Assembly: GCA_019119335.1 (NCBI GenBank)
Contig: DWXF01000021.1
Coordinates: 1-64,000, forward strand
Reading direction: 5' to 3'
Source of the DNA: Candidatus Flavonifractor merdavium
GTDB lineage: Bacteria; Bacillota; Clostridia; Oscillospirales; Oscillospiraceae
DNA length: 64,000 nucleotides
The notes beneath the pieces are model-generated. The model saw nothing but the letters and a program-made list of their open reading frames with translations, searched no databases and had not been told where the DNA came from. Shown piece by piece: positions 1 to 64,000 of this stretch; position 1 is the stretch's first letter, and each line of letters begins with the position of its first letter. Made by a program: the position numbers and the translations under genes.

Positions 1-1
1 C

Positions 2-262
2 CGTGACATGTTCCTGATGCAGTTCCAGGCGGACATTCTGGACCGCCAGGTGCTCCGCCCCGCCATCCGGGAGACCACCGCCCTGGGCGCGGCCTATCTG
101 GCCGGTCTGGCCACCAACGTGTGGTCCGGCACGGAGGAGCTCAGCCGCCTGTGGCGGTGCGACACCGCCTTTACCCCCGCCATGGAGGCCGCCAATCGGG
201 AAAAACTGATGGGCGACTGGCACCGGGCGGTGGAGCGCTGCCGCGGATGGGCCGACCGCTAA
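2..262 (+). CDS. FGGY-family carbohydrate kinase, C-terminal fragment (glycerol kinase type)
   Basis: Only the last 86 codons are in the window; the reading frame is already open at base 2 and ends at a TAA. The fragment carries the C-terminal FGGY signature (FLMQFQADIL followed by ETTALGAAYLAGLA), the ATP-binding half of glycerol kinases. The family phosphorylates glycerol to glycerol 3-phosphate in the cytosol; related kinases of erythritol or other polyols cannot be excluded from this piece alone. A strong terminator hairpin follows, so it is the last gene of its transcription unit. It borders the conjugative-element-like genes that start at 392. Confidence 0.8.
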   Translation, partial: RDMFLMQFQADILDRQVLRPAIRETTALGAAYLAGLATNVWSGTEELSRLWRCDTAFTPAMEAANREKLMGDWHRAVERCRGWADR

Positions 263-282
263 GTTCACAGAGCATCTGATCA

Positions 283-319
283 GCCGCCCCCGGGCGCCCT
301 TCCGGCGCCCGGGGGCGGC
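283..319 (+). terminator. Rho-independent terminator of the FGGY kinase
   Basis: A 16-bp GC-rich stem (GCCGCCCCCGGGCGCC and its complement) with a 5-nt loop, followed by a short TTTA run, begins 20 bases after the kinase stop codon. Confidence 0.75.
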
Positions 320-391
320 TTTACAAACGGCGGGGATTGTCCTAAAATGAAAAGCAGTATCACGAAAACGCCACTGGAGGAGGGAGAGCAC

Positions 392-2425
392 ATGGCTCAG
401 CCCCAAAGCGCCGCGCCCCTCAGCGCCCTGCTGCTGGATGAGGCGGAATTTGGCTCCGACGCCCTTTTGCGGGCCCATCCCTGTGTCAGCACCGGCTTTC
501 CGGCCCTGGACAGACTGCTGGGCGGGGGGCTCTCTCCCGGCCTGACCGTGCTGGGGGCCAGCCCCGGCCTGGGGAAATCCACCCTGGCGCTGAACATCGC
601 CCAACACGCCGCCGCCCACGGCAGCCCGGTCCGCTACTACTCCTATGAGATGCCCCCCAAGCGGCTGGGGATGAAGCTGATCACCCGGGAGAACTTCCTC
701 CGGGGCGGCAGCCCGCTGTTCTCGGTGAAGGACCTGTTCGACGCGGACACCCTACGGGGTTGGACCGACGGCTGGGAGGCCTACCGGCAGGCCCGGCGGC
801 AGGTGGCCCAGCGGTTGGACCGGCTCTACATCATCGACTGCGACGCCGGCGGAAAGGCCTACACCGCCGAGGACATCCGGGCCGACTTTTTCCGCTTTAT
901 GGAGGAGCAGGGCGGGACCGGGGGAATGCCTCTGCTCATTGTGGACTATCTGCAGATTCTCCCCCTGGAGGACGGGGTCCGGGTCAGCGACGCCCGCCAG
1001 GCGGTGGACCACAACGTGCGCAAAATGACCGCCCTGTCCAAGGCCTTCGGCGGGGTGGCGGTGCTGCTCATCAGCTCCCTGGGGCGCAGCTCCTACAAGA
1101 TTCCGGTGCAGATTGACTCCTTCAAGGAGTCCGGCTCCATTGAATTTTCGGCAGACACCCTGCTGGGCATCCAGTTCTCCGCCTGCCAGGGGCAGGACGG
1201 CTCCCCCAACCGGGAGTGGAACATGCTCCAGGAGAAGGACAAGAACCCCCGGGAGATGGACCTGGTGGTGCTCAAGCAGCGCTACGGCGAAACCGGCAAG
1301 GTCCCCTTCCTGTACTACGCGGCCTACGACTGCTTTACCGAGGCCGGGGACCGTCCGCCGGCGGTTCCCCTCTCCCGAACGGAGGAGGCGGCCCCTCCGG
1401 CCCAGGCCGCCGCCCCGAGCCAGGCGGCCGCTACGCTCTCCCAGCCGGCAGTGGAGGAGCAGGTGGAAGCAGCCGAGGAGGTACCGCTGGCGGAGGAGGT
1501 TGTCCGTCCCCGGACCCAGGGGCTGGAAAAGGCCTGCATGAACAACACCATGATCGCCCACAGCCTGCGGGGCGGCGGCGGAAGTCCCGGGGAGGAGCAG
1601 AGCTGCCGGGTCATCCCCGCCAAGGGCATTTCCACCCGCTACACCATTTCGGCGGAGCTGTCCTGCGGCGACTGCGACGTGGCCGACGCGGTGTACTCCC
1701 TGTTTTTGACGGAGAAGTATTTTTCTCCGGAAAACAGCTTTTCCCTCCGGCGGCTGCTCACCCTGCTCACCGGGGACAGCCGGCAGACCCTGACCGCCCG
1801 GCGGCGGGACGCCCTGTTGGCCAGCCTGGACCGGCTCCAGGGGGCCACCCTCTCCATCCGCTGCGGGGAGGAGCTGGAGGCCAGGGGCATGGACCGGAAA
1901 TATGAAAAGGCCGGCTTTGATCAGCCCCGGAGCTTTCTGCGGCTGGCCCAGCACAACGGGCGGTACTACTTTCCCTCGGTGCAGCTGGCGGAGGTGCTGC
2001 CCCTGTACGCCTACGCCACCATGACGGGGCAGGTGATCTCCTTCCCCACCGCCCTGCTGAGCGCCCGGCCGGGACCGGGCAAAAAGCCCCTCAGCAGCAC
2101 CGCCGAGGCCATCGCCATCCGGCACTTTCTCATCTACCGGCTGGAGGTGGTGCGCAACCGGAAGAGCCCCCAGGAGCAGCACAAAATGCGCACCATCGCC
2201 CTGGGGCGGGACTCCCAGCTCTTCCGGCTCCTCCGGATCCGGCGGGAGGACTACAACAGCGCGGACTGGAGCCGCCGGTGCCGCCGGGTGGCCCGACTGG
2301 TGGCGGACGCTCTGGAGGCCTTCCGGCAGGCGGGCTACATCCAGGGCTATGTGTTCCACGAGGAGAGCAGCGTCACCGTCACCGGCGCTGTCGCCGACCC
2401 GTGGACCCTGGACTACGAGCCATAA
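392..2425 (+). CDS. DnaB-type replicative helicase/ATPase fused to a C-terminal domain
   Basis: About 677 aa. The start at 392 is chosen because GGAGGAGGGAG lies just upstream; an in-frame ATG at 347 lacks such a site. Residues ~30-320 are a RecA-like DnaB helicase core: Walker A GASPGLGKST, Walker B LLIVDYLQIL, and the DnaB-like ESGSIEFSAD segment. A Pro/Ala/Glu-rich linker (~325-390) leads to a ~280-residue C-terminal region, rich in Arg and Leu, that resembles plasmid initiator-type winged-helix domains only in general character. The family unwinds DNA at replication forks. With the TraG-like ATPase nearby, this is probably a replication gene of an integrated conjugative or plasmid-like element. 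It is alone on the + strand and ends in a terminator shared with the opposing operon. The helicase-like domain is secure; the C-terminal domain is not identified. Confidence 0.65.
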   Translation: MAQPQSAAPLSALLLDEAEFGSDALLRAHPCVSTGFPALDRLLGGGLSPGLTVLGASPGLGKSTLALNIAQHAAAHGSPVRYYSYEMPPKRLGMKLITRENFLRGGSPLFSVKDLFDADTLRGWTDGWEAYRQARRQVAQRLDRLYIIDCDAGGKAYTAEDIRADFFRFMEEQGGTGGMPLLIVDYLQILPLEDGVRVSDARQAVDHNVRKMTALSKAFGGVAVLLISSLGRSSYKIPVQIDSFKESGSIEFSADTLLGIQFSACQGQDGSPNREWNMLQEKDKNPREMDLVVLKQRYGETGKVPFLYYAAYDCFTEAGDRPPAVPLSRTEEAAPPAQAAAPSQAAATLSQPAVEEQVEAAEEVPLAEEVVRPRTQGLEKACMNNTMIAHSLRGGGGSPGEEQSCRVIPAKGISTRYTISAELSCGDCDVADAVYSLFLTEKYFSPENSFSLRRLLTLLTGDSRQTLTARRRDALLASLDRLQGATLSIRCGEELEARGMDRKYEKAGFDQPRSFLRLAQHNGRYYFPSVQLAEVLPLYAYATMTGQVISFPTALLSARPGPGKKPLSSTAEAIAIRHFLIYRLEVVRNRKSPQEQHKMRTIALGRDSQLFRLLRIRREDYNSADWSRRCRRVARLVADALEAFRQAGYIQGYVFHEESSVTVTGAVADPWTLDYEP

Positions 2426-2432
2426 GCAACAG

Positions 2433-2464
2433 CAGGCGGGACCGTCTCCGGGCGGTCCCGCCTG
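2433..2464. terminator. Bidirectional terminator between convergent genes
   Basis: A 12-bp stem CAGGCGGGACCG/CGGTCCCGCCTG with an 8-nt loop and TTTT on the + side lies between the helicase stop and the end of the leftward operon. Confidence 0.75.
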
Positions 2465-2478
2465 TTTTCCTGCCCGGC

Positions 2479-2829
2479 TCACTCCGGCAGCCACCCCCCT
2501 TCCGGCCCGTAGGGGCACGTATAGCAGTCCCCCGGGCAGTCCTCCTCCTGGGCCACGCCGCAGCTGCCGCAGTACTTGCACGCCTGGCAGTCCTGCTGGC
2601 AGAAGGGGTAGTTGCCGTCGCAGAGCAGCGGCTCGTCGTCCGGCTCCTCGTACGGCCCGTCCCAGTCGTCCCGGCCGTCGTCCTCCGGCAGGGGGCAGCC
2701 GAAAAGCCGGTAATCCGCCAGGAGGAAGGGGTCCTGCGGCTCCTCCCAGCCGTCGCCGAACAGCGCCCGGTCATAAGCCTCGTCCAGGGGCAGGTCCTCC
2801 CCCAGGATTTCCTCCCAATCAATTCCCAT
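2479..2829 (-). CDS. Small acidic cysteine-rich protein, unknown function
   Basis: 116 aa with a good ribosome binding site (AAAGGAGG, 8 nt before ATG). The N-terminal half is strongly acidic. The C-terminal third holds nine cysteines in closely spaced pairs (CQQDCQACKYCGSC, then CPGDCYTC), which could bind zinc or an Fe-S cluster. No signal peptide or membrane segment is visible. It is the last gene of the leftward island operon, after the TraG-like ATPase and a 121-aa protein. I do not recognise the family; cysteine-rich small proteins of this kind are common cargo of Clostridia mobile elements. Confidence 0.6.
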   Translation of the reverse strand: MGIDWEEILGEDLPLDEAYDRALFGDGWEEPQDPFLLADYRLFGCPLPEDDGRDDWDGPYEEPDDEPLLCDGNYPFCQQDCQACKYCGSCGVAQEEDCPGDCYTCPYGPEGGWLPE

Positions 2830-2883
2830 GAGAATCGCCTCCTTTCCGGTCGTTTTGATTTTTGTTGTGTTCGATATGGTAGT

Positions 2884-3249
2884 TCATATGGATTCTCCTT
2901 CCGTATATTCGTATTGGTAGGTCAGCCCCAGCCCGTCCAGGTAGTCCTTCAGGGGCCGTTCCGGCCACGAGAGCTCAAACTCCCGGGCGATGCGCTGCTC
3001 GGGCCGGTCGCCGGAGCCCCGGCTCAGGGTGGCCAGCAGCTTTTCCGCCTCGCCGGCCTCCAGGATGTAACGGTACTCCGCCCCCATTCGGATCGGGCGG
3101 TCCCTGGAGAAGCGCAGGGGGGTTGCGCCGGTGAGCTGCAGCCGCTCCCCCCGCACCTCCACCAGCAGGTAGGACAGGGGCTCCCCGGTGTAGGCGGCGG
3201 GCCCTCTGGCTCTGAGGGCCTCCAGCAGCGGATAGGCCTGCTCGCTCAC
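2884..3249 (-). CDS. Hypothetical protein, island operon
   Basis: 121 aa, GTG start overlapping the stop of the TraG-like gene by 4 bases (GTGA), so it is translationally coupled to it. It is a soluble, Arg/Glu-rich, mixed alpha/beta-looking sequence with no recognised motif and no membrane segment. The tight coupling suggests a role alongside the coupling-protein-like ATPase, but no function can be assigned. Confidence 0.6.
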   Translation of the reverse strand: MSEQAYPLLEALRARGPAAYTGEPLSYLLVEVRGERLQLTGATPLRFSRDRPIRMGAEYRYILEAGEAEKLLATLSRGSGDRPEQRIAREFELSWPERPLKDYLDGLGLTYQYEYTEGESI

Positions 3250-4517
3250 AGCGCCTCACCCCCCTTCTCCCCGGCGGCCTCGGGCAGTTCGCCGTAGGCC
3301 TCGTGGGTGTGGAGGTCGTACTTGACCACCAGCCGGGGCTTCTGGCCCCTGGTGAAGAGGTAGGCCTGCTCCAGGGGCATGTTGAGGATGGTGTCCGCCG
3401 TCTTGTTTGCCTTGGCGGCGATGTACCGGGCGGTCTCCACGTCCTGGCCCCCCAGGTACAGGCAGTTGTCGCAGTTGTTGATGATGGTCATGCTCTTCTC
3501 ATGGCCGTAGAGGGCGGACAGCTGGGAGATACTCTGGAGGATGATACTGACGTAGATCTCCCGGGAGCGGATCACCGAGATGAGCTTGTCGAACTCCGGG
3601 ATGCAGGCGTTGGTGGCGAAGTCGTCCAGGATGAACCGGACGGGCACGGGCAGCCGGTGGTCGGGGTAATCCTTGTCCGCGCTGGCGCACAAGGTCTGGA
3701 GGGCCTGGGTGTAGAACAGGTTTACCAGGCCGTCCATGGACCGGTCGGTATCGCTGATGGTGAGAAAGACCGCCGTCTTTTCCCGGCCCATGGCCTTGAT
3801 GTCCACCCGCCGCCCGCTGCGGTACATCTGCATGGGGCCGTCGTAGGACAGGGACCCCAGGGCCCGGGAGACGAAGGCCTGGATGCTGGAGTCGGTCTTT
3901 TCCGAGTTCTGCACCACATTGTAGAGCTGGAACTGGCGGGCGGCGAAGCTGTCGGGCTGCTCCTGGGCCAGCTCCTGGAGCAGCTGGCCGTAGATACGCT
4001 GACCCAGCCCGCAGCTGCCATCGGTGGCCGTGAAGAGCCGCACCACGTAGTCCAGGGTGTGCTCCTCCCGGGGAAGGACCTCCAGCACGTAGCCCACCAG
4101 GCAGGCCAGCAGGGTGCGGGCGCTCTCCTCCCAGAAGGCGTCCCGCTTGTCCCCCAGGGGTACCAGGGCGGCGCACAGGGTCTGGATGTCCTGCTCCACG
4201 TACTTGCCCCGCTTGGGGTCGAAGCGGATGTAATCCAGGGGATTGTAGCCGTCGGAGGCCAGGGTGTCGGTGAAGTCCAGGCTGAACACCTGGTAGCCCC
4301 GCCGCCGGAGGAGGGGGCCCAGCTCCTCCTTCAGGCTGCCCTTGGTGTCGGCGATCACCATGCTCTCGTTGCACTGCATGATGTTGGGCTTGACGTAGCC
4401 CCGGGTCTTGCCGGCGCCGCTGGGGCCGATGATGAGGTCGTTGTTGTTGATGCCGGTGGTACGGGTGCTGTTGCTGATAAGCTGGCCCTGGGCCAGAATT
4501 CTCTGATTGTCCTGCAT
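3246..4517 (-). CDS. VirD4/TraG-family conjugation ATPase lacking membrane domain
   Basis: 423 aa from an ATG preceded by GGAAAGGAG. The protein starts almost at the nucleotide-binding core: Walker A GPSGAGKT at ~residue 31, then the VIADTKGSL motif typical of TraG/VirD4 coupling proteins, Walker B FILDDFATN, and the VSIILQSISQL segment near the ATPase arginine. Type IV coupling proteins pump relaxase-bound DNA into the secretion channel and normally carry two or more N-terminal transmembrane helices and 500-700 residues. This one has none. No relaxase or mating-pair gene is in the window, so it may be a remnant, or a soluble variant serving another purpose. It lies between clpP and a coupled 121-aa gene. 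Confidence 0.8.
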   Translation of the reverse strand: MQDNQRILAQGQLISNSTRTTGINNNDLIIGPSGAGKTRGYVKPNIMQCNESMVIADTKGSLKEELGPLLRRRGYQVFSLDFTDTLASDGYNPLDYIRFDPKRGKYVEQDIQTLCAALVPLGDKRDAFWEESARTLLACLVGYVLEVLPREEHTLDYVVRLFTATDGSCGLGQRIYGQLLQELAQEQPDSFAARQFQLYNVVQNSEKTDSSIQAFVSRALGSLSYDGPMQMYRSGRRVDIKAMGREKTAVFLTISDTDRSMDGLVNLFYTQALQTLCASADKDYPDHRLPVPVRFILDDFATNACIPEFDKLISVIRSREIYVSIILQSISQLSALYGHEKSMTIINNCDNCLYLGGQDVETARYIAAKANKTADTILNMPLEQAYLFTRGQKPRLVVKYDLHTHEAYGELPEAAGEKGGEAL

Positions 4518-4539
4518 GGTGATGTTCTCCTTTCCAAAG

Positions 4540-5124
4540 TTAGATTTTTTCCACAACCCGGTCGGCCAGGCCGAACTCCACCGCTTCCTGAGCGTCGAAG
4601 TAGGTGTCCTTGGCGGTGGCCTTGTTGATTTGACGCAGGTTTTTGCCGGTGTGCCTGGCCAGAATGGCGCACAAGTCCTTGCGGCACTTGAGCAGGCGGC
4701 CGCTGGTCTCCTGCAGCTGCAGGGCGCTGCCGCCGGCCCCGCCGGAGAGCAGCGGGTCGTGGATCATCACCGTGCCGTGGGGCAGAATCTCCCGGCGGCT
4801 CCCTGCCGCGAAGAGGATGGCGGCCATGCTGGCGGCCATCCCCACGCAGACGGTGCGGACGGGACAGGAGAGGCTCTGCATCACGTCGTAGACGGCCAGC
4901 CCGCTGTTGACGCTGCCGCCGGGGGAGTTGATGAGCAGGGTAATCTCCCCGGCCGGATCCTCCCGTTCCAGCCAGCGGAGCTGGCGGATGAGGGAGTAGG
5001 CGCTGTCGGGGGTGATTTCGGTGACGCACTCCACCTCCCGGCGGGCCAGCATGTCGTCGGTAATGCGGCAGCTGAAGTATCCGCTGCTGGTCTCGCGGAT
5101 AATCATGGGTGTTTCACAGTTCAT
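4540..5124 (-). CDS. clpP: ClpP-family serine protease (accessory copy)
   Basis: 194 aa, the normal ClpP length. The ATG at 5124 overlaps the upstream stop (ATGA) and has GGAAGGAGG 5' of it. The fold signature is intact: LLINSPGGSV, the nucleophile serine in GMAASMAA, the histidine in VMIHDP and the aspartate in AKDTYFDAQEA, so the Ser-His-Asp triad is complete. ClpP forms a barrel peptidase fed by Clp ATPases in the cytosol. This copy sits inside the island operon between an unknown 453-aa gene and the TraG-like ATPase, so it is probably element-borne and not the housekeeping enzyme. No ClpX or ClpA partner is nearby. Confidence 0.85.
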   Translation of the reverse strand: MNCETPMIIRETSSGYFSCRITDDMLARREVECVTEITPDSAYSLIRQLRWLEREDPAGEITLLINSPGGSVNSGLAVYDVMQSLSCPVRTVCVGMAASMAAILFAAGSRREILPHGTVMIHDPLLSGGAGGSALQLQETSGRLLKCRKDLCAILARHTGKNLRQINKATAKDTYFDAQEAVEFGLADRVVEKI

Positions 5125-6482
5125 TGGTGAGAGACCTCCTTCCGGTCGTATCGTTTTTTCTCTTGGGCAATGAGGCAGTAGGGCTCGATGAGCAGCAGAT
5201 AGAGCATGTGGACCCCCACATCCTGCATCCACTGGTCGTCCTTATCCAGACTGTCCTCCGCCATGTGGAGCAAATCCACATAGGGACATCTGGGGGGCAG
5301 CTCCAGATAGGCGCGCAGCATACCGGCCAGCCAGCGGGGGTATCCGCTGCGGGTGAGGGCGGCCACCCCCTGGAAAAAGCGCTCCTGGGTGCCCATGGCC
5401 AGCCGGGCGCTGTCAGGAAGCCATCGGTTGAGCCGGCTGATCCGGTCCCGGAAGGACTGGAGCGGGCGGATGCTGCCCTCCTCACTCTGGTAGCGCTTGG
5501 GCATGTTGTCCGGCCTCCGGCCGGTGACTCTGCGGCCCAGCCTCACGGCGTTCACCATGGTCTGGTCCCCCCGCAGGGTGGCGGCCATCAGGCGCATGAG
5601 CTCCACCCCCTGATAGTAGCGCTCCCAGTCCCCGTTACACAGCAGCTCCCGGGTGGCCAGGGCCGCGTCCTCAAAGGTGACGCACCAGTCGGGCAGCACC
5701 GCCCGCATCTGGCGCAGCTGGTCGGGCAGGCCCCGCATCCAGGCCTCCAGGGTCATCTCCCCCACCCGGCCCACCAGTTCTCCGCTGCGGCCTTCGTCGC
5801 TGGACACCCCGGCCCGGTAGTCCGCCAGCAGCTGCTGGAAGGGGATGCCGTCCTGCCGGAGCGGAGCGGGCTCCCGGTCCGCCGCCAGCAGCATGGGCAG
5901 CCGCCGGGCGGTGCGGGCGGTACACATGGCCTGGCTCCGGCCGTCCTGGAACACGCGGATCAGGCCGCCGTACAGGCTGCCGTACTCGGTGGGCGCCGTG
6001 CCCTCCCTCCGGCACTCCAGCATGCTCTGCCGGAACAGCTCCCCGGTCAGCTCCGGGGGACAGGGCTCCAGATGGCAGTACCACTCCGGCGGGTCGCCCC
6101 GGGCTGTCACGGCCTCCAGCATGGCCAGAATCTCCCCCACCTCCCCTTTGGAGAACGGGGATGCGGAGGTCCGGAATGTGAGACAGCCGTCCAGCCGGGC
6201 GTGGCTGCCCCGCCAGGCGTCCCGGTCGGTAATCTCTATCGCCAGCAGCACGGCTTCCCCCCGGCACACCAGATAGTCCAGCCGCTCCCGCTGGAGTACC
6301 CTGGGCCACTGACAGTCGCCCTCCGGCGCGGACAGGTCCGCGCAGACCGCTCCGCAGAGCAGCCGCAGATGTTCCCGCCGGAACACCTCCGACTCCGCCA
6401 GCGCCCGCTCCCCCGACTGGGGGTTAAAGACGTCAAACGGCATATTCATGGGCCAGCATACCCGGATACCACAGTCATTCAT
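5121..6482 (-). CDS. Hypothetical protein, first gene of the island operon
   Basis: 453 aa, ATG with AAGGAAGG upstream. It ends in a 4-base overlap with clpP (ATGA), so the two are coupled. No signal peptide is visible. The C-terminal ~150 residues are helical, with a hydrophobic stretch (VGVHMLYLLLIEPYCLI) too short and charged-flanked to be a convincing membrane anchor. The N-terminal half contains Cys and Trp residues but no motif I recognise. As the promoter-proximal gene, it may be an element-specific factor. Function unknown. Confidence 0.6.
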   Translation of the reverse strand: MNDCGIRVCWPMNMPFDVFNPQSGERALAESEVFRREHLRLLCGAVCADLSAPEGDCQWPRVLQRERLDYLVCRGEAVLLAIEITDRDAWRGSHARLDGCLTFRTSASPFSKGEVGEILAMLEAVTARGDPPEWYCHLEPCPPELTGELFRQSMLECRREGTAPTEYGSLYGGLIRVFQDGRSQAMCTARTARRLPMLLAADREPAPLRQDGIPFQQLLADYRAGVSSDEGRSGELVGRVGEMTLEAWMRGLPDQLRQMRAVLPDWCVTFEDAALATRELLCNGDWERYYQGVELMRLMAATLRGDQTMVNAVRLGRRVTGRRPDNMPKRYQSEEGSIRPLQSFRDRISRLNRWLPDSARLAMGTQERFFQGVAALTRSGYPRWLAGMLRAYLELPPRCPYVDLLHMAEDSLDKDDQWMQDVGVHMLYLLLIEPYCLIAQEKKRYDRKEVSHQ

Positions 6483-6526
6483 TTCAGATTCCTTCCTTTC
6501 CTGATTGTTTTTTCAACGTCCCAATC

Positions 6527-6548
6527 GAAGGCAGGGTACCCTGCCTTC
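6527..6548. repeat. 22-bp perfect palindrome upstream of the island operon
   Basis: The half-site GAAGGCAGGGT is followed directly by its exact complement. It lies 45-66 bases upstream of the first ATG of the leftward operon, a suitable place for an operator. A TTTAT follows on the + strand, but with no loop it is a poor terminator. Confidence 0.6.
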
Positions 6549-6723
6549 TTTATCCTCCAGGCTCCCGCAACCGCCGGCTCCCCGCACAGCGCGGAACCTC
6601 CGTCCAGGACCCTTCCTTCCACAATTTCACCCGGCGCCAGCGCAAGCGGCGCTCACACGCCCGGCTCCCAGGCCTCCACACCGCTGCCGGATCACGCGGA
6701 AGGTACCGATACCGCAAATCGTC

Positions 6724-6800
6724 GTCCCAACGGGACGGTCGGACATTTTCAATGTCCGTCACTTGATGAACAAAATACTTAAAGTATTTATGTTCATCAA
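6724..6800. repeat. Three consecutive dyads (5, 7 and about 17 bp arms)
   Basis: GTCCC-AAC-GGGAC at 6724-6736, GGACATT-TTC-AATGTCC at 6741-6757, and a 38-bp imperfect palindrome at 6763-6800 with outer arms TTGATGAACA and TGTTCATCAA and inner arms AATACTT/AAGTATT. Such a string resembles a protein-loading region (oriT, att arm or multi-operator) more than a terminator, as no U-run follows. Confidence 0.5.
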
Positions 6801-7058
6801 ATACATATAACATAGCGCCCGTTTCAAAATCCTTAAACCGCTTCTGCCCCTAAGGATTTTTCTTCATTCCAAAAATCAAACTTTTTATAAATTAAAGCTG
6901 TTTTTCATCTCTTTCTGTTTTGCTTCATCCCTGAGCAGAACAGAATCTCATTTCTTGAAAAGTCCCCCGGCTTTTCCGGCAGCACGGCCCTCTTGCAAAG
7001 GGTTTGGAAATGTGTTATAAATTTTTAAACTCATCATTTCAGTTTTGGGGGAATTGCG

Positions 7059-7985
7059 GTGGAGCTGAATCTGTTGATGGAATTTGCCCTGCTGGCCCGG
7101 CACCTGAATTTCAGCCGGACCGCCCAGGAGCTGAATCTGACCCAGCCAACCCTCAGCCGACACATTGTGCAGCCGGAGGAGGAGCTGGGGGTGCAGCTGT
7201 TCCGCCGGGACAAGCAATCGGTGGCCCTCACCGAGGCGGGCTCTCTCTTTCTCCCCGAAGCGGCGGCGGTGCTGGCCCGGTATGACGCCGCCCGCCGCCG
7301 GCTTCAGGAGTACCGGGACGGTATGGCGGGCAGTCTGATTTTGGGCTACCGCTGGATCTACGGCGGCGGCCCCTGGCCCGGCCTGCTCCAGCGGTTTCGG
7401 GAGGCCTATCCGCTGATCTCCGTCCGGCTGGTGGCCTTTCAACAGGGGGAGCCCCTGCAGGACGCGGTGGCCGAGGGGGTGCTGGACGCAGCGGTGACCC
7501 TGTGCGCCAGGGATTGCCCCTCCTCCGGCTTTCAGAGCGTCACCCTGTGTCAGGTGCCTCTGATGGCCACCATGGGGGAATCCCACCCTCTGGCGGGACG
7601 GGCGGCGGTGACCCCGGCGGAGTTGGCCCGGGAGCGGCTGCTGGTGCCCCAGGCCCGGGGGAGCGTGGGCTTCCCCGCTCTGATGACCGAGCTTTTCCAC
7701 TCCTGCCGTGTAAGTCCCGCCATTACCTACACCGGGGAGCGGATGGAGGAGGCGCTGCTGCGGGTCCAGCTGGACGACCAGGTGGCCCTGATCCCCCGCT
7801 GCTACCTCCCCGACACCCCCCAGCCCGGCCTCCACGCCGCCCAGGTCTCGGGCACCACCGGCCTGTTCCGCCTCACCGCCCTGGCCCGGGGGGACAGCCC
7901 CAACCCCGCCGTAACCCTCTTCCTCCGCCTGTGCCGGACAGAGGTAAAGCGCAGCCGGATGGAGCAGCTCTCCTCCCCGGAATAG
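7059..7985 (+). CDS. LysR-type transcriptional regulator
   Basis: 308 aa, GTG start with GGGGGAA a few bases upstream; an in-frame ATG at 7077 is possible. The N-terminal helix-turn-helix is clear (RTAQELNLTQPTLSRHI), followed by the usual EEELGVQLFRR linker, with an unusual proline just before EEELG where leucine is normal. The rest fits the periplasmic-binding-protein-like effector domain. LysR proteins bind a small co-inducer and usually control a neighbouring or divergent gene. A terminator isolates it from the hydrogenase-like genes downstream, so its target is unclear; the leftward neighbour across the 576-base gap is one candidate. Confidence 0.85.
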   Translation: MELNLLMEFALLARHLNFSRTAQELNLTQPTLSRHIVQPEEELGVQLFRRDKQSVALTEAGSLFLPEAAAVLARYDAARRRLQEYRDGMAGSLILGYRWIYGGGPWPGLLQRFREAYPLISVRLVAFQQGEPLQDAVAEGVLDAAVTLCARDCPSSGFQSVTLCQVPLMATMGESHPLAGRAAVTPAELARERLLVPQARGSVGFPALMTELFHSCRVSPAITYTGERMEEALLRVQLDDQVALIPRCYLPDTPQPGLHAAQVSGTTGLFRLTALARGDSPNPAVTLFLRLCRTEVKRSRMEQLSSPE

Positions 7986-7993
7986 CAAAAAGA

Positions 7994-8024
7994 AAACCGC
8001 CCGGAAATGTAAACCGGGCGGTTT
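7994..8024 (+). terminator. Terminator after the LysR gene
   Basis: An 11-bp stem AAACCGCCCGG/CCGGGCGGTTT with a 9-nt loop, followed by ATTTATTTT, starts 8 bases after the stop. Confidence 0.8.
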
Positions 8025-8154
8025 ATTTATTTTCCGTATTACGGCCACAAAAACCGAATTTCCCTTCTCAGGAAAGATGTGGTAGCCTATCGTTAACTTC
8101 CTCGCAATGGATCAGAGGAAATAAACATTTTTCAGGAAAATGAGGTGTTGAGGC

Positions 8155-8694
8155 ATGTCTCAAAAGACGGCGGAGAACCCATGCACCTGCTGCTGCGGCT
8201 GCGGCGCGGAGAATGAGGAGCTTTTGCAGGAGCGCATCCGCACCCTGGCCCGGGAGTACCGTGGGAAAGAGGGCTCGCTGATCCAGGTACTGCATATGGC
8301 CCAGACCATCTACGGGTACCTGCCCCTTGAGGTGCAGAAGATTGTGGCCGACGAGCTGGGGCTGCCCCTGTCCCAGGTGTCCGGCGTGGTGACCTTCTAC
8401 TCCTTCTTCTCCACCCAGCCCAGGGGCAAACACACCATCCGTGTATGTCTGGGCACCGCCTGCTACGTGCGGGGAGGCAAGAAGATTGTGGAGCGGCTCC
8501 AGGAGCTGCTGAAGGTGGGGGTCGGAGACACCACCGCCGACCGGAAGTTCACCCTGGAGGTGGCCCGGTGCATCGGCGCCTGCGGCCTGGCCCCCGCCAT
8601 GTCCATTGACGACACGGTGTATAAGCAGGTCAAACCGGAGCGGCTGGAGAGTATTCTGGCCCGATATGACGAGAATGGGGGGGACGAGGCGTGA
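8155..8694 (+). CDS. [2Fe-2S] thioredoxin-like subunit, NuoE/HndA type
   Basis: 179 aa. The C-terminal thioredoxin-like fold carries the four-cysteine [2Fe-2S] pattern: CLGTAC then CIGAC about 37 residues later. An N-terminal helical region (IRTLAREYRGKEGSLIQVLH) is the standard NuoE start. An additional CTCCCGC cluster near residue 11 is unusual. In anaerobes this subunit works with a HndC/HydB-type flavoprotein in NAD(P)-linked or electron-bifurcating [FeFe]-hydrogenases and formate dehydrogenases. The stop overlaps the GTG of the next gene (GTGA), as expected for that complex. Because the downstream subunit is truncated here, the complex is probably not made from this locus. Confidence 0.88.
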   Translation: MSQKTAENPCTCCCGCGAENEELLQERIRTLAREYRGKEGSLIQVLHMAQTIYGYLPLEVQKIVADELGLPLSQVSGVVTFYSFFSTQPRGKHTIRVCLGTACYVRGGKKIVERLQELLKVGVGDTTADRKFTLEVARCIGACGLAPAMSIDDTVYKQVKPERLESILARYDENGGDEA

Positions 8695-10014
8695 GTCAAG
8701 TGCGATCTGCGGCCGACCTGAGCCGCATCAAGGAGCGTTATCTGGCCCAGCAGAGCAAGTGCGCCTGGCAGGTGCTGGTGTGCGGCGGCGCGGGCTGCGT
8801 GTCCTCCCACTGTCAGCAGGTGCGCCAGGCCCTGGACCAGGCCCTGGCTGACCACGGTCTCACCGATTCCGTCAGCGTGCTGGTCACCGGCTGCATGGGT
8901 ACCTGCGCCGCCGGTCCGGTGATGCTGGTGGAGCCCGACGGCATTTTCTACACCTCCATGGATCCGGAAAAGGTACGGGAGGTGGTGGAGCGCCACCTGA
9001 TCGGCGGAAAAGTGGTGGAGGAATACACCTTCTGGGACAGCTATCAGAAAAAGCGTATACCCAAGCTGGATGATATCAGCTTCTTCAAGGAGCAGGTCCG
9101 CATCGCCCTGCGCAACTGCGGCCGGATGGAGTACTCCTCTCTGGACGCCTACATCGCCCGGGACGGCTACGGCGCCGCCGCCAAGGCCCTGCTGGCCATG
9201 ACCCCGGAGCAGGTGGTGGCGGAGATGAAGGCCTCCGGCCTGCGGGGCCGGGGCGGCGCGGGCTTCCCCACCGGCGTGAAGTGGGAGGCCGGCATGAAGG
9301 CCCCCAAGGGTCAGAAGTACATCGTGTGCAACGCCGACGAAGGCGACCCCGGCGCGTTCATGGACCGCTCGGTGTTGGAGGGGGATCCCCACTCCATCAT
9401 CGAAGGCATGCTGCTGGGGGGCTACGCCATCGGGGCCGACAAGGGTTACGTCTACGTCCGGGCGGAGTATCCCCTGGCGGTGGAGCGGCTGGGGGCGGCC
9501 ATCGACCAGGCGCGGGCCGCCGGGCTGCTGGGCACCGATATTCTGGGTTCCGGGGTGGATTTCGACCTGGAGATCCGCATCGGCGCGGGCGCCTTCGTCT
9601 GCGGCGAAGAGACCGCCCTGCTGGCCTCCATCGAAGGCATGCGGGGCGAGCCCCGGCAGAAGCCCCCCTTCCCCTTTGAAGCGGGTCTGTTTGAAAAGCC
9701 CACTATTATCAACAACGTGGAGACCCTGGCCAACGTGGCCCCCATTATCCTTAACGGCGCTGCCTGGTACGCCGGCTTCGGCACCGAAAAGAGCAAGGGT
9801 ACCAAGGTGTTCGCCCTGGCCGGGGCCATCGTCAACGCCGGTATCATCGAGGTACCCATGGGCACCGTGCTGGGGGACATCATCTATAAAATCGGTGGCG
9901 GCATCGTGGACGGCAAGGGCTTCAAGGCCATCCAGTCCGGCGGACCCTCCGGCGGCTGTCTTACCAAGGAGCACCTGAACGTGACGGTGGACTACGAATC
10001 CCTGTCCGGCCTGC
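8691..10014 (+). pseudogene. HndC/NuoF-type FMN/NADH subunit, 3' part missing
   Basis: GTG start overlapping the NuoE-type stop. Residues ~10-105 form a second [2Fe-2S] thioredoxin-like domain (CGGAGCVSSHC, TGCMGTC), followed by the NADH/FMN domain (GLRGRGGAGFPTG, NADEGDPGAFMDR, GAFVCGEETAL), the HndC/HydB layout. Normal sequence runs to DYESLSGL (~10014) and then stops matching the family: the SLBB end and the C-terminal [4Fe-4S] cysteines are absent. The frame continues to 10322, but this tail is antisense to a MATE gene. About 170 or more residues and any downstream catalytic subunit are lost. It is either a real deletion or an assembly join. Confidence 0.8.
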
Positions 10015-10283
10015 TGCCGCTTTCCGGCGCCGATGGCGTTGCCCACAAACACCGTGACCCCCATGGTCAGGCCGGTGAGCACCATCGTAAGCAGATTCAG
10101 CAGCTGGCTGCCGGAGGCCACGCCGGACTGCTCGCTGATCCCGGCAAACCGCCCCACAATGATCAGGTCCGCCGCCCCATACATGGCCTGCAGAAACAGG
10201 GCCAGCAGAACAGGCAGCGCAAAGCCGAGCAGGGAAGGAAGGATCTTCCCCCGAACCAGACTGTTTGTGTTTGTTCGACTCAT
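10014..10283 (-). pseudogene. MATE-family multidrug efflux protein, N-terminal fragment
   Basis: ATG at 10283 with AAAGGGAG upstream. The first ~90 residues are typical MATE: LVRGKILPSLLGFALPVLLA, then the QAMYGAADLIIVGRFAG loop and VFVGNAIGAGK. Full MATE exporters have ~450 residues and 12 helices; this copy keeps only about the first two helices before running into the antisense strand of the HndC-like gene at ~10014. Upstream it retains a consensus promoter, a three-codon leader ORF and an attenuator-like hairpin. The protein cannot be functional as it stands. Confidence 0.8.
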
Positions 10284-10306
10284 GCCAACACTCCCTTTCA
10301 TGCAAG

Positions 10307-10356
10307 AAAAAAAGCCGGATAAGAGAACGGGAATTTCACCCGTCATCTTATCCGGC
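10307..10356 (-). terminator. Attenuator/terminator hairpin in the MATE leader
   Basis: On the minus strand GCCGGATAAGA pairs with TCTTATCCGGC, with an inner GACGGG/CCCGTT-type extension, followed by seven Ts. It lies between the promoter and the MATE start codon, so it must be read through for expression. Confidence 0.8.
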
Positions 10357-10368
10357 TCACAGCTCCAT
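10357..10368 (-). promoter_or_regulatory. Three-codon leader ORF (Met-Glu-Leu-stop)
   Basis: ATG GAG CTG TGA, preceded by GGAGGG with a 10-nt spacing, ends directly before the attenuator stem. Tiny leader ORFs placed like this sense ribosome stalling by antibiotics in several Firmicutes resistance genes; that role here is inferred. Confidence 0.45.
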
Positions 10369-10396
10369 GGCTGCTTACCCTCCGATGAACAACTGG

Positions 10397-10425
10397 ATTG
10401 TAGCAAAAGTCTGTCCAATTGTCAA
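10397..10425 (-). promoter_or_regulatory. Consensus sigma-70 promoter of the MATE leader
   Basis: TTGACA, 17-bp spacer, TACAAT on the minus strand, the best sigma-70 match I noticed in the window. The leader ORF begins about 25 bases downstream of the -10 box. Confidence 0.8.
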
Positions 10426-10814
10426 TGGATTCCGGCCCTTACAGATCCATTGCCGGGTAATAGCCGTCAAACACCATGAATGGGCCTCACCGTCCAAGGA
10501 TCACCTGTGTTATAACGCAGATGGTTTGTATAGGTTTCGCGTGTTTTTATCTCTTTTCACCCATTTTGATTGTCCCTCTTGTGCAACGAGGCAGCTTATG
10601 GCATACTAAAGGAGATTTCATCGGCCGGAGGTGTCCCCTCCCCGCTCTGTTTTCCGGCTTTGGCCGCGATCGGAACGTCTGTCCCTGATGCGCCTTGGGA
10701 AAGGCGAGCCCATTTGAGCTTCTGGAGGACCTGGTATCCGCCCCGCCCCCGGCGGGCCCCTAGCAGTCCGCAAAAAGTCCTGTGGCCGGCACAATAAGAC
10801 AAGGAGGCGCTGCC
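10426..10814. other. 389-base gap, no gene recognised
   Basis: Lies between the MATE promoter and the HAD gene. Reading frames here have no family features or ribosome binding sites. A weak + strand promoter (TTGTGC, 17 bp, CATACT) ending near 10606 could serve the HAD gene. Confidence 0.4.
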
Positions 10815-11621
10815 ATGTACAAACTGGTGGTTAGCGATATTGACGGCACCCTGCTGCCCTATGGCCAGGAGCGGCTGGATCCAGCTGTGTTTGACGTGCT
10901 CCGCAGGCTGCGGGCCAGAGGCGTACTGTTCTGCCCCGCCTCTGGCCGTCAGTTTCACTCCCTGCGCCGGCTGTTTCAGCCGGTGGAGGACGACGTGCTC
11001 TGGATGTGCGAAAACGGGGCCATTTTATACGGAAACGGACCGGAGGACCAGGCCCCCATTCTCCACCGCACCCCCATTCCCCGGGCAGACGCCCTGGCGC
11101 TCTGCCGGGAGATCATCGCCCTGCCGGGCTGTCAGGTGCTGATCTCCGGGGCCAATGTCAGCTATCTGTACGACTGCACGCCGGAGTACGCGGAGTACAT
11201 GCAGACGGCAAAGGGAAACCGGACGGTGATCTGCCAACGCCCGGAGGACATCCAGGAGGAGATCCTGAAGGTATCCGCCTACTGTCCCCAGGGGACTCTG
11301 CCCTACGAGCAGGAGCTGCGCCCCAGGTGGGCGGACAGGCTGACCGTGGCGGTGGCGGGACCGGACTGGCTGGACTTCACGGCGGCCAACAAGGGAATCG
11401 GTCTGGCCGCCCTGTGCCGCATTCTGGGCATTCCGCCGGAGGAGACCCTGGCCTTCGGCGACAATTGGAACGACGCGGAAATGCTGGACCAGGCCGGCCT
11501 GGCCTTCCTCATGCGCGGATCGGACCCCGCCCTTCTGGCCAGATATCCCAATCACTGCGCCAGTGTGACCGCCGTTCTGGAAGCCAATATGGAGACCTGG
11601 TTCCCCCCAAACAGCCCGTGA
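10815..11621 (+). CDS. Cof-type HAD-superfamily phosphatase
   Basis: 268 aa; the ATG at 10815 follows AAGGAGG. HAD motif I is DIDGTLL with both catalytic aspartates near the N-terminus, and motif IV is FGDNWNDAEML. The large C2-type cap between residues ~85 and 190 places it in the Cof/YidA subfamily, which dephosphorylates sugar phosphates, PLP or nucleotides in the cytosol. It stands alone between two terminator-like elements, so its substrate cannot be read from context. Confidence 0.88.
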   Translation: MYKLVVSDIDGTLLPYGQERLDPAVFDVLRRLRARGVLFCPASGRQFHSLRRLFQPVEDDVLWMCENGAILYGNGPEDQAPILHRTPIPRADALALCREIIALPGCQVLISGANVSYLYDCTPEYAEYMQTAKGNRTVICQRPEDIQEEILKVSAYCPQGTLPYEQELRPRWADRLTVAVAGPDWLDFTAANKGIGLAALCRILGIPPEETLAFGDNWNDAEMLDQAGLAFLMRGSDPALLARYPNHCASVTAVLEANMETWFPPNSP

Positions 11622-11633
11622 CGAAATGAAAAA

Positions 11634-11669
11634 GGAGCGCTCCAGCACAAGCTGGAGCGCTCCTTTTTT
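11634..11669. terminator. Bidirectional terminator between the HAD and MFS genes
   Basis: A 13-bp stem GGAGCGCTCCAGC/GCTGGAGCGCTCC with an ACAA loop, AAAAA before it and TTTTTT after it, serves both convergent genes. Confidence 0.9.
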
Positions 11670-11675
11670 CTAAAT

Positions 11676-12812
11676 TTACACCCGCTTTTGAGCCGCGAAC
11701 CGGGCGCAGGCGGGCAGCACGGCCAGGGCAAAGAGGGCCGCCATGGTATACATCAGATGATAACCCATTTCCGAGGCAGTCCACCCGCACACCATGGCGC
11801 CCAGACCGTAGCCCAGGTCCTGGAACAGGAAGAGCGTGCTGCTCCCCGCCCCTCGCTTTTCCCGGGGCAGGGTGCGGATGGCGGCATAGTTGAGGGTGGG
11901 ATTGGCCACGCCGGAGCAGGCGCCGTAAGCGGCGGCCAGCAGAAGGTAGACGGCCTGGGAATCCGCCCACCCGGCCAGCAGGGCGGCCCCAGCAAAGGGA
12001 ATGCAGACGCAGCACATGGTTCTGGGCAGTCCCCAGCGCTCACCGAGCCGGGCGGCGGAGCTGTTGGCCACCACCATCACCGCCGAGCCCAGCAGAAAGA
12101 ACAGGCCCCCCAGCGTATAACCCCTGGCATCGGCCAGTGCCAGGGCAAAGTTGTTTACCGAGGAGAGGGCCATAGAGACGAGAAACAGCAGAATACCCGC
12201 GGGCAGGGCGGCGGGCTCGATAATCCGCAGGGGGGCGGACTGGCGGTTCCTGGGCGGCCTTTTTTGCTCGTAGCGGCAGAACAGGGAGAGCACCGCCCCC
12301 ACAGTCAGGATTCCGGCGGTGACCACAAACAGGAGGGTAAAGCTGCCTCCGGCGGTGAGGGCCAGGCCAATATAGGCGGAAACCGCACCGGCCAGGGCCA
12401 GACTGATCCAGAACAGCCCCAGACTCCGGTTGGCGGCGTCGGGCGGGGCCACGTCCACGCTGGCGGCTGAAGCGGCGGTGTTGATCAGGGAAAATCCAGC
12501 CCCGTGGAGCCCCCGGAGGAGGAACAGCGCCGGCAGAGCCCCCGTGGCGCCGAACAGCAGCGTACTGACGGCAAAGAGCACACATCCCAGGAAGAGGACC
12601 AGCCGCCTGCTGCGCCGGTCGGCCAGCGCGCCGGCCGCCAGCCGGCCGGCCACGGCAAAGCCGGCATAGGACAGAGAGAGCAGTCCGGCGGTGCCCGCCC
12701 CCACGTAGAGGGCGATGGTATTGAGCAGGATATTCTGCCCCAGCGCGCCGCACAGCGAGATCAGCCAGATCAGCAGGAACCAGGCGGAGAGGTTCCGGAG
12801 GTTTGTTTTCAT
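11676..12812 (-). CDS. Major facilitator superfamily transporter
   Basis: 378 aa from the ATG at 12812; a TTG two codons earlier is possible because GGGAG sits upstream of both. Twelve hydrophobic segments are visible. The cytoplasmic loop between helices 2 and 3 has the MFS pattern (GALADRRSRR). No substrate signature is recognised; small drug or sugar-type exporters share this length. It is a single gene read toward the HAD gene, and is separated by a strong hairpin from the polyol operon behind it. Confidence 0.8.
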   Translation of the reverse strand: MKTNLRNLSAWFLLIWLISLCGALGQNILLNTIALYVGAGTAGLLSLSYAGFAVAGRLAAGALADRRSRRLVLFLGCVLFAVSTLLFGATGALPALFLLRGLHGAGFSLINTAASAASVDVAPPDAANRSLGLFWISLALAGAVSAYIGLALTAGGSFTLLFVVTAGILTVGAVLSLFCRYEQKRPPRNRQSAPLRIIEPAALPAGILLFLVSMALSSVNNFALALADARGYTLGGLFFLLGSAVMVVANSSAARLGERWGLPRTMCCVCIPFAGAALLAGWADSQAVYLLLAAAYGACSGVANPTLNYAAIRTLPREKRGAGSSTLFLFQDLGYGLGAMVCGWTASEMGYHLMYTMAALFALAVLPACARFAAQKRV

Positions 12813-12840
12813 AGACAATCACACTCCCTCGTATACAGAG

Positions 12841-12874
12841 GACCTCCGCCGCCGGTGGTCCGGCGGCGGAGGTC
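12841..12874 (-). terminator. Terminator-like hairpin after the Fe-ADH operon
   Basis: A perfect 15-bp GC stem (GACCTCCGCCGCCGG and complement) with a 4-nt loop; no T-run. It also sits at the 5' edge of the MFS gene. Confidence 0.55.
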
Positions 12875-12902
12875 CCTGGGCTGCGGGTGGATGGGGGCGG
12901 AC

Positions 12903-14048
12903 TTAAAACGCCTTTTTCAGGATGTCCATGATGTCCTCCTGAGAGGGCTTTCTGGGATTGAACATGACGGCGCCCTCGTGGACGGCGTCGGCGGCCAGGG
13001 CGGGCAGATCGGCCTCGGTGATGTTGTAATCCCTGATGGTCTTGATGCCCACCCGGCGGACCAGGTCCAGCACGGCCTGGCAGGTCTTGCGGGCTCCCGC
13101 CTCGGCGGTCTCGTAGCTGGAGCAGCAGCCCATGGCCATGCCCAGCTCCTTGTACTTCTCGGGGAACTGCTGGGCGTTATACTCCATGACATAGGGCAGC
13201 ACCAGGGCGTTGGCCACACCGTGGGGCAGGCCGTGCCGGGCGCTGAGGGTGTGGGCGATGCCGTGGACCAGGCCCAGGTCGGCGTTGTTGAAGGCAAAGC
13301 CCACGATGACGCAGCCCCGCATCATCTCCTCCCGGGCGTCCACATCGGCGCCGTTCTCCACCGCCAGGGGCAGGCTGTGGAAGAAGATCCGGGCGGCCTC
13401 CAGGGAGCTGTACCGGGTCAGGTCGGAGGCATTGACCGAGACATAGGACTCGATGGCGTGGGTCAGAGCGTCAATGCCGGTGGCGGCGGTGATACCGGCG
13501 GGCAGGCCGGTGGTCAGCATGGGATCGATGACGGCATGGCTGGCCCCCACATGGTTGCCCACAATCACGTACTTGCGGACCTCTTCCTCATTGATGAGGG
13601 CGATGACGTTGGTGATCTCGCTGGAGGTGCCGGCGGTGGTGGGGATGGCCACCAGGGGCAGACCCTGCTTTTTCACCTGGTTGGGGCCCTCATAGCGCTG
13701 GATGGGCCCCTCGTTGTTCAGCAGAATGTTGATGGCCTTGGCGGTGTCGATGGGGCTGCCGCCGCCCACGGCCACAATGCCGTCCACGCCGGCCTTGGCG
13801 GCCATCTCATAGCCGGCCTGCACCACGCCGTTGGTGGGGTTGGGGATAACCGCGTCAAACACCACGGTCTCAATATTGGCCTGGGCCAGAGGAGCCAGCA
13901 CCTTGTCGGCAATGCCGCAGCTCACAATGCCCTTGTCACACACAACCAGGACCTTTTTCAGGCCGATTTCCGTTACGATTTCGCCCAGCTCGGCAACGCT
14001 GTTCCGGCCGAAATAGACCTTGCTGGGGACATGATAAATGGCGCTCAT
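12903..14048 (-). CDS. Iron-containing alcohol dehydrogenase (FucO-like)
   Basis: 381 aa, ATG at 14048 with AAAGGAG and a 4-base overlap with the kinase stop. The NAD site is GGGSPIDTAKA. The metal ligands are the D and H of GIDALTHAIE and the two histidines of GLVHGIAHTLSARHGLPHG. The sequence aligns well with lactaldehyde reductase/1,2-propanediol dehydrogenases. The family interconverts alcohols and aldehydes with NAD(H) in the cytosol. As the last gene of a four-gene operon (ene-reductase, Zn-ADH, kinase, Fe-ADH), it probably handles an aldehyde formed during breakdown of the imported compound. Confidence 0.88.
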   Translation of the reverse strand: MSAIYHVPSKVYFGRNSVAELGEIVTEIGLKKVLVVCDKGIVSCGIADKVLAPLAQANIETVVFDAVIPNPTNGVVQAGYEMAAKAGVDGIVAVGGGSPIDTAKAINILLNNEGPIQRYEGPNQVKKQGLPLVAIPTTAGTSSEITNVIALINEEEVRKYVIVGNHVGASHAVIDPMLTTGLPAGITAATGIDALTHAIESYVSVNASDLTRYSSLEAARIFFHSLPLAVENGADVDAREEMMRGCVIVGFAFNNADLGLVHGIAHTLSARHGLPHGVANALVLPYVMEYNAQQFPEKYKELGMAMGCCSSYETAEAGARKTCQAVLDLVRRVGIKTIRDYNITEADLPALAADAVHEGAVMFNPRKPSQEDIMDILKKAF

Positions 14049-15634
14049 GATTGTTCTCCTTTGCTGTTTGATAGGGTCTGGATGGAGTCCATGGTCTCCT
14101 TCAGCGACTTCAGGTCGCTGTCCAGGTCCCGGTACATGGACAGATAGTAGGGGTAGAGCTTGTCGTACACCCTGGCCCACTCCTCCACCGGCTGGATGGT
14201 GTCCTTGATCTGGATGAGTTCCTGGATGCTCTTGGCGAAGTCGGGGTACAGGCCCACGGCGTGGCCCGCAATCAGCGCGTCGCCGAAGGGCACATCGCCG
14301 GTCTTGTCGTCCAGTGTGTACACCGGCACGCCCAGCATGGAGGCCTTGATCTGGCACCAGGTCCGGCTCTTGGAGCCGCCGCCGGTGATGCGCAGGCAGT
14401 CCACCCTGGCCCCGGCGTCCTTGATGGTGTCCAGCACGTGGCGCACGGCAAAGGCGGTGCCCTCGAAAATGGAGCGGATGATGTGCTTGCGCTCGGTATC
14501 CAGGGAGAGGCCGATGAACATGCCGGTGGCGTGGGAGTTCCACAGAGGGGCCCGCTCGCCCAGCATGTAGGGGAAATAGAGCAGGCCGTTGCTGCCGGCG
14601 GGAGACTCCAGGGCCAGCTGATTCAGGTAGTCGTAGACGTTAATGCCGTGGGCGTCGGCGTAATCCTGCTCCGCCTTGCCCAGGTTGGTGAGGTACCACT
14701 TCAGAGAGGCCCCGCTGGTGTTGATGGGGGCGTTGAAGAAATGGGGGATGCCCTGGATGGAGCAGGGCTTGGCCACCACGGGGATGTCGGTGGCGCTGGG
14801 GCCGGTGTGTCCCACAAAGAGCAGGGATGTGGTGCCGGAGGACTCTCCCGCCTCACCGATGCGGCTCAGACCGGTGGCGTACATGGAGGCGGTGGCATCG
14901 CTGGCGCCCGCCACCACCGGCACGCCGGCCTTCAGGCCGGTGATTTTGGCAGCCTGCTGGGTCACATGGCCGATAATGGTGTCGCTGGACACCGGCTGGG
15001 GCAGGATGGCGTTCAGATCCATGCCCATGGCTTTGGACAGGGACTCCGACCAGGTTTGGGTCCGCAAGTCCAGGCACTGACACAGGGCGCCCTGGTCGAT
15101 GTCCATGGCCATAACTCCGGTAAGCATGTAGTTCAGGTAGCCGTTGGCCTGGAGCACCCGGTGGGTGCGGGCAAACAGCTCCGGCTCATGCTTTTTGAAC
15201 CACAGCAGCTTGCAGGGCAGGAAGGCCACATCGGGCTGAGCGCCGGCGGAGGCCACATACTCCTCCCGGCCCATGCGGTCCAGGATCTCGTCCAGCTCAT
15301 GGCGGGAGCGCTTATCCATCCAGATCATGGCGTTGCGCAGCACGTTGCCGTCCTTGTCCAGGGGGAGCAGGGAGGGCAGCTGGGAGCTGACGGAGATGCC
15401 CCGGATAGCGGCGGTGACCGCCTCGCCGGCCTGGCTGGTGACCGAGCGGAGAATCTCCACCGCCGCGGACCACCAGGCGTGGGCGTCCTGCTCCACCTGG
15501 TTGGGTCCGGGCATGATCAGGGGATAGGTGGCGGAGGCGGTGGCCACCGATTCCCCTCTGGTGTCGAAGATAACGGCTTTGATGTTGGTGGTGCCCAGAT
15601 CAATGCCCAGCAGATAGTCCTTCACAGGGCCCAC
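14045..15634 (-). CDS. FGGY-family sugar/polyol kinase (xylulokinase-like)
   Basis: 529 aa, GTG at 15634 six bases after the Zn-ADH stop; a GTG at 15625 is an alternative. The N-terminal ATPase signature LLGIDLGTTNIKAVIFD, the DXXXQ-like VEQDAHAWW segment and the C-terminal GGGSKSRTW glycine motif are all present. The sequence is complete and a little longer than typical xylulokinases (~500). FGGY kinases phosphorylate ketoses, aldonates or polyols. Context suggests the substrate delivered by the ABC importer encoded divergently. Confidence 0.85.
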   Translation of the reverse strand: MGPVKDYLLGIDLGTTNIKAVIFDTRGESVATASATYPLIMPGPNQVEQDAHAWWSAAVEILRSVTSQAGEAVTAAIRGISVSSQLPSLLPLDKDGNVLRNAMIWMDKRSRHELDEILDRMGREEYVASAGAQPDVAFLPCKLLWFKKHEPELFARTHRVLQANGYLNYMLTGVMAMDIDQGALCQCLDLRTQTWSESLSKAMGMDLNAILPQPVSSDTIIGHVTQQAAKITGLKAGVPVVAGASDATASMYATGLSRIGEAGESSGTTSLLFVGHTGPSATDIPVVAKPCSIQGIPHFFNAPINTSGASLKWYLTNLGKAEQDYADAHGINVYDYLNQLALESPAGSNGLLYFPYMLGERAPLWNSHATGMFIGLSLDTERKHIIRSIFEGTAFAVRHVLDTIKDAGARVDCLRITGGGSKSRTWCQIKASMLGVPVYTLDDKTGDVPFGDALIAGHAVGLYPDFAKSIQELIQIKDTIQPVEEWARVYDKLYPYYLSMYRDLDSDLKSLKETMDSIQTLSNSKGEQS

Positions 15635-15640
15635 CGCCTT

Positions 15641-16690
15641 TTACTGCTCCATCCCGTTGGGGAAGAGCACAACCTTGATGGCCTCGCCGGTCTTGGTGAG
15701 CTGGATGCCGTGATTGATCTCCTCCAGGGGCAGGCGGTGGGTGATGAACTTGGAGGAGGGGAAGTTCTTGGCGATGGCCAGCTCAAAGGCCTTCTTGGAC
15801 TGGATGTAGGAGGCGCCGAAGTGGCCCTTGATCCAGATGTTGTTGTAGTGGATGTAGTTGGTGTCCAGCTCGGTGAGGGAGCCCTTGGGCACGCCGCCGA
15901 AGAACACCACCAGGCCGCCGGGCTTGACCATGAAGATGCTCTGGGCCTGGGCGGAGTTGGCGGGGTTGGCGGAGATGACCTTGTCGGCGCCCTTGCCGCC
16001 GGTGAGCTTTTTGACGGCCTCGATGGGGTCCTCCTTGGCGGAGTTGATGGTCACGTCCACGCCGAACTGCCTGGACATGTCCAGGCGGGTGTCGTTGATG
16101 TCGATCATGATAACCTTCTGGGCGCCCCGGATCTTGGCCAGCTGGGACATAAAGCAGCCGATGGGACCGGCGCCGATGATCACCAGGGTATCGGGATAGC
16201 CCACCTTGCAGTTGTCCTCGCAGGCGTAGACGGAGGTGAGGGGCTCGCCCAGGCTGGCGGCCTCAAAGCTCACATCCTCGGGAATCTCATAGATGCCGCC
16301 CAGCTGGATCTTGCGGGCGGACACGGCCACGTACTGGGCAAAGCCGCCGGTGCCGGCCAGGCCCTCGGCGTTGTGGCAGTTCTCGCTGTGGCCGCTGATG
16401 CAGTCGTCGCACTCCATGCAGTAGGTACCGGGGAAGAGGAACAGCCGGTCGCCCACTTTATACTTGGTCAGGCCGGGGGCAACCTCGTCCACCACGCCCA
16501 CAATCTCATGGCCATAGACGAAGGGATAATTGCCCCTGCGGGAGTCGCTGGTCAGGTTGCGGATGTCGGAGCCGCACAGGCCCACCGCCATCACCTTCAG
16601 GATCAGGCCCCCTTCGGGGCAGGCGGGGCGGTCGATCTCCTCCACGCGGATATCGTTGGGACCATACATCAGAGCAGCTTTCATTTTCAT
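15641..16690 (-). CDS. Zinc-dependent medium-chain alcohol/polyol dehydrogenase
   Basis: 349 aa; the ATG at 16690 is chosen over upstream TTG because AAGGAAG has correct spacing. Catalytic zinc motif GLCGSD and GHE; structural zinc site CMECDDCISGHSENC with all four cysteines; Rossmann motif GAGPIG followed by IDIND, favouring NAD(H). This layout matches sorbitol, threonine and galactitol dehydrogenases. It oxidises a secondary alcohol of a polyol or sugar acid in the cytosol. It sits between the ene-reductase and kinase genes, so it may convert the imported polyol into the ketose that the kinase uses. Confidence 0.88.
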   Translation of the reverse strand: MKMKAALMYGPNDIRVEEIDRPACPEGGLILKVMAVGLCGSDIRNLTSDSRRGNYPFVYGHEIVGVVDEVAPGLTKYKVGDRLFLFPGTYCMECDDCISGHSENCHNAEGLAGTGGFAQYVAVSARKIQLGGIYEIPEDVSFEAASLGEPLTSVYACEDNCKVGYPDTLVIIGAGPIGCFMSQLAKIRGAQKVIMIDINDTRLDMSRQFGVDVTINSAKEDPIEAVKKLTGGKGADKVISANPANSAQAQSIFMVKPGGLVVFFGGVPKGSLTELDTNYIHYNNIWIKGHFGASYIQSKKAFELAIAKNFPSSKFITHRLPLEEINHGIQLTKTGEAIKVVLFPNGMEQ

Positions 16691-16732
16691 AGCAGACAAC
16701 TTCCTTTCTGTAATCGGTGACTTCTATTTGAA

Positions 16733-18688
16733 TCAGATATCCCGCATGGCGTAGTAGGCCTCGCTCATGGCCTGGGTGATCTGCCGGGGAGCCTTGCAGT
16801 CGCCCACCACAAAGTATTCAGGGGTCAGGTTGACCAGCTCGTTGGTCTCGTCCCGGCGGGGACGCAGGCCAGCGGCGCAGATGATCTGGTCGGCGGGCAG
16901 CTCCATCTCCTGACCGTCGGGTCCCTTGCAGCGCAGGCCGGTTTCGGTGACGGCGCAGGCGGCGGTGTTCAGATAGGCGGGGATGTCCTTGAGCTGCTGC
17001 TCCAGAGCCATACGGTGGAACTCGTTGACCTCCTTGGCCAGGCCATCCATCATCTCCACGATGCACACCTGCTTGCCCATGTTCCGCAGGTTGATGGCAA
17101 CCTCGCAGCCCACCAGGCCGCCGCCCAGCACCACAATGCGCTGCCCCAGCGTCTCGGGGTGCTCCTCCGCCTGGGGGGCCTGGAGCACCTTTGGGCTGTC
17201 AATGCCGGGAATGGGGGGCAGGAAGGGCACCGCCCCGATGGCAATGACCAGAACGTCGGGGTTTTCCTGGAGCACCAGTTCTTTCGTAACGGTGGTATTC
17301 AGCCGGAGCTCCGCGCCGCAGTTCATGGCGCGCCGCTTTATGCACTCCAGATAGGCGTTCAGATCGGCCTTGAAGTCCACAAAGGCGGCGTGCCTGATGG
17401 CGCCGCCCAGGGCGTCGGAGGCCTCGCACAGGATCACCTGATGGCCCCGGGCCGCAGCGGTGACGGCGGCCTCCATACCGGCGGGGCCGCCGCCGGCGAT
17501 CAGCACCTTTTTCCTCCTGACTGCGGGCGCGGGCAGACACTGGTTAAACAGCTCGTGGCCGATTACCGGATTGACGGTGCAGCGGATATGGTTGCGCTCG
17601 GTGTTGCCTCCCAGGCAGACAAAGCAGCGCAGACAGGGGGTGATCTCCTCTTTCTTCCCGGCGTAGGCCTTCTTTGGGAAGTCGGGGTCGGCGATCAGGC
17701 CCCGGGCGATCTCCACAATATCAGCCTGACCGGAGGCGATGATCTCCTCGCACTGGGCGGGGTCGTCCAGGGCGCCCACGCAGGCCACCGGCTTCTTGAC
17801 CACCTTCTTGATCTCGGCGGCCAGGTAGACGTTGCAGCCGTGGGGCAGGAACATGGAGGGGTGGGTGCGGACAAACAGCCCCTCATCGTCGTGGCTGCCG
17901 CAGGAGATGTGGAAGAGATCCACCTTGTCCTCCAGCATGAGGGCCAGCTCCTTATATTCCTCCAGGTGCATGCCGCCTTCCACAAAGTCGTCGCCGTTGA
18001 GCCGCAGCTCAATGGGGAAATTCCGGCCGATGCGCTTGCGGACGGCGTCCAGGGCGAGCATCAGGAACCGGGCCCGATTCTCCAGGCTGCCACCGAACTC
18101 ATCCTTCCGGTGGTTGTACTTGGGGGATAGGAACTGGTTGAACAGCCAGCCGTGGGCTGCGTGGACCATCACCAGACCAAAGCCGGCCTGTTTGGCCACG
18201 CCGGCCGCCTTTCCCCAGGACTCCACAATGCGGTAGATCATGTCCTGGGGCATCTCATGAACCTGCTCCCCGGTGGGCATGGTCAGGTCGCTGGCGCCGT
18301 AGGCCTTGCCCTTGCTGGCGGTATCGGTGCCGCCAATGCTGGACAGGCCGGCATACATGCCGCCGTGGGACAGCTCGATATTGGCAATGGCGCCTCCCCG
18401 GTTGATGGCGTCCACCGTGCGGGACAGGCAAGGAAGGATGTGGGGATCGTCCATGGCCACCTGCCGGTCATGGCTGCGGCCGGTGGCGGTATCCACAATA
18501 CTTTCCCCCAGCGTAACGACGGCTGCGCCGCCGGCGGCCTTCCGTCCGTAGTAGGCCATATTGTCATCCGTCAGGTGACCCTGGGGCGTAAGGCTCATCA
18601 TACCGGTAGGCGCGGCAAAGATACGGTTTTTTATGTAGAGATTTCCCACCTGCAGCGGAGTAAAGAGATGCGGATACTGCAGCTGCAT
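16733..18688 (-). CDS. Old-yellow-enzyme/2,4-dienoyl-CoA reductase-type flavoprotein
   Basis: 651 aa, ATG at 18688 with AAGGAG. Residues 1-~340 form an OYE TIM barrel (FMN); a four-cysteine [4Fe-4S] site follows (CLRCFVC...CTVNP); the C-terminal half has two dinucleotide folds, FAD (GGGPAGMEAA) and NADH (GGGLVGCEVA). This is the FadH/trimethylamine-dehydrogenase/BaiCD layout: NADH electrons pass via FAD and the cluster to FMN to reduce an activated C=C bond, or in reverse oxidise the substrate. It is the first gene of the operon. Such enzymes in gut Clostridia act on bile acids, enoates and flavonoid-like compounds; the substrate here is unknown. Confidence 0.88.
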   Translation of the reverse strand: MQLQYPHLFTPLQVGNLYIKNRIFAAPTGMMSLTPQGHLTDDNMAYYGRKAAGGAAVVTLGESIVDTATGRSHDRQVAMDDPHILPCLSRTVDAINRGGAIANIELSHGGMYAGLSSIGGTDTASKGKAYGASDLTMPTGEQVHEMPQDMIYRIVESWGKAAGVAKQAGFGLVMVHAAHGWLFNQFLSPKYNHRKDEFGGSLENRARFLMLALDAVRKRIGRNFPIELRLNGDDFVEGGMHLEEYKELALMLEDKVDLFHISCGSHDDEGLFVRTHPSMFLPHGCNVYLAAEIKKVVKKPVACVGALDDPAQCEEIIASGQADIVEIARGLIADPDFPKKAYAGKKEEITPCLRCFVCLGGNTERNHIRCTVNPVIGHELFNQCLPAPAVRRKKVLIAGGGPAGMEAAVTAAARGHQVILCEASDALGGAIRHAAFVDFKADLNAYLECIKRRAMNCGAELRLNTTVTKELVLQENPDVLVIAIGAVPFLPPIPGIDSPKVLQAPQAEEHPETLGQRIVVLGGGLVGCEVAINLRNMGKQVCIVEMMDGLAKEVNEFHRMALEQQLKDIPAYLNTAACAVTETGLRCKGPDGQEMELPADQIICAAGLRPRRDETNELVNLTPEYFVVGDCKAPRQITQAMSEAYYAMRDI

Positions 18689-18744
18689 GTAAAACACTCC
18701 TTCCTGATGTGTGGTTCCGGACACAGAATTTTCTGTCTGGCATC

Positions 18745-18774
18745 ATTGTAATAAGATTTTTAAAACATCGGCAA
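18745..18774 (-). promoter_or_regulatory. Probable sigma-70 promoter of the flavoprotein operon
   Basis: TTGCCG, 18-bp spacer, TACAAT on the minus strand, about 55 bases upstream of the ATG, with a dyad immediately behind it. Confidence 0.55.
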
Positions 18775-18783
18775 ACAAAGATT

Positions 18784-18801
18784 TTCCGTTTTATAACGGA
18801 A
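18784..18801. promoter_or_regulatory. Operator-like dyad 1 in the divergent region
   Basis: TTCCGTT-TTAT-AACGGAA, perfect 7-bp arms, 10 bases upstream of the leftward -35 box. It has the same half-site as dyad 2. Confidence 0.7.
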
Positions 18802-18850
18802 AGCGGCAGGTGTTGGAACATGCAGAAAGAAACGGAAAATGCGGCATTTA

Positions 18851-18866
18851 TCCGTTGCGCAACGGA
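18851..18866. promoter_or_regulatory. Operator-like dyad 2 in the divergent region
   Basis: TCCGTTGCGCAACGGA, a perfect 16-bp palindrome 10 bases upstream of the rightward -35 box. Its centre is 66 bp from that of dyad 1, about six helical turns. Confidence 0.7.
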
Positions 18867-18876
18867 AAGAGTTGGG

Positions 18877-18906
18877 TTGCAGGGCCGCGCACGCCTCTGG
18901 TAATAT
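18877..18906 (+). promoter_or_regulatory. Probable sigma-70 promoter of the ABC importer operon
   Basis: TTGCAG, 18-bp spacer, TAATAT, about 100 bases upstream of the hydroxyacid dehydrogenase start. Confidence 0.55.
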
Positions 18907-19009
18907 GGCACCGTAAATTACGACGAAAAGCACACCAGGAAAGCCACAAACGGCCGTCAAGTTGCCGGAATGGTATTGGAGCGTTTGTGCAATGCGTGAG
19001 GAGGCAGTT

Positions 19010-20062
19010 ATGAAAAAGAAAATGCTTTTGTGCACTCCGATTGGGGAAAAGCGTCTGGCGGAAATCAAGGAATACTGCGACGTCACCATCGGCGGCGAGC
19101 TGAAATACGGCAAAGGCAATGTGGATTCCGCTCAGTTCCAAAAGGATGCGGAGGGCTATGAGCTGGTGGTTTTGGGCGACGAGGTGGCCAACGGCGAAAT
19201 GCTGCGGGACTGGGCTGCTTCCGGCATGAAGTTCATCGGCTGCGCCAAGGGCACCCCCGCCACTGTGGATAACGCCACGCTGATGGAGCTGGGCATCGAC
19301 CTGTCCTACACCCCCGGCCGCAACGCTGTGACGGTGGCGGAGTTCACCATCGGCCTGATGCTGGCGGTGGTCCGGCACATCGGCTGCTGCTTCCACGACC
19401 TGCGCTCCGGACGCTATGTGGGCCAGCCTAGCGAGAATGTCTATGATGTGCCCGACGTGAAGAACGTGGTGTGGGGCCCCCTGGATGAGACCCACCCCGC
19501 CGTTCACTACGGCATCGGCTTCGAGCTCCACGGCCACACCCTGGGCATCGCGGGCTTCGGCGCCATCGGCCGCAAGGTGGCTGAGCTGGCCCGGGCTTTC
19601 GGTATGACCGTTCTGGCCTATGATCCCTTTGTTCCCGCTGAAGCCATCCAGGCGGCCGGCTGCGTACCCTCCACTCTGGACGAGATGCTCTCCGGCAGCG
19701 ACATCGTCAGCATCCACCTGCCGGTGCTGCCTGAGACCCGGGCCACGGTCAATAAGGACTGGTTCTCCAAGATGAAGCCCACCGCCTACCTGATCAACAC
19801 CGCCCGGGCCGCGGTCATCGACCAGAAGGACCTGGTGGAGGCCCTGCAGAACGGCACCATCCACGGCGCCGCCCTGGATGTGTACTGGCAGGAGCCCATC
19901 CCCGCCAATCACCCCCTGCTGAGCATGGACCACGTGCTCCTCACTCCCCACATCGCCGGCATGAGCACCGACGTGGACGGCTGGTCCGGGGAGCTGATGG
20001 CCCAGGAAATTCTGGCCTACCTGAAAGGTGAGCCCCGCAAGTACCTCTGGAAACGGAAGTAA
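19010..20062 (+). CDS. D-isomer-specific 2-hydroxyacid dehydrogenase
   Basis: 350 aa; the ATG at 19010 follows GAGGAGG. Rossmann motif GIAGFGAIGRKVAELA; arginine in INTARAAVID; glutamate in the QEP segment; active-site histidine in LLTPHIAG. The family reduces 2-keto acids or oxidises D-2-hydroxyacids with NAD(H), and also includes D-3-phosphoglycerate and erythronate-type enzymes. It is the first gene of the operon with the ABC importer, so it probably acts on an acid derived from the imported substrate. A small GGGTT-CGGC-AGCCC hairpin lies between it and the binding-protein gene. Confidence 0.87.
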   Translation: MKKKMLLCTPIGEKRLAEIKEYCDVTIGGELKYGKGNVDSAQFQKDAEGYELVVLGDEVANGEMLRDWAASGMKFIGCAKGTPATVDNATLMELGIDLSYTPGRNAVTVAEFTIGLMLAVVRHIGCCFHDLRSGRYVGQPSENVYDVPDVKNVVWGPLDETHPAVHYGIGFELHGHTLGIAGFGAIGRKVAELARAFGMTVLAYDPFVPAEAIQAAGCVPSTLDEMLSGSDIVSIHLPVLPETRATVNKDWFSKMKPTAYLINTARAAVIDQKDLVEALQNGTIHGAALDVYWQEPIPANHPLLSMDHVLLTPHIAGMSTDVDGWSGELMAQEILAYLKGEPRKYLWKRK

Positions 20063-20124
20063 AGGGTTCGGCAGCCCTTTCTTTGATGTAACAACTCATC
20101 AATTATTAAAAGGAGAGAATGTAC

Positions 20125-21318
20125 ATGAAGCTCGTATCCAAGAGACTGCTCCCCCTCTGTCTGGCCGGTGCCATGGTACTGGGCATGACCGCCTGCGGCA
20201 ACAGCGACTCCGGCAGCGAGTCCCCCGCCGGCAACAGCGGCACCCCCGCCGCCACCGGCGAGAACACTCCCTCCGGCGGCGCTGAGGGCGCCAGCTACAC
20301 CTTCGGCTACAACAACTTCGGTCAGGGCGCCTACCCGCTGGACCTGAACGAGTCCACCACCGAGTACGCGCTGGAGTGCATGGGCATGGAGATGACCGTG
20401 GTCAACAACCAGTTCACCGTGGACAACCTGATGACCGGCGCCCAGAACCAGATCGCCCAGGGCGTGGACGGCATGATCTTCTGGAGCGCTGCCGACACCC
20501 TGTTCCAGCCCTTCAGCGAGCTGTGCGAGAGCACCCAGACTCCCTTTGCCCTGGGCGACAAGTATCCCCAGAGCGATGAGACCAAGGCTATGCTCCGTGC
20601 CAACCCCTACTTCGCCGGCGCTATCTCCACCGACGATATCTCCACCGGCTCCGACATGGCCCAGATGGCTCTGGACGCCGGCCACAGAACCGCCGTTATT
20701 ATCGCCGCCGCTGTGGGCGATATCAACCACGACCTGCGCATCCAGGGTTTCACCGAGACCTTCGAGGCCGGCGGCGGCGAGGTGCTGGCCGTCGCCCACT
20801 GCGCCGATCCCTCTGAGGCCGTGCAGAAATCCAACGACATGCTGACCGCCTATCCCGATGTGGACTGCATGTACGGCTCCGGCGGCGACTACTCCCAGGG
20901 CCTGCTGAGCGCTCTGGAGAGCGCCGGTCTGGCCGGTGAAATGACCATCTACGGCACCGACATCGACCCCAACGTGATCCAGGCCGTCCGTGACGGCACC
21001 ATCGCCGCCGCCAACGGCGCCGCCGGCCCCTACTGCGCCGGTATCGCCGGCGCTCTGCTGGTGAACTACCTGGACGGCCACCCCATTCTGGACGAAAACG
21101 GCGAGGCCCCCATGAGCAACGGCATCATGACCGTCACCATCACCGCCGAGAACGTGGACGACTACGAGGAGTACTGGGTCAACAACCAGATCTTCAGCCC
21201 CGAGGATTATCAGAACCTGCTGTACCGCTACAACCCCGAGGTCACCTGGCAGGACTATGTGGACATGATCGAGGGCTACACCTTTGACAACATGCTGGCG
21301 CAGCGTCAGGCCGGCTAA
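20125..21318 (+). CDS. Sugar-type ABC transporter substrate-binding lipoprotein
   Basis: 397 aa; the ATG at 20125 has AAAAGGAG at a 9-nt spacing, better than the ATG two codons earlier. The signal peptide ends in a lipobox (GMTAC), so the mature protein is lipid-anchored outside the membrane; a flexible Gly/Ser/Thr linker follows. The remainder fits the type 1 periplasmic-binding fold of the ribose/xylose class (ITAENVDDYEEYWV near the C-terminus is not diagnostic). It captures the substrate for the permeases and ATPase encoded downstream. A strong hairpin after the stop probably protects its mRNA. Confidence 0.87.
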   Translation: MKLVSKRLLPLCLAGAMVLGMTACGNSDSGSESPAGNSGTPAATGENTPSGGAEGASYTFGYNNFGQGAYPLDLNESTTEYALECMGMEMTVVNNQFTVDNLMTGAQNQIAQGVDGMIFWSAADTLFQPFSELCESTQTPFALGDKYPQSDETKAMLRANPYFAGAISTDDISTGSDMAQMALDAGHRTAVIIAAAVGDINHDLRIQGFTETFEAGGGEVLAVAHCADPSEAVQKSNDMLTAYPDVDCMYGSGGDYSQGLLSALESAGLAGEMTIYGTDIDPNVIQAVRDGTIAAANGAAGPYCAGIAGALLVNYLDGHPILDENGEAPMSNGIMTVTITAENVDDYEEYWVNNQIFSPEDYQNLLYRYNPEVTWQDYVDMIEGYTFDNMLAQRQAG

Positions 21319-21333
21319 ACCACCCGAACCCGA

Positions 21334-21366
21334 GATGAGCGGGAGGAGTTCCTCCTCCCGCTCATC
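21334..21366 (+). promoter_or_regulatory. Intercistronic hairpin after the binding-protein gene
   Basis: A perfect 15-bp stem (GATGAGCGGGAGGAG) with a 3-nt loop and no strong T-run. Hairpins here commonly give higher binding-protein than permease expression by partial termination or 3' mRNA protection. Confidence 0.7.
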
Positions 21367-21390
21367 GTCCAATAAAAGTAGGTGAAATCA

Positions 21391-22359
21391 GTGGAGAAAC
21401 TCCAGACGAAACAACAGTCAACGAGCCAGACCAGCACCATCATCGGCATTGTGATCCTCATCGTCCTGCTGGCGGCCCTCCATTTCATTACCGGCGGAAA
21501 ACTCCTGACACCCAGCAACATCAAGACCATTCTGGTCAACGCCTCCACCCCGACCTTCATTGCGCTGGCCTTTGTGTTTCTGCAGGCCAGCGGCTTTACC
21601 GATCTGTCTCTGGGCGCCGCCATCATTCTGGGCGCCAACGTGGCAGGCACCTTCGGCAATATGATGGGCTATCCCGGGCTGCTGCTGGGCGGACTGGTCA
21701 GCGGCATCATTCTGATGACCATTAACTTCTGCGTATTCCAGTTCACCAAGATCCCCTCCTGGATCGCCGGACTGGGCATGACTATGATCTACGAGGCTAT
21801 CGCCTTCTTCTATTCCCAGCAGCGCCTGAACGCGGGCCTGCGCGTCGTTAATTTGGAAAGTGAGTACCGGTCCCTGGGCCAGGCTCCCCTGGTGTTTGTC
21901 GTGATGGCCATTGGTCTGGTCTTGGCATATTTTATCTACAACCGCACCACCGTGGGCCTGAATATCCGGGCTGTGGGCGGCAACCAGAGCGTGGCCCGGG
22001 TCATGGGCATCCCCATGACCAAGACGGTGATCCTCAGCGGCGCCATCGCCGGCATCTTTGTGGGACTGGCCTCGGTGGTGAAGATCAGCTTCGCCGCCAG
22101 CGTGCCCGCCGTCAGCGGCCTTGCCAGTCTGAGCGGCACCTTCCAGCCCCTGGCCGCCGTGCTGATGGCCTCCGCCCTCTCCAAGCGCATCAACATCACC
22201 ATTGGCGCTTTGATCGGCACCGTATTCATTATGACTGTGTTTAATATCCTGACCCTCCTGGGCGTACCCTCCGGCACCTGGCAGGAGGTCTGCCTGGGCA
22301 TCTCGGTGGTGGTGTTCGGCATCGTGGCCAACCGCCGGAACGCGGAGGTGGTAAAATGA
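21391..22359 (+). CDS. ABC transporter permease, ribose/xylose type
   Basis: 322 aa from GTG at 21391, which has AGGTGA 5 nt upstream; an in-frame GTG at 21382 lacks one. About nine to ten membrane helices are visible. The loop IRAVGGNQSVARVMGIP matches the BPD_transp_2 (RbsC/XylH) coupling segment that contacts the ATPase. It ends in an ATGA overlap with the ATPase gene. It is one of two different permeases in this operon, suggesting a heterodimeric channel in the cytoplasmic membrane. Confidence 0.88.
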   Translation: MEKLQTKQQSTSQTSTIIGIVILIVLLAALHFITGGKLLTPSNIKTILVNASTPTFIALAFVFLQASGFTDLSLGAAIILGANVAGTFGNMMGYPGLLLGGLVSGIILMTINFCVFQFTKIPSWIAGLGMTMIYEAIAFFYSQQRLNAGLRVVNLESEYRSLGQAPLVFVVMAIGLVLAYFIYNRTTVGLNIRAVGGNQSVARVMGIPMTKTVILSGAIAGIFVGLASVVKISFAASVPAVSGLASLSGTFQPLAAVLMASALSKRINITIGALIGTVFIMTVFNILTLLGVPSGTWQEVCLGISVVVFGIVANRRNAEVVK

Positions 22360-23870
22360 GCGAGAAAAAGAATGAATACGCCTTCCAGGTTACCGGCCTG
22401 AACAAGCGCTTCGGCCCCACCCACGCCAACAAGGACATCAACTTCACTCTGAAGCGGGGCGAGGTGCGGGGTCTGGCCGGTGAGAACGGCTCGGGCAAGT
22501 CCACCCTCCTCTCCCAGCTGGCCGGCATTTACATCAGCGATTCCGGCACCATTCTGAAGGACGGCCAGCCCTACGCCCCCGACAGCCCGCTGTACGCCAT
22601 TGAGCACGGCGTGTCCATCGTGGTGCAGGAGCTGGGCCTCATCGGCAACCTGCCCGCGGGCATCAACGTGTTCCTGGGCCGCACCAAGCCCTTCTCCAAA
22701 TTCGGCGTGGTCAATGTCAAGAAGGTACAGCAGCAGGCCAACCAGATTCTGGACAAGTGGGGCCTGCCCCAGGTGCCCCTGCACCGCATGGCCGCCGCCA
22801 TGAACGTGGAGACAAAAAAGATCGTGGAGCTGGCCCGCGCCCTCTCCACCGATCCTGACATCCTGATTCTGGACGAGGTGACCCAGGCCCTGTCTCAGGA
22901 CAACCGTGTGAAGTTACATAAGCTCATCCAGAAGTACCGGGAGCTGGGCCGGTCGGTCATTCTGATCACCCACGATCTGGAGGAAATGCTGGAGATCACC
23001 GACAGCATCTCCATTCTCCGGGACGGCGAGCTCATTGAGACTGTGGACAGCAAGGAGCTGGACGTGGAAACCCTCCGCTCCAAGATGGTGGGCCGCAGTC
23101 TGGAGGGTGAGTACTACCGCAGCGACATGGAGACCAGCCACGAGGAGGAGGTCGTCCTGTCGGTGGAGGATCTGAGCACCGAGAGCGGCCTGAAGGACGT
23201 GACCTTCCAGGTCCACAAGGGCGAGATCATGGCCCTGTGCGGACTGAGCGACTCGGGCATCCACGAGGTGGGCAAGGCGGTATACGGCCTGACCCACATC
23301 CGGAAGGGCCATGTCAGGCTGGTGCCCGATCAGGTGGAGATCCGCCACCACTCCCAGGCGTGGAAGCACCGGGTGGGCTACGTACCCAAGGACCGCGACA
23401 ACGAGGCCCTGATGCTCAACGCCTCCATCCGCGAGAATTCCTGCATGAGTTCGGTCCCCCAGCTGACGGGCAAGGCCCTGCTGGTGAAAAACGGCGATCT
23501 GGACCGGCTGGCCAATCAGGTCCGGGAGCAGTTCCAGGTCAAGTGTACCGGCATCGACCAGGTCATCAACGCCCTCAGCGGCGGCAACAAGCAGAAAATC
23601 AACCTGGGGCGCTGGCTGGTCAAGGACCTGCAGCTGCTGGTTGTGGACTGCCCCACCCGCGGCGTGGACGTGGGCGTCAAGGCTTACCTCTACCAGTGTC
23701 TGCGGGAGGCCAAGAAAAAAGGTATGGCCATTCTGATGATTACCGACGAGCTGCCCGAGGCCATCGGTATGGCGGATAACATCCTGGTCATGAAGGACGG
23801 CAGCGTCTCCGGCCAGGTCACCAGAAGCTCCGGCTTCAGTGAAGAGTCCATCGTGCAGGTGATGATATGA
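22356..23870 (+). CDS. Sugar ABC transporter ATP-binding protein (two NBDs)
   Basis: 504 aa with two nucleotide-binding domains, as in RbsA/MglA. Domain 1 has Walker A GENGSGKST and Walker B ILILDEVTQALS but a degenerate signature motif; domain 2 has a degenerate Walker A (GLSDSGIHE) but a good signature (ALSGGNKQK) and Walker B (LLVVDCPTRGVDVG). Such asymmetry is usual in this subfamily. It powers import through the permeases on either side; the start and stop overlap both neighbours by 4 bases. Confidence 0.9.
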   Translation: MSEKKNEYAFQVTGLNKRFGPTHANKDINFTLKRGEVRGLAGENGSGKSTLLSQLAGIYISDSGTILKDGQPYAPDSPLYAIEHGVSIVVQELGLIGNLPAGINVFLGRTKPFSKFGVVNVKKVQQQANQILDKWGLPQVPLHRMAAAMNVETKKIVELARALSTDPDILILDEVTQALSQDNRVKLHKLIQKYRELGRSVILITHDLEEMLEITDSISILRDGELIETVDSKELDVETLRSKMVGRSLEGEYYRSDMETSHEEEVVLSVEDLSTESGLKDVTFQVHKGEIMALCGLSDSGIHEVGKAVYGLTHIRKGHVRLVPDQVEIRHHSQAWKHRVGYVPKDRDNEALMLNASIRENSCMSSVPQLTGKALLVKNGDLDRLANQVREQFQVKCTGIDQVINALSGGNKQKINLGRWLVKDLQLLVVDCPTRGVDVGVKAYLYQCLREAKKKGMAILMITDELPEAIGMADNILVMKDGSVSGQVTRSSGFSEESIVQVMI

Positions 23871-24841
23871 AACGTACAAAAGTTCAGCTGTTTGATTTGC
23901 TTCCCCTGATCGCCCTGGTGGTTCTGGTCATCGCGTTCGGCATCACGTCTCAGGGGAGGATCTTCTCCCCGTTCAACCTCAAGTCCATCTGCACCCAGTC
24001 CATCCCCGTTATCATCGGCGGTCTGGGCGTTATGTTCGCCGTGGCCATGGGCGGGTGCGACCTGTCCGTGGGCGCCGTGGCCGCCGTCTCCGCCACCGTG
24101 GGCGCCTGGGTGGGCAGCCAGTACGGCCTGCCCGTCATGATCCTGGTGGCCCTGCTCATCGGGCTGGTCTCCGGCATTGTGGTGGGCTTCATCGTCTCCC
24201 GGCTCCACGTGCCCTCCTTCATGGTCACCCTGGCCATGCTGATCGGCATGCGCGGCTTTGTCAACGCCCTGCTGTCCGCCTGGGGCCAGGTGTACAACCC
24301 CGACGGGCTGGGCGAGCTCAGCTCCTTCGGCGCCAGCATGGCCCTGGTGGTGGTTCTGGTGATCGTGGTGGGCTATGTGTTTGAAAAGACCAGCTTCGGC
24401 TACTACTGCAAGGGCATGGGCGAAAACGAAAACACCATGAAGAGCATCGGCGTGGACACCGCCAAGGTCCGCCACATCGCCTATATCATCTCCGGCGTGC
24501 TGGCCTCCGTCATGGGACTGGTGCTGATCTCCAGCGTGGGCGGCTCCAGCAGCACTCTGGGCCAGTTCATGGAGATGAAGATTCAGATGGCCATTTTCCT
24601 GGGCGGCGTGCTGGTCACCGGCGGTATAAAGTCCAAGATCTACAAGCTGATTCTGGGCTCCCTGTCCATCACCGTCATCACCAACGGCCTGACCCTCAGC
24701 GGCGCCGGCGGCGGCATTACCGAGATGGTGGAGGGCATTCTGCTGATGCTGATCCTGTTCGTCACCATCAAGACCTCCAGCCTGCCCGGCAAGGGCCGGT
24801 CCAGCAAGGACAAGAACAAGCAGGCCGCGGCGGTGGGCTGA
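23867..24841 (+). CDS. ABC transporter permease, ribose/xylose type (second)
   Basis: 324 aa, ATGA overlap with the ATPase. Eight to ten hydrophobic helices, with the coupling segment KGMGENENTMKSIGVDTAKVR resembling RbsC-family permeases. It has a lysine-rich cytosolic tail (KGRSSKDKNKQ). It is the last gene of the importer operon. The next gene is convergent and begins only 8 bases on, with no terminator between them. Confidence 0.88.
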   Translation: MKRTKVQLFDLLPLIALVVLVIAFGITSQGRIFSPFNLKSICTQSIPVIIGGLGVMFAVAMGGCDLSVGAVAAVSATVGAWVGSQYGLPVMILVALLIGLVSGIVVGFIVSRLHVPSFMVTLAMLIGMRGFVNALLSAWGQVYNPDGLGELSSFGASMALVVVLVIVVGYVFEKTSFGYYCKGMGENENTMKSIGVDTAKVRHIAYIISGVLASVMGLVLISSVGGSSSTLGQFMEMKIQMAIFLGGVLVTGGIKSKIYKLILGSLSITVITNGLTLSGAGGGITEMVEGILLMLILFVTIKTSSLPGKGRSSKDKNKQAAAVG

Positions 24842-24849
24842 GTCCGCCG

Positions 24850-26820
24850 TCAGCCCCGCAGCAGCTCCAGCAGATCGTCAAAGCTCTTGACCTGGGTCAC
24901 CCGCCGGGCGGAGCGGTCGCTGCACAGATGGCCGATCAGGTTGGTGAGCAGCGTCCCGAAAATGGGCAGGTCCGCCTCGGACACCGAGGGCAGGAACACG
25001 GTGCTCACCTTCTGGTTGCCCCACAGGATGGGCTTGCGCAGCTGCGCGAAGGCAATGACCGTTCTGCACGGCCCCAAAACCCGCACCCGGGGAACGGCGA
25101 TGCCGTTTCCCACGGCGGTGGAGGAGAGGTACTCCCGGTCCAGCGCTCTGGCCACGCACTCCGAGGTGGCGTATCCAAGGTCCACAATGCGGTGGGTCAG
25201 GTAGGTGATGACCTCCCGCTCATCAGAGGCATCCAGCTCAGGAAAAAACAGCTGGGGGCAGAAATAGCGCTCCATGGGCACCGGCAGCTTCCGGAACAGA
25301 ATGGACTGACGGCACTCCTGAATCAGTTCGTTCATCCGCAGAAACACATCGCCGCTGAACAGGGCGGGAATGGTAAGATGGGGAATGCTGACCAGCTCCT
25401 CCCGCACGGTCTCCAGCCGGACGGTGGAGAGAATGATGCGGGGGTTGGCCTCCATAACGGGCTCCTTTTCGTAGATGGAAAAGGGGCCCAGCAGATGGAT
25501 GGTGTTGCTGTAAATGGAGCGGATCTGGCTGGCCAGCATCTCCCGGTCGCTGCGGCCCAGGTGGCTGAGGAAGGCCACCGGGATTCCGTTGGGAAAGTGG
25601 CGGTCGGCGGTGCGGTTGAAGGACGTGATCAGCAGGTCGGCAAAATAGCCCCACTCGTCCTCGCTGAGGGTCATGCCGTAGACGTTCTGAAAGCTCTCCC
25701 GGATGGTCATGGCCATCTCGAAAAAGTACACGTACCGGGATTTGATGGTAGGCAGCAGGGAGTTGCGCCGCTCATAGCTGTATCGCAGGCGCTTTTCCAG
25801 GCGCCAGACATGGTAGGCCAGGTCCACGTAGAGCTGCTGGTCATGAAAAAAGTCCACCCGGTACTCGTCCTTGATCTGCTGCAGGAACAGGTCGGCGGCG
25901 TGGAGGGCATTGCCGTCCACCAGCCGGGCAATGTCGTAGCGGGTCCGGAGGACCAGCGGCGGATTCTGCCGGAAAAACATGGACAGCAGAATTCCGGTGC
26001 GCTCGTTCCGGTCAAAGGCGGTGTGCAGGGTGCCTTCGATGTCATCCATGATGCGCTCCACCACAGGGGCCACCTTTTCCGCCGCCTCAACGGCCTCCAG
26101 CCGGGTATCCAGGGGATGGCCGGTGCGGATGCGGAACTCCGCCACCGTAATGGTGAAGGCCAGGGCGATCAGATCATAGTCGTCCATTTTGATGTTGTTG
26201 CTGCGGATGAGGTTCTTGGCCAGGTCCAATACAGTTTGCAGGGTATCGGAGGAGATGGGGGTGTTCTGCAGAAAGACCCCCTCCCTGGAGTGGTAATCCC
26301 AGCTCTCGGAAAAGATCTTGGTCAGCACCAGCCGGCGGTTCCACTCGCTGGTTTCGATGGAGATGCGGTTGTCCTTGCGGTTGAGATAGAGATGGGGCCG
26401 GCGCACGGTAACCAGCTTACGGAGAAAGCGGATATCGTTTTCCAGGGTGGTGCGGCTGACGAACATCTCGTCCTCCAGCTCCCCCAGCTGAAAGCCGGTA
26501 TTGGACAGCAGCAGCCTGACCAGAAGGTAATTGGCCCGGTCCTCCCTGCTCTGCAGGGAGTCCGGGGTACGGAGCAGGTCATGCAGCATGGGAGAGACCT
26601 CGTTCTCCGGCATGTGCAGCATCAGGCCCTTTCCGCGGATGGTCTCAATCCTGGCGCCGTAGCGGCTCAGAATACCGTTGAGGGCCTGTACATCGTTGCG
26701 CACCGTACGGTCGGACACCTCCAGCTGGTTGGCCAGATACTGACTGGTCACAACCCGGGGCTGCGACCGCAGCAGGATCAGAAGTTGTTTTTGCCGGCCG
26801 TGCAGCACTTCTTGTTCCAC
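24850..26820 (-). CDS. PRD-containing transcriptional regulator (BglG/MtlR-like), degenerate PTS sites
   Basis: 656 aa from GTG at 26820, chosen because GGGAGG lies 7 nt upstream. The N-terminus has a DeoR/Mga-type helix-turn-helix (QLEVSDRTVRNDVQALN); two PRD-like helical domains span ~200-420; an EIIB-like segment (~420-490) and a C-terminal EIIA-like domain (~510-656) follow. MtlR-type regulators are switched by PTS phosphorylation of histidines and a cysteine. Here the EIIA active-site His is Arg (GNGIAVPRV, codon 25087-25089), and the EIIB segment (VAFLSHLGRSDREML) lacks the usual cysteine. It is convergent with the ABC importer and divergent from the aldolase, so it probably controls one or both, but PTS control seems lost. 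Confidence 0.82.
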   Translation of the reverse strand: MEQEVLHGRQKQLLILLRSQPRVVTSQYLANQLEVSDRTVRNDVQALNGILSRYGARIETIRGKGLMLHMPENEVSPMLHDLLRTPDSLQSREDRANYLLVRLLLSNTGFQLGELEDEMFVSRTTLENDIRFLRKLVTVRRPHLYLNRKDNRISIETSEWNRRLVLTKIFSESWDYHSREGVFLQNTPISSDTLQTVLDLAKNLIRSNNIKMDDYDLIALAFTITVAEFRIRTGHPLDTRLEAVEAAEKVAPVVERIMDDIEGTLHTAFDRNERTGILLSMFFRQNPPLVLRTRYDIARLVDGNALHAADLFLQQIKDEYRVDFFHDQQLYVDLAYHVWRLEKRLRYSYERRNSLLPTIKSRYVYFFEMAMTIRESFQNVYGMTLSEDEWGYFADLLITSFNRTADRHFPNGIPVAFLSHLGRSDREMLASQIRSIYSNTIHLLGPFSIYEKEPVMEANPRIILSTVRLETVREELVSIPHLTIPALFSGDVFLRMNELIQECRQSILFRKLPVPMERYFCPQLFFPELDASDEREVITYLTHRIVDLGYATSECVARALDREYLSSTAVGNGIAVPRVRVLGPCRTVIAFAQLRKPILWGNQKVSTVFLPSVSEADLPIFGTLLTNLIGHLCSDRSARRVTQVKSFDDLLELLRG

Positions 26821-26927
26821 AGGATAACCTCCCATCCTCAGTCATTGGTTGAAAGAGTCCGGCAGACCCTTTCCGGGACCGCCGTTCTCCATATTTATTC
26901 AGTTCTATTCAGAAGGAGATATGTGTC

Positions 26928-27566
26928 ATGAAATACGAGAAAATCCGTCAGCAGGTTCTGGACGCCATTCTGGAAGCCACCCAGCTGGGCCTGATCCACG
27001 GCACCTCCGGCAACATCGCCGTCCGTGATTTTGAGGAGAACGTCATCGCCATCACCCCCAGCGGACGCCCCTATGATACCATGAAAGTGGAGGACATTGC
27101 AATCGTCACCCCCGAGGGCGAGTGGATCGACGGTCCCTACAAGCCCTCCTCCGAGACCCCCATGCACACCGCCGTGTTCCGTGCCCGTCCCGACGTGGGC
27201 GCCACCGTACACAACCACGCCATGTACTGCACCATCATGGCCATGGCCTGCGACGAGCTGATCCCCACCACTCCCCCTCAGGCCGAGTTCTCCCCCATCC
27301 GCGTGGTGCCCTTTGAGATGCCCGGCACCCAGGAGCTGGCCAATCACGTGGTCAACACTCTGGGCGAGGGCCGCGCCGTTCTGCTGAAGAACCACGGCTC
27401 CTTCTGCTGCGGCAAGGACATCGGCGCCGCCATGGCCGCGGCCATTTACACCGAGGAGGCCGCTCAGATCGCCTACTGCGCCACCCTGCTGGGCAAGTTC
27501 GAGCCCCTGCCCGCCAAGAACATCGCCGACATCCAGGCCATGATTGCCGCCGACAAGGCGGTCTGA
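26928..27566 (+). CDS. Class II aldolase/adducin family protein (fuculose-phosphate aldolase-like)
   Basis: 212 aa, ATG with AGAAGGAG. GTSGNIAVR phosphate-binding loop, catalytic glutamate in SSETPMH, and Zn ligands HNHAMYC and KNHGSF. The family cleaves ketose 1-phosphates retro-aldol to DHAP plus an aldehyde, e.g. L-lactaldehyde. A lactaldehyde-reductase-like Fe-ADH and an FGGY kinase in the same neighbourhood fit a deoxysugar or ketose pathway. It is read away from the PRD regulator and followed by a hairpin. Confidence 0.88.
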   Translation: MKYEKIRQQVLDAILEATQLGLIHGTSGNIAVRDFEENVIAITPSGRPYDTMKVEDIAIVTPEGEWIDGPYKPSSETPMHTAVFRARPDVGATVHNHAMYCTIMAMACDELIPTTPPQAEFSPIRVVPFEMPGTQELANHVVNTLGEGRAVLLKNHGSFCCGKDIGAAMAAAIYTEEAAQIAYCATLLGKFEPLPAKNIADIQAMIAADKAV

Positions 27567-27571
27567 TGACG

Positions 27572-27611
27572 GAACCGGCGTGCGGACAATCTTCTGTCCG
27601 TGCGCCGGTTC
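27572..27611 (+). terminator. Terminator-like hairpin after the aldolase
   Basis: GAACCGGCGTGCGGACA pairs with TGTCCGTGCGCCGGTTC (two mismatches), followed by TCCTATATTT. Confidence 0.6.
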
Positions 27612-27675
27612 TCCTATATTTCCCTGGACGAAGCGGCAGCACAGATGGTATAAGATAACAGAAGGAGGAACAATT

Positions 27676-28533
27676 ATGGGCGATTTTTATACTCTGGGCC
27701 GTGAGATGACCCACCCCCGCACCAGCGGGCTTCATTTCGGAGACCTGAGCTACGACCAGCTGCGCGCCCTGAGCACGGAGCTGACGGAGGAGGAGCGGGC
27801 CGCCCGCTCTTCCGACCACTACTACGAGCCTATGGCGGAGCTTTCCGAGGAGCACCGGAAGGCCATTGTCTCCGGCCCTATGGCGCCGGAGGCCTGCTAT
27901 ATGCCGGAGCAGGCGGGGGCGCATCTGCTGAATCCGGCCGGAGACACGGTGGAGAACGGTTACGGCGTGCTGCCCAACGGGGTGGGCTACGCCGCCATCC
28001 TGATCCGCCAGACCGGCGTCACCGAGGAGATGATCCGAAAGTACCGGGACGAGTTCACCTGGGACGGTCCCCGCACCCTGTTCTACAAAACCTGGTATCC
28101 CGGCGCCCACCTGGTCCACTACGAAAACGGCGTGGTGGAAAACTTTGGCTGGGGCATGATGAACCTGGAGATGGAGATGGCGGATTTCACTCTGGCCCAT
28201 GTGGGGCTGAAAAAAGAGGAGATCCCCCGGCGGGACCCCCGCTGCATCAGCCTGCTGGGCTTCTACGGCCGGGGCTGGGAGGTGGCCTGCCCGGAGAACG
28301 GGCCGGTCTACACCTGCATGGTGCAGCACACCCGGGAGATCCCTCAGGGCCGGGAGCTGCGGGTACGCTACTGGAGCGGCCTCACCTTTGCCTCCGGCGG
28401 CACGGTGGAGCTCCACACCGACCCGGACCGGCTGCGGACGGGGATGCACATGCGCATGATGATGGAACACTGCATGCGGGAATACAGCAACGAGCTGCGC
28501 CTGATGAAGCAGTTCTGGGAAACCGGGGTGTGA
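27676..28533 (+). CDS. PhlG/phloretin-hydrolase-like (DAPG hydrolase family) protein
   Basis: 285 aa, ATG after AAGGAGG. The segment NGYGVLPNGVGYAAILI, then TGVTEEM and KTWYPGAHLVHYENG, follows the pattern of 2,4-diacetylphloroglucinol hydrolase and gut phloretin hydrolase, metal-dependent enzymes that cleave a C-C bond between a phloroglucinol ring and an acyl side chain. The Trp-rich DWWF-type motif of PhlG is not conserved, so the substrate may differ. Several His and Glu residues could bind metal, but I cannot assign the ligands. It is a single gene with its own terminator, next to the cyclase/DUF362 operon, which raises the possibility that it feeds that pathway. Confidence 0.55.
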   Translation: MGDFYTLGREMTHPRTSGLHFGDLSYDQLRALSTELTEEERAARSSDHYYEPMAELSEEHRKAIVSGPMAPEACYMPEQAGAHLLNPAGDTVENGYGVLPNGVGYAAILIRQTGVTEEMIRKYRDEFTWDGPRTLFYKTWYPGAHLVHYENGVVENFGWGMMNLEMEMADFTLAHVGLKKEEIPRRDPRCISLLGFYGRGWEVACPENGPVYTCMVQHTREIPQGRELRVRYWSGLTFASGGTVELHTDPDRLRTGMHMRMMMEHCMREYSNELRLMKQFWETGV

Positions 28534-28555
28534 ACCGGGATACAGGTATCAGAAA

Positions 28556-28581
28556 GGGCCTGCCGCTTATGCGGCAGGCCC
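28556..28581. terminator. Bidirectional terminator between convergent units
   Basis: An 11-bp stem GGGCCTGCCGC/GCGGCAGGCCC with a TTAT loop, followed by TCTGTTTGT. Confidence 0.8.
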
Positions 28582-28607
28582 TCTGTTTGTCTGTTCCGGC
28601 GGATGAA

Positions 28608-29426
28608 TCAATACACGCCGTACTTGTAGACGCGGTCGGGCACGTCCTTGTTGATCTTGTCCTCGTCGATCATGGCCACGGCCCGTACGATGGTGCCGTC
28701 GCCCATGTACCAGCGCAGGGGGAAGGCGCAGAAGGTGAAGCGCTGACCCTTGACCTTCTCGATGTCGCCGCCCAGGTTCTCAATGCCCATGACGTTGTTG
28801 CTCAGCAGGATGGTGTGGACGGGCTCCCACTCGGGGAAGTCCTCCAGAGGCTCGTGGCCGAACTCCTTCTTGTACTCGTCCACGATGCGGGGCACATAGG
28901 GCCCGGGGCCGTGCTGGGCGGCGTAGGTGTACAGGATGTGGTCCAGAGCCTGCAGGTCGAAGCCCACGCCCTTCACCTTGTGGTCCACCAGCCAGTGGGC
29001 GCCCTCGATGGACATGCCGGGAGAGTACATGAAGTAGTCGTCGTTCTCGCCCCAGCGCTTGTTCATGCCGGTGCAGATGAGGACCCAGTCGCCCTCCTGG
29101 ATGCCGCCCTCCACCTTGGCGGCGGCCTTCTCGATGTCCTCCACGGTGATCAGCTCCCAGTGCTTCCTGGGGATGTCCAGGCAGACAGCGGGGCCGTAGT
29201 AGTTCTCCAGGGGCAGCTCGTGGGTGAAAGCGCCCTCGGGAATCACGTGGGAGGGGGAGTCGGCGTGGGTGGAGTTGTGCATATGGAAGTCATTGAAGGT
29301 CTGCAGCAGGCGGTAGTGCATGGGCATGTGCTGCACGCGGTCGATGTGGAAATCGCCATTGGAGGGCCACAGGGGATTGCCCCGGCCAAAGGGATGAGAC
29401 AGGTCCACAAGAACGGTCTTACTCAT
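28608..29426 (-). CDS. Cyclase-family metal-dependent hydrolase (kynurenine-formamidase fold)
   Basis: 272 aa, ATG with AAAAGGAG. The family metal motif HxGTHxDxPxH appears as HNSTHADSPSH. Members hydrolyse amides, lactones or, in some anaerobes, C-C bonds of cyclic diketones (dihydrophloroglucinol and cyclohexanedione-type rings). It lacks a signal peptide, so it is cytosolic. It is the third gene of the sigma-54-driven operon DUF362, 89-aa protein, cyclase. Together with the dehydrogenase and beta-keto acid cleavage enzyme nearby, it is a candidate ring-opening enzyme. Formamidase-like activity remains possible. Confidence 0.8.
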   Translation of the reverse strand: MSKTVLVDLSHPFGRGNPLWPSNGDFHIDRVQHMPMHYRLLQTFNDFHMHNSTHADSPSHVIPEGAFTHELPLENYYGPAVCLDIPRKHWELITVEDIEKAAAKVEGGIQEGDWVLICTGMNKRWGENDDYFMYSPGMSIEGAHWLVDHKVKGVGFDLQALDHILYTYAAQHGPGPYVPRIVDEYKKEFGHEPLEDFPEWEPVHTILLSNNVMGIENLGGDIEKVKGQRFTFCAFPLRWYMGDGTIVRAVAMIDEDKINKDVPDRVYKYGVY

Positions 29427-29476
29427 AACGAAAACTCCTTTTCTAAATAGATTGACAAAATGAAACCGGGCGGGAC

Positions 29477-29746
29477 TCAGGCGCGGGCGGCGGCAAAGCA
29501 CTGGTCGGTGGCGGCCAGCACCATGTCATCCCAGGTGGAAAAGCGGGTGCTCTCTTTGACAAAATTGTTGAACACCACATCGTCGTAGACCAACTGGTCG
29601 GCATTCCAGTTCACAAATACGGCGCTGGAATAGCGGAATCCCTCAAAGGACTGGAACCGGGAGTTGGCCTGCATGAAGGTATCGGTAAAGATCCTGTTCA
29701 GCAGGTCCTTCATCTCCTGGGGATAGTCCACATACTGAAACGCCAT
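29477..29746 (-). CDS. 89-aa hypothetical protein coupled to DUF362
   Basis: 89 aa; the ATG lies 2 bases after the DUF362 stop, so it is translationally coupled, and GAGCAGG upstream can serve as ribosome binding site. It is soluble and rich in Phe, Asp and Asn (QSFEGFRYSSAVFVNWN) with one cysteine near the C-terminus. I do not recognise a family. Its fixed place between the Fe-S protein and the cyclase suggests a small subunit or chaperone of one of them. Confidence 0.65.
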   Translation of the reverse strand: MAFQYVDYPQEMKDLLNRIFTDTFMQANSRFQSFEGFRYSSAVFVNWNADQLVYDDVVFNNFVKESTRFSTWDDMVLAATDQCFAAARA

Positions 29747-29748
29747 AC

Positions 29749-31032
29749 TTACGCCTGCTCTCCGTAGAATTTTTTGGCCTGCTCCTCCACGTACTTGCGC
29801 CACACCGGCTGGTCGGCCGCCATACGGGGACGGATGTACTCGCTCATCTGGCCGTCCTTGCCGTGGACCAGCTCGCCGTTGGAGATGGACATGTACAGCA
29901 GAGGCTCGGAGGGGGGGCAGCCCTCGATGTGGATGGCGTCGGGGTGGTCCTTCAGGTACTTGCGGGTGCAGTTGCCGTGGAGCACCAGCTTCTTGTCGTC
30001 CACATCGCCGGGGATGGTATTCTTGCCGCCGGCCACGACCACGAAGTCAGAGCGGCGCTCATAGTCGCCGATGGCCTTCAGGGTCTCCATGTTGATGGCC
30101 AGCAGCGCCTGGCAGCTGGAGCAGGCGCCGTCGCACAGCACCTTGTACTCGGGCCAGCGGGTGCTCATGTCGCCTATATAGGGCACCCACATCTTCTTGT
30201 AGCACTCCTGGACGGAAGCGCCCACCACGTCGATTTTCTCCCGCTCGGTGATGCCCAGGCCGGTCTCGGCGGCCACCCGGAAGTAATCCACCGCCTCGGC
30301 GTCGATGCCCACCAGGTCGCAGGCGATCAGATCCACGGCCACGGGGTCGGTGGAACCCAGGATGCAGCCCACGTCGATGGGCACGGGGGTGTGGGGAGAG
30401 TAGCCGCTGGCGGGACGGATGGCGTCCACGATGTTGATGTCGGCCCGGGAGACGCTCCAAACGTCCATCATGGCCATGGTCAGGTTCTGCTGGTGCATCT
30501 GCAGGTGTACAGCATCCTGCACTACGCCCTTGATGTTCTTCAGGGCGCAGGAGAACACCATGCTGGCGTGGGCCTTCAGAATGGGCAGGTTGATGAGGTG
30601 GTCGGCCTCCATCAGGCGGCGGGGCAGCTTCACGTGGTGCAGGTTGGAGCGGTAGCCCCGGACGGCCACGTTGATGAGGTCCTTGTCGGCCTTGATGTCG
30701 TAGAGCTCCACGCCCTCCTCCCGGGCCACGTCGGCAATGCCGGACACCTCATAGCACTCCATGGTGTCGCAGCCGATGGCGGCGGCCTCGGCGATGACGA
30801 TGCTCTTGGGATTGGCCTTCTTGACCTCGCGGATCACGGCGCGCACCACCTCGGGGTTGGTGCACACGGAGGTATCGGCAGGGGCGGCATGGCCGGCGTT
30901 GGGCTTCAGGAATACGGTGGTGCCGGCCTTGATCATGTTGGTGACGCCGCCCATCAGGTCAAAAACCTTGGTGACGCTCTCCTGGATGCTGGCCTCCTTG
31001 GCCAGGGCCACCAGCGCTTTCTTGTCGGACAT
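29749..31032 (-). CDS. DUF362-family iron-sulfur protein
   Basis: 427 aa, ATG at 31032 after GAAGGGAG. The N-terminal two-thirds is DUF362 (FLKPNAGHAAP, NLPILKAHASMVFSCALKN, IVDAIRPASG, GSTDPVAVDLIACDLVGID). The C-terminal part has cysteines in CSSC, GNC and GCPPSE contexts, suitable for one [4Fe-4S] cluster. DUF362 proteins are common in anaerobes, often beside redox or degradation enzymes; their reaction is generally not established. It is the first gene of a sigma-54-driven operon, with an 89-aa coupled protein and a cyclase-family hydrolase. It could be a reductase or activator for the substrate of that operon. Confidence 0.82.
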   Translation of the reverse strand: MSDKKALVALAKEASIQESVTKVFDLMGGVTNMIKAGTTVFLKPNAGHAAPADTSVCTNPEVVRAVIREVKKANPKSIVIAEAAAIGCDTMECYEVSGIADVAREEGVELYDIKADKDLINVAVRGYRSNLHHVKLPRRLMEADHLINLPILKAHASMVFSCALKNIKGVVQDAVHLQMHQQNLTMAMMDVWSVSRADINIVDAIRPASGYSPHTPVPIDVGCILGSTDPVAVDLIACDLVGIDAEAVDYFRVAAETGLGITEREKIDVVGASVQECYKKMWVPYIGDMSTRWPEYKVLCDGACSSCQALLAINMETLKAIGDYERRSDFVVVAGGKNTIPGDVDDKKLVLHGNCTRKYLKDHPDAIHIEGCPPSEPLLYMSISNGELVHGKDGQMSEYIRPRMAADQPVWRKYVEEQAKKFYGEQA

Positions 31033-31085
31033 ACTGGATTCTCCCTTCATGTAAGACTAAATGGAAGGTTTACGCCTGAAAGTTA

Positions 31086-31101
31086 AGCAAAACGGATGCC
31101 A
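31086..31101 (-). promoter_or_regulatory. Sigma-54 promoter of the DUF362 operon
   Basis: TGGCATCCGTTTTGCT on the minus strand: GG at -24 and GC at -12 with exact spacing, matching TGGCAYR-N4-TTGCW at all but the seventh base. It lies about 55 bases upstream of the DUF362 start. Confidence 0.85.
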
Positions 31102-31146
31102 AGTATTTTACGGGGTATTCCCCGCCGCTCCGGCGCAAACAGAGGG

Positions 31147-31187
31147 TTTTGTTGCATTTGCAGCACAAAACGGCGGTTTCTGTTGCA
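31147..31187. promoter_or_regulatory. Activator-binding region (TGTTGC/GCAACA elements)
   Basis: Dyad TGTTGC-ATTT-GCAGCA at 31150-31165 with AT-rich flanks (TTTT/AAAA), and a further TGTTGCA at 31181. Its centre is about 70 bp upstream of the -12 GC of the DUF362 promoter, a normal place for sigma-54 activator sites. Confidence 0.6.
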
Positions 31188-31207
31188 GGGCGGGAACAGA
31201 GCCCCGC

Positions 31208-32113
31208 TCAGAGCAGCTTGTGGAGCTTGAGCAGCTGGGCAAAGGCCCGGTCTCGGAACTTGCACACGCCCTCCACCGTGTTGCCCATGGAGGGGTCCCG
31301 GTTGGCGATCTCCTCATCCACGCCCTGGGCGTACACCTCGTTCCAGGGGGTGGGCTCCTCGCCGTACTTCTCAGCAATGGCCCGGAAGCCGCCGTCCACA
31401 CCCAGACTGATGGTGAGCAGCTGGCCGGTGACCGCCATGCGCATGCCGGGACCGAACATGATGGCCTTGTCCATGTCCTCCACGGAGCACACGCCGTCCC
31501 GCACGCACTCCTTGGCGGCGTCCAGGGCGGCCCAGGACAGCCGGTTAACGATAAAGCCGTAGATCTCCTTCTTGCAGACCACCGCCACCTTGCCCATGCC
31601 GGTGTAGATCTCCTTGGCCTTTTCAATGGCCTCGGGGGCGGTCTGCTCGCCGCCGCACAGCTCGATCAGGGGCAGCAGATAGGAGGGATTGTAGGGGTGG
31701 CCCACCAGGATGGACTGGGGATAGAGGGCCCCCTCCTGCAGCTTGGTGGGAAAAAGCTTGGAGGTGGAGCTGCAGATGATGGCGTCGGGGCCGGTGACCT
31801 TCTGGATGGTGGCGTAGGTGGACTTCTTCAGCTCCAGCCGCTCGGGAATGCACTCCTGCACAAATTGGGCGCCCTGCACCGCCTGCTCCAGGTCGTTGGA
31901 ATACCGGCAGGCGGCCAGCGCCTCGTCGGCCTGCTGCCTGGTGGCGGCCCCCGCCTCCACCAGGATGTCCATGATGTGGCGGATATTGCCCTCCATCTTC
32001 TCCTGGGGCACCACATCGTAGAGAACGGTCTCATAGCCGTTCAGCATGGCGTTGGCGGCCAGGCCGGCGCCGATCATGCCGGTCCCCACAAAAACAGCTT
32101 TTATCTTACCCAT
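31208..32113 (-). CDS. 3-hydroxyacyl-CoA dehydrogenase-fold enzyme (carnitine dehydrogenase-like)
   Basis: 301 aa, short for the family. NAD motif VGTGMIGAGLAANA; catalytic histidine in GHPYNPSYLLPLIEL. That HPYNP-LIPLVE signature is typical of members acting on free 3-hydroxy acids (L-carnitine, L-gulonate) and not on CoA esters. In carnitine and phloroglucinol catabolism the product, a beta-keto acid, is handed to a beta-keto acid cleavage enzyme; one is encoded at 38079 under the same type of promoter. (S)-3-hydroxy-5-oxohexanoate or a similar acid is a plausible substrate. Transcribed alone from its own sigma-54 promoter. Confidence 0.82.
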   Translation of the reverse strand: MGKIKAVFVGTGMIGAGLAANAMLNGYETVLYDVVPQEKMEGNIRHIMDILVEAGAATRQQADEALAACRYSNDLEQAVQGAQFVQECIPERLELKKSTYATIQKVTGPDAIICSSTSKLFPTKLQEGALYPQSILVGHPYNPSYLLPLIELCGGEQTAPEAIEKAKEIYTGMGKVAVVCKKEIYGFIVNRLSWAALDAAKECVRDGVCSVEDMDKAIMFGPGMRMAVTGQLLTISLGVDGGFRAIAEKYGEEPTPWNEVYAQGVDEEIANRDPSMGNTVEGVCKFRDRAFAQLLKLHKLL

Positions 32114-32179
32114 GTTCTCAGCCTCATTTCATTATGATCTGGGGTGTCATAGCGACATCGTCCTTCGTCATCTGGTATG

Positions 32180-32195
32180 AGCAAGTTTCATGCCA
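32180..32195 (-). promoter_or_regulatory. Sigma-54 promoter of the 3-hydroxyacid dehydrogenase
   Basis: TGGCATGAAACTTGCT on the minus strand, a perfect TGGCAYR-N4-TTGCW match, about 67 bases upstream of the ATG. Confidence 0.88.
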
Positions 32196-32248
32196 TACAT
32201 TTTCCGGCCCTCCGGCGGGTAAAACCGGGGAAACCGCCTCCTGACATT

Positions 32249-32263
32249 GCAAAACCGCAACAC
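32249..32263. promoter_or_regulatory. Activator-binding motif TGCAAAACCGCAACA
   Basis: Differs at one base from the site at 37899. Its centre lies ~75 bp upstream of the -12 GC of the dehydrogenase promoter. Confidence 0.65.
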
Positions 32264-32347
32264 ACCCTTCCGGCTGGAGAATGCGCAGTTGCAGTTTGGA
32301 AACAGGACGTGTATCCCCTTCTCTGGCCCGCGAGTTGACAAAGCAGG

Positions 32348-32353
32348 TATAAT
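32348..32353 (+). promoter_or_regulatory. Possible -10 box of the sigma-54 activator gene
   Basis: TATAAT 37 bases upstream of the ATG; no good -35 box at the proper distance (a TTGACA lies too close). Confidence 0.35.
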
Positions 32354-32389
32354 AGAAAGAGATCCTGTACGTAAAAGGAGAGAAACACC

Positions 32390-33958
32390 ATGGATCAATA
32401 TTTGGCCATTCGGGAGGTCCGCGCGCTGCTGAAGGACGCGATGGACCAGGTCCGCCAGCCGGAGCTGCTGACCCAGCTCCAGGAAATTGACAGCCGGCTG
32501 GAGGCGTTTCACAACAAAGGGATCGACTTCAAAGAAGTGGTGGACTGCCTGGACGACAGCGTCCTCATCACAGACGCCGCCGGCGTGGTGCTCTACATCA
32601 ACCCCGCCTACACCCGCAACACCGGCATCACCGGCCAGGACGTGCTGGACCGGGATATCCACACTCTGATCGGAGAGGACAAGCTGTTTACCGGCGGCGC
32701 TGTGACCAGCGTGCTGGAAAGCGGCAAAAGCGCCTTCCGTCTGTCCACCACCTACAAGACCGGGGAGCCCCTGGTGGGCTACGTGATGGGCACCCCCATC
32801 CTCAATGCCGACGGCAGCCTGCGGCAGGTGGTGGCCTGCAGCCGCCCCATTGTGTCTCTGAACTATCTGCAAGAGGATTTTGAGGCCTTTGTCAAGGAAG
32901 TAGCCTCTCTCCGGTCCAAGTACATCTCCAAGGACTCCGACCAGCACCTCTCCGACAGCATGGTGGGGAAATACGGCTCTTTGCAGTCCATCAATACCCT
33001 GATCCACCACATCGCCCCCACCGACGCCTCGGTGCTCATCACCGGCGAGTCCGGCGTGGGCAAGGAGGTGGTGGCGGATGAGATCTACCGGCGCAGCCAG
33101 CGGCAGAACAAGCCCTATGTGAAGATCAACTGCGCCTCCATCCCCGGCCACCTGCTGGAGTCGGAGCTGTTCGGCTACGAAAAGGGGGCCTTTACCGGAG
33201 CCAATGCCAAGGGAAAAATCGGTCTGTTTGAGTACGCCAACCACGGCACCCTGCTGCTGGACGAAATCGGGGACATGCCCATCGACCTGCAGGTGAAGCT
33301 GCTGCGGGCCATCCAGTCCCAGCAGATCACCCGCATTGGCGGCACCACTCCCATTCAGCTGGACATCCGGTTCCTGGCCCTCACCAACTCCGATCTGAAG
33401 AAAAAGGTCTCGGAGGGCACCTTCCGTCAGGACCTGTACTACCGGCTCAACGTAATCCCCATCTCCGTGCCGCCCCTGCGGCAGCGGCTGGAGGATTTTG
33501 AGGCCCTGTGCGACCACTTTATCCAGCGCTTCACCAAGAAGTACGACCGGGCCTTCACCCTGACCCAGTGGCAGCTGGACTATATGAAGCGCTATTCCTG
33601 GCCGGGAAATATCCGGGAGCTGGAAAACGTGATGGAATACCTCATCCTGTGCAGCTCAGGCATCGGCCGCATTGAGGACGACGTGCTCCGGGGCCTGCTC
33701 AACGTGCCGGAGGAGCCCGTCGCGGAGGCTGTCCAGCCGGAAAGCCCCCCGCCCGCGCCGGAGCCGGAGCCGGAGGCGCCGCCGGAAACCCAGGACTTCA
33801 GCACGGCGGTGGCCCAATTTGAAAAACAGCTGCTGGAGCAGGTGCTGAAGGACTCGGCCAATCTCCGGGACGCCAGCCGGAAGCTGAACATCAATGCCTC
33901 CACCATCTGCCGGAAAATCAAGCAGTACGGCATTGACTACGAAAATCGCAGAAGCTGA
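32390..33958 (+). CDS. Sigma-54-dependent activator with PAS sensor
   Basis: 522 aa, ATG after AAAAGGAG. A short N-terminal helix is followed by a PAS domain (~55-165; LDDSVLITDAAG, NPAYTRNTG), an AAA+ core with Walker A GESGVGKE, the sigma-54-contacting loop GAFTGA, Walker B LLLDEIGD and WPGNIRELEN, then a Pro/Glu-rich linker and a C-terminal Fis-type helix-turn-helix (LRDASRKLNINASTICRKI). The PAS domain probably senses a small molecule. It is divergent from the 3-hydroxyacid dehydrogenase and surrounded by four sigma-54 promoters carrying a shared upstream motif, so it is the likely activator of the whole 28.6-38.9 kb set. Confidence 0.92.
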   Translation: MDQYLAIREVRALLKDAMDQVRQPELLTQLQEIDSRLEAFHNKGIDFKEVVDCLDDSVLITDAAGVVLYINPAYTRNTGITGQDVLDRDIHTLIGEDKLFTGGAVTSVLESGKSAFRLSTTYKTGEPLVGYVMGTPILNADGSLRQVVACSRPIVSLNYLQEDFEAFVKEVASLRSKYISKDSDQHLSDSMVGKYGSLQSINTLIHHIAPTDASVLITGESGVGKEVVADEIYRRSQRQNKPYVKINCASIPGHLLESELFGYEKGAFTGANAKGKIGLFEYANHGTLLLDEIGDMPIDLQVKLLRAIQSQQITRIGGTTPIQLDIRFLALTNSDLKKKVSEGTFRQDLYYRLNVIPISVPPLRQRLEDFEALCDHFIQRFTKKYDRAFTLTQWQLDYMKRYSWPGNIRELENVMEYLILCSSGIGRIEDDVLRGLLNVPEEPVAEAVQPESPPPAPEPEPEAPPETQDFSTAVAQFEKQLLEQVLKDSANLRDASRKLNINASTICRKIKQYGIDYENRRS

Positions 33959-33970
33959 CAAGATGTTAAA

Positions 33971-34016
33971 AACGCGGCAAGGGCCGCCGGACATGTCCGG
34001 CGGCCCTTGCCGCGTT
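33971..34016. terminator. 46-bp perfect palindrome, bidirectional terminator
   Basis: Each 23-bp half starts AACGCGGCAAGGGCC and is exactly complementary to the other, between the stops of convergent genes. AAA precedes it, but there is no long T-run. Confidence 0.7.
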
Positions 34017-34060
34017 CAGGGATGGGAACAAAGGGAACAAAATGGAGGAAAACAGAGAGA

Positions 34061-35359
34061 TTACTTCAGCAGCTTCTGCTCTGCGGCAACATCTCTGTTA
34101 TACTTGGTGGGATTAATGATCTTGGTGAGCACCATGTTGACCACCAGCAGGCCGATGTAGAAGATGTAGGCCCCCCGCAGGCTGCCGGTGACCCGGATGG
34201 CAAAGGCATTGACCTGGTAGTTGGTCATCAGCACAATCTGCATCAGCGGGAAGAACACGGAATTAACCATGGTGAAGCCGTGGCGGCCGAACACGGAGGC
34301 GGGCAGGGACACGATAAAGTTGGCGGCGGCCCCCACGGCAATGCCGATCATGGCCACGGACACATATACGCCGATGGTGGTGTCGGTGCAGTTGACGGCC
34401 AGGGCCACGCAGTACCACACCAGGAAGAGCAGGATGGCTTTCTTGACGCCGAACTTCTGGTCGATGGCGCCGAAGAGGTAGGAGCCGCACACGCCGATGA
34501 TGGCGCACACGGTCATCAGGCCCACGGCGGCCTCCTGGGTGAAGCCCAGGCTGGTGTTGCGGACCACCAGCTGACTCATGACGCCGGTGGTAACCAGCTG
34601 GTTGATGCCGATGATGAGGGCGCACAGCCACAGTTCCCGGGTCATCAGCAGCTTGCCGGCTGTCCAGCCGCCGTTATCCTCGCTGCTGCCCTGAAAGTAC
34701 TCCCGCTCGTAGACCTCTTTGGACACGTTGTCGGGATACATGCCGCATTCCTGAGGGGTATTGCGGACAAAAATCAGGCCGATGACGCCCAGCACGATGG
34801 CTCCCACGGCCACGTAGCTCATGCCGTTGGCAAAGCCGAAGGCGCCGATGGAGAAGGAGATCAGGGGTACATAAAAGGCGGAGCCGCAGTTGTGGCCCAT
34901 GGTGGTAAATCCGTTGGCCAGGCCCTTTTTCTTGGGGAACCACTGGGCGATCAGGGTGTTGCCGGCGATGTAGGCGGCGCCGTTGATGAAGCAGGTCACC
35001 AGCGTCAGGGCGATAAAGTAGGTGGTCAGGGTGGTGCTGTGGCCCAGGAAGATGTAGGACAGGCCAGCTCCGATGAGACAGATGCCGCTCAGCAGCCGGG
35101 CGCCCACCTTCACGTTGATGCGGGCGATGAAGATATAGGCCACCACGCCGATCATGCCGGCCCAGGTGGCCACACCCAGCACCTGGTCATAGGCAATGCC
35201 GGTGGACTCGGCAAAGGCGGGGGCCACGATGTTCAGTCCGTCGATGGAAAAGCCGATCAGGAAGAAAAACATGAGGGCCTGGTAGAGAATAATGCCCCAC
35301 CCTTTGGAGAAATGCATGCTCATGTTTTCACTGGCAATTTGGGAATTCTTTTTGCTCAT
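34061..35359 (-). CDS. MFS transporter, oxalate/formate antiporter (OFA) type
   Basis: 432 aa, ATG after GAGAGGAG. Twelve hydrophobic segments; the RNTPQECGMYPDN loop after helix 6 is typical of OFA-family monocarboxylate transporters, as is FINGAAYIAGNTLIAQWFPKKKGLANG. OFA members move oxalate, formate, lactate or aromatic-type acids across the cytoplasmic membrane. It is the last gene of the thiolase/Fe-ADH operon, so it probably imports the substrate or exports an acid end product of the pathway. Confidence 0.85.
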   Translation of the reverse strand: MSKKNSQIASENMSMHFSKGWGIILYQALMFFFLIGFSIDGLNIVAPAFAESTGIAYDQVLGVATWAGMIGVVAYIFIARINVKVGARLLSGICLIGAGLSYIFLGHSTTLTTYFIALTLVTCFINGAAYIAGNTLIAQWFPKKKGLANGFTTMGHNCGSAFYVPLISFSIGAFGFANGMSYVAVGAIVLGVIGLIFVRNTPQECGMYPDNVSKEVYEREYFQGSSEDNGGWTAGKLLMTRELWLCALIIGINQLVTTGVMSQLVVRNTSLGFTQEAAVGLMTVCAIIGVCGSYLFGAIDQKFGVKKAILLFLVWYCVALAVNCTDTTIGVYVSVAMIGIAVGAAANFIVSLPASVFGRHGFTMVNSVFFPLMQIVLMTNYQVNAFAIRVTGSLRGAYIFYIGLLVVNMVLTKIINPTKYNRDVAAEQKLLK

Positions 35360-35415
35360 GGTTTACAGCTCCTCTCGTTGCAAAGGGGCAACAAAGGTTT
35401 GGGTGGAACCGCAGT

Positions 35416-36582
35416 CTAGCCCAGGGCCAGCTGCAGCAGCCGGAACACGGCGTCGTAATCCAGGGGGCGGAAGTTGCCGCCCAGGCTGCCGGTGCGGCCG
35501 GGCAGAGCCCGGAGGGCCAGCCGCTCCACCGACACGTCGCCGAAGCCGGCCTCCCGCAGGGTTACCGGCAGCCCCGTCAGGCACAGAAAGTCCTGAAAGG
35601 CCGAGATGCCGTTCTGGGCGGTCTGGATCTGGCTGAGGCAGGGAGGGACCTGCCAGACCAGGGTGGAAAATTCCGCGATGGCATCCGCCTCATCGGTCAG
35701 CATAAACTTGCACCACGCCGTCATCAGGATGCCCAGGGCCACGCCGTGGGGCAGCCCCAGCTCCCCGGTGAGCACATGGGAGAGGGCGTGGCAGGCGTAG
35801 TCCCCCTCGAAGCCCAGCATGTTGCTGTGGGCCACGGTGGCCGCCCACATCAGCTGGCTGCGGGCGTCGTAGTTATCGGGCTGGGCCAGCGCCCGGGGGA
35901 GCTCCTGGATGACGGTACACATCACCGCGGCGCACATCCGGCTGCGCAGCGTGCCCCGCTGCTCCTTGTGGAAGTAGCGCTCAAAGGCGTGGGAGAAAAT
36001 GTCCACCGCGCAGGAGGCGGTCTGCCGGGGGGGCAGAGAGTAGGTGAGCTCCGGATTCATCAGGGCAAACCGGGGACAGGTCAGCGGCTCGGTGAGGGCC
36101 GCTTTGGTCTGGAGGGTGTCGTGGCGGAGCACGGAGACGCAGTTGGCCTCGCTGGCGGTGGCGGCGGTGGTGAGCACCACGCCGATGGGCAGCGCCCCCT
36201 CCGCCTTGGCCTTGCCCTGATACAGGTCCCACAGAGGCCGGCTGCTCACCGCGCCCAGGCTGACAGCCTTGGCGGTGTCAATGACGCTGCCCCCTCCCAC
36301 CGCCAAAATCAGGGTGCAGTGGTTTTCCCTGGCCAGAGCGGCTCCCTCCTCCGCCTTGGACAGCAGGGGATTCTCCTGGATCCCGCCCAATTCAGTCACA
36401 TGGAGGCCGCGGGCCTTCAGCTCCGCCTCCAGCCGGTCCAGCAGCCCACTGCGGCGGACCCGCTGGCTGCCATAGAGCACCAGTGCGTTGGGGCCGTAGG
36501 GGGCGGCCAGCTCCCCCACCCGGCGCTCGGCTCCCCGGCCGAAGATCACCTGGGTGGGAAAGGAAAAGGTAAAATCCTTCAT
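35416..36582 (-). CDS. Iron-containing alcohol dehydrogenase
   Basis: 388 aa, ATG 15 bases after the thiolase stop, with a weak GGGAAAG site, so probably coupled. NAD motif GGGSVIDTAKA; metal ligands D and H of VDIFSHAFE and the histidines of CHALSHVLTGELGLPHG. It resembles clostridial butanol-type dehydrogenases more than FucO. Between a thiolase and a transporter, it may act on a ketone or alcohol intermediate, or reduce an end-product aldehyde to dispose of electrons. Confidence 0.87.
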   Translation of the reverse strand: MKDFTFSFPTQVIFGRGAERRVGELAAPYGPNALVLYGSQRVRRSGLLDRLEAELKARGLHVTELGGIQENPLLSKAEEGAALARENHCTLILAVGGGSVIDTAKAVSLGAVSSRPLWDLYQGKAKAEGALPIGVVLTTAATASEANCVSVLRHDTLQTKAALTEPLTCPRFALMNPELTYSLPPRQTASCAVDIFSHAFERYFHKEQRGTLRSRMCAAVMCTVIQELPRALAQPDNYDARSQLMWAATVAHSNMLGFEGDYACHALSHVLTGELGLPHGVALGILMTAWCKFMLTDEADAIAEFSTLVWQVPPCLSQIQTAQNGISAFQDFLCLTGLPVTLREAGFGDVSVERLALRALPGRTGSLGGNFRPLDYDAVFRLLQLALG

Positions 36583-36597
36583 AGCGGCTTTCCCGGC

Positions 36598-37776
36598 TCA
36601 GGCCATTTCGATAAGCACCGCCGTGCCCATACCGCCGCCGGCGCACAGGGTGGCCAGACCGTACCGGCCGCCCCGCCGCTTCAGCTCATGGAGCAGGCTG
36701 ACCACCAGCCGGCTGCCGGTGGCGCCCACCGGGTGACCCAGGGAAATGCCGCCGCCGTTGACGTTCAGCTTCTCCACATCAATGCCCAGCTCCCGCTGGC
36801 AGGCCACGCACTGGGCGGCAAAGGCCTCGTTGATCTCGAACAGGTCCACGTCGGCCACCGACAGTCCCGCCTTTTCCAGGGTCTTTTGGGTGGCGCTGAT
36901 GGGGCCAATGCCCATCAGATCGGGAGAGACGCCGGTGGTGGCGGTGGCCACCACCCGGGCCAGCACAGGCAGACCCAGTTTGCGGGCCATCTCCTCCTCC
37001 ATCAGCAGCACACCGGAGGCGGCGTCGTTCATGCCGGAGGAGTTGCCGGCGGTGACCCGGCCGTCCTTCTTAAAGGTGGGCTTCAGCTTGGCCAGCTTCT
37101 CATAGCTGGTGTCCCGGCGGATGTGCTCATCGGTGGTGATTACGGTGTCTCCCTTCTTGCCGGGTACCGTGACGGGGATGATCTCCTCGGCAAACTTGCC
37201 GCCGTCCGCTGCGGCGGCGGCCCGCTGCTGGGAGAGGAGGGCGTAGTTGTCCATATCCTCCCGGGTCACGTGGTAGGCCTCGGCCACGTTCTCGGCGGTA
37301 ATGCCCATGGCGGGGCCCACGCCCAGGTTGGTGAGGGAGTCCCACATGGAATCCCGCAGCTCCATATGGCCGAACTTCTTGCCGTAGCGGGCGTCAAACA
37401 CCATGAAGGGGGCTGCGCTCATACAGTCGGCGCCGCCGGCCATGATGCAGTTGGCCTCTCCGGCCATGATCTGGTAGAAGCCCATCTGGATGGAGGACAT
37501 GGAGGAGGTACAGTTGCGGTGGACGGTGATGCCGGGCACCGTCTCCGGCAGGCCGGCCTTGACAGCGGCCACCCGGGCCAGGTTGTTTTCCAGATAGGTA
37601 CGCTGATAGTTGCAGCCCCAGATCACGTCGTCAATACAGGCAGGGTCCACGCCGGAGCGCTGGACCAGGGCCTGCATGACGGGAATGGTCAGGTCCAGAG
37701 CGGTCAAGGTCTTGAACTGGCCGCCGATGGTCCCGATGGGGGTGCGGCAGGCGGCCACAATGGCAACATGTTTCAT
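36598..37776 (-). CDS. Thiolase (acetyl-CoA acetyltransferase family)
   Basis: 392 aa, ATG with GAGAGGAG about 10 nt upstream. The three active-site elements are present: nucleophile Cys in [12 protein letters not shown], His in [16 protein letters not shown], and Cys in [21 protein letters not shown] is conserved. The NCTSSM context differs from the VCGSG of housekeeping acetoacetyl-CoA thiolases, hinting at a specialised acyl chain. The reaction is CoA-dependent cleavage of a 3-ketoacyl-CoA to acetyl-CoA and a shortened acyl-CoA. First gene of a sigma-54-driven operon; acetoacetyl-CoA from the divergent beta-keto acid cleavage enzyme would be an obvious substrate. Confidence 0.9.
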
Positions 37777-37830
37777 GGTGGTGTAAGCTCCTCTCTGCGC
37801 ACGGCGGCGCTGCATGATGCCCGTTAATTC

Positions 37831-37846
37831 AGCAAGCGGTATGCCA
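37831..37846 (-). promoter_or_regulatory. Sigma-54 promoter of the thiolase operon
   Basis: TGGCATACCGCTTGCT on the minus strand, a perfect TGGCAYR-N4-TTGCW match, 55 bases upstream of the ATG. Confidence 0.88.
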
Positions 37847-37898
37847 ACTGCTTTTCCGGCAAACGGGGGCTTTTTTCCGCCGCTTTGGCCCATATCCA

Positions 37899-37955
37899 TG
37901 CAAAAACGCAACAGCAGCCGGCCAGGCGGACCGGTTGTGTTTCCATACCGCAACA
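37899..37955. promoter_or_regulatory. Pair of activator motifs between divergent sigma-54 promoters
   Basis: TGCAAAAACGCAACA at 37899-37913 is ~74 bp from the -12 element of the thiolase promoter; a weaker copy, TTCCATACCGCAACA at 37941-37955, is ~69 bp from that of the + strand promoter. Each would serve one direction. Confidence 0.6.
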
Positions 37956-38003
37956 AGGGTCCCAAAACAGCGCCGGAGGGCCTTCCAAACCGGGGAAAAA
38001 TAT

Positions 38004-38019
38004 TGGCATAGAACTTGCT
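38004..38019 (+). promoter_or_regulatory. Sigma-54 promoter of the beta-keto acid cleavage enzyme
   Basis: TGGCATAGAACTTGCT, a perfect TGGCAYR-N4-TTGCW match, about 60 bases upstream of the ATG. Confidence 0.9.
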
Positions 38020-38078
38020 CTTTCCTTTTTCAACAGGCCTTCTGACATTGGGGCCCGACATGAAGGAGGAACGGAACC

Positions 38079-38927
38079 ATGAATCAGGATAAAACCATCA
38101 TTACCATCGCCACCACCGGCGCATGGCCCAAGAAGGAAAACAACCCCAACGTACCCATGACCCCCGAGGAGATCGCCGAGGACATCTACGCCTGCTGGAA
38201 GGCGGGCGCGGCCGTGGCTCACATGCACATGCGGGACGACCAGGGCAACGGCACCATGGACAAGGCCAAATTCCGCAAGACGGTGGAGCTGCTGCGGACC
38301 AACCACCCCGACTGCGACGTCATTCTGAATATGACCACCTCCGGCGCGGCCTCCTTCCCCACCGAGGAGTGCCGGTACGAGCACATTGTGGAGCTCCGCC
38401 CCGAGATGGCCTCCTATGACTGCGGCTCCATGAACTGGATGCACTCCGGCCTGTTCCTCAATCCGCCCGCCTTTCTGGAGAAGCTGGGCGGGATCATGCA
38501 GGAGAACAACATCAAGCCGGAGATCGAGGCCTTTGACCCCGGCATGATTGCCAACGCCCAGTACTATCTGAAGAAGGGCGTGCTGAAGGCTCCCCTACAC
38601 TTCCAGTTCTGCATGGGCTGCGCCAACGGCATCCCCGGCACCATGAAGAACCTGATCTTCATGAAGGAGACCATGGAATCCCTGTGCCCCGGCTCCACCT
38701 GGAGCTGCTTCGGCGTGGGTCACTCCGCCCTGACCATGCTGTACGGCGCTGTGGCTCTGGGCGGCCACATCCGTGTGGGCATGGAGGACAACGTGATGTA
38801 CTCCAAGGGCGTGCTGGCCGAGAGCAACGTGCAGTTCGTGGAGCGGGCCCGTCGGGTCATCGAGGAGTTCGGCAAAAAGGTTGCTACTCCCGATGAGGCC
38901 CGTGAGATCCTGGGTCTGGCCCGGTAA
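38079..38927 (+). CDS. Beta-keto acid cleavage enzyme (BKACE; Kce/TAL type)
   Basis: 282 aa, ATG after GAAGGAGG. It is a TIM-barrel Zn enzyme with ligands H48 and H50 in AHMHMRD and the downstream RVGMEDN glutamate, both hallmarks of the family. BKACEs react a beta-keto acid with acetyl-CoA to give acetoacetate and a new CoA ester. Known members cleave 3-keto-5-aminohexanoate (lysine fermentation), 3-dehydrocarnitine and triacetate (phloroglucinol catabolism). No other lysine-fermentation gene is present. The carnitine-dehydrogenase-like enzyme, cyclase and thiolase under matching promoters favour a triacetate-like or similar substrate. Monocistronic, with its own terminator. Confidence 0.9.
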
Positions 38928-38951
38928 GGGTCCGGTCCATCGTGGAAAAGA

Positions 38952-38993
38952 AAAAGCGAACCATGCGGGAGATTTCCCGCATGGTTCGCTTTT
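38952..38993. terminator. Bidirectional terminator
   Basis: AAAAGCGAACCATGCGGGA pairs with its complement around a 3-4 nt loop, with TTTT/AAAA edges and TTGTTTTGT beyond, between the beta-keto acid cleavage enzyme and the end of the Ter operon. Confidence 0.88.
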
Positions 38994-39014
38994 GTTTTGT
39001 CTGAAGGCCGCCGG

Positions 39015-40379
39015 TTACAGCAGTCCTCTGGCGAACTCCAGGATGGACTGGTAATCCACCGCCAGGTTGAGATTCTGTCCGTCGTCAAAGCCCGCCGTTA
39101 TGACCCCGATCAGGTTGCCGTACAGGTCCAGCAGGGCGCCGCCGCTGCTGCCGTGGGAGGTGGGGGCGGTAAACTGGAGCATGGACCGCCGCCCCACCGT
39201 CCGGAAGCCGGAGATGATCCCGTCGGACACCGTGTTGAACAGGCCCAGGGGACTGCCGATGGCCACCACCTTCTGGCCTCTCACCAGCGGCTCCGGCCCC
39301 CGGTAGATGGGGATGGGGGCACGCCGCTTCTCCATGCGCAGGATGGCCAGATCCAGGTCCTGGTTGTACTTGATGAGCTCGTCGGTATAAAAGACCTCCG
39401 TCTCCTCCTCCAGCAACACGCCGTAGTACCGTCCCCCCGCGGCCACATGGAAGTTGGTGAGGATGTACCCCGAGCCGTTGATGAGCACGCCGGAGCCGGT
39501 CTTGTAGCACTGGTTCTGGTCGTCAAACACCTGCAGCATCACCACCGACGAGGCCAGCTTGGCCAGCTCCTCGTAGGGCAGGGGCTGCCGGGCTCCCCCG
39601 GCAGGCGGGCTGCCGGTCTGCCTTCTGGGGGGCGGCGTCACCACCGGCCGCCGGGCCGGCTGCCGGGCCGCCGGGGGCGGTGCGGCGGGTGTGGAGACAG
39701 GCGTGGAGACCACCACCGGCTGGGGCGGACGGTCCGGCCCCTCAACCACCACCGACAGCCCCAGCAGTTCTCTATCCTCCACCCCCACGTCCTGGCTCTC
39801 GCTTACATACAGCACATCGCAGCCCATCCGGTACAGCAGGCAGAGGAACAGATACTCCGGCAGCTTCACCACGCCGCCGCAGGCAAATTTGGGAAAACTG
39901 GAGATTTTCTGAGTGCTGACAAACAGGCGGGGAAAATACTGGTCGATCCAGAACAGCAGCTTGACGGCAAAGTTGCGCACAATGGACTCCTCCGCCCGGC
40001 CCCGGCTGCGCTGGAAGGCCTCCAGGGTCTCCCGGAAGCTGGTATCAAAGGCCTCCTCCAGGATCCGGTTCTCAAAGCGGAAGGGCAGCTGCCATTTTCC
40101 CCCGTTGTACAGCTTTATGTATGTCTCCAGCGCCCCTTGGTCCGGCTGTCTGGCCAGGGCCGGGACATACACATACCCGCTCTGGCGGGCCCGGTCGTCC
40201 TTCTCCCACATACTCAGCCGCTCCAGCACGCTCTTGTAGCCGTATCTGGCCAGATAGCGGATAAAGCAGGTCTCCTTCTGGAAATTGGAATACCGGCCGC
40301 TCAGGGCGAAGAACTCCTCAACGGCGTGCTCGGAGCGGGGGCGGAGCACCGCCTGAAAATATTGTCTGTAATCTGCCAT
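39015..40379 (-). CDS. Trypsin-like (HtrA-type) protease with YceG-like N-terminal domain
   Basis: 454 aa, ATG at 40379 after AAAAGGAG. The C-terminal ~190 residues form a trypsin/DegP domain with triad His (LTNFHVAA), Asp (NQDLDLAIL) and Ser (TSHGSSGGALL); no PDZ domain and no signal peptide, so cytosolic. A Pro/Ala/Arg-rich linker precedes it. The N-terminal ~190 residues resemble the YceG protein of the same operon: NFAVKLLFWID...LLYRMGCDVLYVSE parallels NAYIKYMCWLY...LSRAGADIVLLER. It is the last gene of the 13-kb leftward operon and probably acts on a partner of the Ter system. Confidence 0.8.
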   Translation of the reverse strand: MADYRQYFQAVLRPRSEHAVEEFFALSGRYSNFQKETCFIRYLARYGYKSVLERLSMWEKDDRARQSGYVYVPALARQPDQGALETYIKLYNGGKWQLPFRFENRILEEAFDTSFRETLEAFQRSRGRAEESIVRNFAVKLLFWIDQYFPRLFVSTQKISSFPKFACGGVVKLPEYLFLCLLYRMGCDVLYVSESQDVGVEDRELLGLSVVVEGPDRPPQPVVVSTPVSTPAAPPPAARQPARRPVVTPPPRRQTGSPPAGGARQPLPYEELAKLASSVVMLQVFDDQNQCYKTGSGVLINGSGYILTNFHVAAGGRYYGVLLEEETEVFYTDELIKYNQDLDLAILRMEKRRAPIPIYRGPEPLVRGQKVVAIGSPLGLFNTVSDGIISGFRTVGRRSMLQFTAPTSHGSSGGALLDLYGNLIGVITAGFDDGQNLNLAVDYQSILEFARGLL

Positions 40380-40406
40380 ACACACTGCTCCTTTTCGAGG
40401 CGTCCG

Positions 40407-41165
40407 TCACCCGATCCGCGCCGCCGCCTGTCTCAGCACAAATTCGTAAAACCGCTCCTCCGGTCCGCAGACCACCGTCTCCCGGCAGGGAAGGCCTTGG
40501 GCCAGCTGCCCATGGGGGACGATGGCCACGTCGGCCCGCTCCAGCATGGGCCGGTCAATGGGGCTGTCCCCGGCACAGATCACCCGCTCCGCTCCAAACC
40601 GCGCCCGCAGCCGGTCCACCGCCGCCCCCTTGTTCATGGACGGCGGAAAGCAATATACCTTCCGTCCGGTCACCTCCACGTCCAGGGGAGTGCGGTCCCA
40701 CAGCCCCGCCTGGAGCGTCAGGGCTTCCTGTGGTCCGTCACAGGCGGCGAACACAAACAGCTCATCCACCATGCGAAAGCGCCTGGCCTGGGGCTGCTTC
40801 CCCAGGGCTGCCAGCACCTCCTCCATGGCCTGCCGCCAGGGCCGGACCAGCTCCAGGGACTCCTGCCGCCAGGCCTGGTCCACCTCCCCGCCGTCCAGCA
40901 GGATGCCGCCGTTGGCGGCCGCCCCGTACCGGGGCCGGCACCGGGGCGGGAATTGAATCCGCAGGTACTGCTCCACCGAGCGGCTGGTCACCGGGATGAA
41001 CAGCGCTTTTTCCATCAGCTCCTCCAGCATGGCCGGAGCCGTTGGGGGCAGATAGCCCTGAGGCTTCCCGTCCAGGTACTCCACGCACAGGTCGGTGGCC
41101 AGGGCATGCTTGTACGAAAAGATCAGGGTATTGTCCAAATCGCTTGCGAAGATCGTCTGTTTCAT
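40407..41165 (-). CDS. HAD-superfamily hydrolase of the Ter biosynthetic module
   Basis: 252 aa; the ATG is 2 bases after the StiP stop. Motif I SDLDNTLI, motif II VTSRS, lysine in SMNKGAAVD and motif IV CAGDSPIDRPML are all present. HAD phosphatases of this type regularly accompany TRSP/phosphoribosyltransferase genes in Ter operons, where they are proposed to dephosphorylate a nucleoside-like intermediate. The operon position supports that role; the substrate is unproven. Confidence 0.85.
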   Translation of the reverse strand: MKQTIFASDLDNTLIFSYKHALATDLCVEYLDGKPQGYLPPTAPAMLEELMEKALFIPVTSRSVEQYLRIQFPPRCRPRYGAAANGGILLDGGEVDQAWRQESLELVRPWRQAMEEVLAALGKQPQARRFRMVDELFVFAACDGPQEALTLQAGLWDRTPLDVEVTGRKVYCFPPSMNKGAAVDRLRARFGAERVICAGDSPIDRPMLERADVAIVPHGQLAQGLPCRETVVCGPEERFYEFVLRQAAARIG

Positions 41166-41167
41166 GC

Positions 41168-42220
41168 TCAGTTGTCGGCCAGCTGCTGGATCAGGCCGCA
41201 GGCCCGGTAGTTGACCAGCGGATACTCCACCAGCGGGACCCCCTTCTCCTTTGCCAGTTGATAGATGTGACCCAGATGCTCCTCATCCTCCATGCTGTGG
41301 ACCAGCATCTTCCAGGGCATCCGCCGCAGCAGCACCCGGGTGGCCTCCCCGATGCTGGGCTTCACCAGGTTGCGGTCGGCGATGGAAAAGGCCCGGCACA
41401 GCCCGTCCACCTCCTCCAGGGCGCTGAGGGCGGGGGGCGTCTCCTCCCCCTCCTCCTGGTCCTCCGGCTGGAAGTAGGCGGCCACCGCGTCGATAAACTG
41501 GTAGGTGAGGTCCTGCTCCAGCAGCCCTTCATAGAAGGCCGCGCCGTGGAAGTCGTGGTCGCCGATGATGTCCTTCCGGTAAAAGGTGCGGCTCAGCAGC
41601 CCGGACACGGTGGAATTGAGGCAGGAGCTGGCGATGAGGAAATCATCGTGGGTCCCCCACTTCTCCGCCAGCCGGGCCGGGTCGGACAGCACCGCCAGCC
41701 CGGCGCTGACGCCGGGGTACTCCTCCATGGCCCGGCTCAGCTCCCGCTGGATGGCCCCCTTGCCGGTCCAGCCGTCCACAAACTGGAGCTGCTCCGGCCG
41801 GTGGCGGGCCAGCAGATAGGCCATGGCGTTGCGGTCGATCCCCTTCCCCCGGATGATGGAAATGGTATAGTGCTTCACGTCGGCGTGGTAAAATTGGGCG
41901 ATATACCGCTTGAGCAGCACGCCGATGGAGGTGCCCGCCCGGGCCAGGGAGACCAGCACCGCGTCCGGCCCCTTGTCCCGCCAGATCTGCCTGGATACGG
42001 CGGCCACCGCCCGGGCGGTCATGGGGGCGTACCGGGCCAGGCCGTCGTGGTAGGCCGCCAGGTAGGCCGGCGACGGCTCGTACTCGATGGGCAGCATTTC
42101 GGAATAGTGGACTCCGCTCTGGATGCGCTTCTCCCGCTCCGCCGTGGGCAGGGGCTCCACCAGCCCGGTGATGTCCTTCAGCAGGATTTCCACATCCTGC
42201 GGCTTATAGGTACCAAACAT
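41168..42220 (-). CDS. StiP-like (PELOTA/cysteine-protease-annotated) Ter-operon protein
   Basis: 350 aa; ATG at 42220 with GGGAGG, overlapping the upstream gene by 17 bases. The protein has SLARAGTSIGVLLKRY and GIDRNAMAYLL segments and the FVDGWTGKGAIQREL stretch, typical of the family annotated as StiP (stress-induced protein) that accompanies TRSP-domain phosphoribosyltransferases. FVDGWTGKG looks like a phosphate-binding loop, consistent with a transferase instead of a protease. It probably takes part in making the Ter-associated metabolite together with the neighbouring PRTase and HAD. Confidence 0.75.
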   Translation of the reverse strand: MFGTYKPQDVEILLKDITGLVEPLPTAEREKRIQSGVHYSEMLPIEYEPSPAYLAAYHDGLARYAPMTARAVAAVSRQIWRDKGPDAVLVSLARAGTSIGVLLKRYIAQFYHADVKHYTISIIRGKGIDRNAMAYLLARHRPEQLQFVDGWTGKGAIQRELSRAMEEYPGVSAGLAVLSDPARLAEKWGTHDDFLIASSCLNSTVSGLLSRTFYRKDIIGDHDFHGAAFYEGLLEQDLTYQFIDAVAAYFQPEDQEEGEETPPALSALEEVDGLCRAFSIADRNLVKPSIGEATRVLLRRMPWKMLVHSMEDEEHLGHIYQLAKEKGVPLVEYPLVNYRACGLIQQLADN

Positions 42221-43346
42221 GTCGTCCTCCCTGGACATAAAAAACCTTCCGGCCCGCCTGGGGCGGGAAGGCCCCCAGCAGGCTGGCCAGCGCCCTGGTC
42301 CCCTCCACCGGCGTGTCGGAGACCACCACAATGGCGTCATAGCCGTCCATGTTGTAGAGATAGGTGGGGCGGGCCTCGTCATAAAAGCTGGGCAGCTTGG
42401 CCCCGGAGCGGATGGGGTAGTCCCCCCGGCCGCAGACGCCGATGGGGCTTCTGGTGGTGGCGTGGCAGCGGACCGCGCAGCCCCGCTCCTCCAGCATGGC
42501 CCCCAGCGTCAGGGCGGGGTACATGCACTCCTCCGTACCCAGCACCGCCACCCGGCTGCCCGCCGGGATGTCCCGGCCCGGCCCCGTGAGAAAGGCCCGG
42601 GCCAGCCGGGCGCAGTCAGCCTGGTAGCCGCCGATGGGCAGGCCCAGTCTGGGGTCGCCCTGTTTTCCACATTCCAGCTCCTGGCTGTGGAAAACTTCCG
42701 TAACCGGCTCCGCCGGAGGGGCCTCCGCCACCTCCAGGTCCGCCACCAGGGCGGCGTAGTCCTCCTGGGGGAGCTTGACCAGGTACTGGCTGCGGATGCC
42801 CGCCTCCTCCAGCAGCCGCTGGTTTTCCGGGGAGACCCGGTTGAGGATGGAGGCGGCCACGATCTGCTTGTCCCGCAGCTGGGGATACCGCCCCTCCAGC
42901 TCGGCCACCATGTTACGCAAGGTCTTTCCGGTGGAGATCTCATCGTCCACCAAAATCACCGTGTCCGTGGCCGCCAGCCACTCCGGCAGGCGGTCGCCGG
43001 GCAGCTTCTGCTCCACCGCGTGGCTGTGCTCCTCCAGAAATTCCAACCACTGACCGGCCTGGGGAAAGCGCTCCCGGGTGGTGTGGAGATAGACGCACTC
43101 CGGCCCCAGGGAGGCGGCCACCGCCGCGCCCACGGCGGTGGCGGTCTCCGCGAAGCCGAGCACCAATCTGGTGTTGGGATATTGCTTTGCCAGCAGCTCC
43201 CCCAGGGCCCCCATCATGGTCAGGGCCGCCGAGGGGCTTACCGGGATGTGCTTGGCCTGCAGCGGATTCACCAGCAGGTAGGGCCGCTTGCTGTTCTGAA
43301 ACCGCTTGGCCAGCCGCAGGGTATTTTCCTTGGTGTAATCAGGCAT
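42204..43346 (-). CDS. Phosphoribosyltransferase-TRSP domain protein
   Basis: 380 aa; ATG at 43346 after GTGAGGAAAA. The N-terminal half is a type I phosphoribosyltransferase with the PRPP motif VILVDDEISTGKT. The C-terminal half ends in the TRSP domain, named for the Thr-Arg-Ser-Pro motif seen here as HATTRSPIGV. In Ter-type stress operons this protein is thought to attach a base-like moiety to PRPP to make a nucleoside-like compound. It is followed by the overlapping StiP and HAD genes, the same module order as in other bacteria. Confidence 0.87.
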   Translation of the reverse strand: MPDYTKENTLRLAKRFQNSKRPYLLVNPLQAKHIPVSPSAALTMMGALGELLAKQYPNTRLVLGFAETATAVGAAVAASLGPECVYLHTTRERFPQAGQWLEFLEEHSHAVEQKLPGDRLPEWLAATDTVILVDDEISTGKTLRNMVAELEGRYPQLRDKQIVAASILNRVSPENQRLLEEAGIRSQYLVKLPQEDYAALVADLEVAEAPPAEPVTEVFHSQELECGKQGDPRLGLPIGGYQADCARLARAFLTGPGRDIPAGSRVAVLGTEECMYPALTLGAMLEERGCAVRCHATTRSPIGVCGRGDYPIRSGAKLPSFYDEARPTYLYNMDGYDAIVVVSDTPVEGTRALASLLGAFPPQAGRKVFYVQGGRHVWYL

Positions 43347-43363
43347 TCCAATTTTCCTCACTG

Positions 43364-43933
43364 TTATCGAGACTTTCGGCGGCCACCCAGCATAAAGCCG
43401 AAGGCCGTGCCGCACAGTCCGCCCACAATGTGCATCAGGTTGGCCACGTTATCCCGGACAAAGGCCATGGCGTACACCTCCTGGCCCAGGTACAAGGCGC
43501 CCACCAGCAACAGGGTCAGGGGAATCTTCCCCTCCCGCATGCCGGAGAGGGAGCCCAGCATAATGAGCATGAACACGATGCCGCTGGCCCCCAGCAGAGC
43601 GGTGCCTGGGAACAGAAGAAAGTGCAGCACGCCGGAGACCAGCGCCGTCAGGACAATGGCGGCCAGCAGGGAGCGGCTGCCGTACTTCTCCTCCATGGGG
43701 GGGCCCACCACCAGCAGCAGCAGCATGTTCCCCATAAAGTGGCTGCCGTCGGCGTGGCCCAGCACATGGCCCAGAAAGCGCACGTAGGTCAGGGGGTTGG
43801 CCAGAGAGGAGCGGTACACGGAGAACAGGGCGGAGGTGGTCCACCCCTTGGTGAGGTAGCCCAGCACCAGGGCCAGCAGGGAGAGAAAGAAGAAGCTGAG
43901 AATCACCGGCGAGTTATACTGTAATTTTTTCAT
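43364..43933 (-). CDS. Rhomboid-family intramembrane serine protease
   Basis: 189 aa with six hydrophobic helices, close to the minimal rhomboid. HxxxN appears as HFMGN in helix 2, the catalytic serine in LLGASGIVF, and the catalytic histidine in NLMHIVGGLCG. It cleaves membrane-spanning substrates within the bilayer. It lies between the P-type ATPase and the PRTase-TRSP gene; a hairpin at its 5' edge may lower its expression relative to upstream genes. Its presence in a Ter operon is not standard. Confidence 0.88.
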   Translation of the reverse strand: MKKLQYNSPVILSFFFLSLLALVLGYLTKGWTTSALFSVYRSSLANPLTYVRFLGHVLGHADGSHFMGNMLLLLVVGPPMEEKYGSRSLLAAIVLTALVSGVLHFLLFPGTALLGASGIVFMLIMLGSLSGMREGKIPLTLLLVGALYLGQEVYAMAFVRDNVANLMHIVGGLCGTAFGFMLGGRRKSR

Positions 43934-43954
43934 GCCACAGGGCCTCCCATGCTT

Positions 43955-43989
43955 GGAAAAGGGGTACTCCCTGGGGAGTACCCCTTTCC
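43955..43989 (-). terminator. Hairpin between the P-type ATPase and rhomboid genes
   Basis: GGAAAGGGGTACTCCCC/GGGAGTACCCCTTTTCC on the minus strand, immediately after the ATPase stop. It may terminate partially within the operon. Confidence 0.65.
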
Positions 43990-43993
43990 GGTT

Positions 43994-46636
43994 TTATTTC
44001 GGGGTGACAGCCTTCCGGATCATATCCACGGGGATCATGGTCACCGCCAGGATCCCCACCACCAGCCAGCCCACCGGCGGGAAGGGCACGCAGCTGAACA
44101 TGCTGCCAATCCACGCGCAGGCAGGCACCAGGGGGGCGTTGACGATCAGCGCCTGGATCACCACGATGGCGAGGAACACCTTCATGAAGCCGGTGTTCTC
44201 GTTCAGGCCCTTGAAGATGGCGAAGCCGTCGTCACGGACGTTGAAGCCGTTGAACAGGGCGCTCCAGATAAAGAGCACGAAATAGGCCGACAGCTTCTGC
44301 TCGGTGCTGGCGAAGAACTGGTTGAAGAAGGGGAGCTTCAGGAACAGGAAGCTGAGCACGGTGAGCCACAGGCCCATGGTGAGAATCTGCACCATCATGG
44401 GCTTGCTCACAATGCTCTCGTCCCGGCGGCGGGGCTTTTCGGTCATATACCGCTCCTGGGCCGGCTCGTTGCCCAGCATGATGGCCCCCAGGCCGTCCAT
44501 CACCAGATTGACGAACAGCAGATGGGTCACCTTCAGGGGCTCCTCCACCCCGAAGAAGGGGGAGATGGCGCTGACCACCACGGCGGCCACGTTGATCACC
44601 AGCTGGAACTTGCAGAACTTCAGGATGTTGTGGTAGATGGTCCGGCCGTACCAGATGGCGTCCTTGATGGACTTGAAGTTGTCGTCCAGAATGACGATCT
44701 TGCCGGCCTCCTTGGCGGCCTCGGTGCCGCTGCCCATGGCGAAGCCCACATCCGCCCGCTTCAGGGCGGGGGAGTCGTTGACGCCGTCGCCGGTCATGCC
44801 CACCACCAGGTTCATCTCCTGGCACAGGCGCACCATGCGGGACTTGTCGGTGGGCAGGGCCCGGGCGATGACCCGGATGCGGGGGATGATCTGCTTGACC
44901 TCCTCGTCGCTGAGCTCATTGAGCTGGGCGGAGGTGAGGGCCACGTCGTCCCCGGTCTTGAGCAGGCCGGCGTCGGTGGCGATGGCCACCGCGGTCTCCA
45001 GCCGGTCGCCGGTGATCATGACCACCTGGATGCCCGCCCCCTGAACGGCGGCGATGGCCTCCCGGGCCTCGGGGCGCACGTCGTCCCGGATGCCCACAAA
45101 GCCCACGATCACCGTGTCGTCGTTGATCTTGTTCTCGGTCATCTGCTGGTTGGAGTACCCGAAGGCCAGTACCCGCATGGACTTGCTGGCCAGCTCGTCG
45201 ATCTTGGCGTTGATGGCCCGCAGGGAGATGGGGTGCTCCTCCCCGCTGAGGCTGAGGTATTTGGTGGAGGCGTTCAGCAGCCGCTCGGGAGCGCCCTTGT
45301 AGAAGGTCTTTTTCAGCTCGCCCAGGTAGGCCTGGCTGAACTTGTTGGCGGAGTTGAAGCCCTGGGAGAGAGTGACGGTGCAGGAGCTCTCCAGCTTGCC
45401 GAACAGCTCCTGTCCCAGGAATTTCATCAGCGCCTGGTCGGTGGCGTTGCCGCCGATGACGTTGCCGGAGGCGTCAAACATGGACTGGCTGTTCTTGCCG
45501 ATGGCCAGGTCCACCAGGCCCTTGATCTTGCCGTGCTGGGGCAGCTCGGCCAGGGGGATGGTGATGCCGTCCCCGGTGAAGAACTCCACCACCTCCAGCC
45601 GGCCCTTGGTGATGGTGCCCGTCTTGTCGCTGAACAGGATGTTCAGCGAGCCGGCGGTCTCGATGCCCTCGGCCTTGCGCACCAGCACATTGTGGTCCAG
45701 CATCTTGCTGGTGTTCTGCATCAGCACCAGGGAGATCATCAGCGGCAGGCCCTCGGGCACCGCGCACACGATGATGACCACCGCCAGGGACACCGCCTCC
45801 ACCACGTCCTTGATGATCTCGGTGGCGCCGGTGTCCAGGTAGGGGCCGATGCCGCCGGCGGAAATGACATAGAAGGCCAGGTACATGGCGGCGATGACCA
45901 CGGCGCCGATATAGCCGAATCTGGAGATCAGGCCCGCCAGGTTGGAGAGCTTCACCTTCAGGGGGGAGTCGGGCTCCTCATCCTGCATCTCCTCGGCCAT
46001 TTTGCCCATCATGGTGGCAAGGCCCACCTTCTGCACGTCCAGCACGCCCTCGCCGTCAAAGAGCACGGCTCCGCGGAACAGGGAGTGCTTGTCCACAAAG
46101 GTGTCGCCGGTGATCTCGTCGGCCAGGCGGAACTCTCCCGGGGCCGCCGTCTTGGAGCACTCCTCCGCCTCGCCGTTCAGGGCGGAGTTGTCCACCTTGA
46201 TGTGGCCGTGAATGAGCACGCCGTCGGCGGGGATCTTGTCGCCGGACTGGAGCAGGACCTTGTCCCCCACCACCACGTCGTCCATGTCGATGACGGCCAC
46301 GACGCCGTTGCGGTAGACCTTACACTGGTCCTTTTTGGTGCTGTCCTTCAGCTGGCGGTACTTGGTGTCGCTGGCCACTCCGGTTTTGGCCGAGACAAAG
46401 GCCACGATCAGGATGGCCACAATGGTGCCGATGGGTTCGTAGATGTCCGCGTAGCCCAGAACACACATGACGATCATCAAAACCGCGATCGCCAGGAGGA
46501 TCCGGATCATGGGATCGCCGAAGGTCTCCTTGAACTCCGCCCAAAATGTGGTGGGTTCTGAGTCTGGAATCACGTTGCTGCCGTATTTTTCTCGAGATTC
46601 GGCAACCTCTTTGTCCGAAAGCCCGTTATAGTGCAT
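43994..46636 (-). CDS. P-type Ca2+-transporting ATPase (PMCA/SERCA-like)
   Basis: 880 aa. Phosphorylation site SDKTGTITKG, the PEGLP helix-4 motif of Ca2+ pumps, hinge TGDGVNDSPALKRADVG, and about ten membrane helices. The actuator loop that is normally TGES reads NGEA (VDNSALNGEAEE), which is unusual because the glutamate is kept but Thr and Ser are lost. The family expels Ca2+ (or Mn2+) using ATP. Its place inside the Ter operon, after four Ter-domain genes that bind calcium, suggests metal export linked to the stress response. TerC, the usual membrane partner, is absent here. Confidence 0.9.
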   Translation of the reverse strand: MHYNGLSDKEVAESREKYGSNVIPDSEPTTFWAEFKETFGDPMIRILLAIAVLMIVMCVLGYADIYEPIGTIVAILIVAFVSAKTGVASDTKYRQLKDSTKKDQCKVYRNGVVAVIDMDDVVVGDKVLLQSGDKIPADGVLIHGHIKVDNSALNGEAEECSKTAAPGEFRLADEITGDTFVDKHSLFRGAVLFDGEGVLDVQKVGLATMMGKMAEEMQDEEPDSPLKVKLSNLAGLISRFGYIGAVVIAAMYLAFYVISAGGIGPYLDTGATEIIKDVVEAVSLAVVIIVCAVPEGLPLMISLVLMQNTSKMLDHNVLVRKAEGIETAGSLNILFSDKTGTITKGRLEVVEFFTGDGITIPLAELPQHGKIKGLVDLAIGKNSQSMFDASGNVIGGNATDQALMKFLGQELFGKLESSCTVTLSQGFNSANKFSQAYLGELKKTFYKGAPERLLNASTKYLSLSGEEHPISLRAINAKIDELASKSMRVLAFGYSNQQMTENKINDDTVIVGFVGIRDDVRPEAREAIAAVQGAGIQVVMITGDRLETAVAIATDAGLLKTGDDVALTSAQLNELSDEEVKQIIPRIRVIARALPTDKSRMVRLCQEMNLVVGMTGDGVNDSPALKRADVGFAMGSGTEAAKEAGKIVILDDNFKSIKDAIWYGRTIYHNILKFCKFQLVINVAAVVVSAISPFFGVEEPLKVTHLLFVNLVMDGLGAIMLGNEPAQERYMTEKPRRRDESIVSKPMMVQILTMGLWLTVLSFLFLKLPFFNQFFASTEQKLSAYFVLFIWSALFNGFNVRDDGFAIFKGLNENTGFMKVFLAIVVIQALIVNAPLVPACAWIGSMFSCVPFPPVGWLVVGILAVTMIPVDMIRKAVTPK

Positions 46637-46657
46637 AGTTTATTCTCCCGTATACAC

Positions 46658-46698
46658 AGGAAAAGAGAAGCCAGGTGCAACGCCGCTTCTCTCTCCTG
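46658..46698 (-). terminator. Hairpin after terD (partial terminator)
   Basis: AGAGAAGC/GCTTCTCT with flanking AGGA/TCCT pairing and a TTTTCC run on the minus strand, between terD and the P-type ATPase. Confidence 0.5.
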
Positions 46699-46728
46699 TT
46701 TTCTATGTTGTCAAACAGAAATGAATGC

Positions 46729-47334
46729 TTACATATACCGCCGGCACAGCTCGGGCAGGCCGGGGTCGGTGGTGGCCTGACCGATGGCGTTGAACTTCCA
46801 CTCGCCGTTGTGGCGGTAGGCCTCGCCGAAGATCATGGCGGTCATGCCGTCATAGTTCTCCGACAGGTTGTACCGGCACAGCTCCTGGTTGTTGCGGGCG
46901 TCCATGATGTGGATGAAGGCGTTGCGGATCATGCCGAAATGCTGGTTGCGCTGCACCGCCTGATAGATGTTTACCACAAACACGATACGGTCATACTCGG
47001 CGGGCACCTGCTGGAGCTGAATGACGATCTGCTCGTCGTCCCCCGCGCCCGCGCCGGTCAGGTTGTCGCCCATGTGCCGCACCGCCCCGGTGGGGTGCTG
47101 CAGGTTGCCGAAATAGATGACGTCCTTTCCGTCCAGCAGCCTTCCGCCCCGCAGCATGACGGCGGAGGCGTCGCAGTCGATGGCCTGGGGCTTGGAGCCG
47201 AACAGGCCGCCCAGCAGGCCGCCCTTGCTGGCCTGGGCCTCATCCCAGCCCAGACCCACAATCACCTGGTTCAGACCCTCCTGGCCCTCCTTGGTCAGGC
47301 TGACCTTCTGGCCTTTTTGCAAACTAACAGACAT
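46729..47334 (-). CDS. terD: TerD-family protein with insertion
   Basis: 201 aa, AAGGAGG before ATG. TerD core: [25 protein letters not shown] and the C-terminal [15 protein letters not shown]. Compared with the two 193-aa paralogues in this operon it has a Gly/Leu-rich insertion (KGGLLGGLFGSKPQ) and replaces the first Ca2+-site DLDAAAF by DCDASAV. TerD proteins are cytosolic Ca2+-binding beta-sandwich proteins implicated in tellurite, phage and envelope stress responses. Confidence 0.9.
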   Translation of the reverse strand: MSVSLQKGQKVSLTKEGQEGLNQVIVGLGWDEAQASKGGLLGGLFGSKPQAIDCDASAVMLRGGRLLDGKDVIYFGNLQHPTGAVRHMGDNLTGAGAGDDEQIVIQLQQVPAEYDRIVFVVNIYQAVQRNQHFGMIRNAFIHIMDARNNQELCRYNLSENYDGMTAMIFGEAYRHNGEWKFNAIGQATTDPGLPELCRRYM

Positions 47335-47346
47335 GGTTTTTCCTCC

Positions 47347-47958
47347 TTATTTTCTCCCGGCAGTCCAGGACAGGCCCCAGTGGAAGGCCTCGTCCAGGTC
47401 CCGGTGGCCCTGGTAAAACTGGACGATCTTCTCCACGCTGAAGGTCTCGTCGTTGATGTTTTCCAGCAGCACCAGGCCGCACATAATCTTTTGGGAGCTA
47501 TACTCGTCCATCTTCACGATCAGGTCCTCGGCCCCGGGATAGCGGATGGTGACCACCGCATCGGCCTGCTGCCAGTTGGCAACCCCCTCGTAGATGTAGG
47601 TATAGACCAGCACCCGCTGGATTTCAGCGATGCGGTTGCCGTCAATGCGCAGATTCTCCCCGGTGGTCACCGCGCCGGTGCGGTCGTCCCCGTCCAGAGC
47701 GATGTAGGGCTCCCGCTGGAGGGAGCCGAAGGCGTTGCCCAGGGCCTGGACGGCACCTTTTCTGCCGTTTTTCAGCTCAAACAGGCAACCCAGGTCCAAA
47801 TCAATACCGCCGGAGTTCTTGGAGCCCATCAAGCTGGCGAAAAAGCCCTGCTTGGCGGGCTTGCTGTTCCAGTTCAGATTGACCAGAATCTCTCCCAGGC
47901 CGGCATTCTGCTTCTTTTGCAGATTGACCTTTTTTCCCTTTTCCAGACTGATGGCCAT
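47347..47958 (-). CDS. terA: TerA-like tellurium resistance protein
   Basis: 203 aa, AAGGAGG before ATG. The N-terminus shares KGKKVNL with TerD, but the body has the TerA signature LDGDDRTGAV, YIYEGVANWQQADAVVTI and GHRDLDEAFHWGLSW. The inserted ASLMGSKNSGG region mirrors that of the neighbouring terD. It is probably a partner of the TerD proteins in a membrane-associated complex. Confidence 0.87.
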   Translation of the reverse strand: MAISLEKGKKVNLQKKQNAGLGEILVNLNWNSKPAKQGFFASLMGSKNSGGIDLDLGCLFELKNGRKGAVQALGNAFGSLQREPYIALDGDDRTGAVTTGENLRIDGNRIAEIQRVLVYTYIYEGVANWQQADAVVTIRYPGAEDLIVKMDEYSSQKIMCGLVLLENINDETFSVEKIVQFYQGHRDLDEAFHWGLSWTAGRK

Positions 47959-47968
47959 GGCTTCCTCC

Positions 47969-48550
47969 TTATTCCACCTCGACCCCGTAGTTGGCGCACA
48001 GGGCCGCCAGGCCGCCCTGATAGCCGCTGCCGATGGCGTTGAATTTCCACTCGCCGTTGTTCTTGTAGAGCTCGCCGAACACCGCCGCCGTCTCGATGGA
48101 GAAGTCCTCCCCCAGATCGTAGCGCAGCAGCTCCTGTCCGTTGGTCTCGTCGTAGATGCGGATGAAGGCGTTGTTCACCTGGCCGAAATTCTGCCGGCGC
48201 TCCTCCGCCTCATAGATGGTGACGGTGAAGGCCACCCGGGTGACGTTGTCGGGCAGGCGGCTCAGGTCCACCTTGATCTGCTCGTCGTCCCCGTCGCCCA
48301 CGCCGGTCAGGTTGTCGCCCAGGTGCTCCACCCCGCCGGAGGGGTCCTTCTGGTTGCCGTAGAACACAAAGTCCTCGCTGCGGGCGGTCTTGCCGTTGTC
48401 CCCCAGCAGGAAGGCAGCCGCGTCCAGGTCGAAGGCTCCGCCGGTGTCAAAGGCGTTCACGTCCCAGCCCAGGCCCACCACCACACGGGTCAGACCCGGA
48501 TTGTCCTTGGTGAGGCTCACTTTCTGGCCTTTTTTCAGATTAACAGGCAT
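47969..48550 (-). CDS. terD: TerD-family protein
   Basis: 193 aa, AAGGAGG before ATG. Canonical Ter[32 protein letters not shown] with Ca2+-site aspartates, [18 protein letters not shown], and [15 protein letters not shown]. It is the nearest paralogue of the next gene upstream, so a recent duplication is likely. Confidence 0.93.
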
Positions 48551-48564
48551 GATCGGTTTCCTCC

Positions 48565-49146
48565 TTACGCAACTTCAATTCCGTAGTGGCCGCACAGAGC
48601 CGCCAGGCCGCCCTGGAAGCCGCTGCCGATGGCGTTGAACTTCCACTCGCCGTTGTGCCGGTACAGCTCGCCCACCACGATGGCGGTCTCGATGGAGAAA
48701 TCCTCCCCCAGGTCGTACCGGATCAGGTCGGCGCCGGACACCATATCCTGGATGTGGATATAGGCGTTGGACACCTGGCCGAAGTTCTGGTTGCGGCTCT
48801 CGGCGTCATAGATGGTGACGGTAAAGGCGATGCGCTCCACGTTGGCGGGCACCTGGGACAGATCCACCACGATCTGCTCGTCGTCGCCGTCGCCCTCGCC
48901 GGTCAGGTTGTCGCCCATGTGCTTGACCGAGCCGCTGGTGTGCTCCAGGTTGCCGTAGAACACAAATTCCTTCTCGGTGGGGCACTTGCCGGAGGCGTTG
49001 GTCATGAAAGCCGCCGCGTCCAGGTCGAAGGCCGCCCCGGAGTCATAGGCGTTCACGTCCCAGCCCAGGCCCACCACGATCTTGGTCAGTCCCGGATTGC
49101 CCTTGGTCAGGTCTACTTTCTGTCCCTTGGTCAGATTGATCGGCAT
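48565..49146 (-). CDS. terD: TerD-family protein
   Basis: 193 aa, AAGGAGG before [43 protein letters not shown] and [15 protein letters not shown] are the full TerD set with all Ca2+-site acidic residues. First of four Ter-domain genes in a row after TelA. Confidence 0.93.
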
Positions 49147-49178
49147 AGTGATATCCTCCTTATTCCCAAATCGTTTCT

Positions 49179-50333
49179 TTATTTCTTCTCAGGCATACTG
49201 TACCTGGAGTTGAAATCGGCCTTGATGGCCTCCAGCCGCTTCTGGTCGTCCACCCGCTGCTTGCGGGCGTTCTCCTGGATCTGCCGGGTCTCGTCGATGC
49301 CGGAGACGATGGTCTGCCAGGTCCGCTCCAGAGTCTCGATCTTGATGGAGCTGCCCGAGGCCAGCCGGGCGGTCATCTTGGACTGCTCGGCGGTGTTCTG
49401 GGCGTTGCGGATGAGCATTTCGTTGGTCTTTTCGTCCAGGGCGGACATGGCCTCGGCCTGGATGCGCTGGCGCTTGAGCATGATGGCCTGGGTGAGGGCC
49501 TGCTTGAATACCGGCAGGGTGATGATGAAGGCGGAGTTGATCTTGCGCACCAGGTTCATGTTGCTGAACTGCATGGTCTTGATCATGGGGATGGCCTGCA
49601 TGGCCACACTCTCCGCCGTGCGCAGGTCCTGGGTGCGCTGCTCCAGCATCATCAGGGCCTGGTTCAGGCTGGTCAGCTCGAACTGGATGGAGTTGTCGCC
49701 GCTGGCCTCCATGTCGGCCTGCCGCTGGGCGATGTAGGCCTCCAGCTCCCGGCAGCCCTGCTCTCCTGCCAGGATGTACTTCACCAGCTCGTGGTAGTAG
49801 TTCACGTTGGCCTGGAACATCTCCTCCAGCTTGCGGTTGGACTGCTTGATCTCCGACTCGTACTGCTTGAGCTGGACGTAGATCTTGTCCACCTCCTGGC
49901 CCATGGTGTGGTACTTGGCCAGGATCTTGTCCAGCTGCTTGCGGAGATTGCCGAAGAGCTTGCCGAACAGGCCGGGGTTTTCCTTGATCTCCTCGATGTC
50001 GAACTTGTCCATGATCTTGGCCAGGGTGGTGAGCATGGCGCTGGACTCGTCCAGCTGGGACATGTTCATGCTGTTGAGCACCACGTCGGAGCACTTGGAG
50101 ATCTCCTCCGCCGCCCCCGCACCGAAGGTGACGATGGTCTCCAGGTTATAGACCTCGATCTGGCTGGCCAGCCGGTCCACCTCGGGGGAGTTGGTCAGGG
50201 CCTGGCTCATCTCCTGGCGGTCGGCCACAATGTCATACTGCTGATAGTTTTCCTGCTCCGCCGGGGGAGCGGCCGCGGCCTGCCCCTGGTCGGGAAGGGC
50301 GTTGGGGGTGGGTCTGCTGAAATCCAATCCCAT
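49179..50333 (-). CDS. telA: TelA-family toxic anion resistance protein
   Basis: 384 aa; the ATG at 50333 has AAGGAG at a 9-nt spacing, preferred over an ATG two codons earlier. It is almost entirely helical with long coiled-coil stretches ([38 protein letters not shown]). Residues ~70-360 match TelA/KlaA/YceH proteins linked to tellurite, colicin and phage tolerance. It lies 2 bases after the YceG stop, the same gene pair as yceG-yceH of Bacillus. Confidence 0.9.
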
Positions 50334-50335
50334 AG

Positions 50336-52606
50336 TCATGTACTCCTTCCAAATAGTCTTCTGATGGAACTCAGTCCGCCCTCCTGGACGGCGTTGAGGT
50401 TGGGAACGGACAGATCGTACAGGTACTCTCCGATCTGGTGCTCGTTCACATACCCCTCCGGGAGATATTTTTCGATACACTGATACCCTGTGGGCACAAA
50501 GAACAGGATGTCGAAGCCCACCAGGTTGAGATAGGCCACCAGGATGCTGTCCTCCAGGGAGAGGATTTTTTCCGTGGTGTTGATGAAAATGAGCTTGGGA
50601 TTCTTCTTGGTAAAGTCAAACTTCTGGATGAGCCGCAGCAGGTCCCGGTTCAGGTTGAGGGCGGTGGCCACCACGGTGTACTCCGTGCCGTTCTGGTAGG
50701 TGCCCGCCACCACCTTCTGGTCCAGCAGCAACTGGAGCTTGTCCAGCAGATGCTCCTGCATCTCCCCCCGGAGGATGCCGTAGGGGTAGGCCTTGTGCTC
50801 TTTGATCTTCCCCCGCTGCAGCCGCCCGTTTTTCAGAAATTGGGTGGCGAAGGGCTTGATGGGGTTGGCGTCGGTCCCAGCAAGCCAGGGCACCGACCGG
50901 ACCACCAGAGTGTCCGGCGTCACCAGCTTTTTCAGTTCCAGCCAATAGTTGTTGACCTGCCCGTCCTTCACGCCGCAGATCTTCTCCAGCAGCACCGGCA
51001 TGGTCACCGTCTGGTCCACCACCGAAAAGCTGGGGCGGTATTTCAGCTCCTGGTCCCACAGAATGGAGATCTCCTCGTACATGGTACGCAGGGTGACCGC
51101 CTCCGCCTTGCCGTACTGCTGGTTACGGTACATGCCAGAGTCCTGGTACATCAACGAGTCCAGGTCCCGCTCGGCCTGGTAGGCCGCCGTGCTCACCCGC
51201 ACCTGGGCGGGCTCCACGGGGAAGCTGTCCATGGGGAGGGACTGCTCATACCGCAGCTCCAGCAGGGCGGGGTCCCGAAGGGGGCAGCCCTGGTTTCCAT
51301 CGGGCAGCAGCACCAGCACGTCCACCGGCAGCCGGGCCAGCAGCCGCAGAAACAGGGCCTCGCTGGGGGTGGCGCACCTGCCGAAGAGGAGGAACACCCC
51401 CACCTCCGGCATCTGCCAGTTGGCAAACAGCTCCTTCTGATACCGCCGGAGCCACGCCAGCAGATAGACCGCCTTGTTGGTCAGGCGGGAGACCGTGCCG
51501 CCCGGCTCCTTGGCCTCCTCCAGGATCAGGTCCAAAAAGGCCTTCACCATCAGCCGCTGGAGCTCCTGGCTGGGGGGGTACTGGATGTTGGGCGTCAGCC
51601 CCGCCGCCAGCTGCTCCACGTTGGCGTAGTTCTGCCGCTTGATGGACGCGATCTCCTCCGGCGTGGGGGCGGGAATGCCGCCGTTCACCAGGCATACCCG
51701 CCGCTGGCCGCTTTTCAGCTGCTTGTAGAAGGAGAACATGTCGTTGGAGAAGAGCAGCTTGTCCTCCACGCCGTACTGGATGACAAAGCCGTTGTAGAAA
51801 AAGCCCGGCTCGCTCCCCCGGCCCTGGGCGCTGGTAAGCAGCTCCTGGACCTGGGGGCTCTTCATCCAGGCGTTGGTGCAGGGGCGGAGGGAGGGGAGCG
51901 GACCGTAGAGCCGCTGGCGGTTTTCCTCCCTGCGCAGCTCCTCCTGGAGCCCCTTCAGGCCAAAGCCGTCGGGAAAGGCGGTCATGCCCGGCTCCTGATA
52001 GAGCGTGGACAGGGCGGAGCTGGGGTCCAGCTTCAGGTAGGAGGCGTCGCCCCCCCGCTCCAGCAGAACAATGTCGGCTCCTGCCCGGGACAGCACGGTA
52101 AGCAGCTGCAGCTCGTACTGGCTCACTGCCCCGTCGTACAGGATCTGGGGCAGCTGCTCCGCCCCCAGCCGGTTGACGATGCGCTCAAACTTGTAGTAGA
52201 GCCAGCACATGTACTTGATATAGGCGTTGCGCAGCATATTTTCATTTTTCCCCTCCCGCAGCATGTCCTGCAGGGTGGAAAACATGGCCTCCACCACAAT
52301 GGCCCGCTGGGGGTCGGCCATCCGGGGCAGCCACCGGCGCAGCTTGCCGTCCAGGAAGGTACGGTCCAGCCGGAAGTCCTGTCCCATCATCTCGGAGAAA
52401 TAGGCCAGGTTGTTCACGTCGGGGTTGGGGATCTTCCCGTCGATGATTACCCCCGTGCGTCTGGCCGACTGGTAATAGGCCTTGAGAAAGTCCGCCACGG
52501 CGGGGGAGTAGCCCGCAATCCGGCAAAAGTAAACCCCCGCCTCTCTCCGGCTGGAGAGCGGCAGGAAAACGTCATTGAGTTTTTCCGGTATGATCAGTTT
52601 CAGCAT
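50336..52606 (-). CDS. yceG: YceG-family protein of the Ter stress operon
   Basis: 756 aa; ATG at 52606 with a modest GGAGAAAG site. The sequence matches the YceG family, encoded with TelA/YceH and TerD proteins in Firmicutes. It contains two related alpha/beta segments, around 125-200 (LYYKF...ILYDGAVSQYELQLL) and 400-450 (GVFLLFGRCATPSEALFL then DVLVLLPDG). The fold suggests a nucleotide- or nucleoside-handling enzyme, but no catalytic motif is certain. First gene of the long leftward operon. Confidence 0.8.
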   Translation of the reverse strand: MLKLIIPEKLNDVFLPLSSRREAGVYFCRIAGYSPAVADFLKAYYQSARRTGVIIDGKIPNPDVNNLAYFSEMMGQDFRLDRTFLDGKLRRWLPRMADPQRAIVVEAMFSTLQDMLREGKNENMLRNAYIKYMCWLYYKFERIVNRLGAEQLPQILYDGAVSQYELQLLTVLSRAGADIVLLERGGDASYLKLDPSSALSTLYQEPGMTAFPDGFGLKGLQEELRREENRQRLYGPLPSLRPCTNAWMKSPQVQELLTSAQGRGSEPGFFYNGFVIQYGVEDKLLFSNDMFSFYKQLKSGQRRVCLVNGGIPAPTPEEIASIKRQNYANVEQLAAGLTPNIQYPPSQELQRLMVKAFLDLILEEAKEPGGTVSRLTNKAVYLLAWLRRYQKELFANWQMPEVGVFLLFGRCATPSEALFLRLLARLPVDVLVLLPDGNQGCPLRDPALLELRYEQSLPMDSFPVEPAQVRVSTAAYQAERDLDSLMYQDSGMYRNQQYGKAEAVTLRTMYEEISILWDQELKYRPSFSVVDQTVTMPVLLEKICGVKDGQVNNYWLELKKLVTPDTLVVRSVPWLAGTDANPIKPFATQFLKNGRLQRGKIKEHKAYPYGILRGEMQEHLLDKLQLLLDQKVVAGTYQNGTEYTVVATALNLNRDLLRLIQKFDFTKKNPKLIFINTTEKILSLEDSILVAYLNLVGFDILFFVPTGYQCIEKYLPEGYVNEHQIGEYLYDLSVPNLNAVQEGGLSSIRRLFGRST

Positions 52607-52645
52607 GCCATCAACTTTCTCCGACTGAAGTATGGAATCATTCCC

Positions 52646-52673
52646 ATTATAGCATCTCTTAAAATTTTTTCAA
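52646..52673 (-). promoter_or_regulatory. Sigma-70 promoter of the Ter operon
   Basis: TTGAAA, 16-bp spacer, TATAAT with an extended -10 (TGCTATAAT) on the minus strand, about 40 bases upstream of yceG. Confidence 0.75.
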
Positions 52674-52829
52674 CTTGAAGAAAGGGCCATTTACCCAATA
52701 AAATGGCCTCTTTGCGCCCAAAAAATTTTTAATCTTCTTTTCATGTTCTCCCATTATCTTTTGTGGTAGAATTATTAGGTTGTCCCCCTGTCTGTGGGAT
52801 ATGATTTTCAGCTGTAAAGAGGGATTGTG

Positions 52830-53795
52830 ATGATCGAGCAACTCAGCGGGTATGACGTGGGCGCCTTGATGTACTGCCCGGCCCACGCCCACGGGACCAT
52901 TGCCGGCGCTCTGCTGCGGGAACAGTATCCCAAGCCCTTTTCTCTGGCCTTCTGCCTGGAGGATACCGTACCGGAGGCCCTGGTGGAGCAGGCTGAGGGG
53001 GAGCTCTTTCAGATTCTGGAGGAGATTTGCCGCAACCGCTCGGAGCACACCTTTTATCTCCCCCTCATTTTCGTCCGGGTGCGCTCCCCCCAGCAGCTGC
53101 GGAAGCTGGCCGCCGCCTACCGCCCCTTCTCCTCCATCCTCCGGGGCTTTATCCTGCCCAAGTTCTTTGTGGAGAACTGCGGGGCCTATATCCAGGCCAT
53201 CTCGGACATTGCCGCCGCCGGGGCGGACTACCGCTATATGCCCATCTTTGAGTCCCCCGCCATGCTGCCCCTCCACACCCGCTATGAGCATCTGGCACAG
53301 GTGAAGGAGCATCTGGACACCGTGGCCGACAGGATCCTCAACGTCCGGGTGGGAGGCAACGACCTCTCCCACGCCTTCGGGCTGCGCCGGACGGTCCATG
53401 ACACCATTTACGACGTCCGGCCGGTGGCCCACCTGCTGACCGACCTAGTCACCACCTTCGCCGGCCGGTATGTGGTCTCCGGCCCCGTGTGGGAGTATTT
53501 CTCCGGGGCGGGCTGGGAGGAGGGCCTGCGGCGGGAGCTGTCCCTGGACCTGCTCAGCGGATTTATCGGCAAGACGGTGATCCACCCCAACCAGATCCCG
53601 GTGGTCAACGACATGCTGAAGGTCTCCGCCGGGGACTACCGGGACGCCCGGGCCATCACCGGCTGGAACGGGGCGGACGGGCTGCTGGTGGCCTCCAGCG
53701 CCGACGCCACCCGTATGAACGAGTACAACACCCACTTCAACTGGGCCAGCAAGGTCCTCCGGCTGGCCCAGGTCTACGGCGTGCGGGAGGACTGA
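52830..53795 (+). CDS. HpcH/HpaI aldolase/citrate-lyase-beta-like protein (CitE type)
   Basis: 321 aa; ATG at 52830, 5 nt after GAGGGA. CitE-like TIM barrel: acidic metal ligand in IFESPAM, VRVGGNDLSHAFGL, and the family C-terminal GKTVIHPNQIPVVN. CitE-like lyases with HAD, PRTase-TRSP and StiP partners form the proposed biosynthetic module of Ter systems. It is divergent from the 12-gene Ter operon, sharing a 223-base intergenic region, so it is probably co-regulated. Confidence 0.85.
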   Translation: MIEQLSGYDVGALMYCPAHAHGTIAGALLREQYPKPFSLAFCLEDTVPEALVEQAEGELFQILEEICRNRSEHTFYLPLIFVRVRSPQQLRKLAAAYRPFSSILRGFILPKFFVENCGAYIQAISDIAAAGADYRYMPIFESPAMLPLHTRYEHLAQVKEHLDTVADRILNVRVGGNDLSHAFGLRRTVHDTIYDVRPVAHLLTDLVTTFAGRYVVSGPVWEYFSGAGWEEGLRRELSLDLLSGFIGKTVIHPNQIPVVNDMLKVSAGDYRDARAITGWNGADGLLVASSADATRMNEYNTHFNWASKVLRLAQVYGVRED

Positions 53796-53839
53796 CAGCC
53801 CTCCCGGCCCAGATGGGGATGCCCACCGTAAGCCGGCAA

Positions 53840-53879
53840 AAATACGCCGGACAGGAACCTGTTCCTGTCCGGCGTATTT
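53840..53879. terminator. Bidirectional terminator
   Basis: AAATACGCCGGACAGGAAC pairs with its exact complement around a 2-nt centre; T-rich and A-rich edges serve both convergent genes. Confidence 0.88.
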
Positions 53880-53883
53880 GTAC

Positions 53884-54552
53884 TCATGTGTTGTCCTGGA
53901 CCAAATCCGGATTGCGCAGCCGCCGCAGGCGCTCCGCCTCCTTCGAATCCTTCTGAAGGCCGTTTTCGTCCGCCAGCAGGATGGGAATATATTGAAATAC
54001 CTCGTCTACATAGTTGTGATACATATGCTCACAGGAAACCGCATGCATAAAGGGAATGCAGCCAAACTGGATATAGCTCAGCGCCTTGCGCATCAGCTGG
54101 GCCGAGGAGCACACGCAATGCAGCTGACCAAAACCCAGATCCTCAAAAATCCGGCTGGCCACATAGCACTCGTCCGAGGAATTGTATACCCCTTTCTCCC
54201 CCTTATACTTTTTGTTCATCTCCTCCCCAAACAAGGCCTCCGGCGGCAGGCCCTGCTCCATCAGATATTCACAGCCCGCACGGCTCAGCGAAAGCTGATC
54301 TGCCACTCCATTTTCCATGTGCAGGCTCCCTGGGACATAAATGCGGGTCTCAATGCCCAGGGCCGTTTGTGTACGGTAGAGCCACGCAGCCAGGTCCAGC
54401 CGCTTTTGGAATTCCTCATTGGGCCGGCGGCCATCCACCAGGGGATGCTGGGCAGCCGCTTCAATCAGACACCCCTTCATCTTCCTGTGCCGCTCCATAT
54501 TTTGTCTGGCCCTGTCCTGCTTTTCCGCCCATATTTCATACTGTTTATCCAT
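53884..54552 (-). CDS. YdcF/ElyC-type (DUF218) protein
   Basis: 222 aa; the ATG overlaps the stop of the upstream gene by 8 bases. The central part (IYVPGSLH...LSRAGCEYLMEQGLPPEAL, then SSDECYVASRIFEDLGF) follows the DUF218 layout seen in SanA/ElyC/YdcF, which act in envelope or nucleotide-related metabolism with unknown chemistry. There is no membrane helix, unlike ElyC or SanA. It forms a tight two-gene unit with the membrane protein upstream. Confidence 0.65.
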   Translation of the reverse strand: MDKQYEIWAEKQDRARQNMERHRKMKGCLIEAAAQHPLVDGRRPNEEFQKRLDLAAWLYRTQTALGIETRIYVPGSLHMENGVADQLSLSRAGCEYLMEQGLPPEALFGEEMNKKYKGEKGVYNSSDECYVASRIFEDLGFGQLHCVCSSAQLMRKALSYIQFGCIPFMHAVSCEHMYHNYVDEVFQYIPILLADENGLQKDSKEAERLRRLRNPDLVQDNT

Positions 54553-55402
54553 GGATTCTCTCCTCTAATTCCTCCAGGCTTTCCGAGTTGTAGTTCCAGA
54601 TTGTATCAAAGTTGCTCTCCATCATATCCACAAAATTGATCTCCGCTTCCTCGTCCTCCTCGCCGCCTTTCCTGCCCCGGAGCACAAAGGCTTTGGTGGA
54701 TTTATACGGCGGCAGGGTCATGGTCAGCCACGCCTTCACGCTCCCGTCCCCATAATAGGCCAGCACATATGGGAGCCGGTACTCGGTGGAATAAAAGCGC
54801 ATTTTCATTCCAAAGGCCCGGTATTTCTCAATCAGCGCCCAGACTTCCGCGCCAATTTTATCCTCCTTCTCCCGCATCCGTCTTCCGTTTATGATCGTGT
54901 GATATTCCAACCCCTCGATATCGGTGAGGAATCTGCTGTCCGGCGCGGCGGCCAAAAACTGTATTTCCAGCCCCCTGGCCAGGGCCTGCTTCAGCAGTTG
55001 CTCATTGTCATTCAAATAATGAAAGCCGGAAACGTTGATGATCTTGACCTTGACCGCCTTTTCGCACATTTCCTTCATTTCCTTTCGGGTCTGCTTATTT
55101 GTACTGGTATTTACAAACCCGTAGGACTGCATTTTCGCAGAAAACTGAAGCTTTGAGATGTATTTACTGACCAGGCAATAGCCCACCACCGCCGTAATCG
55201 CCGTTATGGAAAGGCCGGAAACAATATCCTGTATGACGCTCCCCATGTCAAAGGAAAACTTTACTACCGTCTCTCCGGCTGCCTGGGCGGGTACAAGCAA
55301 ATACCCGGCCAGCGCCAAAAAGATGCCGCCGCACCTGGATATGCAGAGTTTATGCGCATCCGCCCGGCTTAGTCCCCGCCGGGACCTGTTATATCCGAAC
55401 AT
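54545..55402 (-). CDS. Two-helix membrane protein with C-terminal soluble domain, unknown
   Basis: 285 aa; ATG at 55402 after AAGGAAGG. Hydrophobic segments at ~20-40 (GGIFLALAGYLLV) and ~65-85 (ITAITAVVGYCLVS) anchor a cytosolic or external domain of ~200 residues. The domain begins with VKVKIINVSGFHYL and LARGLEIQFLAAAP, which recalls phospholipase-D-like folds, but no HKD motif is present. I do not recognise the family. The overlap with the YdcF-like gene suggests a joint function, perhaps a two-component effector/sensor module. Confidence 0.6.
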   Translation of the reverse strand: MFGYNRSRRGLSRADAHKLCISRCGGIFLALAGYLLVPAQAAGETVVKFSFDMGSVIQDIVSGLSITAITAVVGYCLVSKYISKLQFSAKMQSYGFVNTSTNKQTRKEMKEMCEKAVKVKIINVSGFHYLNDNEQLLKQALARGLEIQFLAAAPDSRFLTDIEGLEYHTIINGRRMREKEDKIGAEVWALIEKYRAFGMKMRFYSTEYRLPYVLAYYGDGSVKAWLTMTLPPYKSTKAFVLRGRKGGEEDEEAEINFVDMMESNFDTIWNYNSESLEELEERIHG

Positions 55403-55550
55403 AACATCCTTCCTTTTTCGAGGGTACATCCCCTTTCAGATCAGTTTCATCATACCGTACTTTCCCTGCCTTTGCAAGGGATTTCACCCCTCTGGCCTTT
55501 CTGCGCTCGCCAGGATGAAGCAGCCCGCTGGACAGCCCGGACACAACAAA

Positions 55551-55588
55551 AAAACGCGGTCTTTCCCTCAGGGGAAAGACCGCGTTTT
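55551..55588 (-). terminator. Terminator of lysA
   Basis: AAAACGCGGTCTTTCCC/GGGAAAGACCGCGTTTT with a 4-nt loop and T/A-rich edges, 4 bases after the lysA stop. Confidence 0.88.
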
Positions 55589-55591
55589 GAT

Positions 55592-56890
55592 TTACCGGTC
55601 GTTGCGGCACAGGTCGGCGAAGGACTCCCGCTCCACTGCCACATAGTGCTCCCGGCCGCCCCGCAGCATGACGATGGGGGGGCGGGGCAGACGGTTGTAG
55701 TTGGAGGCCATGGAGTAGTTGTACGCGCCGGTGGTGCACACGGCCAGAATATCTCCCCGGCCCACGCTGCCGGGCAGCTGGACGCCCTGCTGGATAATGT
55801 CGCCGCTTTCGCAGCAGCGGCCCACCACCGAACAGGTGAAGTCGGCCTTCTCGTCCATCTTATTGGCAAGCAGGCAGGTATAATTGGCCTGATAGAGGGC
55901 GTAACGGGGGTTGTCCGTCATGCCCCCGTCCACAGAGACATAGTTTTTGTAGCCGGGGATCCGCTTGACCGTACCCACGGTGTACAGGGTCATACCGGCG
56001 GCGCCCACGATGCTGCGGCCGGGCTCCATGTGGATCTCCGGCATTTCGATGGACAGCCGGGCGCAGGTCTGCTTGATGGCGTCGGCCACCTGGGCCACCT
56101 TCACGTCCACGTCCAGATGGGGGTCACTCTCCACATAGCGCACGCCGTATCCGCCGCCCAGGTCCAGCTGAGGAGCCATGTAGCCCAGCTTGCGCTTCAT
56201 GTCGGCCACAAACTCCAGCATGATGACGGCGGCCCGCTCGAACACGTCCTCGGCAAAGACCTGGGAGCCCACGTGGCAGTGGAAGCCCATCAGCTCCACA
56301 TGGGGCTGGGCCAGGGTGAAGGCGGTAATCTCCTCGGCCTGGCCGGTCTCAATGGCGCTGCCGAACTTGGAATCCACCTTGCCGGTGGCGATGGCCTCAT
56401 AGGTGTGGGGGTCAATGCCGGGGGTCAGGCGCAGCAGCACCTTCTGCCGGATGCCCCGCCGGGCGGCCTCGGCCTCGATGGCCCGGATCTCCTCCACGTT
56501 GTCGGCCACAAAGTAGCCGATGCCGTGCTCCATGCTGTAACGGATATCCTCGTCGGTCTTGTTGTTGCTGTGAAAATAGGCCTGGCCCAGATCATAGCCC
56601 GCCTGCAGCGCGGTATAGATTTCGCCGGAGGAGACCACGTCGATGCCCATGCCCTCCTCCTTCATGATCTCGTAGATACGCTTGAAGGAGGCCGCCTTGC
56701 TGGCATACAGGGGGCGTGCCTTGTCCCCAAAGTGCTTTTGGAAGGCCGCCAGGTACGTCCGGCAGTTTTCCCGGATTTTGTCCTCATCCATCAGATACAG
56801 CGGTGTGCCGTACTGCTGGGCCAGCGCCGTCACGTCCTGTCCCGCAAAGTACAGGTGGCCGTCCGCGGCGGTAATATTATCACAGATCAT
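55592..56890 (-). CDS. lysA: Diaminopimelate decarboxylase
   Basis: 432 aa, ATG after GAAAGGAAG. Fold III PLP decarboxylase: PLP lysine in LYASKAASF, glycine loop DLGGGYGVRY, EPGRSIVG phosphate site, and the second active-site Cys in GRCCESGDII. It converts meso-diaminopimelate to L-lysine in the cytosol. It lies downstream of the symporter gene in the same direction but behind a strong hairpin. The lack of other lysine genes nearby is unremarkable. Confidence 0.92.
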   Translation of the reverse strand: MICDNITAADGHLYFAGQDVTALAQQYGTPLYLMDEDKIRENCRTYLAAFQKHFGDKARPLYASKAASFKRIYEIMKEEGMGIDVVSSGEIYTALQAGYDLGQAYFHSNNKTDEDIRYSMEHGIGYFVADNVEEIRAIEAEAARRGIRQKVLLRLTPGIDPHTYEAIATGKVDSKFGSAIETGQAEEITAFTLAQPHVELMGFHCHVGSQVFAEDVFERAAVIMLEFVADMKRKLGYMAPQLDLGGGYGVRYVESDPHLDVDVKVAQVADAIKQTCARLSIEMPEIHMEPGRSIVGAAGMTLYTVGTVKRIPGYKNYVSVDGGMTDNPRYALYQANYTCLLANKMDEKADFTCSVVGRCCESGDIIQQGVQLPGSVGRGDILAVCTTGAYNYSMASNYNRLPRPPIVMLRGGREHYVAVERESFADLCRNDR

Positions 56891-56929
56891 GGGACTCTTC
56901 CTTTCTGTCTCTCTGGACCCGGGGAGGGT

Positions 56930-56966
56930 CTTCCGGCGGCGGAGGCCGGGGCCCCGCCGCCGGAAG
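56930..56966 (-). terminator. Hairpin between the symporter and lysA
   Basis: A 13-bp stem CTTCCGGCGGCGG/CCGCCGCCGGAAG, 12 bases after the symporter stop, without a T-run on the minus strand. Partial termination or mRNA protection. Confidence 0.55.
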
Positions 56967-56977
56967 TTAAGAGGGAA

Positions 56978-58231
56978 TTATTTCTGAAGCTGCTTGCCGC
57001 TGATGGCTCTCTCCAGCCAGTTCTTGCCGTCGGTGATGCGGGCCACGATGTAGCAGACCACATAGTCGCCGGAGGAGTTGATCATGGTGGCGGGAGGATC
57101 CACCAGGTTGCCGATGGCCACCAGGATGGGGAAGGCCACCTCAATGTGCTGGGGGAAGAAGATGGAGCAGATGATATACTCGCCGATATAGCCGCCGCCG
57201 GGCACGCCAGACATGCCCACGGAGGAGAGCACGGCCACCAGCACCACCAGGGGCAGCATGCTCCAGTTCATGTCGGAGCCCATGGTGCCCAGAACAAAGG
57301 CGATCTTCAGCACGCAGGAGAAGCAGGAGCCGTCCATGTGCATGGTGGCGCCCATGGGGATGACCATTTCGGCCACGTCCTTGGGGATGCCGGTATCCTC
57401 CGCCTCACGCAGGTTGGTGGGGATAGTGGCGGTGGAGGAGCAGGTGCCCAGGGACATGACGGCGGGACGGGCGATGTGCTGGAACATGGTCCTGACGCCG
57501 TGCCTGCCGCCGCCGAACCAGGCAAACAGGGGGAAGGCGGTGAAGATGTAGATAAAGCACAGGGGATAGTACACGATCAGGGCCCGGCCGTAGGCGGTGG
57601 CCACTTCCGCGCCGTAGGTGGCTACCAGGTCGGCAAACAGGGCGAAGAAAGCGATGGGGGCATAGTAGGTGATGATCTTCACGAAGGCCATCATGACCTC
57701 GCTCAGGCCCTCCAGGAACTTGCCGATGATGTGGTCCGGGCCGCCCACCAGGTTGGTGGCGAAGCCGAAGAAGATGGAGAACACGATCAGGGGCAGCATG
57801 GCGCTGCGGCTGAGCAGGCCCACAAAGTCATCGGTGGTGAAGAAATTGACGATCATGTCCGACAGGGAGGCGTGCTCGCCCATGGCCTCGGTGGCCATGT
57901 CGGTCCAGGGGGTCAGCACCGGGGGGAAAATCTTCATCAGCACAAACATGATGACGGCGGCGATGGCGCCGGTAACCACGAAGGTGGCCACGGTGGCGCC
58001 CATGATCTTACCCGCCCGCCGGCGGCTGCGCACGCTGGCCACGGAGTTTGCGATGGAGGCGAACACCAGCGGCACCACCACGCAGAACATCATGTTGATA
58101 AACACCGTGCCGAAGGGCTTGATGGCGTGGCCGAAGTCGGGGAAAAACCAGCCCGCGATACAGCCCAGCACCATGGCGGCCAGCATGATGACCAGGAACG
58201 TGTAGTTCTTCATTACCGTTTTCTTATCCAT
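56978..58231 (-). CDS. Dicarboxylate/amino acid:cation (DAACS) symporter, neutral substrate likely
   Basis: 417 aa, ATG after AGAGGT. About eight helices and two re-entrant loops; TCSSTATIPTNL is the serine-rich loop 1 and MGATMHMDGS the NMDG-like motif. In helix 8 the sequence VDPPATMINSSGD aligns with LDMPRTMVNVTGD of glutamate transporters: the arginine that binds the side-chain carboxylate is replaced by Ala, while the Asp, Thr, Asn and second Asp binding the amino acid backbone are kept. A neutral amino acid such as serine, threonine or alanine is therefore more likely than glutamate. Transcribed from a sigma-54 promoter, next to a sigma-54 activator. Confidence 0.88.
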   Translation of the reverse strand: MDKKTVMKNYTFLVIMLAAMVLGCIAGWFFPDFGHAIKPFGTVFINMMFCVVVPLVFASIANSVASVRSRRRAGKIMGATVATFVVTGAIAAVIMFVLMKIFPPVLTPWTDMATEAMGEHASLSDMIVNFFTTDDFVGLLSRSAMLPLIVFSIFFGFATNLVGGPDHIIGKFLEGLSEVMMAFVKIITYYAPIAFFALFADLVATYGAEVATAYGRALIVYYPLCFIYIFTAFPLFAWFGGGRHGVRTMFQHIARPAVMSLGTCSSTATIPTNLREAEDTGIPKDVAEMVIPMGATMHMDGSCFSCVLKIAFVLGTMGSDMNWSMLPLVVLVAVLSSVGMSGVPGGGYIGEYIICSIFFPQHIEVAFPILVAIGNLVDPPATMINSSGDYVVCYIVARITDGKNWLERAISGKQLQK

Positions 58232-58386
58232 GACAGATACCTCTTTTCTCTACAAAATCAGTATGAAGGGACCTTCTGTGCTCCACTTTCCGGGGCCTTA
58301 CCTCCTTTCCGCATCACGGCGCGTATCCACAGGACTGCTCTCTCCTTCAGACCTTTGGCAACACCGGAGCGGCGTCCTGTTTCTTT

Positions 58387-58402
58387 TGCAAAATATGTGC
58401 CA
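58387..58402 (-). promoter_or_regulatory. Sigma-54 promoter of the symporter
   Basis: TGGCACATATTTTGCA on the minus strand, a perfect TGGCAYR-N4-TTGCW match. The start codon is 156 bases downstream, an unusually long leader. The surrounding 358-base gap (58232-58589) otherwise contains only the activator's terminator; I see no clear activator dyad. Confidence 0.88.
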
Positions 58403-58539
58403 AAAGCTTTTCCGGAGTGAACTCTTGTGACTTGCGCTTATTTTCAGCCCTTCTTTTTTTGGATCCCGCCGTAAATTTACCCTCTTTTCCTTTTTATTCC
58501 CATATCTAAGAAAATAATCCTGTTGAAATTGTAAAAAGA

Positions 58540-58580
58540 GAGTTCGGAAATCAGGACCGGCTTTCCCGATTCCCGAACTC
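58540..58580 (-). terminator. Terminator of the second sigma-54 activator
   Basis: GAGTTCGGGAATC/GATTTCCGAACTC (one mismatch) followed by TCTTTTTAC on the minus strand. Confidence 0.8.
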
Positions 58581-58589
58581 CTTGTCCGT

Positions 58590-60383
58590 CTATTCGATCT
58601 GGTGCTCCTTCAGCTTGCCGTAAAACACGGTCTTGGATATGCCCAGCTGCTTCATGGCCTTGCTCCGGCTGCCGCCGCACCGGGCCAGGGTCTGCCGGAG
58701 GATCCTGGCCTCCTCCCGCTTGAGCAGCTCCTTCCAGGTGCCGCCCTCCGGTTCGCTCTCCAGGTGGATGTGCTCGGGATAGATGATATCCGACTCGGAG
58801 AGGGCCACCGCCCGCTCCAGCACGTTTTCCAGCTCCCGGATGTTGCCCGGCCAGCGGTAGGACATCAGCCGGCTGAAGGCCTCGCCGGAGAGCTGCTTGC
58901 GGGGGGCGCGGTACTTTTCCACAATTTTCTCCATCAGGTCGTTGATGAGAAAGCACACGTCCTCCTGGCAGTCCCGCAGGGGCGGCAGCTCCAGGGAAAA
59001 GCCGCTGAGGCGGTAGTACAGGTCCTGCCGGAACCGTCCAGCGGCCACCTCCTCCCGCAGGCTGCGGTTGGTGGCGGCCAGGATGCGCACATCCACCGGG
59101 ATGGGCTGGGTGGAGCCCACCCGGCAGACCTCCTTGTTCTGGATCACGTGGAGCAGCTTGGCCTGGATGTTCAGGGGGATCTCCCCGATCTCGTCCAGGA
59201 AGATGGTGCCCCCGTCGGCGCTCTCAAAAAAGCCCGCCTTGCCCTTGGGGTTGGCCCCGGTGAAGGCGCCCCCCACATAGCCGAACATCTCGCTTTCAAA
59301 GAGGGTGGGGGCGATGGTGGAGCAGTCCACCGTCACCACGGGCCCCTTCCGGGGCTGGAGCTGGCAGATGGTACGGGCCAGAAAGGACTTGCCCGTGCCG
59401 CTCTCCCCCGTGATGAGAATGTTGCAGTCCAGCTGGGAGAGCTTGTAGGCGTAGCGCCGGACGGAGGCCGAGCTCTCTCCCCCGCCCAGGGCCGGAGCCA
59501 GGGCTCCCTCCTCCCCCTGGCGGTACTTCTCCTCGGCGGAGCGGATGACATTGTTGCGCTCCAGAATGGCGTCCCACAGATCCTCCACGTTCCGGAACTT
59601 GACGATGACCCCCTCCGGTCCGTCCTCCCCTGCCACCGGCAGGATGGAGGCGATGAGCTCATAGCCGTTGACTTCGTAGGCGGTGTCCACATATTGCTCC
59701 GCCTGGCCCGCCAGCACCTGGGCCAGATGGGCCTCAAACAGCGCCCCCTCGAAGAAGTCCTGAAAATGGTACCCCTCCACGCAGATCTCGTATCCGGTCT
59801 CCTTGGCCATATAGGGCGCGCCCTGGAGCAGATTGCGGATGGACTCCTTCCGGGCGGAGTAACCCTTTTCCTCCCAGAACTTCACCTCCAGGGTGGCGCC
59901 GTCCAGAATCACCATCTGGCCGATGGAGAGGAAATAGTCGATGGTATAGGGCACCCCGTCCACCAGCACGGAGGCGGACTTGTTTTCAATGGTCACGGTG
60001 ATGGAGCGGGAGCGGAAGGCGGTCTGGAGCTGGAGCCGGTCGGCGTCCCGGCTGGGCAGGAATTTGTATACCGCCCGGCTGCCCGGCGTCTGGTACCGGC
60101 CCACGGCCACGATCCGGTCCCCCGTCCGCAGCCTGCGCTCCTGGATACCGATGCAGGCCAGGTCCTCCGGCGTCAGTCCGCCGTCGTCGGCGCCGATGGC
60201 GGTGTCCGCCAGGATCACCACGTCCCCCGGCTCCAGCCGGCCGGCGCCATGGGGGTGGGGGCTGCGGTTGAACAGGCCGAAACGCTGCTTGGCCCGCTGG
60301 TTGATGTGGGTAATGATTCCCTGCCGGTCCAACGTGAGGACAGCGTGGGAGGATGCGTCTAGCAAACTCTGTAACAGGCTCAT
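58590..60383 (-). CDS. Sigma-54-dependent activator (PAS-AAA-Fis)
   Basis: 597 aa, ATG after AAGGGAG. The N-terminus begins with a PAS-like segment (LLDASSHAVLTLDRQGIITHIN); a second PAS-like region spans ~195-290 (VNGYELIASILPV). The AAA+ core has Walker A GESGTGKS, GAFTGA, Walker B IFLDEIGE and WPGNIRELEN, and the Fis-type C-terminus (RSKAMKQLGISKTVFYGKL). Immediately downstream is a symporter with a perfect sigma-54 promoter, the probable target. An amino acid or a derived signal is a sensible ligand, but this is inference. Confidence 0.9.
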   Translation of the reverse strand: MSLLQSLLDASSHAVLTLDRQGIITHINQRAKQRFGLFNRSPHPHGAGRLEPGDVVILADTAIGADDGGLTPEDLACIGIQERRLRTGDRIVAVGRYQTPGSRAVYKFLPSRDADRLQLQTAFRSRSITVTIENKSASVLVDGVPYTIDYFLSIGQMVILDGATLEVKFWEEKGYSARKESIRNLLQGAPYMAKETGYEICVEGYHFQDFFEGALFEAHLAQVLAGQAEQYVDTAYEVNGYELIASILPVAGEDGPEGVIVKFRNVEDLWDAILERNNVIRSAEEKYRQGEEGALAPALGGGESSASVRRYAYKLSQLDCNILITGESGTGKSFLARTICQLQPRKGPVVTVDCSTIAPTLFESEMFGYVGGAFTGANPKGKAGFFESADGGTIFLDEIGEIPLNIQAKLLHVIQNKEVCRVGSTQPIPVDVRILAATNRSLREEVAAGRFRQDLYYRLSGFSLELPPLRDCQEDVCFLINDLMEKIVEKYRAPRKQLSGEAFSRLMSYRWPGNIRELENVLERAVALSESDIIYPEHIHLESEPEGGTWKELLKREEARILRQTLARCGGSRSKAMKQLGISKTVFYGKLKEHQIE

Positions 60384-60498
60384 GGAACGGACTCCCTTTT
60401 CCCGGTTTCAAGTATAGCGGTCTATTATAGCACATCGCCCCCGGCCCGTCGAGGGACGCCGGAGGGGGAAAGGCGGCCCGTCCCGTGGGCAAAGCCGG

Positions 60499-60756
60499 TC
60501 AGAGCCGGGCCAGAACGTCCTCCAGTTCCAGCGTGGTGAAGCCGTCCTCCAGGATAAAGCAGGGGATCCCCAGGGTGCCGTTGGCCTTGGGCCCGTCAAA
60601 CAGGGAGCTGCTCTCCCGCAGAGCCAGGAAGGCCTTCAGATCGGCAAGGCTGGCCGACAGATTCTGAAAGGTGATATTCACCTTCCGGGCCGCCAGGACG
60701 TTGATGGCGTACAGGGTGTCGGCACAGAGATGGCTGCCGATGATCGTAACATGCAT
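60499..60756 (-). CDS. Glutaredoxin-like protein with a single active-site cysteine
   Basis: 85 aa, ATG after AGGAG. Thioredoxin fold: beta strand VTIIGS, then HLCADT where dithiol glutaredoxins have CxxC; the cis-proline loop appears as LGIPCFIL. The second cysteine of CxxC is absent, so a monothiol or non-redox role is likely. It lies 38 bases after the MalY-type gene and is probably co-transcribed from the sigma-54 promoter. Confidence 0.75.
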   Translation of the reverse strand: MHVTIIGSHLCADTLYAINVLAARKVNITFQNLSASLADLKAFLALRESSSLFDGPKANGTLGIPCFILEDGFTTLELEDVLARL

Positions 60757-60794
60757 GGTTTTTTACTCCTATCGCGTCATAATCAAAGGAAATA

Positions 60795-61964
60795 TTACAG
60801 GGCGTTGACCGCCTGCTCCAGCTGGGCCATGGCCCGCTCCAGCACGCTGCGGGGGCAGGCGGCGTTGAGGCGCATGAATCCGTTCAGGCTGCGGCTGAAG
60901 GTCCAGCCCTCGTTCAGGCCCAGGCCCGCCTTTTCTATCATGAACTTCCGCAGGGCCTCATTGTCCAGCCCCAGACCCCGGCAGTCCAGCCACATCAGGT
61001 AGGTGGCGTCGGGGGCGTAGGTCTTGATTTTGGGGATGTGCTTGGCGCAGTAGTCCACCACATAGTCGAAGTTGGCCGACAGATAGGGCAGCAGCTGCTC
61101 CAGCCACTCCTCCCCGTGGTTGAAGGCGGCCGCCATGGCGGTGAGGGAGAAGGCGTTGTTGCGGTGGATGTCCATGCTCATCCAGTAGTGGTCAAAGACC
61201 TCCTTCATGTGGCGGTTGGGAAACACCACGGTGGAGGCCTGCAGGCCGGCCAGATTGAAGGTTTTGGTGCCGGAAATGCCGGTCACCACATATTGGGCAA
61301 TCTCCGGGGAGAGGGTGGCGGTGGGGGTGTGCTTTTTTCCGTGGAAGATCAGGTCGGAGTGGATCTCGTCGGAGAACAGCATGACGTGGTGCTTCATGCA
61401 CAGCTCCGCCATCCGCCGCAGCTCCTCCGGGGTCCACACGATGCCCAGGGGGTTGTGGGGATTGCACAGCAGGAACAGGTCCACCTGCTCCAGCTTGGCC
61501 TCAAAGTCCGCCCAGTCCATCTCCCACTTGCCGCCCCGCTCCACAAAGTGGTTCTCCACCACCTTGCGGCCCGCGGCCTCCGTCATGTCGTAGAACTCGG
61601 AATACACCGGGGTCTGGATGAGCACGCTGCCCCCCTCCGGGGTGAACAGCCTGACCATGGCGCTGATGGACTGCACCACCCCCAGGCTGAAGCTCATCAG
61701 GGAGGGGTCGATCTCCCAGTTGTTGCGCCGCTTCTGCCAGCCCCGGATGGCCTCAAAGTACCAGTCCGGGCGGCTGGTGTAGCCCCAGACGCCCTCCTGG
61801 GCCCGGGCGGTCAGGGCGTCAATTATGGGCTGGGCGGTCTGAAAGTCCATGTCGGCCACCCACAGGGGGATCACCTGGTCCGTTCCAAACTTCTTAACCC
61901 GCTCGTCATATTTGGCCGCACAGTTGTCCTTGCGGTCAACCACGGCGTCAAAATTATACTTCAT
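60795..61964 (-). CDS. MalY/PatB-type PLP aminotransferase or cystathionine beta-lyase
   Basis: 389 aa; ATG at 61964 with AAAGGATGG. Fold I PLP enzyme: PLP lysine in SGTKTFNLAGLQ, NPHNPLGIVWT, DEIHSDLIF, C-terminal arginine in GFMRLNAACP. The MalY/PatB group cleaves C-S bonds of cystathionine and cysteine conjugates, giving thiol, pyruvate and ammonia; some act as aminotransferases. A sigma-54 promoter and an upstream activator gene suggest induction by its amino-acid-like substrate. The glutaredoxin-like gene follows. Confidence 0.88.
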   Translation of the reverse strand: MKYNFDAVVDRKDNCAAKYDERVKKFGTDQVIPLWVADMDFQTAQPIIDALTARAQEGVWGYTSRPDWYFEAIRGWQKRRNNWEIDPSLMSFSLGVVQSISAMVRLFTPEGGSVLIQTPVYSEFYDMTEAAGRKVVENHFVERGGKWEMDWADFEAKLEQVDLFLLCNPHNPLGIVWTPEELRRMAELCMKHHVMLFSDEIHSDLIFHGKKHTPTATLSPEIAQYVVTGISGTKTFNLAGLQASTVVFPNRHMKEVFDHYWMSMDIHRNNAFSLTAMAAAFNHGEEWLEQLLPYLSANFDYVVDYCAKHIPKIKTYAPDATYLMWLDCRGLGLDNEALRKFMIEKAGLGLNEGWTFSRSLNGFMRLNAACPRSVLERAMAQLEQAVNAL

Positions 61965-62004
61965 TACATACCATCCTTTCCCGGTGAGGTTTGCCCTCTG
62001 TTTG

Positions 62005-62020
62005 AGCAAGGGACGTGCCG
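62005..62020 (-). promoter_or_regulatory. Sigma-54 promoter of the MalY-type gene
   Basis: CGGCACGTCCCTTGCT on the minus strand: only the first base departs from TGGCACG-N4-TTGCW. The -12 GC is about 42 bases upstream of the ATG. Confidence 0.85.
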
Positions 62021-62151
62021 GATTCCCGTTCTCCCGCCAGCTTTTTGATCCGTCCCCTCATTTTATTCATCCTGCCTAAGTTTTTAGCTCCCATTTTATG
62101 CAACAGGCACAGGGGAACCCACGGAGCGCCCCCGGGGGCCGCCCATTTAAC

Positions 62152-62197
62152 TGGTTAAACCATGACCTGTTTTATAATTGGTTAATCCGATTGACCA
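62152..62197. promoter_or_regulatory. Two TGGTTAA-type dyads, candidate activator sites
   Basis: TGGTT-A-AACCA at 62152-62162 and TGGTTAATC-C-GATTGACCA at 62179-62197 (one mismatch), centres ~31 bp apart. They lie ~150-180 bp upstream of the -12 element, in the gap between the activator gene and its probable target. Confidence 0.6.
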
Positions 62198-62215
62198 TTT
62201 TTTGGTTCTTTCGGG

Positions 62216-64000
62216 CTATTTGGCCAGCCGCTGGGCCCAGAGCCGGCCGTTGGGGGTCAGGCAGGTGCCTCCCCTGCCTCTGCCCACCCGGGCCAGCCCC
62301 TGCTGGCTGAGGGCCAGGAGGATGCGCCGGATCTCCTGCTGGGAGCAGGTGAGCCCTGCCTCTCTGGCCGCCTTCAGCAGGCTCTCCCGGCCCGCGCCCC
62401 CGCCGTTCTCTCCCGCCTGGTAGAGATACTGGAGGACAAAGTCCTGGTCCCGGCTGGGGTACTCCTTCAGATAGGGAAAGCCGGGAGTGGGGGCGTCGGG
62501 GGGCGCCCCGCCGCCCTCGCCGGACACGGGCAGGTAGTGGAAGGTGGGAGGCAGGTCCTCTGGGCCGATTACGGGGCTGCCCACATAGCTGAAATACTCC
62601 ACCACGTTGCGCAGCTCCCGGATATTGCCCCGCCACTGGTGGGTCAGCAGCAGCTGCTTTACCTCCGGAGAGAGGGTGAACTCCGCCCCGTTCTCCCTGC
62701 GGAACTCCTCAATAAGCAGCAGCAGGTCCTCGCCCCGCTCCCGCAGCGGGGGGATCAGGACCGGCAGGGTATTGAGCCGGTAATAGAGGTCCCGCCGGAA
62801 GCTGCCCGCCTCCACCCGCTCCTCCAGGTCCTCGTTGGTTGCGGCCACAATGCGCACATCCACGGGGATGATGCGGTTTCCCCCCACCCGCATGATCTCC
62901 CGCTCCTGCAGCACCCGCAGAAGCTTGCACTGGAGGGCGGCGCTCATCCCCTCCACCTCGTCCAGAAACAGGGTGCCCTTGTGGGCAAATTCAAACAGCC
63001 CGGGCTTGCCCCCCCGTCTGGCCCCGGTAAAGGCCCCCTCCTCGTAGCCGAACAGCTCGCTCTCCAGCAGATTTTCCGGCATGGCGGCGCAGTTGATGGC
63101 CACAAAGGGGCTGGAGGAGCGGAGGGAGGCCCGGTGGATGGAGTGGGCGAACAGCTCCTTTCCGGTGCCGGTCTCCCCGATGAGCAGGATGGGCAGCTGG
63201 GTCTGGGACATCTTGTTCAGCATGGTAATGCACCGCCGCAGGGCCGGGGAGTCCCCCCGCACGTCGGCGAAGGTGTACTTGGCCCGATATCCCTTGTGGT
63301 GCAGCTGGGTGCGCAGCTCGTTCTGCCGGTTTTCCGCGTCGGAGAACCGCTGGACGGTGGCAAAGGCGCCGATACAGTTGCCCCCCCGGAGCACAGGGGT
63401 CACCGCCACGTTCATATTGACCTCCCCCACCCCCACCACGCTGGCCGGCTGGGGCCGTTCCTCCCGCAGGCAGGCGTCAAAGGGGATAAAGGGGTAGACC
63501 TGCCCGGCGGGCTGCCCCAGGGCCTCCGTCCGGGGGATTCCGGTCAGCTCCTCCATCTTCCTGTTGCAGGCAAACACCTGGCCGTGCTCGTTTACCCCCA
63601 CCAGACCCTCGTCCAGAATCTCCATCAGCATGTCGAACTGGCTCTCCAGACGCAGGCCCCTGGAGAACACCCGGTCGAAGCTGTATGTGTTGGTGGCCAC
63701 CTCCTCCTGGTACCGCCGAAAGGCCTCCGACTCCAGCAGGTCCTCGTAGCCCAGGCGCAGGGCGGCCTCGATCATGGTGGAGCTGGTACACACCCGCTGG
63801 CCGATGTCGATGATCTCCCTGGCCCCCTCCGGCACATAGCGGCTCTCCCTGGGGGTGATCACATAGTCGTATTTGGACATGTCGGGCCGGGGGGCGCCGG
63901 GGTGGTAGAGGTCCATCAGCAGCTGGTTCACCCCCAGCTGGTTGAGGTGGACCACCGCCTCCCGGCACATCTTCTGGCTCAGGTTTACAAACAGCGCCCG
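62216..64000 (-). CDS. Sigma-54-dependent activator with C-terminal winged helix, 5' truncated by window
   Basis: The open frame runs to the window edge, so the N-terminus is missing; 594 codons are visible. An uncharacterised N-terminal sensor (~1-100, FVNLSQKMC...YDYVITPRESRY) is followed by a PAS domain (~125-220; LDEGLVGVNEHGQVFACN), an AAA+ core with GETGTGKE, GAFTGA and FLDEVEG, and WRGNIRELRN. The last ~80 residues lack the usual Fis helix-turn-helix; instead a winged-helix-like region (SQQEIRRILLALSQQGLARVGRGRG) is present. Its target is probably the MalY-type gene downstream. Confidence 0.88.
   Translation of the reverse strand, partial: RALFVNLSQKMCREAVVHLNQLGVNQLLMDLYHPGAPRPDMSKYDYVITPRESRYVPEGAREIIDIGQRVCTSSTMIEAALRLGYEDLLESEAFRRYQEEVATNTYSFDRVFSRGLRLESQFDMLMEILDEGLVGVNEHGQVFACNRKMEELTGIPRTEALGQPAGQVYPFIPFDACLREERPQPASVVGVGEVNMNVAVTPVLRGGNCIGAFATVQRFSDAENRQNELRTQLHHKGYRAKYTFADVRGDSPALRRCITMLNKMSQTQLPILLIGETGTGKELFAHSIHRASLRSSSPFVAINCAAMPENLLESELFGYEEGAFTGARRGGKPGLFEFAHKGTLFLDEVEGMSAALQCKLLRVLQEREIMRVGGNRIIPVDVRIVAATNEDLEERVEAGSFRRDLYYRLNTLPVLIPPLRERGEDLLLLIEEFRRENGAEFTLSPEVKQLLLTHQWRGNIRELRNVVEYFSYVGSPVIGPEDLPPTFHYLPVSGEGGGAPPDAPTPGFPYLKEYPSRDQDFVLQYLYQAGENGGGAGRESLLKAAREAGLTCSQQEIRRILLALSQQGLARVGRGRGGTCLTPNGRLWAQRLAK

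Follow-up and report, generated by a model that had tools for sequence, protein, structure and literature searches.

One-component sigma-54 activator regulons of Clostridiales have been described by Nie et al. (2019; PMC6615313), in whose excerpted text 93 of 263 activators control 2-6 operons, and TGT/ACA dyads with 10-12-bp spacers are reported for 15 activator groups. A phloroglucinol degradation cluster is known, according to excerpts of PMC10470551, from Clostridium scatologenes and Flavonifractor plautii. The window analyzed here, a stretch of 64,000 nucleotides from Candidatus Flavonifractor merdavium, contains a locus whose kind of switch is already known from the former. As in the excerpts of PMC6615313, a PAS activator without a receiver domain, with a Fis HTH, is accompanied by multiple TGT-N12-ACA dyads, and its targets lie beside the activator gene, carry -24/-12 promoters and include fermentation genes. 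No paper on the present regulon was among the literature matches listed. We interpret the locus, with a probability of about 0.88, as a local sigma-54 regulon in which the activator most likely binds pairs of dyads and opens four promoters together, for a route that is probably paralogous to phloroglucinol breakdown.

Promoters and upstream dyads

The four -24/-12 promoters claimed by a first-pass annotation of this DNA, three of them perfect and one with a single mismatch, were all found where it had placed them. The pattern TGGCAYRNNNNTTGCW is matched perfectly on the reverse strand at 32180..32195 (TGGCATGAAACTTGCT, 3-hydroxyacid dehydrogenase) and 37831..37846 (TGGCATACCGCTTGCT, thiolase/Fe-ADH/MFS) and on the forward strand at 38004..38019 (TGGCATAGAACTTGCT, BKACE), and with one mismatch on the reverse strand at 31086..31101 (TGGCATCCGTTTTGCT, DUF362-p89-cyclase); the promoters of the cluster have the GG and GC cores of sigma-54 sites. 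The element common to the upstream regions, TGTTGC-N6-GCAACA, is a dyad of 18 bp, usually paired 42-44 bp apart, with two copies upstream of each of the four promoters. Measured start to start, the dyads lie 67 and 109 bp from the promoters at 32180 and 37831, 66 and 108 bp from that at 38004, and 66 and 97 bp from that at 31086; the coordinates put the centres of the elements first noted 70-72 bp from the -12 GC, inside the 67-75 bp proposed earlier.

Upstream of the dehydrogenase promoter, the proximal dyad (CATTGCAAAACCGCAACA) is at 32245..32262 and the distal one (AGTTGCAGTTTGGAAACA) at 32287..32304, 42 bp from its partner. In the gap between the thiolase and BKACE genes, a single pair stands upstream of two divergent promoters: the copy at 37896..37913 (CCATGCAAAAACGCAACA) is 67 bp from the thiolase promoter and 108 bp from the BKACE promoter, and the copy at 37938..37955 (TGTTTCCATACCGCAACA) is 66 bp from the BKACE promoter and 109 bp from the thiolase promoter. 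An inverted-repeat search in this gap returned none at the search thresholds. The elements TGCAAAACCGCAACA and TGCAAAAACGCAACA of the first-pass annotation are both present in the window; by a matrix trained on relatives, the copy at 37941, which it had labelled weaker, instead scores highest of all dyads in the window, and that at 37896-37913 comes only 9th. The TGTTGC-ATTT-GCAGCA dyad that it had placed at 31150 does exist (31150..31167, reverse strand TGTGCTGCAAATGCAACA, 66 bp upstream of the promoter at 31086), but it is a weak half-site, the 14th-best dyad of the window, and a better one (TGTTGCAGGGCGGGAACA) lies at 31181..31198, 97 bp upstream of the same promoter. This better dyad had been missed, as had the one at 32287 and an orphan at 35376..35393 (CGTTGCAAAGGGGCAACA) that precedes the MFS gene.

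A genome scan, proposed together with those claims, found 8 perfect -24/-12 matches in the assembly (2,758,476 bases), vs 2 for the reversed control, and 3 of the 8 fall in the 7-kb region of the finding, where the rate of the whole genome predicts about 0.02 (P about 1e-6, by arithmetic). A composite pattern of half-site plus -24/-12 element, designed after the sites were seen, has 4 matches in the 2.76-Mb assembly, which are the four named promoters, and 0 in the reversed control. With matrices trained on relatives only, the relatives' sites having been found with patterns inspired by the window, the four named promoters take the top four joint places in the window (scores 48.5-63.8); the next window site scores 18.8 and the best of 30 simulated windows 21.1. 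Allowing two mismatches, the window has 22 -24/-12 matches vs a shuffle mean of 30.6, which is uninformative, and 84 dyad matches vs a shuffle mean of 57, most of them uninformative.

Conservation in orthologous loci

The motifs are kept in the intergenic regions of relatives, a comparison that had also been suggested: in 9 of 11 loci there is a footprint in which site positions are 82% identical to the window and the remaining positions 34%. Across the 11 orthologous loci, whose relatives are not independent samples, a dyad accompanies all 32 perfect -24/-12 matches and 17 of the 25 one-mismatch matches (8 of 25 are without), compared with 1633 of 44000 random positions (3.7%) by the same criterion, namely a dyad with no more than 2 mismatches lying 50-150 bp upstream; this count takes in all perfect and one-mismatch matches, with the window counted at 27-40 kb. 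It repeats the tally of a list of 49 promoters chosen by hand, in which 41 have two non-overlapping dyads and the dyad-promoter distances cluster near 55, 66, 78, 98, and 109 bp, with a best period of 10.75 bp. Left out of that list were -24/-12-like matches at L017 10532; L018 3258; L019 3277, 3957, and 11814; L020 3984, 12924, 15311, and 15779; L021 7087; L037 1624 and 15745; L082 9916, 12607, 12710, 15496, 17079, 17655, and 20253; and L116 2904, 6762, 6768, and 11902. The site at L082 20253 matches the -24/-12 pattern perfectly, faces away from the activator and has a dyad 106 bp upstream.

Divergent promoters are equally spaced from the dyad pair in 5 of 9 loci, and the pair common to the thiolase and BKACE promoters would be a clean natural case of enhancer sharing. 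Membership of the regulon varies: several relatives have a separate promoter for the cyclase, the L082 cluster carries a different dehydrogenase, and the MFS gene has no promoter of its own in the present genome, where the orphan dyad lacks the -24/-12 promoter that comes after it in the four aligned relatives. A sigma-54 promoter for the activator gene itself was considered and rejected; a box so oriented occurs in L017-L019 and is absent from the present genome.

The activator and other candidate regulators

By domain matches, the gene at 32390..33958 (forward strand) encodes a 522-aa activator with PAS, sigma-54 AAA+ and Fis HTH domains; PF00158 and PF02954 are above cut-off and the translation contains the GAFTGA loop. 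Its best NCBIfam match is PrdR (NF041552), at 363 bits under the family cut-off of 795 bits. RpoN is encoded in the genome (PF04552 at C13:40327-40809, E 2.5e-57). To judge from its sequence, the adjoining PAS-AAA+-Fis protein would be the obvious regulator of the four promoters, and a single PAS activator governing four units, as the first-pass annotation had it, is still the best reading, given the presence of RpoN, the AAA+ and Fis domains, and the co-conservation of the DNA-reading helix with the sites. We infer that the activator binds pairs of the 18-bp dyads and would reach, through a DNA loop, the RpoN polymerase waiting 66-109 bp away at the -24/-12 sites, such that the four promoters would be opened together once its N-terminal/PAS region senses a substrate or intermediate; the thiolase/BKACE pair would drive both divergent promoters. 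The description of the regulon as self-contained stands in part: the composite site occurs nowhere else at the stringency used, but that search was limited by its exact patterns and by an assembly that is 82% complete, so that a distant target could be missing. A perfect -24/-12 site on C34 was not accepted as a fifth target, the dyad near it belonging to a palindrome that resembles a terminator.

The promoters may be real sigma-54 promoters and yet the dyads be bound by another activator of the genome, or by several together. Eleven domains of the sigma-54 activator type score above 200 bits in the assembly, the dyad class is common to several activators in the excerpts of PMC6615313, such that cross-talk is possible among the 15 groups mentioned above, and a variant of the dyad, TGCTGC-N6-GCAGCA, is found close to the C15 activator. 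Against this, of the five remaining perfect -24/-12 sites, four have no dyad with 3 or fewer mismatches in the 300 bp upstream, and the fifth, on C34, has its 2- and 3-mismatch dyads inside the palindrome; the C3 activator adjoins a different palindrome. The DNA-reading helix is kept in the displayed orthologues and differs in the C3 and C15 paralogues, and in all 11 loci, which were chosen for that, the dyads occur together with the present activator gene. We consider binding by other activators improbable. Considerably more doubtful still is that an unrelated regulator, for instance a repressor, overlaps the sigma-54 cluster and uses the dyads as its operators. Dyads by themselves do not identify the bound protein, and the orphan at 35376 is just before a start codon, a poor place for an activator site; nevertheless, the 42-44 bp pairing, the period of about 10.75 bp in the distances to the promoter, the pair common to divergent promoters and, in relatives, the promoter after the orphan site all fit enhancer sites. 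Chance matches in GC-rich sequence, with which the loose counts would agree (two-mismatch -24/-12 matches not above expectation, loose dyads common), have a negligible probability in the face of the perfect and composite matches, the matrix ranking, the conservation footprint and the count over all matches, as the first-pass annotation had presumed.

Candidate pathway and comparison with known systems

Under the local sigma-54 regulon, the sequence alone predicts which genes make up one inducible catabolic pathway, among them those for the DUF362 protein (29749..31032, reverse strand) and an 89-aa protein (p89; 29477..29746, reverse strand) that has no Pfam or NCBIfam match and is conserved beside DUF362. 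DUF362 had no match in a sequence search of the PDB, and the predicted structures of both (mean pLDDT 67.5 for the 89-aa protein and 49.0 for DUF362) were too poor for searching. The transporter (MFS; 34061..35359, reverse strand), 44% identical to that of the L026 phloroglucinol-type cluster, would serve uptake. Hydrolytic ring opening would fall to the cyclase-family hydrolase (PF04199; 28608..29426, reverse strand), a paralogue of dihydrophloroglucinol-cyclohydrolase-type protein. Its motif residues are kept; of two substrate-contact residues, taken from excerpts of PMC10470551 and positioned with the help of the WPY motif in L026 and L128, not with CsDPGC itself, Trp20 is kept and Ser replaces the WPY Tyr at 22. 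The 3-hydroxyacid dehydrogenase (31208..32113, reverse strand; 3HCDH family, carnitine dehydrogenase/lambda-crystallin-like) would oxidize a 3-hydroxy acid. The BKACE (38079..38927, forward strand), of the triacetate acetoacetate-lyase type, would cleave a beta-keto acid with acetyl-CoA, followed by thiolysis by the thiolase (36598..37776, reverse strand), and the iron-containing alcohol dehydrogenase (35416..36582, reverse strand) would balance redox. Trp16 of the BKACE aligns with the Glu of the lysine-pathway enzyme 2y7d, and such a Glu-to-Trp change is reported for CsTAL in the excerpts of PMC10470551; the protein is 85% identical to the BKACE of the L026 cluster.

Two other pathways were rejected. 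For carnitine catabolism, the dehydrogenase is carnitine-dehydrogenase-like, but the BKACE is a Trp16-type enzyme with the identity to its phloroglucinol-type counterpart given above. For lysine fermentation, no other gene of that pathway was found among the nine cluster proteins scanned, the KCE model reaches 302 of 382 bits, and Trp replaces the KCE Glu. From their sequences, the genes resemble a branch paralogous to phloroglucinol breakdown, with a substrate that is probably related to phloroglucinol but different, and the regulon perhaps serves the breakdown of a phloroglucinol-like compound. Tentatively, and at odds clearly below even, this may be an undescribed anaerobic ring-cleavage route for a phloroglucinol-like, probably acidic ring, with one PAS-activator switch, one enhancer pair acting on two equidistant divergent promoters, and an end in acetoacetate/acetoacetyl-CoA and also in 4-hydroxybutyryl-CoA in relatives with a 4-hydroxybutyryl-CoA dehydratase homologue behind BKACE. 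As the activator should respond to a pathway substrate or intermediate, a promoter fusion would be a direct substrate screen.

Like the phloroglucinol cluster in the excerpts of PMC10470551, the locus groups a cyclase, a 3HCDH-type dehydrogenase, a BKACE with the TAL Trp, an MFS transporter and a regulator; unlike it, there is no PGR-type reductase, and a thiolase, an Fe-ADH, DUF362 and p89 are extra. No window match to the L026 SDR was found at E 1e-8 over half its length, and a 67% homologue is on C6. The cyclase is 36-42% identical to the L026 cyclase, and the dehydrogenase shares the superfamily of TfD-type proteins at 27-28% identity; the L082 cluster carries a 44% TfD relative. In the same genome, C6 carries homologues of PGR and DPGC, and C3, separately, those of TAL and TfD. 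In the excerpts of PMC6615313, a BKACE, cyclase or DUF362 target appears in 0 of 39 rows of Table 1, unlike here, and the dyad-promoter distances are mostly 100-250 bp, compared with 55-144 bp (start to start) in the present case. Two of the regulons given there overlap in part with the locus: that of XcaA through thl, and that of XanR through abfD-nifU, which in relatives also occurs as a pair behind BKACE. According to the same excerpts, the present activator has its dyad class in common with the proline reductase regulator PrdR, with different target genes.

Paired dyads ahead of four -24/-12 promoters

The four -24/-12 promoters proposed by the first-pass annotation were all found in place: the pattern TGGCAYRNNNNTTGCW is matched perfectly at 32180- (3-hydroxyacid dehydrogenase), 37831- (thiolase/Fe-ADH/MFS) and 38004+ (BKACE, the beta-keto acid cleavage enzyme), and with one mismatch at 31086- (DUF362-p89-cyclase). 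Comparison with relatives defined the upstream unit as an 18-bp dyad, TGTTGC-N6-GCAACA, and two such dyads precede every one of these promoters. Measured start to start between dyad and -24 element, they stand 67 and 109 bp upstream of 32180- (dyads 32245 and 32287) and of 37831- (37896 and 37938), 66 and 108 bp upstream of 38004+, and 66 bp (a weak copy, 31150) and 97 bp (31181) upstream of 31086-. The shared upstream motifs claimed earlier are thus present at all four promoters, but the distal partners 32287 and 31181 had been missed, and the copy then placed at 37941 and called weaker is the top-scoring dyad of the window with a matrix trained on relatives, which ranks 37896 ninth and 31150 fourteenth.

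In the whole assembly (2,758,476 bases, 82% complete) we counted eight perfect -24/-12 matches versus two with a reversed control, three of the eight inside the 7-kb regulon stretch. Only near-perfect matches are informative, because with two mismatches tolerated the 22 matches in the window do not rise above the shuffle mean of 30.6. The five other perfect sites have no dyad, except one on contig C34, whose dyad is part of a terminator-like palindrome. An exact pattern joining a half-site to a correctly spaced -24/-12 box, devised after the sites had been seen, matched the assembly only at the four named promoters (reversed control, 0). Perfect sites at 58387 (-) in the window and C49:64443 (+) each lie near another sigma-54 activator domain (58992 and 62759, respectively).

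Matrices built from relatives only (45 promoters, 40 of them distinct, and 62 distinct dyads) were applied to the 64-kb window. The five best promoter matches were the four named sites and 58387-, which is close to another activator, and the five best dyad matches all fell within the regulon cluster. The named promoters took the top joint places with scores of 63.8, 57.1, 53.5 and 48.5, the runner-up in the window reaching 18.8; among 30 simulated first-order Markov windows the maximum was 21.1. The test is not fully independent, because the relatives' sites were located with patterns inspired by the window.

Conservation and spacing in relatives

A BKACE search was limited to its best 80 of 255 loci, and we compared the window with ten loci that carry an orthologous cluster: L017-L022 and L116, taken as the same genus, L037 (Oscillospiraceae), L057 (Oscillibacter) and L082 (a Eubacterium MAG). 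Across these 11 loci, with the window taken as 27-40 kb only, a dyad with at most two mismatches lies 50-150 bp upstream of 32/32 perfect and 17/25 one-mismatch -24/-12 matches; the same was true of 1633 of 44000 random positions (3.7%). All 49 hand-picked promoters have such a dyad, and 41 have two non-overlapping ones at up to three mismatches.

The gap between the thiolase and BKACE genes was aligned for nine of the 11 loci, L116 and L082 being omitted as the divergent pair is absent from their available DNA. Here the identity of relatives to the window is 82% over 56 site positions and 34% over the 199 others. A single dyad pair is common to both divergent promoters in all nine; in the window its distances are 67/109 bp to the thiolase promoter and 108/66 bp to that of BKACE, such that the proximal dyad of one is the distal dyad of the other. 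The two sets of spacings are equal within 2 bp in five loci (window, L017, L018, L037 and L057); in the remaining four (L019-L022) they are offset by 9-11 bp, roughly one helical turn. Dyad-promoter distances group near 55, 66, 78, 98 and 109 bp with a best period of 10.75 bp, a clustering of 45 distinct unit-distance values that none of 5000 uniform draws reached, homologous loci not being independent; 28 of 52 dyad-to-dyad distances are 42-44 bp. A looping activator would be expected to tolerate spacing changes by whole turns.

A promoter and one or more dyads of its own precede the MFS gene in L018, L021, L022 and L116, where the gap measures 212-245 bp (ADH stop codon counted), versus 59 bp in the window. 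The window has an orphan dyad there (35376-35393) and, unlike the aligned relatives, lacks the block with the -24/-12 box; its MFS gene probably depends on the thiolase promoter.

The activator and the genes it may control

Domain profiles place a PAS domain (46-149), a sigma-54 AAA+ domain (192-358) and a Fis-type HTH (474-513) in the 522-aa activator, the GAFTGA loop is visible in its translation, and an RpoN gene is found on contig C13. A genome-wide search for the sigma-54 activator domain gave 19 matches, 11 of them above 200 bits. The HTH end NASTI[CS]RKIKQY is kept in the displayed orthologues (L022 not among them), with V for I in L037 and L057; it is unlike that of the paralogues on contigs C3 and C15, and a different palindrome, GTGGTGAA...TTCACCAC, adjoins the C3 activator. 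Orthologues with at least 79% identity occur in 8/20 genomes of the genus (own included) and are rare outside it: among 394 genomes of the order, four reach E 1e-140 or better, all in the genus. Read from sequence, a four-unit sigma-54 regulon around the adjacent PAS activator is supported.

The C3 activator belongs to a second group (8973-13988) with a BKACE of the triacetate acetoacetate-lyase (TAL) type, a dehydrogenase of the TfD type and a short-chain fatty acid transporter, and a perfect -24/-12 site lies there at 10624. Two TGCTGC/TGTTTC...GCAGCA dyads (C15:13095-13214) are close to another activator; the same contig encodes the homologue of 4-hydroxybutyryl-CoA dehydratase. Ahead of the window activator gene, TTGACA-N7-TATAAT (32335-32353), with a like sequence in L017, L018 and L116, has a spacing ill-suited to an ordinary -35/-10 pair. 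A full-length ferredoxin-nitroreductase gene precedes the activator in L018, L019 and L021, and an apparent remnant of it is found in L116 (2738-3580).

The window BKACE has Trp16 at the position of a Glu in the lysine-pathway enzyme 2y7d, the same change as that reported for TAL in PMC10470551. Of the 80 loci (best 80 of 255), 79 likewise have Trp there in their best BKACE, and one, L057, has His. The window enzyme shares 85% identity with the BKACE of L026, a locus that has the gene set published for phloroglucinol (SDR, 3HCDH, cyclase, BKACE and MFS). The window cyclase is 36-42% identical to that of L026 and keeps the H-x3-TH-x-D-x-P-x-H pattern; in its WPY motif, Trp is kept and Tyr is replaced by Ser, the two positions having been located by motif, not by alignment to CsDPGC. 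In dihydrophloroglucinol cyclohydrolase (DPGC), Trp20 and Tyr22 replace substrate-recognition residues of isatin hydrolase, according to the same paper. Since genes like phloroglucinol reductase and DPGC (C6) and like TAL and TfD (C3) are present elsewhere in the genome, the window cluster would be an additional branch.

Downstream of the BKACE gene, L017-L022 encode a further protein and a NifU domain; the L018 copy of that protein matches 4-hydroxybutyryl-CoA dehydratase 1u8v (E 1e-246), and its homologue in the window genome is on C15. A TRAP transporter 3' of the cyclase in L017 and L020 hints at an acidic substrate. The window cyclase (28608-29426) shares 99.6% protein but 93-94% DNA identity with its counterparts in L017 and L020, a pattern suggestive of strong purifying selection; L020 has two cyclase copies. 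A DAPG hydrolase family gene (PF18089; 27673-28533, +) faces the cyclase end of the cluster in convergent orientation; the 1 kb before it contained no dyad match and no same-strand -24/-12 match.

Comparison with known regulons

Overall, the initial observation was borne out. Among the matches listed by our literature search, which covered few subscription journals, no paper dealt with this regulon. Nie et al. (2019; PMC6615313) describe 39 groups of such activators: PAS domains occur in 357 of 387 one-component activators, 15 groups use TGT/ACA dyads whose spacers are 10-12 bp long, and 32 have multiple sites; targets mostly adjoin the activator, and two to six operons are governed by each of 93 among 263 activators. 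The window circuit agrees with that kind in every testable feature but dyad distance, its dyads being closer to the promoter than the usual 100-250 bp. None of the 39 rows in Table 1 of that paper lists its target set; XanR (abfD-nifU) and XcaA (thl) overlap with it in part. The useful outputs are a precise site model, an enhancer common to two promoters and a defined gene set for what may be a new ring-cleavage branch; the kind of regulon is already known, and the one described here is a new member.
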